From a virus, in IMG/VR virus record IMGVR_UViG_3300025759_011710, positions 1-31,998 of that record: DNA of 31,998 nucleotides; one strand, 5' to 3'. Position numbers and translations under genes: made by a program. Shown piece by piece: positions 1 to 31,998 of the stretch. Below the pieces are notes generated by a model, which was given only the letters and a program-made list of their open reading frames with translations, was not told the DNA's origin and made no database searches. Each line of letters begins with the position of its first letter. The stretch's first letter is position 1.

Positions 1-778
1 TTATAGTGATAGCTGAGCTTATCGAAGTCGGGGCTTGGTTGCTCGTCAATGCGTTTATAGGGAATTCCGTACTTAAACCTGTAGGACTTTGTTCAGTAGT
101 TTCTAAAAATCTTATAGCTTCTAGGTTTTGAGGCGCGTTTCTGAATCTAAGCCACTCGGCGGCTTGCATACCCCCCGGTTGATCCCAACTGCTGAGTGTA
201 AGATCTTCAAATCTTACATTGCGAGGATGATAGTTTAACATTTCCTCACCGAGGTATAGGCTTGTTACTCTTACATTCCTCGGTTTCCAGTCATCGGTAT
301 CCTGAGAATATATAGCAGTTGGGGCTTGGTTCGCCCCTAGAACCTCAATACTAACAATGCTCGTAGGTGCATCGCTTGCAGACATGTCGATATCGAGCTC
401 TAAATTGGTAGGTGCGTCACTTGAATCGAGAACCTTGACACTTATTAGTGAAGTAGGTGCGTCGTCGGAAATAAGTTGCTCTTCAGCCAACAATCCACTC
501 GGTGCTTCAGATGCTAGTTCTAATATTTTCGCAGCTACAAAGTCTCTTGGCTCAGAGCCGTCTAACTCCAAGTTAATGATTTTAACGAAGTTTGGCTTAT
601 GCTTATAGGAAATAGCTTTTACGCCAAGTAAAGATGGCCCTTCGCTAAGTGTCTTGTCGGCCGCTGAGATGCCCGTCGGAGCTTTTTCTTTCCCTAAGTC
701 TAGTTTTATTATCCTAGCGTTAGCTGGGTTGTGATCTTCAGTTAGTGTGAGATCTTCTCCCACAAGACCGGTCGGAGC
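1..778 (-). repeat. Tandem 45-bp coding repeats (15-residue protein units)
   Basis: In the minus-strand gene starting at 1048, codons 91 to 349 form consecutive units, mostly 15 codons long with occasional units of 14, 16 or 19. The unit starts with proline, usually preceded by Ala, followed by alternating hydrophobic positions and a short acidic or polar turn. The DNA copies have diverged strongly, so the repeat shows at protein level more than at base level. The array continues off the window edge. Confidence 0.75.
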
Positions 779-1048
779 TTTTTCAGGCCCGAGCGGTGGG
801 CAATTACCCCTAGATCTTATTTCTATTGTGTATTTGCCTGGTACATAATACCAAGCAAATCTAGAAACATCATTACCATTCTCGTCGAATACATAGGCTT
901 CATCCCGTTGGTCGGTACTATTTTCAATAGAGCCGTTAAAACTACAATATACAACATAGTGAACATTGGTCTTTACGCCTGCACTAATAGTTTTCGGTAC
1001 ACCGATCGCTATAGTTTTACCTTGAAATATTTCGACGGGGTCGCTCAT
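1..1048 (-). CDS. Repeat-built phage structural protein, C-terminus outside window
   Basis: I read 349 codons from ATG at 1048 with no stop before base 1, so the 3' end is missing. The ATG overlaps the preceding gene's stop as TAATG. Residues 1 to about 90 look like a small beta-sandwich, ending near WYYVPGKYTIEI. From residue 91 onward the protein is a tandem array of roughly sixteen units, mostly 15 residues, each beginning with a proline, often APT or PRN (for example APTSLISVKVLDSSD, then APTNLELDIDMSASD, then APTSIVSIEVLGANQ). The alternating hydrophobic residues suggest one beta strand per unit, as in a solenoid or fibrous shaft. By position it follows tail proteins, so a fibre or tail appendage is inferred. 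I recognise no family. The reading frame is certain; the role is not. Confidence 0.8.
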   Translation of the reverse strand, partial: MSDPVEIFQGKTIAIGVPKTISAGVKTNVHYVVYCSFNGSIENSTDQRDEAYVFDENGNDVSRFAWYYVPGKYTIEIRSRGNCPPLGPEKAPTGLVGEDLTLTEDHNPANARIIKLDLGKEKAPTGISAADKTLSEGPSLLGVKAISYKHKPNFVKIINLELDGSEPRDFVAAKILELASEAPSGLLAEEQLISDDAPTSLISVKVLDSSDAPTNLELDIDMSASDAPTSIVSIEVLGANQAPTAIYSQDTDDWKPRNVRVTSLYLGEEMLNYHPRNVRFEDLTLSSWDQPGGMQAAEWLRFRNAPQNLEAIRFLETTEQSPTGLSTEFPINALTSNQAPTSISSAITI

Positions 1049-1779
1049 TAGAAACTTTTTCCTATTAGATGCCCTACGGAAACCTCTCTTAAAGCCCAAG
1101 GGTATTTATTATGAGAGGCTATTAATAGTTTAATTTTAAACCTACGCCCTCTAATATTAGTAAACACTTTCATGTGTTCTTTAATTAAACCTTTGTACTG
1201 CCCGCTGTATTTCTTTTCTTCGTTTCCTACAAACCCCCACACATGACCGAAAGAGTTTTTATGAAATGATAAATCTAGTCGGTGTACTTGTTTTTCATTG
1301 TGCTCATCACCTAAATGAATCCAGTTAGTTTCGAATATGGCTAAATAAGCATCCCTAAAGAACAATGGGTTTTTTATAGACCCCGAAGTTTGAACGGGCT
1401 CATCAAAAGGTGTAGGTAAATATACACCTCTGTAATGAAAAGAATTTTCAGTAGAAGACCCCACTACTCCATCTTCATTCTCACTAAATGGGTATTTAGT
1501 TTCCCACCATAGGCCGCCAGGAGGCTCCTCGAATACAGTGTCTTTAAACTGAGTTAAATCCGTGGTGATTACTTTATCGCCTTGGGTTACCGCCAAAAAA
1601 CCTTCATCACTTGAGTTGGTAACAGCGTTTATATCTTCACCTACAAAAGGACCCGCAAGGGTGTCGTTATTCTCAGACAGCATAAACCCTTTATATTTTG
1701 GAGGCTTTGTCGTACCGGTAAAATCGGGAGTCCCCGTACCAACGACTTCAACATTTTTTCTACCTATATCCTCATCCAT
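1048..1779 (-). CDS. Phage tail protein, propeller-closing type (243 aa)
   Basis: I prefer the ATG at 1779 (MDEDIGRK) because a GGAG lies nine bases upstream; an in-frame ATG at 1794 adds five residues but has a poorly spaced AAGAAG. Either start overlaps the end of the 963-residue gene. The protein is beta-rich and ends with a basic segment, NIRGRRFKIKLL, then WALREVSVGHLIGKSF. A C-terminal GRRF...LREVSVG...GKS pattern is typical, to my knowledge, of the last blades of podovirus tail tubular or stabilisation proteins. The neighbouring upstream product has the matching N-terminal half, so the two may together form one propeller-like tail part split over two genes. No membrane segment or catalytic motif is visible. 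The tail role is inference from context and this motif. Confidence 0.7.
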   Translation of the reverse strand: MDEDIGRKNVEVVGTGTPDFTGTTKPPKYKGFMLSENNDTLAGPFVGEDINAVTNSSDEGFLAVTQGDKVITTDLTQFKDTVFEEPPGGLWWETKYPFSENEDGVVGSSTENSFHYRGVYLPTPFDEPVQTSGSIKNPLFFRDAYLAIFETNWIHLGDEHNEKQVHRLDLSFHKNSFGHVWGFVGNEEKKYSGQYKGLIKEHMKVFTNIRGRRFKIKLLIASHNKYPWALREVSVGHLIGKSF

Positions 1780-4663
1780 AATATATAGCTCCATTCTTCT
1801 TGTTAGCGGCGTATTCTTCGGTTTCTTTAAACTCTAACCAATTAAGTACTCCAAAGTCCGTTATAGCTCCGTTGGCTGCCGCAAAAGCTTCATTTACATA
1901 AGTCATACCGTTTACCAAATCACTACCTGAAGAACCTTCTTGTTCTAATCTATTGTAGTCGGGATCTCTAGGGGTATAATTATTATTAAAGTAATCTATA
2001 CCAAATTGAGAAGGTGCGACTAAAACGGGTGCTAGCGTTGAATTCCCGATTCCGTCTATAACATCTTGAGCTGCATGGATTGCTTCATGCATATATGTGG
2101 CATGCGCTCCAGCGACACGGACTACCGCATTAGGGTTATCGGGGTCACAAAAAGCCGAGCTACTGTCGGGGCCAAAGTTTAAAATAATACTATTTTCAGT
2201 TTGTTCGTATTGCCCGTGAATGATGCCGAAGCGACCATTAACCTGAACCATATCTTTCGCACCTACTTTTTGCTCAACACCCCAAGCTTCTAATTGAGAA
2301 AATATAGTAAGTGCGTCTGCTAAGTATTGATCTATACCACAAGCCGTGTAAAACTCAGTAAGAAAATCGGTCGTCAGTATTTTTTCGTCTCTCCAACCCC
2401 AAGTAGTTGTAAGCGCTCCTCTGTCGGGGGTTAAGTTAGCTAAAGCTGAATTTAGTTTATCAAGTCCGCTTGGCTCATCTGGTTTTGGGTTAGGGTTATC
2501 TGCACACTCTACCGAAACGGTTAAAGCTGCCGCGGGCTCTGCCGGATCATACCACGGATTCATATTGACCGTAGTGTTGTCTATCCCGACTGCTTCTAAC
2601 CCGTAATTCTCAAGATGGCTTAATGGATTTGAATCTTGGAAAAGTGTTAACCACTCGGCGGGGTCAGGAGCGCCTGAATTAATGATTATGAAAGGACCTG
2701 TTTTATTAAAAAGCTCTGTTCCCGACCTATCTTTAATTATTACTTTAGTACCGGCCGTGGCCACTAACACATCAAGACTTCCGGTAGTTGACTTAGGTGC
2801 TTTTACATCTTCAACACTTTCCGTAAAAACATCTTGTTTGTTACCGGTGGGCTCAAACGCTTTGTCGCCAGGTATACCCATAAACGCGGCTCTACAAGAG
2901 CTAGTCACGGTGCCGCAAACATCATTCGGGCAAGTTGCAGAGACAGTCCAAACGGTGCCTTGTATCGGCCCCCAAACTTTTACTTTTAATTTAGTTGGCT
3001 CGCTTTTTATTTTATCAAAAGTGTAAGTGCCTCCCGCTGTTGAAGGGAGAACTTTGATCTCTTCTCCTATAATTTCGGCCGGGATTGTTACGGGATTACC
3101 GTTGGCATCTTGAAGAGGTTTGTCAGTCCATACCCATTTTACATCTTTTAATTCAACAACTGGGCCAGCTCCGGTTGGGTCTACTGAACACCAACCTGAA
3201 TCAAACAACTCTACCCCGTCCCATTCAAATACAAATCTGTCGGGTACATATTGAGGAGTGTACGCTACAGTTACTTCTCCACATTTGTCGCCTAAATTAA
3301 TTTCAAATTCATCAGGTGTAGGCCAAGCAATACCGCCCGTTCTAGCTACATCCGTTTCACACTCGGCAACTTGCGGCGGCTCGGGTGTAGAGGTGTCGGC
3401 GGATTCATCCTTAGGTCTTACATAAACATCATCGGGATCATTAGGGGCATCAGGTGGGTCTTCCCCGTCATTAGGATCTTCGGGCTCAGGAGCGGGCTGC
3501 CCATCGGGTGTAATTATTTTATCTCTTTCTTTGTAGAGATCAGGCTCGGGGCATACATACTCAGGATCGACGGGTATAATTACATCATTTGCTTCAGCCC
3601 AAGTTTTATAATCGGGGTTTTCTATAAAAATAATATAAGTACCTGAGCTAGGGTCGTATCCTGCAAAAGTTTTAGAAAGATCATCGGGGTGGTGTTTATC
3701 CCACACACCTTTAGCTATGTAACTAGCTTGATCTTTATCAGACTCAGACTCCACTTCTTCACCCGATCTAGTAGCACTCTCGTCTTTGTAGATTTGCCCA
3801 TCGTGGCCTACCCAGTAAGGCATCGGACCATCTGAATTTGTTACCGATGCGTGTGAAGCTGCACCCGAAAAAGCCGAGCTTGGGGTCTGCTCTGTTCTAA
3901 AACCACTAGACGCTTGACCGGGCTTTGGTGTGTATAATAATGTACAACCTTTATCGGTGTGAACGATAACTTGATTATTGACGACTGATAAACCCGTTAT
4001 TTCGGTAGCATTAGTTAAAAGTAAATCAACTTTACTTACGGGGAAATCAGAGTAAGGAGCATCAACATCGGGGTTTGATAGATTTGCGGGTTCTGATACA
4101 TAAACCGACAAAGGGTTATTGCAATCGCCGGCTGCAAATAATGCTTTACCTGGGCCGACAACGAAGTACTTACAAAGCGGAAAAGATCTCCACTCCATGC
4201 TATAAATTTGTTCATCTGGCTCATATTTGTAATCCTCTTTATTAATACCTACTTGAAGAGCGTTAGCCGAGCCATCGCCGAAGACCAACGACCTATTACC
4301 AACGCTATTAAAATAAGCGTTTCGTTGATTAAATGTATCGTCTGTAAGGACGGGACCAAAATTATCAAACCCACCTAACTTGCCTTTTGAATTCCTAATA
4401 AGACCTATGTCATGGATAGCTCCAAACCTACTTATATACGCAATTTTATCCCCTTCGTCATTCAACACCATGTCAACACGATTTGAAGATGTTTCAGATA
4501 ACGGTTGGTCTGAGAGATCTAGTAACTCTGTCCATACGGGCGCTGAACGAAGGCCGCCGGTCGGCTGCGGTATGCAACCTTCTACGACCGCAAGGGACCC
4601 TCGATTTGCATCATCTCGATGACCCTCGATTCCCGTAAAATTAGGTATCCTAAAAAACCTCAC
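1772..4663 (-). CDS. Tail nozzle-like protein with C-terminal zincin domain (963 aa)
   Basis: The start is GTG at 4663, with AAGGA just upstream, and overlaps the preceding stop as GTGA. Residues 1-370 resemble podovirus tail tubular/stabilisation proteins: an N-terminal FRIPNFTGIEGHRDDANRG with a following IPQPTGGLRSAP, a middle LFAAGDCNNPLSVYVSEPAN, and AGYDPSSGTYIIFI. Residues about 380-440 are a Pro/Asp/Glu-rich linker. About 445-600 is cysteine-containing and Ig-like in pattern. Residues about 740-940 form a separate domain with HEAIH at 859-863 and a candidate third zinc ligand at Glu925 (VNEAFAA), the layout of gluzincin metallopeptidases. The same domain occurs in the 567-residue protein two genes upstream. 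The inferred role is a tail component carrying a peptidase or peptidase-derived domain. No catalytic activity can be shown from sequence alone. Confidence 0.75.
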   Translation of the reverse strand: MRFFRIPNFTGIEGHRDDANRGSLAVVEGCIPQPTGGLRSAPVWTELLDLSDQPLSETSSNRVDMVLNDEGDKIAYISRFGAIHDIGLIRNSKGKLGGFDNFGPVLTDDTFNQRNAYFNSVGNRSLVFGDGSANALQVGINKEDYKYEPDEQIYSMEWRSFPLCKYFVVGPGKALFAAGDCNNPLSVYVSEPANLSNPDVDAPYSDFPVSKVDLLLTNATEITGLSVVNNQVIVHTDKGCTLLYTPKPGQASSGFRTEQTPSSAFSGAASHASVTNSDGPMPYWVGHDGQIYKDESATRSGEEVESESDKDQASYIAKGVWDKHHPDDLSKTFAGYDPSSGTYIIFIENPDYKTWAEANDVIIPVDPEYVCPEPDLYKERDKIITPDGQPAPEPEDPNDGEDPPDAPNDPDDVYVRPKDESADTSTPEPPQVAECETDVARTGGIAWPTPDEFEINLGDKCGEVTVAYTPQYVPDRFVFEWDGVELFDSGWCSVDPTGAGPVVELKDVKWVWTDKPLQDANGNPVTIPAEIIGEEIKVLPSTAGGTYTFDKIKSEPTKLKVKVWGPIQGTVWTVSATCPNDVCGTVTSSCRAAFMGIPGDKAFEPTGNKQDVFTESVEDVKAPKSTTGSLDVLVATAGTKVIIKDRSGTELFNKTGPFIIINSGAPDPAEWLTLFQDSNPLSHLENYGLEAVGIDNTTVNMNPWYDPAEPAAALTVSVECADNPNPKPDEPSGLDKLNSALANLTPDRGALTTTWGWRDEKILTTDFLTEFYTACGIDQYLADALTIFSQLEAWGVEQKVGAKDMVQVNGRFGIIHGQYEQTENSIILNFGPDSSSAFCDPDNPNAVVRVAGAHATYMHEAIHAAQDVIDGIGNSTLAPVLVAPSQFGIDYFNNNYTPRDPDYNRLEQEGSSGSDLVNGMTYVNEAFAAANGAITDFGVLNWLEFKETEEYAANKKNGAIYYG

Positions 4664-4941
4664 TTATCCTTTTTAGGCTCTTCTTTGTAAGGAAACAACC
4701 GGTTGAGTTTTTCTTGCCTTCTTTTACACCCTCCGCATTGCTTAATTCCCATAGCATTAGTTACCTTTTTAATGGTATCACCGAGCCCTTTACTTTTTTG
4801 TCTATTTGTCAATTCTTCTAGCCGCTTGTTATGCGCAGCCGTATCAACTTCCGACATTTTCTGAAGTATTGCTTTTCGTCTGTCGTTGTATTCAAGTTGT
4901 AGCTTTTTAAGCTCCTCTTCTAGTTCTTTTTTAGTAGTCAT
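4660..4941 (-). CDS. Small coiled-coil protein with CGGC motif (93 aa)
   Basis: The ATG at 4941 overlaps the preceding gene by 11 bases (ATGACTACTAA), and its TGA overlaps the next gene's GTG. Residues 1-50 are charged and heptad-like (KELEEELKKLQLEYNDRR), predicting a coiled coil. Residues about 52-85 read GDTIKKVTNAMGIKQCGGCK followed by RRQEKLNRLFPYK. I remember this CxxCKxRQExLNxxFPY pattern as common in short phage proteins of unknown function, often next to tail genes. Two cysteines alone could form a redox pair or, in a dimer, a zinc site. It may be a chaperone or minor tail part; the function is unknown. Confidence 0.8.
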   Translation of the reverse strand: MTTKKELEEELKKLQLEYNDRRKAILQKMSEVDTAAHNKRLEELTNRQKSKGLGDTIKKVTNAMGIKQCGGCKRRQEKLNRLFPYKEEPKKDK

Positions 4942-6634
4942 AATAATTAAGTATTTCTGCTCTCATTAGGTCTAAAACTGTTTGAAAATCTTCTACTGTG
5001 TCGTCTAATGAATATGCCTCGGCTTCCAGTCCTAGCACGAAAAAGTCGGCGTCTGCTCCCTCAGCTTCTATTGCTTCGTCTAAACCCGCGGCATCTACTA
5101 TATTTATAAAATTCATTAGAGTGTCACCTACAGTTCCGTTTTTGAAATCTTGAAGCAAGTGGACACATTCATGAGAAAGAGTTTTTACGGCCTCACTTTG
5201 CCAAGGTATACCCAGCAAATTTGCTCGTTCTTTAATAGTATCAATATACAAAACTAGTGTACCCGCCGTTTGGTCGTACTGCCCCGCGACAGTATAAGTT
5301 TGCCCGGGTTGTTGAGGTAACGAAGAGTCGAGTGTAACGGTAGCCCCTAGAGCCTCGGCCGCTTTTGTTAAATTAGCTAAAAAGATTTGTCGATGAGTTT
5401 CCGCTTTGTTAAAATAAGTGCTCCACACTCCAGGTGTTGGGGTTTCTAATATTTTAACAGAGCTATGCCCACCATTAGCCGATATTAAAGCTATTCTTGC
5501 GTCTTCGGGTTCATAGTGTTTAGTAAGCCAGGGTTTAGATTTTTCTGATTTATTTGAAAAAACATAGGTCTTGTCGTCGGGGTTTTTATGAGGGTTTGGA
5601 TCCCACATTTTATATTGTCTTCCGTCTATCCCGTATAATTTCCAACCGTCTTCTTCTTTAACTAAAGGGTTACTTTTTTGACCCGCTGGGTAGTATTGAC
5701 ATGACTCACAATCCCATTCATAAAACCTTCCCTGCATGTTTTGAACATTGTCTCCAACGGAACTTATAAGCTCTACATATAAATTTTCCATTGGTTCTCC
5801 CGTTGCGAGATTTGGCATTTTTAGATCCTCATCACAACAAGCTATGATTTCTAATTCATCTGTATGGTATGAACCGAGAAGTTTATTCCCTTTCCATAGT
5901 TTAAAAAAGCAACTGCCGTATACTTGTTCCGTGCGCTCTTCGTCTATATAGTGCCAATCGTCCTCCATTGGGTCGTGCGGCTTAACTTCCCACTGAAACA
6001 ATCTTCCGCACTTTTTGGGTTCTTCTTTAACATAGGCGCATTGACCGGGGAATGTACACGCCGTTGGCGGGCAATCGACCGGCATCCATTCATCAAAGAA
6101 AACTGACTCCGTAACAACTTGATAATAGTCACTCTCATTTGAGTCTTCTCTAAGAAGGACTACGCAATCAGTTTGGGTAAAGGTTTCCATGTAAGCTTTT
6201 TCATCCGAACCGTCATCGGGGTAAGCACCCGCCTTGTCGCAATATTCTACGAAATATGTAATCCCGCCCATATCTTCTACCCACTCCCAACAGCCCGTCC
6301 AACCACAAATACAATCAGATGGGCAGGGATCTACTTTTACATAGTTCTTTTCGTAATTATCTTCATTAATAACAATAGGGGGTATGTCGATATTATCCCC
6401 CGTGTATGGGTCAATTGGTTGGAGTACTATTATACAAGGCTCGGATCCCTCGTAGCTTGAGTATCCTTCCTTAGCTCCTGAATATATAATCCTATAAACC
6501 TTGTTACTATTATCGGAAGGAGATACGCAACCCGACTCATCTTTACACGGTTTTTCGCAATCATCACAAGGCCCATCCGAGCATATTAAATTGCCGTCAT
6601 TATCAAAACAGCATTTGTGGGGTAAAAAATCCAT
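4931..6634 (-). CDS. Cysteine-rich virion protein with C-terminal zincin domain (567 aa)
   Basis: I choose the ATG at 6634 (MDFLPHKCC), which overlaps the preceding stop as TAATG; an in-frame TTG at 6652 would add six residues. The N-terminal 330 residues hold 23 cysteines, many clustered (CSDGPCDDCEKPCKDESGC), with many aromatic and acidic residues. This suggests disulfide-linked or metal-bound small domains. The C-terminal 150 residues contain GQYDQTAGTLVLYID, then SHECVHLLQD with HECVH at 488-492 and a candidate third ligand Glu at 537 or 539 (LEAEAYS). That order and spacing match the C-terminal domain of the 963-residue protein, so the two are likely paralogous zincin domains. Its place in the tail operon suggests a virion protein, perhaps tail-associated. 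The N-terminal family is not recognised. Confidence 0.75.
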   Translation of the reverse strand: MDFLPHKCCFDNDGNLICSDGPCDDCEKPCKDESGCVSPSDNSNKVYRIIYSGAKEGYSSYEGSEPCIIVLQPIDPYTGDNIDIPPIVINEDNYEKNYVKVDPCPSDCICGWTGCWEWVEDMGGITYFVEYCDKAGAYPDDGSDEKAYMETFTQTDCVVLLREDSNESDYYQVVTESVFFDEWMPVDCPPTACTFPGQCAYVKEEPKKCGRLFQWEVKPHDPMEDDWHYIDEERTEQVYGSCFFKLWKGNKLLGSYHTDELEIIACCDEDLKMPNLATGEPMENLYVELISSVGDNVQNMQGRFYEWDCESCQYYPAGQKSNPLVKEEDGWKLYGIDGRQYKMWDPNPHKNPDDKTYVFSNKSEKSKPWLTKHYEPEDARIALISANGGHSSVKILETPTPGVWSTYFNKAETHRQIFLANLTKAAEALGATVTLDSSLPQQPGQTYTVAGQYDQTAGTLVLYIDTIKERANLLGIPWQSEAVKTLSHECVHLLQDFKNGTVGDTLMNFINIVDAAGLDEAIEAEGADADFFVLGLEAEAYSLDDTVEDFQTVLDLMRAEILNYYDY

Positions 6635-9600
6635 TAACTCGGAGTACCACAAGGAAGACCCTTCATAAGTCTTCCTACAGAGTCTTCGTTAGTTTGACCA
6701 TCGGGTACAGAGGTGGTTAATACATTAATAGTTTTTGTCTCATATTGACCACCACCGACATACACACATACCGAAACTTCTTGTTGGTAAACCTCATCTC
6801 CAACTTCGGGGCCTTTTAGGTGACCATAAACCTTTTGTGTGCTGTCTGATTTTTTAGTTAAGACTCCGCATTTTACAGTGTATTGGTCTACAAGGAAGCT
6901 AAACTTAATAAAAACTTGGTTGTTTACACAATCAACACCTTCGGGGTTAAGCAAGGTACTTCCATTAGCATAGGCTGCAGGGTTTATTACTTTTAATGTA
7001 TCGCTGAGCGGAGCCTTGTCCAAAATTGGAACATATGCTTTTTTAGTAATGTTCGAATTTTCAAGCAAAAGTTCGGGGTAATCAAAATATGAAGATGTAG
7101 ATTGCTCTTCCCCTAGCTCAATTTCTTCCGTAGTCAATCGAGCTTTTTCTGAAGCCTGAAGACTTTGATCCGTAGCATCTATTGTGTACTTGTACCTATC
7201 AAATTTTAAGGTCGGAGAGTTAACGCTCGAAATATCAACTTTATCGTACAGAGCTCCTTTCCAAGTTATAGCATTAGGAGAACCGGGTGTTCTAGTTATT
7301 TCATTAACATTAAAAGAAGCACTCTCGTCGTAAGATGTACCGTAGTTTTTGTTTAGATCTACTCTACTGAAATAACATATTTCGCTAACATAATAAGGTT
7401 CAACCTCATCAAATGTTATTGAAGTCATTTCCATCGGATCATAATTCGTACTTTGAGGAGTTATGGTCGTCTCAAACTTATCGGCGGGGACTGTGTGGGA
7501 ATTATCAGTGGTAACTGAAACTGATGTACTGTCTATTGTTTTGTCGGGTTGCGGGTTGTCCGTACCTTTTACATACTCGGCACTGTGAATAGTCGCCGAA
7601 TCATCGGGCACTGTGTTACCGCTATTGTCTACAGTTTCAGTTATGCAGATTTTCGTACCTTCTACATTAAAATCCGTGGGTTTAGTAAGAGGATTTTTAC
7701 CTACTCTGGTGGAAAGTATTTCCGCGTCGGGAACATCACTGTCGTCGGTTTTAGCTACTTCACATTCTTTAATACTTTTAGTAACTTTATTAGGGTCGGT
7801 ATCTTTAATATAAAATCCAAGTTCTCTGATGTATTTAGTTTCTTCCTTTGGATCTATATTACTTATATCCCAATCTATTTTTGTAGACTCCGCGTCGTTT
7901 ATAGTTGTGGATTTTGTACCTACCGATGTGCTATCAATATCGATGTCGGGTATAGGTGATTTGTCACCCGTAGTAAGTTCGTAAGCGTCAAATTCGATGT
8001 CTTCTTGCTTATAATACTCATCTACTTCTTCGCATTCTACTTTTAAGCTGTCTATGTCTTCGTCAATATCTTCGGGCTGTTCAGTAGGCTCTTCGATTTT
8101 TAAGCTGTCTACCGGGTAAGTTTTAGGTTCAGGTGGGGGGCTTATCGGTATTTCCTTAAACTCTGTACTGCTTATTTTTTCTTCGGGTTCTGAGCCGGGT
8201 TCCACAGTTATTGACCCCATATTTTCGGTAGTAGTAGGGCCCATGCCCCCTGTTCCGTTGAGTGTTTGACACTCTGAAGTATTTAGATCTAACGAACCTT
8301 CCGTATTTGTAACTGTAACTGGCTTATATTTTATAAGCTTTTTAAATTGTTTAAATGTAAAGTTCTTCGGGATAGCTTTATATTGCTTAGCCTCTTTGTA
8401 AACTATCTCTAACTGTTTAGAGGTAAGCTTAAGCGCCTTACGCTCCATTATAAATTTATATTGTTTTGGAGTAAGGGTTACTTCTTTTTCGTCTTCAAAT
8501 TTTATCGTTATCTTAGACGGTTTAAACTTAGCCCATTTAGGGTTGTCATGCGTTAAAGTAGTTGTCTTGTTTTCTAAAGTAAGCTCATAAACATTAGAGA
8601 AATTAAATTCATAATCTTCCGAGCTTATCTCTAGTTCTTTATTTTGATATTTTAACTCAGTTTCACGCGGTGTAAGTGTGACTTCTTTGTTTTGATATGA
8701 TAAATCACTTTTATAAGGAGTAAGAGTTACCGTTTTAGGGTCGTCAAAAGATACAGTAGTGTCTTTTTCCCGCCAGTACAGTCTTTCTCGTTTTAAACAT
8801 TCAAAATAAACTTTCCAAGGCTCTGAGGTAACCGTAGTTTCTTCGTCCGTTGAAACAGTTACCGACTTTGCTTTTATAACATCCGTACGCTTAGTTTGAG
8901 CGAATTTGTAAATATAACTGCTAAAAGTAGCAGTCTTTTTAGTCCCGACCCACTCACCGGGTCTTCTGGTAATTGTTAATTTATGTTTATCAAAATCAAA
9001 AGTAGTATTATAAATTGTCGCCGGTATTTGTTGCCAAGTTGCATCGTACGAAAATTTCTTAATTGTATTTTGTATGCGGTGAGTGACCGCTTTCATTTTA
9101 AGATCTACCGCAACTTCTGTTATGTTTATATTAGAAATTGATGCGTTCAACGCATTATTATTTTCATACTCGGTAACCTTTATTTCTTTAGTGATGTTCG
9201 CTAAAGTTAAATTATCTTTTTGCTCATAAGTAGTTATTTTTACCGGCGTGCCCTTTACATAAAAATCCCAATTCTGAGTGTAGGTGGTCGCAGACCTTTC
9301 ATTGAAGTATTGTCTTCTCTCATTAACTACGATTTTTTTAACATCAAAAGCAAAGCAATCATCCGTAGATGATGCTGCTGAGCTTGTTAAAGCAAGTGTG
9401 TCAAAATCTTTTCCGAGATTTTCATTAACCCCAAGACCGGTTAGTATATTGAATTCGTCGTCTTTTGCCTTTGTTCCTTTATCTACATAAGCATTTTCTA
9501 AAGACTTAAGAACGGTGTGCTCTTCAAGCTTTTGCTTTGTCCCCAGTATCGGATTTAACGCGGTAACCTCGGTAAATTTATTAGTACTTTTAACACCTTT

Positions 9601-11316
9601 ATTAACATTAGTTGGCGTCCCGGCGGTTACATTGGTAATTACATCAAAATTATCTTTCTGACTTGGACTAGGTGCGTTAAAACTTAACTCAGTTATTTCG
9701 GAAACATTTATATCGTTGTCGTAATCCCAAGTTACATCTTCACAATCGATATTTATATCTAAGTCCGTAGTAAAATTAAACTTCTCTAAATCATCGGTTC
9801 TTTCTTCCCAATTTACATCTACTCCGGGTACTTCCTGACCAGCGGGATCCGACAAATGGTCATCGGTAACTTTCCATGTTTTCCCGCCGTGAGTGACTAC
9901 TTGACCTTTAGTATATTGCGTATTTGGAGCCCAGGCGGGGTAGCTTCGAGCTTGAGCAGTAGATCCGTTTGAGGTTGGAGCACCAAAGTAATAGTCATTC
10001 GTGGTCTCCGGCCCTGTCCAACTATGAGTTGCGTCAAACATCTCAATAGTTTCGGTAGAAGGGTTGCCGTTTGGAGTCTCGTTCGTAATTGTTAGCTCAT
10101 TAGAGTAAACATTAGTAGGCGTCTCAGTACCCGAATCATCAATAGTAGTTCTATTAGTTTCAAAACTGCCATATGCGCAATCTAGCTCCCCTTGTGAAAC
10201 ATTTTCGTGAATATTCCAATCAGTAGAGTCATAATTAGTGACCTCACCCCATGTACCGGGAGTTACTGATGGGCTAGCGGTGCTAAAATCTACCGCAGTT
10301 AAAGGTGTCCGTTTTACATCTACCTCGCTTACTTTAAAAGTCTGCGGCTTGGCAGTAGCTGATTTAGATTTTGTACTTTTAGTTGGATCTAAGAAATCCT
10401 GATCTATGTCTAATTTTGTAGCTTGTAATGTTGCTTTCGGTTTCGTATTGGTCTTTTTTACTTCCAGCTTAAAGGCGTGAAAAACTACTTTATCGCCTTG
10501 AGTAGGAGTGGTTGAGGATAAGGAAAACATATCCAATTCAATATCCTCACCATTTGGTACTTTATCACCCGTAATTTTTTGACTGTAAAAGGTGCAAGGC
10601 GGATCAAGGTGAGCGTCAGTTTCCGAAGGCTTAAATTCTACTTTAGTAGGAAGCTCTACATCTATAGGTTCGGGTGCGGGGTCTGGAGTAGTGTCTTTTA
10701 CCTCAATCTCGGGAAGTTTTAAATCTACTTCTTCAGGCTGGGGGTCGTCCGGGGTGATTGTTAAATCGTCTAGGTTTATATCTTGCTGAGAACCGGGGCT
10801 AAGAGTCGTCTTTGAAAACTCCGCCTTTACAACAACTCCCGTGCCGGGAAATGTCTCAGTCCAAACGATAAGCTCAAGACGGGTTTCACCGCTCTCTCTT
10901 TTATTTTTAATAGTCCCGTCTATATTTGCTTCTTTTTGAAAACCTGAAGGGCTGTCGCTAGTTCTGTCGATTAACCCCACATAACAATAATACAGACAAG
11001 GTGAACCTTTTATTACTATAAGATCTCCGTGAGATATTAATCTATCTCTTTTCCTTTTATTAGGATCCCACTCATCATCTATAATTTTTTGGAAACAAGC
11101 GTGCCCTAAACCTCTCGAAGTTGGTGGGGACAGCCCATAATCACCGACATCTACAAAATGTATGATAGTTTGTCTACTACCCGCGGGGCTTTCTACAACA
11201 TTTAAAGTACCCTCAAATATACTTTCGGGGTCACTATTTTCGGCTATTATCTCCTCAACTTGAGTTTCTAGAGCAATTAACCGTTCTTTTAATTCTTCGG
11301 CAGTTTCCTCGCTCAT
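6634..11316 (-). CDS. Large beta-rich tail fibre or spike-like protein (1560 aa)
   Basis: The ATG at 11316 directly follows the preceding TAG with no clear ribosome binding site, suggesting translational coupling. Residues about 3-28 form a short acidic coiled coil (EETAEELKERLIALETQVEE). About 30-170 appear globular. About 457-505 resemble a family 5/12 carbohydrate-binding module: AWAPNTQYTKGQVVTHGGKT, then WKVTDDH and a closing NWEER. Residues 861-975 contain 16-residue strand repeats such as KEVTLTPRETELKYQN. The rest is Thr-, Ser- and Asp-rich with many alternating hydrophobic segments and few helices, including PDxxIxSTxV-like units between about 1100 and 1330. Size, composition and position suggest a receptor-binding fibre, spike or long adhesin-like tail protein. 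No enzymatic motif is seen. Fibre function is inference. Confidence 0.75.
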   Translation of the reverse strand: MSEETAEELKERLIALETQVEEIIAENSDPESIFEGTLNVVESPAGSRQTIIHFVDVGDYGLSPPTSRGLGHACFQKIIDDEWDPNKRKRDRLISHGDLIVIKGSPCLYYCYVGLIDRTSDSPSGFQKEANIDGTIKNKRESGETRLELIVWTETFPGTGVVVKAEFSKTTLSPGSQQDINLDDLTITPDDPQPEEVDLKLPEIEVKDTTPDPAPEPIDVELPTKVEFKPSETDAHLDPPCTFYSQKITGDKVPNGEDIELDMFSLSSTTPTQGDKVVFHAFKLEVKKTNTKPKATLQATKLDIDQDFLDPTKSTKSKSATAKPQTFKVSEVDVKRTPLTAVDFSTASPSVTPGTWGEVTNYDSTDWNIHENVSQGELDCAYGSFETNRTTIDDSGTETPTNVYSNELTITNETPNGNPSTETIEMFDATHSWTGPETTNDYYFGAPTSNGSTAQARSYPAWAPNTQYTKGQVVTHGGKTWKVTDDHLSDPAGQEVPGVDVNWEERTDDLEKFNFTTDLDINIDCEDVTWDYDNDINVSEITELSFNAPSPSQKDNFDVITNVTAGTPTNVNKGVKSTNKFTEVTALNPILGTKQKLEEHTVLKSLENAYVDKGTKAKDDEFNILTGLGVNENLGKDFDTLALTSSAASSTDDCFAFDVKKIVVNERRQYFNERSATTYTQNWDFYVKGTPVKITTYEQKDNLTLANITKEIKVTEYENNNALNASISNINITEVAVDLKMKAVTHRIQNTIKKFSYDATWQQIPATIYNTTFDFDKHKLTITRRPGEWVGTKKTATFSSYIYKFAQTKRTDVIKAKSVTVSTDEETTVTSEPWKVYFECLKRERLYWREKDTTVSFDDPKTVTLTPYKSDLSYQNKEVTLTPRETELKYQNKELEISSEDYEFNFSNVYELTLENKTTTLTHDNPKWAKFKPSKITIKFEDEKEVTLTPKQYKFIMERKALKLTSKQLEIVYKEAKQYKAIPKNFTFKQFKKLIKYKPVTVTNTEGSLDLNTSECQTLNGTGGMGPTTTENMGSITVEPGSEPEEKISSTEFKEIPISPPPEPKTYPVDSLKIEEPTEQPEDIDEDIDSLKVECEEVDEYYKQEDIEFDAYELTTGDKSPIPDIDIDSTSVGTKSTTINDAESTKIDWDISNIDPKEETKYIRELGFYIKDTDPNKVTKSIKECEVAKTDDSDVPDAEILSTRVGKNPLTKPTDFNVEGTKICITETVDNSGNTVPDDSATIHSAEYVKGTDNPQPDKTIDSTSVSVTTDNSHTVPADKFETTITPQSTNYDPMEMTSITFDEVEPYYVSEICYFSRVDLNKNYGTSYDESASFNVNEITRTPGSPNAITWKGALYDKVDISSVNSPTLKFDRYKYTIDATDQSLQASEKARLTTEEIELGEEQSTSSYFDYPELLLENSNITKKAYVPILDKAPLSDTLKVINPAAYANGSTLLNPEGVDCVNNQVFIKFSFLVDQYTVKCGVLTKKSDSTQKVYGHLKGPEVGDEVYQQEVSVCVYVGGGQYETKTINVLTTSVPDGQTNEDSVGRLMKGLPCGTPS
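8392..8736 (-). repeat. 16-residue strand repeats within the 1560-aa protein
   Basis: On the minus strand, codons 861-975 of the gene starting at 11316 include regularly spaced units: KTVTLTPYKSDLSYQN, KEVTLTPRETELKYQN and KELEISSEDYEFNFSN in direct succession. After a divergent stretch come KEVTLTPKQYKFIMER and KALKLTSKQLEIVYKE. The consensus is roughly K-x-V-x-L-T-P-x4-L-x-Y-x-N. The two strands per unit are typical of a beta-solenoid or stacked-strand shaft. Confidence 0.75.
9800..9945 (-). other. CBM5/12-like carbohydrate-binding segment in the 1560-aa protein
   Basis: This part of the minus-strand gene encodes an aromatic-rich stretch (residues about 457-505) of the form W-x-P-x-T-x-Y-x-x-G-x-V-V-x-x-x-G-x-x-W-x-V, ending in a Trp-Glu. 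This is the pattern I know from chitin-binding CBM5/12 domains, which also occur in phage tail proteins. The similarity is by eye only. Confidence 0.55.
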
Positions 11317-13218
11317 CTAAAAATAAATAACTTCAATTTTCCAAATTCTATTTCTATGGTGGTGAAATATAGGGGTTACCTTCATAGAGCTTGGAGAGTT
11401 TACAAGTCTACTACTCCAAATCGTTGCGTCCCACGCAATATGACCACCGGCTTGCTGTATCGCTCTTCCTTGAAATAAAGGTCTTTTAAGAGTGTCTACT
11501 TCTAAACTCGTATCGTTATAAAAGAAGACCAACGAACTTCCACCGGGAACTGTTACATGATCCGAAGGAGGCATACGATTTATATATTCTGCACCACTTA
11601 AAGCTCCGCAACCCGCACCCTTTAAACAAGCTACATCAACCAAGTCTCTATCCCCCGTTATGCGCATATGTTCGGTTGGGAACCTCAATTGAGTCCCGTT
11701 GGTTGTTTGGTAAAAAGCCGCGTTTGAAAAGCTTTGTTTAAAAGATTTGGTATCACTATTACCTTCGGCGTGTACTATAAAAAAGTCCATAGTCACGGCG
11801 CCGCTATTCTTAGCGTATGTAGTGGCATAAAAAGGTGCTTGTTCAGCTACCACAAAATAAGTGAGTACACTCGGCGCACCTTGTTTTTTATTACCTTTTT
11901 TAAATGTTTTAAATCCCGTGTGGTCAAATCCAACAATAGTTGGGTGGGCTACATTTTTCTCTCGGTTACTTAAAACCTTCCAGTAAGATCCGATAGGTGC
12001 TACCCACGAGCATGTCCAGATGTCAACTCCGGGCCTTGAGGTATCTATACTAGCGGAAGCTCTTAACCATCTTAAGTTGTAACCCGCTTCGTTTCTACTG
12101 TTCGCCCCAGAGACAGCTCCGAGGCTTACACTATTACCAAGGCTAACTGAAAGCATTTGATCTTGTAGAGCTAAGTCTTCGATAAAATTAGACTTTCTGT
12201 CGGCTTCAGTAAAACTATAAGCGAAGTATGGATTTTCTCCTTGGGAATTTACCGAATCGTGGTTTGGAATAACTGCTTTTATTTTTGAGCTATCAAGGAC
12301 AATACTTGCCCCCGGAGATGTTAAATTTACCCCTTCTGTATAAAATAATTCATCGGAAGCTCTGTAGCTAGTGGGGTCGTCTATGCCCTGCCCTTGCCGA
12401 GGATCCCCGATAACAACAAGCTCCTCTCCTTCGCTTAACCCTTGTGTTGTATCTATTACGGCTTTTCCTTTTTCGGTATGAAATATTTGGTCTCCCAATT
12501 TCCAAGGAGCTGCCGAATCTATTCTCAACTCCGTTTTACCGTTTGAACTTGATACTACGGTTGCGGCTCTTGCGTATAGGAGATAACTTTCGGTTGCGTT
12601 TAAACTTACTCCTAAACTGACCGGGCCAGCTTCGGCAGGTATAGTGCCGGCGGCATCCCCGTCTACATAAGATGCTACTCTTGGCTCAGTTCTCCTAATT
12701 ACCTCGGGCAGCATATCCCAACAATCCGCATTTGACTCCGGCGTACCATCGTTCAACGCTTCTGCGCCCTGAGTAAGACCGTCACCAGTTTCGGGGTGTA
12801 GCGACCACTCTCTCGAATCGTAACCGAGGTCTTGTAAGTTACCTAGTTGTTTCAATATGTGGTTGCTGTTTTTCAGTACCACATACTTACGCGTCATGCG
12901 TTTTAACTCACCCGACTCACTAGATTGTTGACTGTACCATGTATCCCTAAGTTTTGCGTATTGCCGTATCAATGTGGCGGTGTCCAATGTATCGCCGGGA
13001 ATTACTTGCTGATTTATAAGGTAGTGGTCGGTATACTCTTCATCAGGCTCACCTACTCTTCTAAACAAAGCGATACCGTCGTCGGTTCCGTCTAAACCGT
13101 CTTTTGTAATTTTTGTGCCTTCAGCGGCAAACTTTCGGGTTATTGTTTGAAAGCCTATTAGCGAGTCTTCTTCGACTTTAGGCTTCCCTATCGGGCGTAT
13201 TCTTAAATCTTTAGCCAT
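11317..13218 (-). CDS. Phage tail/neck structural protein, unknown (633 aa)
   Basis: I choose ATG at 13218 (MAKDLRIRPIGKPK), which overlaps the preceding stop as TAATG and follows a purine-rich AGAGGGGG; an in-frame TTG two codons upstream is less likely. The protein looks like one long soluble, mixed alpha/beta chain with many short beta segments, no signal peptide, no transmembrane helix and no catalytic motif I recognise. Residues about 85-140 are helical and charged. The C-terminal third contains several SSLVFFYNDTSLEV-like strands and ends with a basic HHHRNRIWKIEVIYF. It sits between a probable adaptor and the large fibre-like protein, so a minor tail, baseplate or neck protein is the reasonable inference. 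I do not recognise the family. Confidence 0.75.
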   Translation of the reverse strand: MAKDLRIRPIGKPKVEEDSLIGFQTITRKFAAEGTKITKDGLDGTDDGIALFRRVGEPDEEYTDHYLINQQVIPGDTLDTATLIRQYAKLRDTWYSQQSSESGELKRMTRKYVVLKNSNHILKQLGNLQDLGYDSREWSLHPETGDGLTQGAEALNDGTPESNADCWDMLPEVIRRTEPRVASYVDGDAAGTIPAEAGPVSLGVSLNATESYLLYARAATVVSSSNGKTELRIDSAAPWKLGDQIFHTEKGKAVIDTTQGLSEGEELVVIGDPRQGQGIDDPTSYRASDELFYTEGVNLTSPGASIVLDSSKIKAVIPNHDSVNSQGENPYFAYSFTEADRKSNFIEDLALQDQMLSVSLGNSVSLGAVSGANSRNEAGYNLRWLRASASIDTSRPGVDIWTCSWVAPIGSYWKVLSNREKNVAHPTIVGFDHTGFKTFKKGNKKQGAPSVLTYFVVAEQAPFYATTYAKNSGAVTMDFFIVHAEGNSDTKSFKQSFSNAAFYQTTNGTQLRFPTEHMRITGDRDLVDVACLKGAGCGALSGAEYINRMPPSDHVTVPGGSSLVFFYNDTSLEVDTLKRPLFQGRAIQQAGGHIAWDATIWSSRLVNSPSSMKVTPIFHHHRNRIWKIEVIYF

Positions 13219-14240
13219 TACCAACCCCCTCTTCTAATAATTCTTATAGTTCTCTGCTTTTGTGGAGAAGAGAAGTGTTTAAGTTTACGCCTAGCTTCTC
13301 TCGCAGACTGAACTATTAACTCTTTATTAGCTCCGTTGTAACGGGGGTCGGTTAATAATTTATACTGTGCAATAGGTAATAAAATATCCCAACACACTTC
13401 GCCGGGAAGCCTAGGTGAGTCTCCTAACTGCAAGTCTTCGGGTATTATGTTAGCTACAAGTTCAACTTGATAATCTATATCAGGTACGGGGTATAAAACT
13501 AATTTAGGATACACCATAAAGTCTTCCGATGTATCTACTTGATCGACATAGTACCATATAGGTCTGTCAACCTCGGGCTCATCCATGTCATACGAGGGAA
13601 AGTTTCCTTGGTAACCCCCTACGGGTCTAAAGTCTCCGGAATAGTGGCTTCTTGCCGACACCTCATCTGTACGGGCGTTCATAGGAGAAAGAGGCCCGTG
13701 ACCAACTAAAACTGGTACCTTTTCTACATCTATGACATCCGTGTCTAGTTCTATAGACTGCACACCTTCGGGGAAATCTACAGCCATCTTCCGAGAAGCC
13801 CATCTAGGTCTGTGGCCATCTATAGGCGCGTAGCACTCTCTGTACGCTTGGTTTACCGTTATTTTTACCCGCTCTTGATCTATTAAAGGGAGATCTTCCC
13901 ATTGATCGGCTCCGAGCATACTCGCTACTTGATCGAGTATGTGGTCAAATAAACAAAGCTGTCTGAATTTTAACCTTTTAAAATAAGAACCCTCCATTGG
14001 GGAGGTTAAAATTGTTGGAGCCACCATAGGCGTTTGAGGGGATATCAAACTACTAGAGTTGGGAACGGCAACCTGAGGGGACGGCAAAGTGCCTACATTA
14101 GACACAGTAGCCACGGGCTGCCTGACTACGGCAACATTAACGGTGCTACTCGGAGGTAAAGTTACCGAGCTGTTTGATACGGAGTTAGAAGGCGGTAAAG
14201 TTACCGTTAAATTTTGTATAGTAGTTACGGGAGCTGCCAT
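13218..14240 (-). CDS. Probable head-tail adaptor/connector protein (340 aa)
   Basis: ATG at 14240 follows TTGGAG. Residues 1-80 are low-complexity (Ser, Thr, Val, Pro, Asn) with a duplicated VTLPPS unit, likely disordered or extended. The rest is a compact domain. It includes LFDHILDQVASMLGADQWED and then DQERVKITVNQAYRECYAP; a helix with the form NQAYRECYAP near the start is, to my knowledge, common in podovirus gp4-like adaptors and related connector proteins. The end is helical and strongly basic (SAREARRKLKHFSSPQKQRT). It lies downstream of the capsid gene and ahead of tail genes, the usual place for neck proteins. The adaptor call is inference from pattern and position. Confidence 0.6.
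   Translation of the reverse strand: MAAPVTTIQNLTVTLPPSNSVSNSSVTLPPSSTVNVAVVRQPVATVSNVGTLPSPQVAVPNSSSLISPQTPMVAPTILTSPMEGSYFKRLKFRQLCLFDHILDQVASMLGADQWEDLPLIDQERVKITVNQAYRECYAPIDGHRPRWASRKMAVDFPEGVQSIELDTDVIDVEKVPVLVGHGPLSPMNARTDEVSARSHYSGDFRPVGGYQGNFPSYDMDEPEVDRPIWYYVDQVDTSEDFMVYPKLVLYPVPDIDYQVELVANIIPEDLQLGDSPRLPGEVCWDILLPIAQYKLLTDPRYNGANKELIVQSAREARRKLKHFSSPQKQRTIRIIRRGGW
14155..14205 (-). repeat. Duplicated 12-bp palindromic unit inside the adaptor gene
   Basis: The sequence GGTAAAGTTACC (inverted repeat GGTAA/TTACC around AG) occurs at 14155-14166 and again at 14194-14205, exactly 39 bases (13 codons) apart and in frame. It encodes the duplicated VTLPPS peptide on the minus strand, so a coding duplication explains it without invoking an operator. 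Confidence 0.7.
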
Positions 14241-14261
14241 TACTCCAACCTATACATTAGG

Positions 14262-14573
14262 TCAACTTTCTACTACCGCTTGTAATTCGGGAGCACGATC
14301 CGTTTTTTCAACCTTCTTGGATTTTCGCTCTTTTTTTGGCTCTTTTTTTGGCTCTTTTTTCTCATCCATAAGAACGGAGAAAAACATACGCTTGTACAAC
14401 CTACCCTGTGTTCTGAATATGTCGTCTGCTTCTCTTTGAGATTTAGGTTCGTAAGCATAGTGCCTACTTTCCGCATCCCATTCAAAAGTGTATTGCAAAC
14501 GGCTCATACCTTTTACGCGCATTACTGGGACTGTGCCCATTTGATCTCTTTTTCCGATAATTATTATTTTCAT
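14262..14573 (-). CDS. Small basic phage protein of unknown function (103 aa)
   Basis: ATG at 14573 lies 12 bases after a GGAGAGG that is also the 3' arm of the terminator hairpin behind the capsid gene. Residues 1-65 look folded (MKIIIIGKRDQMGTVPVMRV, then a WDAESRHYAYEP segment and a helix), and residues 70-90 are a lysine-rich tail with a repeated KKEP unit. Position between capsid and adaptor genes suggests a head or neck accessory protein. I do not recognise the family. Runs of seven A in the tail codons could allow slippage, but the alternative frames end soon after. Confidence 0.75.
   Translation of the reverse strand: MKIIIIGKRDQMGTVPVMRVKGMSRLQYTFEWDAESRHYAYEPKSQREADDIFRTQGRLYKRMFFSVLMDEKKEPKKEPKKERKSKKVEKTDRAPELQAVVES
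14326..14360 (-). repeat. Short tandem repeat with poly-T/A runs (12-bp unit)
   Basis: Nearly three copies of a 12-bp unit, GCTCTTTTTTTG on the plus strand, lie in the 103-residue gene. Read on the minus strand they encode repeated Lys-Lys-Glu-Pro. The homopolymer runs are six to seven bases long, so the locus is a likely site of length variation between relatives. Confidence 0.8.
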
Positions 14574-14578
14574 GATAT

Positions 14579-14612
14579 AAAAAAACCTCTCCCCCGCTGC
14601 GCAGAGGAGAGG
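14579..14612 (-). terminator. Rho-independent terminator after the major capsid gene
   Basis: On the minus strand, CCTCTCC (14612-14606) pairs with GGAGAGG (14592-14586) around a loop that can itself fold (CTGCGCAG), followed directly by seven T. It lies about 40 bases after the capsid stop codon and before the next gene. The 3' arm GGAGAGG is also the only good ribosome binding site for the gene starting at 14573, so readthrough transcripts may have that site locked in the hairpin. Confidence 0.85.
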
Positions 14613-14652
14613 CTATGGTTAGGATTGGAATACGGTGGATATTCTCAAAAGC

Positions 14653-16170
14653 TTAATAGCTAAATCCGGGGATTTGACGAACTGCTTCGACAAGCTGAGC
14701 ACCTGGAATTCTTCCGTTGGTGTCTTGATAAGCAGCCATTCCGTAAACGGATTGGATACCTACAGCTGACAAGTGAGCTTCGTTTCCACTATTAGCGAAA
14801 TCGTCATAGTGGAAGATTTGCTCGTTAGATACTGCACCTTTAGCGTAGTAAAGAGCACTCTTACCCATTGCCAACGCATACCCGATTGGAGTTCCAAGAG
14901 AGTTACATTGGTAGATAACGGTTCCGGCTGGGATTGTTCCCGCTACTGCCAAGTTAATGCTGTTCTTTGTAGGAGTGCCGGCGCTTGATGCTGCTGCGAG
15001 CTGACCTCCGCTGCTTACGCGAACAAGACCGGTAAGTTGGTTACCGCTATTTACCTTATAAGAAGCACAACCGTAGTCCCCAGTAGGAGAAACTGCGAGA
15101 ATGTATCCGTCAATATTAGCTGCACCAGTAGCAGTAGTTGCATACTTGAATCCGCCTCCGCCTGGGATCTTTGCGTCGAAACCTGTGAAATTTGCAAAGC
15201 AGTCATAACCAAGGGTAAGCGTACCCGCGGTAGCGATAGTAAGAGCATTGCCAATAAGAGCGGTTGGAAGCAAAGGAGAACCTTGGCGTCCGTCAGCTGT
15301 GTCGATAATCACATTGTGATTGGCAATAATATTACCGTCCCACATTGCATAATTACCGCTGTACAATTTGTTAGCGCTACTACGCTCGTCAGCTTGAAGA
15401 ATAGCTTCGAGGTAATCAGGATCTGAACGAAGTGGGCGTAAGCAAGCGTCAGGAGCGAAGAACAAGTAACCGGGAATTTCGGTTTTGTCGTCACCGCCAA
15501 CATTCATTGGCTCACCACCTTGGGCGATCAATGCTTGTTTAGCTTCCTGAATAATATCAGTACTTAACCCTTCTGTGTACAGAAGATTAGGTCCTGCTCC
15601 GTAACCTGAGATGAGGTTTGAAGTAGAGTTGTTCAAGCAGGTGTCACGAAGAACCATTTGGATATGATCCTGTTCAGTGCGTCCTGCCCATTCGGACATA
15701 ACTTCGGCTGAAAGCTGGTCAATAGTTTTGCCTGTGAAGCGCATAAGTTTTACAACTTGCGTCCAAGCAACAGCGTGACGGATAAGATCCACTTCAACGC
15801 TAAATGCGCCGAATTTTAGCTTTCCGGTTTTATTCTTGAGGATTTGTTCCCCACGAACACCCTGTCCGCGAATTGGAGCAACTGTTGTAAAAGTTACTTT
15901 GTCTGATCCGCCTGCGCTAAGATCGCGTTTTTCAACTACTGGAGAACCGGAACCTTCAGATCCGATAAATTTTGCGAATACATTCTTTTCCCGAGCGTCG
16001 CGAGTTACGAGCTCAGACCAAAGTCTGGTGCGCAAATCACCATCGGCAAAGATAGTAGTACCGCCCTTGTTTGCGGAAGTGCTGTAGTTAGTGTTTGTAT
16101 TGAGCAAGTCGACATTACCGAAAGTTGCGGCTGCTGACTGTGCTGCTACGGTTGCTGCTTTATTAGCCAT
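14653..16170 (-). CDS. Major capsid protein, N4-gp56 family (505 aa)
   Basis: It builds the icosahedral shell (HK97 fold). The family signature runs from residue about 45 to 170: LRTRLWSELVTRDAREKNVF, AKFIGSEG, KVTFTTVAPIRGQGVRGEQI, then LIRHAVAWTQVVKLMRFTGK and DQLSAEVMSEWAGRTEQDHI. Residues about 320-440 are Gly/Ala/Thr-rich and beta-like (IPGGGGFKYATTATGAANID and following) ahead of ALYYAKGAV, apparently an inserted domain, which makes the protein longer than I expect for the family. Start ATG at 16170 has AAGGA ten bases upstream. All 30 isoleucine codons are ATT or ATC, never ATA, unlike neighbouring genes, as expected for very high expression. A terminator follows. The scaffold gene lies just upstream. 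Confidence 0.9.
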   Translation of the reverse strand: MANKAATVAAQSAAATFGNVDLLNTNTNYSTSANKGGTTIFADGDLRTRLWSELVTRDAREKNVFAKFIGSEGSGSPVVEKRDLSAGGSDKVTFTTVAPIRGQGVRGEQILKNKTGKLKFGAFSVEVDLIRHAVAWTQVVKLMRFTGKTIDQLSAEVMSEWAGRTEQDHIQMVLRDTCLNNSTSNLISGYGAGPNLLYTEGLSTDIIQEAKQALIAQGGEPMNVGGDDKTEIPGYLFFAPDACLRPLRSDPDYLEAILQADERSSANKLYSGNYAMWDGNIIANHNVIIDTADGRQGSPLLPTALIGNALTIATAGTLTLGYDCFANFTGFDAKIPGGGGFKYATTATGAANIDGYILAVSPTGDYGCASYKVNSGNQLTGLVRVSSGGQLAAASSAGTPTKNSINLAVAGTIPAGTVIYQCNSLGTPIGYALAMGKSALYYAKGAVSNEQIFHYDDFANSGNEAHLSAVGIQSVYGMAAYQDTNGRIPGAQLVEAVRQIPGFSY

Positions 16171-16195
16171 GATTAGTTTTTCCTTATATTATAGT

Positions 16196-16211
16196 GTTAG
16201 ATTTTACTAAC
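16196..16211 (-). promoter_or_regulatory. Inverted repeat and TATAAT-like box before the capsid gene
   Basis: The 36-base gap between scaffold and capsid genes contains GTTAG/CTAAC separated by six bases (16196-16211), and a perfect minus-strand TATAAT at 16188-16193, then the AAGGA of the capsid gene. No convincing -35 hexamer lies at 15-18 bases. A start just after this box would leave almost no leader. A promoter, an mRNA 5' hairpin or processing site are all possible; evidence is weak. Confidence 0.3.
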
Positions 16212-17250
16212 GAAGGAAGCTCCTGCCATCGGGTTGCCCTAGTAACTCATAAAGTTGGTCGTTGGACATTGAACCCATATTGTTGACAATAGACTCCGTT
16301 GTTAGCGTTTGTTGAACGGGTTTAGCAGTTTGTCCGGTCGTCAATACTTTGGCTTGATTCCCCATGGCTGGTCTGACTTGCCTTTGCTCAACTGGTTGCT
16401 GAGGCTGAGGCTGCTGAACAGAAGGAACTTGTCCTTTCTGAGCCGCAAAGTCATGAGCCATGATTTCAGGCCACCTTGGCGATTGAAAAACTGCTGCGTA
16501 ATCAGGAGACGATTGAGCTTGTTCAATAAAGTGATCGAACTCTTTTCTGTAGAGTGTCTCTTTATTAGACAGATCCGGGTAGGATTGATAAGCTCTGTCC
16601 CTGCTCTCCACCGCTCTATCGCGATGGGTATTATATTCCTCTTCACGCCTCCTTTCATCAGCTCTTTCTTTCCGGTCTTGGATAGCTTGAAGTTGTAGTT
16701 CCTTCTTCATAATCTCTCTTTGAAAATTGAGAGCTTGAAGAGTATCTAAATCTTCGGCTGCTTCTTTAACCTTAGTTTCGAGCTCCTGAATCTGAGTGTT
16801 CAGAGTCCCCGCTTCCTGTGCAAAGGGGTCAGTCGGCTGTTGAGCTTCCTGAGGTTGTACCGGTTGCGGTTGTGGTTGATTCTGAGTTTCTTGACCGTAG
16901 ATGACTTTAGCCGCGTCTGCAAATGTACCACTAAATCCTTCAGACCTATATAGATCTATGACTTGTTGGTCTAATTCGCTCTTCGGCCGAATTCTTCTTT
17001 TAGCCAGTCTATCTTCTTCAGATTCTACTTCTCCTTGCGGTTCAGCAGTTTCCAAAGAAACCTCTTCCTCCGTACTTGTAGCTTCGGGCTGAGCTTCCTG
17101 GGATTGCTCCTCAGGCTGAGGTTCAGCTGTTGTTTCTACCCGTACAGGTTCATTCGTTGATAATGCCTCACGAAGGTCGTCAGTTGACACATCCGCGAGA
17201 TTTAACTCGGTTTGTTGGGGGGAATCAACCACCCCGGTTTGTTCTTCCAT
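16207..17250 (-). CDS. Putative capsid scaffolding protein (347 aa)
   Basis: It is placed between portal and major capsid genes, the usual position of the scaffold that organises procapsid assembly and then leaves. The composition fits: residues 1-75 are acidic and Gln/Glu-rich (disordered), residues about 145-215 form a long charged coiled coil (LNTQIQELETKVKEAAEDL and a following EIMKKELQLQAIQDRKERAD), then a helical RKEFDHFIEQAQ segment, and a Gln/Pro-rich stretch near 270-300. The C-terminus is short and helical, ending GQPDGRSFLR, a likely capsid-binding end. Start is ATG at 17250; the ribosome binding site is weak. No enzymatic motif is visible. The call rests on position and composition. 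Confidence 0.75.
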   Translation of the reverse strand: MEEQTGVVDSPQQTELNLADVSTDDLREALSTNEPVRVETTAEPQPEEQSQEAQPEATSTEEEVSLETAEPQGEVESEEDRLAKRRIRPKSELDQQVIDLYRSEGFSGTFADAAKVIYGQETQNQPQPQPVQPQEAQQPTDPFAQEAGTLNTQIQELETKVKEAAEDLDTLQALNFQREIMKKELQLQAIQDRKERADERRREEEYNTHRDRAVESRDRAYQSYPDLSNKETLYRKEFDHFIEQAQSSPDYAAVFQSPRWPEIMAHDFAAQKGQVPSVQQPQPQQPVEQRQVRPAMGNQAKVLTTGQTAKPVQQTLTTESIVNNMGSMSNDQLYELLGQPDGRSFLR

Positions 17251-17294
17251 TCCCGTACAATACTAATGTTATACGGAGCTGAAAACCGGTTGTA

Positions 17295-17426
17295 TTAGTA
17301 CCCGTATATCTTACGCTTGCCTTTGCTTTTCTTTACTGGCTTGGCTTTCGCGCACTGTTGGGCTTTTTTACAAACCTCAGGAGTTTTACATTTTTCGCAA
17401 GTTTGGAATTCTTTATTTTTGTCCAT
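17295..17426 (-). CDS. Four-cysteine basic microprotein (43 aa)
   Basis: I found this reading frame by eye: ATG at 17426, TAA at 17295-17297. It overlaps the holin-like gene by 14 bases. The N-terminal half contains TCEKCKTPEVCKKAQQC, a C-x2-C-x6-C-x5-C arrangement that could bind one zinc ion. The C-terminal half is almost entirely basic (KAKPVKKSKGKRKIYGY). A nucleic-acid-binding or capsid-internal role is conceivable, but no family is recognised. The frame is supported by its cysteine spacing, tight overlap and lack of other coding potential; no strong ribosome binding site is visible, so coupling to the upstream gene is likely. Confidence 0.6.
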   Translation of the reverse strand: MDKNKEFQTCEKCKTPEVCKKAQQCAKAKPVKKSKGKRKIYGY

Positions 17427-17568
17427 CTTTATAGAATTTTAGGAGTTTCCAGAGCATGTAAGTACAAGTAAGTACACCGGCACAAAGTCCAACTATGTCG
17501 TTCCATTGTCCGAGCGTAAAAGAGAGCCCGGTTCCGATCATACCAATTATAGGAGTGGAGTCGCTCAC
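17413..17568 (-). CDS. Holin-like protein, GTG start (51 aa)
   Basis: I read GTG at 17568 with GGAGG eight bases upstream, ending at TAA 17413-17415. It begins SDSTPIIGMIGTGLSFTLGQ, followed by WNDIVGLCAGVLTCTYMLWK, and ends LLKFYKDGQK. The short hydrophobic first segment, the Q-W-x-x-I-V-G-L turn, a second membrane helix and a basic C-terminus match small class II phage holins, which open the inner membrane at lysis. The GTG overlaps the stop of the 38-residue peptide (GTGA). No endolysin gene is seen in the window, so lysis genes are only partly represented. The holin call is by pattern. Confidence 0.65.
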   Translation of the reverse strand: MSDSTPIIGMIGTGLSFTLGQWNDIVGLCAGVLTCTYMLWKLLKFYKDGQK

Positions 17569-17681
17569 GATAATACCTCCACGGCTAAATAAACTGCTAC
17601 CATGCAGGCTAATATAAACACAATTTTACCTGAACCCGGTAAGGTTTGATAATAATCTTTTAAAAGTTTAAAGTTTTTCAT
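17565..17681 (-). CDS. Single-helix membrane microprotein (38 aa)
   Basis: ATG at 17681 lies inside the end of the 161-residue gene (14-base overlap), and the TGA overlaps the holin-like gene's GTG. After a basic N-terminus, MKNFKLLKDYYQTLPGSG, comes one membrane helix, KIVFILACMVAVYLAVEVLS, reaching the C-terminus. Its position next to a holin-like gene suggests an antiholin, pinholin or other lysis-timing peptide; it could equally be an envelope or ejection-related peptide. No clear ribosome binding site is seen, so translation is probably coupled to the upstream gene. Confidence 0.6.
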   Translation of the reverse strand: MKNFKLLKDYYQTLPGSGKIVFILACMVAVYLAVEVLS

Positions 17682-18153
17682 TCGGTGGTTTTATTGGGAA
17701 GGGCGCGCGCGTAAGTTGTTTCTCTGCTTCAGTTCGTGCGCATTTTTGGGCTGTTTTTCTAGCTAGCAGGATAGGAATACAAAGATAAGCTAGTAAAACG
17801 GAGCCCGCTACCGTTAGTATTTTTTTTATAGAATCCGTAAACTCTTCAAAACCACTAGCTTGAGATTCTAAGCCCTTTTGAACCAATTTATCGACATCTC
17901 CGTGGGTCAAAGCATCTACGGTTTCTTTAAGATCCTCATTCTCGGTCATCATCTGAGCGGTCTTACCACCAGCATAACCTACACCGGCGCCAACAGCACC
18001 ACCCGCTGGCCCAAGAACCGCACCACTAGCCCCTCCGGCTACTGAGCCCATGACTGGATACCAAGATGAAGCTTTACACCCCATAACCAAAAGCAGCATT
18101 GCCGCTATTAGTAATATATCTAAAATTAAGACTATATAACCCCGATTACTCAT
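17668..18153 (-). CDS. Two-helix membrane protein, possible lipoprotein (161 aa)
   Basis: ATG at 18153 overlaps the preceding stop as ATGA. Residues 8-25 are strongly hydrophobic (VLILDILLIAAMLLLVMG) and end at Cys26, a lipobox-like LVMGC. Residues about 36-63 are a glycine zipper (GSVAGGASGAVLGPAGGAVG), which can pack in membranes. A helical charged part follows, then a second membrane helix near 112-130 (ILTVAGSVLLAYLCIPILLA) and a basic tail. It opens a run of overlapping membrane genes, so a lysis role (spanin- or holin-like) or an ejection-channel role are the candidates. I cannot decide between them, and the lipobox is imperfect (Met at -2). Confidence 0.65.
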   Translation of the reverse strand: MSNRGYIVLILDILLIAAMLLLVMGCKASSWYPVMGSVAGGASGAVLGPAGGAVGAGVGYAGGKTAQMMTENEDLKETVDALTHGDVDKLVQKGLESQASGFEEFTDSIKKILTVAGSVLLAYLCIPILLARKTAQKCARTEAEKQLTRAPFPIKPPNEKL

Positions 18154-18527
18154 TTCACAGGTTTAGGCTCTGAAAAAACTTCAAACTCATCACCGCGCTT
18201 ATTTAAGGATAAGAATCTTTGAGTATTAGAAAGAGTTAAAAATCTTAAAATAGTAGTACTTTGAAAGCGCACTAAATTAATACGGTAAATTGTGCCCTTA
18301 ACGAGACGGTCTGTAGTTTTTAAAGCAATAATTTGTGGCCCGCTACCGGCGGGGAAAGTGTAATCTCTGATGTGACCATTATTTGGTGCAGTAGGGAATT
18401 TATAATGGCTGATATATTTAATAGACCCCGAATCCGTAAGTTTTACGGGAGCTACTGCCGAAAACTTAGTGGGTGCGGGGTCGGTTGCTTTCTTTCCAAC
18501 GAAAGTAGTTGTAGTTTTTCCAATCAT
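18150..18527 (-). CDS. Small beta-rich phage protein, unknown (125 aa)
   Basis: ATG at 18527 overlaps the preceding stop as ATGA. The N-terminal 30 residues are Thr/Lys/Ala-rich and extended (MIGKTTTTFVGKKATDPAPT). The rest alternates hydrophobic and polar residues in beta style (GSIKYISHYKFPTA, YRINLVRFQSTTILRFLTLS). No membrane helix, cysteine or catalytic motif is present. It lies between portal and membrane-protein genes. A capsid-decoration or head-associated role is possible, but nothing in the sequence proves it. Confidence 0.75.
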   Translation of the reverse strand: MIGKTTTTFVGKKATDPAPTKFSAVAPVKLTDSGSIKYISHYKFPTAPNNGHIRDYTFPAGSGPQIIALKTTDRLVKGTIYRINLVRFQSTTILRFLTLSNTQRFLSLNKRGDEFEVFSEPKPVK

Positions 18528-18805
18528 GCCTTTTTAACCTTAAACATTTCGGGGCTGTGCTTCTTAAGATTCTTCGATTCTATTTTGATGACCGCTTCCG
18601 CAAGAGCCATTGGCGATAAGTTTTCCAACGCGTTAACGACGGCCTTGAGAGCAATTGTCTCCTCGGGACTTGTTTCACGGTCAAGCATTTTGGAGAGGTA
18701 TCTCCCTCTCTCGGTCTGAAACCGTTTTTCAAGATGGCTAAAAGCCTCATCCACAGTAAGCCTTTTGACATCGGAAAGTTTGTCGAATAGAACGATGTCG
18801 CTCAT
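18524..18805 (-). CDS. Small helical phage protein, unknown (93 aa)
   Basis: ATG at 18805 overlaps the preceding stop as TAATG, and its TGA overlaps the next ATG. The protein is almost wholly helical and charged (VDEAFSHLEKRFQTERGRYL, then SPEETIALKAVVNALENLS), with a lysine-rich C-terminus (ESKNLKKHSPEMFKVKKA). There are no cysteines or membrane segments. Helical proteins of this size between portal and scaffold genes may be head-assembly cofactors; the family is not recognised. Confidence 0.8.
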   Translation of the reverse strand: MSDIVLFDKLSDVKRLTVDEAFSHLEKRFQTERGRYLSKMLDRETSPEETIALKAVVNALENLSPMALAEAVIKIESKNLKKHSPEMFKVKKA

Positions 18806-19008
18806 TAAGCTACGGACTGAGCCCGGTTAGTCTTAGTAATAACGCCTGTAAGTACGGTGTATCCTTTTCCAAGTGGGTGGCAGAAGTTACCGAAATTAGC
18901 TCCAAGCTGACGCTTGACTACTTCGAGACTAGCTCCTTTTTTGCGATTATTAATCCTGCCCTGCTTAAAAGCATTAGGTATTTTTGAGTGTGTATATTTA
19001 TTAGCCAT
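18805..19008 (-). CDS. Small basic phage protein, unknown (67 aa)
   Basis: ATG at 19008 has AGGA eight bases upstream, just after the portal stop. The chain is basic (KYTHSKIPNAFKQGRINNRK then KGASLEVVKRQLGANFG) with a single cysteine and a glycine-rich GKGYTVLTGVITK end. No known fold or motif is recognised. It begins a set of three tightly overlapped small genes behind the portal gene. Confidence 0.75.
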   Translation of the reverse strand: MANKYTHSKIPNAFKQGRINNRKKGASLEVVKRQLGANFGNFCHPLGKGYTVLTGVITKTNRAQSVA

Positions 19009-19013
19009 GATAG

Positions 19014-21050
19014 TTATCCTGTTTGTTGTTGATATTGATTTTCGCCCTGTGGATTGCTGTTACCCATTCCCTGGACTTGTGCTGCAATTTGATCACCGGC
19101 TTCGGGAGCTTGTCCACCGCCACCGGCACCTTGAGCATCCGCCATGAGTTTCATAATCTCAGCTTCGCTTTTAGGATCGGGAGGTGCGGCTTCGGGTAGA
19201 AGCTCTTCCGTATTTTCGTAGCCTAGAGCGTCCAAAATGCGCTTAAACATAGGACGGCTAAACGGTCTGATTTCCGGTGGGTGTTGTAAAAATCTCTCTT
19301 GTACTTGGAGAGCTAAGTTAGCTTTTTCGATAGCTCTTTGACCCTGATCCTGAGAAAGAATAACTTTACAATTCATTTCTAGGTTAGCAATACGCTCGGG
19401 GGTCATTTCGGCAAAAGCTGTTACATCTCCTTCCATGTACTCATAGATCTCGGCTTCGTCCATAGTTGCCATGGATACTTTAATCAATTTTGCCAAGTGC
19501 TCTTCAAAACCGCGTACAATTCTACGCATCCAACGGCGTCCTATTTTAGAAGCTTCGTTAAGTGTAGCTTCAACTCCCGTAGCTGTATTAGCGGGAGATA
19601 ACGCTTGGTAGTCACCTTGCGCCATGTTCGATACGCCGAGCCAAAGCTGAACCATTCCGAATACGAAATCTATTAACTCTTGAGTTTTGTTGTCTAAATT
19701 AGGAAGAGCGGAAAACGATAGAAAGTCTTCCATACTATACTGATCCTTGAGCTGAAATAACTTACCCGCATGAAGCTCTACATCTTCGGGCTCATCTTCG
19801 ACGGCTTGAGGGTTAACACCTATAATTGGATTAGATGAAAGCTCGTTTCTATAGCTCTCTGAATTAAATTGTTTATCGATATACTCCTGATATGTCCTGA
19901 TTTTTTCAGGTAAACTCGGACCCCACCAACGGTTCTTCATTTTACCGATAGCAACTGTTACATAAGGAGGTTTGTTATCGGGAGTTAATTTAGCGGTGTA
20001 CTCGTAAAAAATAGCTTTTTTTAATTCCGTGTCGATAAACACACAGAAATCTTGTGGCTCACCGGTGCCGAGAATGTCTTTAGATATCCAACACTCTACG
20101 ATAGGAATCATAGGTACTTTTTCCTGATCCCATTTTACGGTGTCCTTTGACTCTTCATTCTTTTCAGAATCAGTCCTTGGATTAGCATCTTTTTTGACAG
20201 CTTCTAAATAATCGGCGAATGAGAACCACTCTCTGTTAAGAAAGATCTCTTCACACCAGTGCAGATTTTTGTCGTAAAGTTCGGCTATAAAATCGGCGTA
20301 TTCTAGGTGCTCAACGGAGCTTGGAGCTAAGAATCTATCGGAATCAACGACCACCGACCGAGGACCTTTGTACTTTATCTGTTGAGTCGGTACGCCTTCG
20401 GGAAACGGTTTAAATTCATGTTTACCCGGCGTGACAACGAACGACGGGTCGGCTTCTAGACGAGACTCCGTTTCGCCGGTTTCAGGGTTAACTTCGGGGA
20501 ATAGATTAGACTCTCCTTCAATTACCGGGCCTTGGTCTAAGATCTCTACAAACTCTTGAATCTCGTTATCAAACAAAGCGCTACGCTCCATGTCGTACCA
20601 TGTAGATTTACGCTCTTCATAAACGGATTTAAATATAGCGGCTCTTTGGATAAATATATGCAGAAAACTTTCCTCAAGCCTTTCACGGATACGGCCTTTG
20701 TCTTCTAGTTTCCAATGGAAATATCTGTTAAAATCTTCAGCGGAATCAGCATCTGCGAGCCCTTGCGGTTTAAATTCGAAGTATGGGCTAGTTCCCGTTA
20801 TTTCATCTTCAGCTCTAGCTAAGAAATGATCTACGACTAAACTGGTCAAGGGTACTGAAACATTTGATTGTGAATAAATACCGTCTAGCGAATCCCGATC
20901 AAACCGATCATTTTCATAAGTTTTCCAAGAAAGTTTATCAGATTTAATCCTAATCGCGTTGTCTTCCTTAAGGGCTTCAACTCTATCCAGCGCGTACTGA
21001 ACGAGCTTTTCCTCCTGTTCTTTGTTAAGTATTAGATTTGTATTCTTCAC
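19014..21050 (-). CDS. Portal protein (678 aa)
   Basis: It forms the ring at the capsid vertex through which DNA is packaged and ejected. Sequence support: a charged helical N-terminus, KTYENDRFDRDSLDGIYSQS near residue 45, a long central part with WYDMERSALFDNEIQEFVEI and GPRSVVVDSDRFLAPSSVEH, and a C-terminal stem-like helix region with ANTATGVEATLNEASKIGRR and WMRRIVRGFEEHLAKLIKVS. This is the helix order I know from large podovirus portals. The last 60 residues are Gly/Gln/Pro-rich and disordered. Start is GTG at 21050, with no ATG available near the conserved N-terminus and only a weak ribosome binding site. It precedes small genes, scaffold and capsid, as expected. Confidence 0.85.
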   Translation of the reverse strand: MKNTNLILNKEQEEKLVQYALDRVEALKEDNAIRIKSDKLSWKTYENDRFDRDSLDGIYSQSNVSVPLTSLVVDHFLARAEDEITGTSPYFEFKPQGLADADSAEDFNRYFHWKLEDKGRIRERLEESFLHIFIQRAAIFKSVYEERKSTWYDMERSALFDNEIQEFVEILDQGPVIEGESNLFPEVNPETGETESRLEADPSFVVTPGKHEFKPFPEGVPTQQIKYKGPRSVVVDSDRFLAPSSVEHLEYADFIAELYDKNLHWCEEIFLNREWFSFADYLEAVKKDANPRTDSEKNEESKDTVKWDQEKVPMIPIVECWISKDILGTGEPQDFCVFIDTELKKAIFYEYTAKLTPDNKPPYVTVAIGKMKNRWWGPSLPEKIRTYQEYIDKQFNSESYRNELSSNPIIGVNPQAVEDEPEDVELHAGKLFQLKDQYSMEDFLSFSALPNLDNKTQELIDFVFGMVQLWLGVSNMAQGDYQALSPANTATGVEATLNEASKIGRRWMRRIVRGFEEHLAKLIKVSMATMDEAEIYEYMEGDVTAFAEMTPERIANLEMNCKVILSQDQGQRAIEKANLALQVQERFLQHPPEIRPFSRPMFKRILDALGYENTEELLPEAAPPDPKSEAEIMKLMADAQGAGGGGQAPEAGDQIAAQVQGMGNSNPQGENQYQQQTG

Positions 21051-21061
21051 GATATCATTTG

Positions 21062-24000
21062 TTATACATCAATTCCCATCTTTCTAGCTTTGTACAATAC
21101 TTTAAGCCATGTCGCGACCCGTTGCTTTTCGTACTCTTCGATCTTAGCAGCTTTTTGTGATTCCGACAACTTACCCGCATTAACTTTATCGATGAGTCTT
21201 TGTATTGCTTTTCGTTTAGTATCAGCGGCATCTACGATGGGTTTGATTTTTAATAAGTCTTTGTTGGCCAACATTGCTTGTTTAGCTTGTGTTATGTTTT
21301 TACCATTTTTTAGGTTTTTTACATACTCATTAGCTACATCTACTCTGTGTTTCAGACCGTAAAATCTTTTAGAAGTTGTGAAACTTGAATAACCTTCTCT
21401 GTAGAATCTGCGTGTTACGGGAACTTCCTTCCAATTAACATCTGCATTTCCATTTAAACCTGCATATGCTCCTGAAATAATTCTCGAAAACGCTGCACCT
21501 GGGCCACCTGTGTATCCTTCGAATATGTGCTCTAAGTCGCTTCCTGAGAGCCCCCAAAGCATATCATCCATTTCGTTAGTAACCTCGCCTGCACCAAACA
21601 TTTTCTTTAATGATCCGGGAGTCACTTCGTCACCGCCTAACCATTTGTTAATGCTTTTTGCGGCATCTACGAAAAAGTCTTTAGTTCCTTTACTACTCCT
21701 TTCGGAGGCTGGTGTCTTTACTCCGAAGTCTCTGTCTTTTCTAGTAATGGGTGCTCCATAAAAAGTTTCGTTTTGCATTACTTGATACAAAGGAGCAAAT
21801 ACACCAGGAACCCAAGTTTCACCAACGGGGTTAAATGTGTTGTAGAAGTTATCCATAGCGCTTGCGCCATTAGCTATAACTCCTGAGCCACCCATAGCGG
21901 GTCCGAATTGGCTTGCGACTACATTAGATGCTTTCTGCCCCATCATCCAAATTAAGTTCCAACCCCAAGGTAATGGGACTCTTAAGTTCTTATCCGTTCC
22001 GGGTATAAAAGCTACGAGATTAGAATCTCTTTCAAAGTCACCTAAATTATCGTAATGGTTGCCTTCTTTTTCACCGTCTTCATCTTCGTCGTGACCGGTA
22101 AGCAATCTTTGAAGTATCCCCCACATAAAAGATACGGTCATAATTCCGACCACTATTTTAGCAGCTCCTGCATCCCTATTAGCCAACGCTCTTAAGAACC
22201 TCAAGTTACCCTGAACTCCTGCGTTAAAGAACAATACCAAAGAACCAATACTTGAGCTTAGCGTACCCTTACGGTTGAAGTCTACGGAGATGTTTCTACC
22301 AGCCATAACGGCTTGCTGTATTGTAAAACCGGATTGGAGCAGCTTGGTGGCTACAACCAACCTGACTGTGTTTTCCACACCCGCATTAGCCGCTTCAACT
22401 ACTTTAATAAATCTATTTTCGAGCAGAGCTGTTTTAGCTTTGCTTATTTTTCTTTTAACTCCGGTCGGTTGAGTTCCGAGGACTTTTTGAATATCCTCCA
22501 TTGCGTTAGTCATTGCGTCAGGGCCTGAGAAAGCTGTACGCAAGCCATGTGCTTCGAAGAATTTAAACCAACTTTCCCAATCACCTTCGGGTATTTTTAA
22601 AGCTGTTTCTCGGTTAACCTTAGCCCACTCGTTAGATCTTTTACCCTCTTCTAAACTTCTTTCTACTTTATAAATACCTTTTGTAACTTTGTAGAAATTA
22701 CGGGGGTTTAAAAGTGAAGCTACATCTTTAAATATCTTTTTCTTCTCGTCTTCTCTGATGTTAGCCATCGCATTGATCGTATCCCTAACAGCATTCGCAA
22801 GAATGAAGTCGGGATTGAACGATGTGTACATCTGAGCGAGGAAACGAGTAGGTACATTAAATAGTTTAAGTATAGGGTTGGTAGGTACGAAATTAAGGTT
22901 ACCTAACTCAGCTTTCATACGAGCACCGATGCCCGTAAGAGATTGACCACTCCGGGCTACCTTCATGTTAAACTTAACAAATTTAAGCTCACCTTTTTGC
23001 TTAACCAAGAAGATAGATGGGTCTTGCATACTTATAGGTATTTCTCCTTTTCTTAAGACCGTTCTAGTTTTACCATCTACTACTTTTTTCTTTAAACGGG
23101 TACCCTCTACTGTTGGCATTTTCCCGCTTAAATCTTCTTCGTTAATTACATCGAAAATTTCATTAAACTCTTGGAATATGATCTTTCGCTTAGCGGGGTC
23201 GTTAAATAGTTTAGATATACCGTTTGCTTCGGTAATTCCTTTAAAATTGTCAGACCACTCAATATTCCCATCTAAGTTGTCTCTGTTTTTAAATAATTCT
23301 AAAAACAACTCATAGAACTCACGCATACGCTGACCGGGTGCTATTTTCGCACCTCTCATAACCATTGCGTCATGATCTAAAAATGCATGAGCTAAAGCAG
23401 TTGAAGGGTCGGGCTTGTCCACACCTTTTCTTCTACCTGTGACTCTTTTAGAAATTTCGTTACTGCTCTTTGAAGCCCAACCCGATTGACCCCCTTTTAT
23501 CTTAATAAGATCTTGAAGAGCTTCGGTTTCTTCGTATTGAAACTCGTTGTTCTGAAACCCTCTCATTGGGGCATAGAAATAACCACTAGGTAACCCGAGA
23601 TCTGAGTCTACTTTATTCTGAGCCTTCCAATTATCGGAGTTAAATGTAGCCTTTATTGTAGCAACATCTTCTGCGTACTCAGGGGCAGTGGGATCAAGTT
23701 CCAATGACTCAAATACAATGTTAACAAGTTCATCCGCAGTAGCGGCTCTTGATTTAGATGTGATTAACTTAAAGGCTTCTTCTTGAGTAATTTGACCCGT
23801 TTCCAAAGCGCGGGAAATAGTAGTGGCGTTCATCCTTGCCCACAGACCCATGATACTTTGACTTGGGTTACTCGCTCCGTGTTTTAACAAACGGGTAAGT
23901 TTACTGTTTGACCTAGCATTATTTACTATAGCGGCAGCTTCTCTGTCGGAATAACCTGACGGTGCAAACTCGCCGCTTTCATTCTCGTACAAAGATTCGT

Positions 24001-27000
24001 CGTAATGTTTTTTGATGAGCTCACGATCTCTTTTGATATCGGCTTTATATTTCTTAACAATCTCAGTAAGTTCTTCTCTTCCGGTCTCACTTAGACCCTC
24101 ACCCGCCAATGTGTTTTCGTGGTCATCTATTTTCTTTTGAGCAGTGTCTATCTTATTTTGAAGATCTGCTTTCGCTTCGTTTAACAACCCACGGACATGT
24201 CTATTAAAAGTTCCCGCAGATAGCGCTTGAACATACCTACCGAAATCGGTTTCGGAAACACCGTAGTCACGAAGTAATTTTAAAATAGGTTTACGGAATC
24301 GTGAATCAAAATCTCGAGAAGCTATTTTAACTTTTGCATAGGTGGGCAATATAACACCCATCATGTCAAAGAAGTCTCTACCGTCCGTGCCAAATTTAAG
24401 GTTTAATTTATCATTTAGCTTAATAGCCAAATCCTCAAGAGATGCATGTTGGTTGAATAAAGTTACGCGTACTTTGTATCGCCATTCTTCGGGTATCTTG
24501 TTAAACCCGGCTCTAACCGTTGACATGACGGAAGCGGCTATTCTTTCGGAGAATAAAGCGGGCATCTCAGAAACAAGGGTAAGCTCGGATCCAAGAGTCT
24601 TATTTTGTCTTTTTTGTTTCCCCCGATTTACCTTTTCGGCGATGTTTTTTGGAACGATTCCATATAAAGATATACGGTTAACATCGTCTTCGGTTAAGCT
24701 GGATATATCTAGTATAAAATCACCTAAAGTAGCTTCGGGTTTAGGCGCCATGAAAGGTTCGTATTGATACTCGAACATGAGTCTGTGAATACGATCGAGA
24801 AGTTTAGTTTCTAGTTCTCTTCTTAAATGTGCACTTAAAGGGCCGGGCTTACCATTATTAATAAGATGAGCACTTCTGTCCTCATAATACTCAAGTTCGG
24901 TATTTACTAAGCCTTTTATTAGGTCTTTCACAGATTGGTTTTCCCAAAATACAGGAGGAGTTTTTATTTTCGCGTTTCTACCACCGCTTTCATGCACAAA
25001 TCGCTCGGCGGTCATATTTTGCAATTCTGCTTCCTGCTCTGTAAATAAAGCAGTATAACTCGCAGCTTCCTCCTGACCAGCATTTTCCTGAGCATTAAAA
25101 ACATCGGGATCAAACCCCGATAGATCATCGAAATTCATAGGATCTGCTTCCGACTCAAATTTTCGGAGTCTTTCATTCCTTTTTCTTTGCTGCTCCTTAT
25201 ACTCTCTCCAATTATCTAAAAGATTTTTATCTCTAGTGTTTTTATAGACATTGTAAACTTCTCTATATAAACTAACCATACCCGGAGTCGCGTTGTAATG
25301 CAGAGGAGTGTACATATTGGTACCCTCGGGTATTGGGTAATCTAGCATTTTTAAATTAAGCCCTTCACGCTCTTTGCGAGCCATTTCAGCACCTATGGGG
25401 TTATTTTTAGGGTCTTTCATGTCTGGACCCGTCATTTTTTTCTCTACTTTCTTAATGGTAGGCTTAGGCAGCTTCATAGCCTTTGCAAACTTCATTATTG
25501 CATTAGGTATGTGAGTGCTGTACATCGCAATTCGAATAGGTTGCTCTTTACCATCGGGGTCTTTATCTTCCCTGTGAAATGCAATTTTCGATTTACCCTC
25601 AATAATAGCTTTTTTTACTATTGTACGAATACCCGCATTTATCCAACCCATGTTCAATGGAGGTCTTCCGTGATCCATAAGAACTTGGTCGTCAGATCTG
25701 TCGTAAAAACCTGGCGGTTCGGTTGGATCTGTTTCGCCTTGGTAGTGTTGTTCCATTGCAAGTTCTTCATCCTCGGTAAATATTTCCGTCACAGGAGGCC
25801 CACGCCTAACTTTAGCTATTTCACTCCTTGATTTTTGGTTCCAGTCAGATTGAAGTTCTTCCACCCGAAGAACATCTTTAGCTAATTGGTAGGTGGCGAA
25901 GAATATAGTGTTATCAAAGGTAGCCCAGCCGTCATGCCCTCTGTTCTTGTCAAAATCGATGGCATGTTGCTTTTCATAAGAATCGGGTTCCCAATTTGGA
26001 TTTCTGTTTAAAGGCTTGCCTTCGTTTATTTCGAAGAACTTTTTTTGATCGGGATTTTTATCAAGATGTTCTGCAACATACATACTTTGTTCATCCCAAC
26101 GCATGCTTGGCCGGTGTGCGGAGAGAACTTTAAAAGGAGGGCCGGCGACAGTGAATTCCTCAGCCTCTGGATTATAGAATTTATCTGTATCATCTGGTAG
26201 GGGTGCGGCGCCCGGCTCACTTAAAGCATCAAGATATTCAGTACCAAGGTTAACTGCCTCAAAATAGGCACCTTCAGGCGTATCTGTATCCCCCAATTGC
26301 TCATTAACTCGGATAGTTGGGGCATTTGCGTCTAACCATCCTTCGATAAAGTCGGGGGTAATAGATTTAGCGGGTACATTCTTTAACATATGCATGAGAC
26401 CCATGTCTTCAGCATACTCTGCCATACCGGCGACTTTTTTAATCTCGGCGATCCATTGTTCCGGCGACCGGCGAGTAGCGCCCGACATTCTGATGTTAGG
26501 TAGAAAGTAGTCACGCATGACTTCGGGCATACCGAGTTGATTTTCGGGAGAGTATTCGGATCCTAGAAGTGGTCCTTTGCCTCTCTTTTTCTTTCTCTCT
26601 GCGGCACGGATCTCTGCGTCTTCTTCTTGATTCTCTATGTAAGTTTTTAGTCTTTTCTTAACTTCGGCATCAGTGTTTACGCTTTGAATATGATCTTTAT
26701 GCAAAGCTCCTTTTATAACTGCTCTAGCTTGGTCGGGGGTGATTTCTCCTTTACTGAAGAGTCTTCGGAGCTCAGGTTGTGCAGCGAGCTCAGCATCCGA
26801 CATATTTAAGTATTTACCAACCTTACCCCAAACGGAACCGGAGCTAAGCTCGCCCAATGATTTAAAAGTAGCTTGGCTATCGTCTTTGTAAAGAGCATCG
26901 GCAATAACATCGCTTTTTAAACTTATACCGTCGCGGAAATCAGTATCCTCATCTATCTGACTTTCTACCTCGGTAGCTTCTCCAATATTCTCTACGCTTG

Positions 27001-30000
27001 CTCCTTCTGGGCTGTCGGGGTCTATTTCCTGCTTTTTCCCGTCTTTATCAAATGCTTGGCTCTCGCCTTCGGTCGCTATCTTGTCACCGAATTTTTCCTC
27101 CATGCCACCCATTTGTGCAACGCGCTTACGAGTCCATTGAATAAAATAACCGAATGCAAATTGCTTTTTAGCATTAGCTTCTTGTGCTGTAAATTGATCG
27201 GCTTTTTTAGGTATAGTAGTATCTAAAGAACCACCCCATCGATTTTTAAAGCTAGACCATTCCGCTTTCGTCATCCCACTTTTTAGTAGATTGTACTCAG
27301 CTATGGCTCGCTTCATAAGATCGCTCGGAGTTATACCCGCGTCAACTACGCCTTTCTTACCCGCTGTAATCTTACCGTAGTTAGAAACAATCTTAGACAT
27401 AATACCTGTCCAAATTAAAGCACTCCCGGCGGGACCCCCTTCAGTAACCCTGCCCTGTTTATTGGTGTCGGGGAGGGCGACCATATTATTAAGACCGTTC
27501 TTTTCAACCATATTCCCGACAACTCGGGGAGACATTACGGTACGGTTGGAATGTCTTTGATCTTCTTCCGCTCTGGAAAGAGACGCATCTAGTTCTCTTA
27601 TTTCGGGGTGACTTATGATAGTTGTGTCTTTAGATATCTGTCCTGACTTTTTAAGCTTAGCGGCTAATCTTCGAACATAGTTATATTCTTTTTCTTTACC
27701 TATGCCGTTAAGCCACTCGTCTTGCCATGTACCTTCTCTAGGTTTTTCATTAGCTAAATCCGCGTCATCTACGATAAGGTCGGCAGGCATGTCCTTTTCT
27801 TTACCGGTGTTCTTGGAAATTGTAGAAGTTTCACTACCACCTTCGTCCGGCGTACCAATGACCGATGGAGATATACCCTTGGCCTGAGCTTCAATGTCTG
27901 CCATATCGTCTTCTAAAGCCAATCTTTGACCCTCGGTAGGTTCAATCCTGCCCTCTGAATTCTTTTCAACTTTTGTTGATTCGCCGGACTCTCTGTCTAT
28001 AGCAGACCTAAACAAGTTAACCTCGCCAGCCATTTCATTTTGAGGTTCAACATACAAGGCTAGTATTTCTTGCCTAAGTTGATCTTTAGTGTACCCAAAG
28101 TCCCGCTCAGCACCCATTAAATCTATTAAAATTAAATCGGAAAGACCTAATAAATTTATATTTTTTCTGCTTCCCCCCATTTCGTGCCGGATACGCTCGT
28201 ATAAACCGAGTAGTAAAGAAGGTGTATTACCTTCGGCATCTCTTCTTAATTTCGTTTGTTCATACTTACCCCCACCTTGAGCTTGAAGCCTAGATCGTTT
28301 AGAAGCACCAGCGGGGTCGTACTGACCGGTAAGATTTGCCTGCATTGAAGCAACTCGTCTTTTAGAAGTGACCGAACTTTCGCTAAGTGCCGCTAGAATC
28401 ATAGTGGCCACCATTCTAGCGGTTGTAGCGTCTATTTCGTGGTTTTCTAAATTAGAAGGATTTTTAAAACTCTCAAGCAAACCGTAATCACTTCCGCCGG
28501 ATTTATCCCTAGCTAATCGTTGTATTTGCCGTGCGGGAATTTCTTTCGTACTTTTCTGCCTCGGTCCGGCACTTGTAATCCCCGTTTTACTTTTACCTAC
28601 CAAGGCGTCCTTAATGGACATATATTGTCCTAGTACGGGCGACATTGGATCTCTAAAGTTTTCCTTCTTAACCCTACCGCCTAGGCTGGCTTGCTTAGCG
28701 GGGGTGTGCCGGAAAGGGTTTACGAGTAACTCCTTAGTAACTCCGTTTTCTTTTTTATTTCGCCTTTTTGGTATAGACGCCGCGGGCAGTTCGTGCCAAG
28801 CAACCGTCTTACGAGCCTGTGCTTCAGTAACGGGTTTAAGTGTATATTCTATTTTACCACCAACGGGCTTACTGCCTACTATTTCAAATGCGTAGTAATT
28901 TTGCGAAGGTACGAACCCGGAATATCCCCCGGCATAAGGGCCTTTAAAATTAACAAAATGACCAACCTCCCCTACATTCTGCGGTAAGGTTACAACGGTT
29001 GGTGTCCCGGCATCTAAAGCCTTATTAAGGTCGTTGACAACTTGTTGGTCGGCAATTTCGTGAACCCCATAAGGGATTAGCACATCGTCGATTAAAGGAG
29101 GTTCGGCTGAAAGTTCTGAAAAGTTTTCTTCGAAAAATGAGCCTATCTTTTCTACCGCATCGTTGATTTGAGTAACCGTTAATGTTCCCCCTAATCCTGC
29201 GAAAATATCGTCAAAGTCGGCAGTATTAAGTGCATCAGCTAAAGATTCATTAGACTCGAGACCTGGTATTAAAATCTCTCTAAGCACATCTATCGGTTTA
29301 ACAGCTATGGCTGCTTTAAGAAGTTTTTGCTTCTGCTTTGCACTTAAATCTCTTCTGCTTTTAATGTCCGCCAATCTTGCTTTTTTAATATCCGAAATGG
29401 CTTTATCTATTGAAACTTTTAAAGAACCGTTATCTAGTTTTGAATTAGATTCTATTGCGTCTACGGTATTATTTAATTCGGTAGAAATATTTCTAGCTTT
29501 AGTTTTCGCTTTTTCTGCTCTAAATTCAGCTGCAATTTTGTCAGCATTTGCCTGTTCTTTTGCAAGCTCTGCTTTTGATATAGTCCTTGCATTAGATACT
29601 TTATTTAAATCTTCGGCGGTCTTTCCGGAAACCGCCACAACCTTACTTTCGGTAGCTTTTTTAACTTTCTCTTCAGCGATCTCTTTGGCTTTTTCCTTAC
29701 CTTTAAAAGTCTCTTCTTGTTTTATTATTCGCTCTCTTAAATCTTGTGTGTCGTCATCCCTAGCAACACCACCACTTTTAACAACGGACTTTGCGGACTC
29801 TTTAATTTTACTTGAAGGGCTTTCTTTTTCCGGTGACTGAGCATCCTCACTTACCCCCGAGCCGCCCTTTTGCTCTTCAGATGCTACCTCTCGTGTCACA
29901 TCTGAAGCTTCTCTAATCCGTTTTTGAGTTGCTGGGTCTGATAAATCGGCTTGGGCAAACGGATCACCTTCTCCTGCCGCGTCTCTTTGAGCTTTCTTAT

Positions 30001-31998
30001 CTCCCGCTCTGTTTTGAGATCTTCTATATTCCTGAGGTAACGCTGCCCAATTTTCATACCCTAGAATTCTTGCCCACACATCTTTAGTGTTCTTATCCCA
30101 CTTAGACATGTTTGAGAGATCTACTTCAAATGGGTTATAAATACCCGAACCATCTTCCGCGATTTCTTCATCTGAAAAATAACTTGCGCGGTTAGACTCT
30201 AAGGTAACGGGGTCAAATCCTAAATTCTTAAGTAGCTCAATTCTAATTGCGGATTCTTGATTAGCATCGGCTGGAAAGAATTGATTGGCGTTTTCATCAG
30301 AAGTAATAAACTTCATCAAAGTCTTTACGGCTTTTTTAATACCCGTATCAACCTTAGTGCCGCCAGCTACACCACTCTCAATAGCTAGAGCCGCAGCTAC
30401 CTGACCGGTAAACCATTCGGCGATCTGTATATTTTCACTAGTACTAGAAAATGATTCGTTGACTATACTTAACTCGGAGTTCGAAAGATCGCTTAAGGAT
30501 TCAACTGACCTACCGAGTTTATATTGAGCCCAAGCTATCTTTCTTGCTTCTTCCTCAGGCAAGGCTTTAGTGTAGAGATCCCTCGCTTGCTCAGGTGTGA
30601 AAAACATATCCTGAATGTAGTGACCACCTTCGTGAAGGAATACAAACGGAGTGCTGTCTTGCCTACCTTGTAGAGCTTTGTTGTTTAACCATATAACACC
30701 ATTGCTGTAAGCACCTCGGGTGTTTTTGTTTTTAAAAGGTGTACGGTCGGCAACAACGATTCCGAGGTCACCAATTTTACCCGCGGTTTGAGCAAAACCG
30801 ACCATTTTTTGAACTAAGAAACCGGTAGGAGAATTTAAATCCATACCGGTCTGTTCAACTACATAATCTAAATAATCTTGAGCTGTGTTGAACCTTCTGC
30901 GCTCATATTTAAATCCGGCTTGGTCTACTTGTTCAATATAACCGCCGGCAGTTTTTTCTCTACTAATAACATTAGCAGTAGCTCCGGAAATATCTTCCAT
31001 TGCATACCCGCCAAATTTTGACTTGGCGTAGTTCATTGCGAAGCCTAAACCTCCTGGTCCAAAAGCCTCTACACCCATTTCGGCAATTATAGCTTTCCAA
31101 TCTAATTTTTCACCGGGGTCTAAAGTAAGTAATTGACCAATTGCTTCACCAGCGCCTCCTAAACCTCCTTGAACACCTAACTCCGCAGCCATACCGGCTG
31201 TAATGCGCCCGTTGCTTGCGTGTACGCCAGATCTTAATTCCTGCCTGAACGCTTTCATACCGTTTGGTAGTTTCTTTAAAGCGGAAGGGTTTTTAAATAA
31301 TTTTAAAGTTTTACCCGCTACACCTGCCGATAGCATATCTAAAATGGCAACTGGTCCCGATTTTAATGTAGCTTGGTTCCTGAGTTCAGTCATTAACTCG
31401 GGATTGTTAAAAGCGGCCATTAATTCGTTAGGATTGTGCCAATCAACGCCAGCTTTTTCTAGCTCCGACATTAGCGCACCTACATACTCCATAACAAACG
31501 AAGACACGCCGACCGCTACTTTCATACCTCTAGCCGCCCCTACTTTAGCACCCGCTAAAGCACCTTTTGGCCCACCTACGGCGCCTATAGTGGCGCCTAT
31601 ACCCGCTGAAGCTCCAACTACTCGGGGCGCTTCTGTTGCGTATGTGTTCATAAACCCTACTATGGTTTCTACAACCATCTCGGGAATTGCGTCAGCGTGC
31701 TTTAAAAAGTGTTGTATCCCGTCCCAGAAGCCGTCCACTTCTGTCATTTTGTATTTCGTATATGACTCAGAGTTCTCGAGACCTTCCATCTCGGTCATTA
31801 TGTCAATAAATTGTTGAGCATCTGCTTTACTAAAATCAGCTAAACCGGCGAGCTGTGGTACAAAATCGGTAGCGTCTTCGAGTAAATCACCACTTTTCCA
31901 AGCATTTGCTAAGTGCCCATAATAACTATCCGACCGCCCTTTGTCGGCAACTTCCATCCCGAATCCCGCTTGGATAGCTGAATTTAAGGAGGCATGAT
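21062..31998 (-). CDS. Giant phage polyvalent/internal virion protein, 5' end outside window
   Basis: The frame stays open to the window edge: 13 more codons precede the Met at 31957, so the true start is upstream and the protein exceeds 3,640 residues. Numbering here is from that Met. Residues about 75-150 are glycine/alanine-rich and membrane-like. HEGGH at 442-446 is a zincin signature (FLHEGGHYIQD) with a possible third ligand in AEWFTGQVAAAL. About 690-900 is a Lys/Ala/Glu coiled coil. Near 2030 is VLRVEELQSDWNQKSRSE, a motif of a domain common in phage polyvalent proteins. From about 3030 to 3440 an LPD38-like region is seen (LAQMYTSFNPDFILANAVRD, DFNRKGTLSSSIGSLVLFFN, LRVPLPWGWNLIW) with a membrane helix near 3270. 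It is likely packaged and ejected with DNA. Confidence 0.85.
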   Translation of the reverse strand, partial: HASLNSAIQAGFGMEVADKGRSDSYYGHLANAWKSGDLLEDATDFVPQLAGLADFSKADAQQFIDIMTEMEGLENSESYTKYKMTEVDGFWDGIQHFLKHADAIPEMVVETIVGFMNTYATEAPRVVGASAGIGATIGAVGGPKGALAGAKVGAARGMKVAVGVSSFVMEYVGALMSELEKAGVDWHNPNELMAAFNNPELMTELRNQATLKSGPVAILDMLSAGVAGKTLKLFKNPSALKKLPNGMKAFRQELRSGVHASNGRITAGMAAELGVQGGLGGAGEAIGQLLTLDPGEKLDWKAIIAEMGVEAFGPGGLGFAMNYAKSKFGGYAMEDISGATANVISREKTAGGYIEQVDQAGFKYERRRFNTAQDYLDYVVEQTGMDLNSPTGFLVQKMVGFAQTAGKIGDLGIVVADRTPFKNKNTRGAYSNGVIWLNNKALQGRQDSTPFVFLHEGGHYIQDMFFTPEQARDLYTKALPEEEARKIAWAQYKLGRSVESLSDLSNSELSIVNESFSSTSENIQIAEWFTGQVAAALAIESGVAGGTKVDTGIKKAVKTLMKFITSDENANQFFPADANQESAIRIELLKNLGFDPVTLESNRASYFSDEEIAEDGSGIYNPFEVDLSNMSKWDKNTKDVWARILGYENWAALPQEYRRSQNRAGDKKAQRDAAGEGDPFAQADLSDPATQKRIREASDVTREVASEEQKGGSGVSEDAQSPEKESPSSKIKESAKSVVKSGGVARDDDTQDLRERIIKQEETFKGKEKAKEIAEEKVKKATESKVVAVSGKTAEDLNKVSNARTISKAELAKEQANADKIAAEFRAEKAKTKARNISTELNNTVDAIESNSKLDNGSLKVSIDKAISDIKKARLADIKSRRDLSAKQKQKLLKAAIAVKPIDVLREILIPGLESNESLADALNTADFDDIFAGLGGTLTVTQINDAVEKIGSFFEENFSELSAEPPLIDDVLIPYGVHEIADQQVVNDLNKALDAGTPTVVTLPQNVGEVGHFVNFKGPYAGGYSGFVPSQNYYAFEIVGSKPVGGKIEYTLKPVTEAQARKTVAWHELPAASIPKRRNKKENGVTKELLVNPFRHTPAKQASLGGRVKKENFRDPMSPVLGQYMSIKDALVGKSKTGITSAGPRQKSTKEIPARQIQRLARDKSGGSDYGLLESFKNPSNLENHEIDATTARMVATMILAALSESSVTSKRRVASMQANLTGQYDPAGASKRSRLQAQGGGKYEQTKLRRDAEGNTPSLLLGLYERIRHEMGGSRKNINLLGLSDLILIDLMGAERDFGYTKDQLRQEILALYVEPQNEMAGEVNLFRSAIDRESGESTKVEKNSEGRIEPTEGQRLALEDDMADIEAQAKGISPSVIGTPDEGGSETSTISKNTGKEKDMPADLIVDDADLANEKPREGTWQDEWLNGIGKEKEYNYVRRLAAKLKKSGQISKDTTIISHPEIRELDASLSRAEEDQRHSNRTVMSPRVVGNMVEKNGLNNMVALPDTNKQGRVTEGGPAGSALIWTGIMSKIVSNYGKITAGKKGVVDAGITPSDLMKRAIAEYNLLKSGMTKAEWSSFKNRWGGSLDTTIPKKADQFTAQEANAKKQFAFGYFIQWTRKRVAQMGGMEEKFGDKIATEGESQAFDKDGKKQEIDPDSPEGASVENIGEATEVESQIDEDTDFRDGISLKSDVIADALYKDDSQATFKSLGELSSGSVWGKVGKYLNMSDAELAAQPELRRLFSKGEITPDQARAVIKGALHKDHIQSVNTDAEVKKRLKTYIENQEEDAEIRAAERKKKRGKGPLLGSEYSPENQLGMPEVMRDYFLPNIRMSGATRRSPEQWIAEIKKVAGMAEYAEDMGLMHMLKNVPAKSITPDFIEGWLDANAPTIRVNEQLGDTDTPEGAYFEAVNLGTEYLDALSEPGAAPLPDDTDKFYNPEAEEFTVAGPPFKVLSAHRPSMRWDEQSMYVAEHLDKNPDQKKFFEINEGKPLNRNPNWEPDSYEKQHAIDFDKNRGHDGWATFDNTIFFATYQLAKDVLRVEELQSDWNQKSRSEIAKVRRGPPVTEIFTEDEELAMEQHYQGETDPTEPPGFYDRSDDQVLMDHGRPPLNMGWINAGIRTIVKKAIIEGKSKIAFHREDKDPDGKEQPIRIAMYSTHIPNAIMKFAKAMKLPKPTIKKVEKKMTGPDMKDPKNNPIGAEMARKEREGLNLKMLDYPIPEGTNMYTPLHYNATPGMVSLYREVYNVYKNTRDKNLLDNWREYKEQQRKRNERLRKFESEADPMNFDDLSGFDPDVFNAQENAGQEEAASYTALFTEQEAELQNMTAERFVHESGGRNAKIKTPPVFWENQSVKDLIKGLVNTELEYYEDRSAHLINNGKPGPLSAHLRRELETKLLDRIHRLMFEYQYEPFMAPKPEATLGDFILDISSLTEDDVNRISLYGIVPKNIAEKVNRGKQKRQNKTLGSELTLVSEMPALFSERIAASVMSTVRAGFNKIPEEWRYKVRVTLFNQHASLEDLAIKLNDKLNLKFGTDGRDFFDMMGVILPTYAKVKIASRDFDSRFRKPILKLLRDYGVSETDFGRYVQALSAGTFNRHVRGLLNEAKADLQNKIDTAQKKIDDHENTLAGEGLSETGREELTEIVKKYKADIKRDRELIKKHYDESLYENESGEFAPSGYSDREAAAIVNNARSNSKLTRLLKHGASNPSQSIMGLWARMNATTISRALETGQITQEEAFKLITSKSRAATADELVNIVFESLELDPTAPEYAEDVATIKATFNSDNWKAQNKVDSDLGLPSGYFYAPMRGFQNNEFQYEETEALQDLIKIKGGQSGWASKSSNEISKRVTGRRKGVDKPDPSTALAHAFLDHDAMVMRGAKIAPGQRMREFYELFLELFKNRDNLDGNIEWSDNFKGITEANGISKLFNDPAKRKIIFQEFNEIFDVINEEDLSGKMPTVEGTRLKKKVVDGKTRTVLRKGEIPISMQDPSIFLVKQKGELKFVKFNMKVARSGQSLTGIGARMKAELGNLNFVPTNPILKLFNVPTRFLAQMYTSFNPDFILANAVRDTINAMANIREDEKKKIFKDVASLLNPRNFYKVTKGIYKVERSLEEGKRSNEWAKVNRETALKIPEGDWESWFKFFEAHGLRTAFSGPDAMTNAMEDIQKVLGTQPTGVKRKISKAKTALLENRFIKVVEAANAGVENTVRLVVATKLLQSGFTIQQAVMAGRNISVDFNRKGTLSSSIGSLVLFFNAGVQGNLRFLRALANRDAGAAKIVVGIMTVSFMWGILQRLLTGHDEDEDGEKEGNHYDNLGDFERDSNLVAFIPGTDKNLRVPLPWGWNLIWMMGQKASNVVASQFGPAMGGSGVIANGASAMDNFYNTFNPVGETWVPGVFAPLYQVMQNETFYGAPITRKDRDFGVKTPASERSSKGTKDFFVDAAKSINKWLGGDEVTPGSLKKMFGAGEVTNEMDDMLWGLSGSDLEHIFEGYTGGPGAAFSRIISGAYAGLNGNADVNWKEVPVTRRFYREGYSSFTTSKRFYGLKHRVDVANEYVKNLKNGKNITQAKQAMLANKDLLKIKPIVDAADTKRKAIQRLIDKVNAGKLSESQKAAKIEEYEKQRVATWLKVLYKARKMGIDV

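Follow-up and report, generated by a model that had tools for sequence, protein, structure and literature searches.

C-terminal zincin-like domains on two neighbouring putative tail proteins suggest a protein-cutting enzyme on the tail of an uncultured phage

Results

The window analysed here is a whole IMG/VR virus record of 31,998 bases in which every large gene lies on the minus strand. It encodes a major capsid protein identified as Phage_capsid_3 (14653-16170, minus strand) and a portal protein (19014-21050, minus strand; match to SU10_portal, E 1e-28). The capsid protein was found to be encoded in at least 90 IMG/VR stretches in one scan, which points to an abundant phage group; tblastn with the capsid and portal proteins gave zero matches among 50,697 phage records. 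The gene for psbA, a sign of a cyanobacterial host, was absent from 20 related records. Downstream of the capsid gene follow, in order, genes for proteins of 103, 340, 635 and 1560 amino acids (aa), protein B, a 93-aa protein, protein A, and proteins of 248 and 366 aa. One relative, G002 (capsid identity 90%), repeats all of this order and a dozen more records repeat parts of it.

Protein A (963 aa, 1772..4663, minus strand) is a putative tail protein with a C-terminal zincin domain, and its position in the late gene block is conserved in relatives. The N-terminal part (residues 1-360; 3584..4663, minus strand) is conserved in some 40 related records and had no match in PHROG or PDB, that is, no solved structure or family. 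Among 11 proteins compared with the N-terminus, the best was SU10 gp17 (P 0.012, 3.5% probability), and an assignment as a tail protein of the T7 gp12 or SU10 gp17 type was not accepted. An acidic, Pro-rich stretch covers residues 385-430 or thereabouts. Residues 415-582 (2918..3421, minus strand) have counterparts in structural proteins of Cellulophaga phages (27% identity, E 1e-8): they resemble the C-terminal part of the structural protein gp120 of Cellulophaga phage phi19:3 (E 1e-8), with weak matches to Flavobacterium phage proteins as well. Judged by these matches, this segment is a mobile module of tail proteins.

Protein B (4931..6634, minus strand) has a Cys-rich N-terminal part and a C-terminal zincin domain. 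Its length of 567 aa is counted from an ATG; the listed 573-aa open reading frame begins at an upstream TTG. The start codon of B meets the stop codon of the gene for the 1560-aa protein (6634-11316, minus strand), and this protein contains a CBM_5_12 carbohydrate-binding module (residues 461-492, E 8e-8), so that sugar-binding and protease-like modules stand side by side. The 93-aa protein encoded between B and A (4660..4941, minus strand) is conserved at this place in relatives and is without a zincin. Gene order after the capsid gene, which is conserved, and the A module found in Cellulophaga structural proteins make A and B putative tail proteins.

An earlier note on this DNA had described A and B as proteins with unrelated N-terminal parts and a common C-terminal order of elements, namely a helix, G-Q-Y-[DE]-Q-T, a strand, HExxHxxQD and a Glu motif. 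The order, with G-x-Y after the helix, was confirmed, and the motif positions given there proved exact. The zincin domain of A spans about residues 763-963 (1775..2377, minus strand), as delimited by profiles, with GQYEQT (2198..2215, minus strand) preceding the edge strand and HEAIHAAQD at 2063..2089 (minus strand; HEAIH at 2075-2089). The domain of B (4934..5407, minus strand) has GQYDQT (5267..5284, minus strand) before the edge strand and HECVHLLQD at 5147..5173 (minus strand; HECVH at 5159-5173). In 20,000 residue shuffles, plain HExxH arose in 0.9% (A) and 1.4% (B), and HExxHxxQD in 0% and 0.01%, respectively; the longer motif is therefore not a product of chance.

The A and B pair of zincins recurs in G002. 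There, the A homologue has 71% identity over the first 588 residues and 37% in the C-terminal part (motif HEAVHVAQD), and the B homologue has 28% identity (HESIHALQD). Two other relatives, G003 and G005, carry A's copy without B's (HEMVHAAQD, followed by LELEANS); in G003 a 228-aa protein occupies the slot of B; it lacks a zincin but has a Cys motif like that of B (E 0.006). HExxHxxQD, including the catalytic Glu, is unchanged in five of five fused copies and in free-standing members of the family, and is thus kept in diverged homologues of A and B, as would be anticipated from the earlier note. The N-terminal 360 or so residues are retained in about 35 further A homologues that lack the QD-type zincin. 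One of them, L132 (L132:4872-7454), carries HELCHILGV and ELMTP in the domain at its C-terminus; HELLHMLGF occurs in the gene right after A in L147 (L147:6708-9143), and HELFHLLGM in a gene between the portal and capsid genes in L080 (L080:2232-4163). These three domains are alike (pairwise E 1e-4 to 3e-3) and, by motif, look metzincin-like. Pfam M8 recognised none of the three, and membership of the leishmanolysins, tried for the domains of L132 and L147, was dropped. A 246-aa protein encoded near A in L112 (L112:8408-9148, minus strand) has HEMVHVLEG and, further on, WLTEGLA, with matches to Pfam M9 (E 0.02) and M1 (E 0.04) that both fall under the cut-off, and is possibly another type of metallopeptidase in the same gene block. 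From the motifs of L132, L147, L080 and L112 it follows that metallopeptidase-like domains occur repeatedly among the structural genes of this group.

Two further observations concern the surroundings of these genes. The 366-aa protein at the end of the window (2-1099, minus strand) is rich in short repeats built around an APT[GS]-like core, and similar APGAP repeats precede the metzincin-like domain in the A homologue of L132. In G003, which has the zincin on A, a phage integrase gene adjoins the tail block (L099:14588-15805, minus strand; phrog_1, E 1e-15), from which some members of the phage group may be temperate.

Apart from A, B and their homologues, the family is seen only as free-standing proteins about 185 aa long, in phages of Synechococcus (S-CRES1 gp58, S-CREM2 gp108, annotated 'metallopeptidase', and in MA01, S-H34 and S-N03) and in many IMG/VR contigs (47 loci, with two more distant ones besides). 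The free members match phrog_16003, phrog_3541 and phrog_591, all of unknown function. They have the same order of elements as A and B and the same HExxHxxQD and ExEA signature, and in a 26-row alignment the H, E, H, Q, D and Glu-Ala positions are invariant. However, they carry N-termini that, judged by eye, are typically signal-peptide-like, so that they are apparently secreted, and conserved Cys residues (QDC and a C-terminal C) that the A and B copies lack, whereas the latter are C-terminal domains of large proteins. S-CREM2 gp108 is not among the proteins of the published S-CREM2 virion proteome (PMC10665884 Table 3), and at least one function of the family must therefore lie elsewhere than on tails. 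Two pattern scans of bacterial and archaeal genomes yielded no cellular relative of the zincin family, and these scans traced no host origin of the domain.

Aligned directly, the A and B domains share 22 of 84 residues (blastp, E 3e-4). Their Smith-Waterman score of 65 was reached by 3 of 5,000 shuffles (32 ± 5), and once the nine residues of the motif were masked, 185 of 5,000 shuffles scored as high; from the two sequences alone, the similarity is thus mainly carried by the motif. We therefore argue homology through profiles. Here hhalign gave E 5e-7 for A against B, 5e-14 for B against the standalone family and 6e-10 for A against it, in agreement with the earlier claim that the two zincin domains are related. 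A hidden Markov model built from free members, with A and B left out, found B with E 3e-8 and the A proteins of G002, G003 and the window with E 8e-5, 3e-3 and 6e-3; this model, too, relies on the motif (masked B, E 1.8). Scans of IMG/VR with the single sequence of either domain found nothing. In Pfam, full-length A and B had no match and the domains alone matched only below the curated cut-off, so that neither was placed in a named Pfam peptidase family. Taken together, the profile comparisons give strong support for homology of the two domains and for their assignment to the phage family phrog_16003 and its relatives.

AlphaFold, run with 26 sequences, predicted for both domains a helix, strands, the HExxH helix and a Glu helix (pLDDT 70 and pTM 0.72 for A; 78.6 and 0.76 for B). 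With moderate confidence, both models contain the N-terminal helix, three-stranded sheet and two C-terminal helices that define zincins (PMC5512222), and in both HExxH lies on a helix. Foldseek searches of the PDB returned mostly zincins, all with E > 0.05: lethal-factor-type and IrrE-type zincins, YbeY, collagenases and minigluzincins. The predicted layout thus agrees with the zincin fold proposed earlier, but the matches to solved zincins are weak; they are consistent with a zincin layout. Minigluzincins (selecase, abylysin), YbeY and the IrrE-type, M48 and lethal-factor-type zincins head the Foldseek lists and share the general fold, but with E > 0.05 and no sequence match the likeness extends to fold class only.

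The earlier note had also named a downstream Glu in each domain as third zinc ligand. For B, LEAEAYS (5009..5029, minus strand) falls at the Glu helix in the large alignment and in the model and is the putative ligand, but for A the segment named, VNEAFAA (1877..1897, minus strand), is doubtful: the A orthologue of G003 and G005 has VRLAF there. The large alignment pairs VNEAFAA with ELEAF of the free proteins and the model, which inherits that alignment, places it on a helix. When the fused copies are aligned alone, LEQEGSS (1928..1948, minus strand) pairs with LELEANS, its counterpart in the G003 and G005 orthologue, and with LEAEAYS and LEVEAYS. Of the two candidates, we lean towards LEQEGSS. 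Overall, sequence and models support two zincin-type domains of one gluzincin-like family, located at C-termini in the late structural gene block.

The window encodes yet another zincin-like motif, HEGGHYIQD (30620-30634), near the N-terminus of a 3631-aa polyvalent protein with LPD38 (21062-31957, minus strand) that is probably ejected by the phage. Its homologues in G003, G033, G028 and G021 retain HE[LS]GH and a downstream AE[EW]WF. The proposal that this zincin is a third copy of the A and B domain was rejected (hhalign probability 13-16%).

Discussion

How A and B came to carry related domains can be read in two ways. The earlier note had proposed duplication of a peptidase module; in a tree with very long branches a clade of A and B was not rejected (p-AU 0.57, likelihood 0.8 higher), but the tree is just as compatible with two independent acquisitions of a free-standing phage gene. 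Duplication and double capture would both fit.

Our preferred explanation, to which as a whole we give an even chance, is that A and B are virion tail proteins that would each bear a compact C-terminal zinc endopeptidase. The peptidase family would be phage-specific and gluzincin-like, marked by HExxHxxQD and then a Glu helix that usually reads ExEA. At the variable end of the tail protein the domain would form an exchangeable, outward-facing enzymatic tip and cut a host-surface or cell-envelope protein as the phage adsorbs or penetrates; it would thus act on protein in the way that tail depolymerases act on polysaccharide. Its variable C-terminal placement speaks for this explanation, as do the further metallopeptidase-like domains that relatives encode in this gene block, and the signal-peptide-like N-termini of the free relatives suggest a domain made for work outside the cytoplasm. 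That A and B belong to the tail is read from the order of the genes, and their binding of zinc, their catalytic activity and the host target are predictions as well.

The earlier note had also considered tail maturation and a structural relic. The latter is unlikely, since the motif persists in homologues whose overall identity is no more than 27-37%. A similar point bears on the idea that the zincin fold was kept as a non-catalytic receptor-binding or structural tip. Fast divergence is typical of host-contact domains, and the zincin of A has indeed diverged more (37% identity against 71% for the N-terminal part), but HExxHxxQD is unchanged with its catalytic Glu in all five fused copies and the free family, and we consider a pure binding role improbable.

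Equally improbable in our view is that the domains cleave themselves or trim tail proteins during assembly, although processing of this kind was proposed by Iyer et al. for the zincin-like peptidases in polyvalent proteins (PMC5512222) and the acidic, Pro-rich stretch of A could serve as a cleavable linker. Most related phages have the same conserved tail genes without the domain, which can thus not be needed for assembly. Less probable still is entry of the domains into the cell with the DNA to cut a host protein inside. The giant, probably ejected protein with its own zincin would mean that this phage uses proteases early in infection, but the genes of A and B sit in the block of tail genes and not with the giant one. 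The exported look of the free relatives, which do not seem cytoplasmic, argues against both maturation and delivery.

We thus return to A and B as zinc endopeptidases that are carried on the tail, can be exchanged and would act on the surface or envelope of the host, a reading about as likely to be right as wrong. Tail-borne depolymerases are exchangeable enzymes on variable parts of tail proteins, and most enzymes known from phage tails act on sugars and peptidoglycan. The predicted A and B enzymes would resemble depolymerases in this arrangement, but their substrate would be protein rather than polysaccharide, and we do not claim homology. Zincins are known in ejected polyvalent proteins and in the N4 vRNAP (PMC5512222, PMC12633501). 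These MPTase domains (Iyer et al. 2017) share the helix, strands, HExxH helix and Glu helix with A and B, but lie in ejected polyvalent proteins, and their profiles match the A and B family with 13-16% probability. In open-access papers we found neither a pair like A and B, in line with the earlier note, nor any description of this zincin family on tail proteins, single or paired.

A small zinc-protease-like domain on two neighbouring putative tail proteins suggests that the tail carries a protein-cutting enzyme. A wider reading is more tentative and less likely than not: a widespread group of uncultured phages may breach protein surface layers with interchangeable tail proteases (QD-type zincins, metzincin-like domains and perhaps others), which would serve as host-range factors and be proteolytic counterparts of polysaccharide depolymerases. 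If true, the finding would give a virion role to a protein family of marine phages that is unassigned and apparently secreted, and such proteases would be a source of small phage enzymes. A tail protease that phages exchange like a receptor-binding tip would offer a little-explored route past protein layers such as S-layers, outer-membrane proteins and pili.
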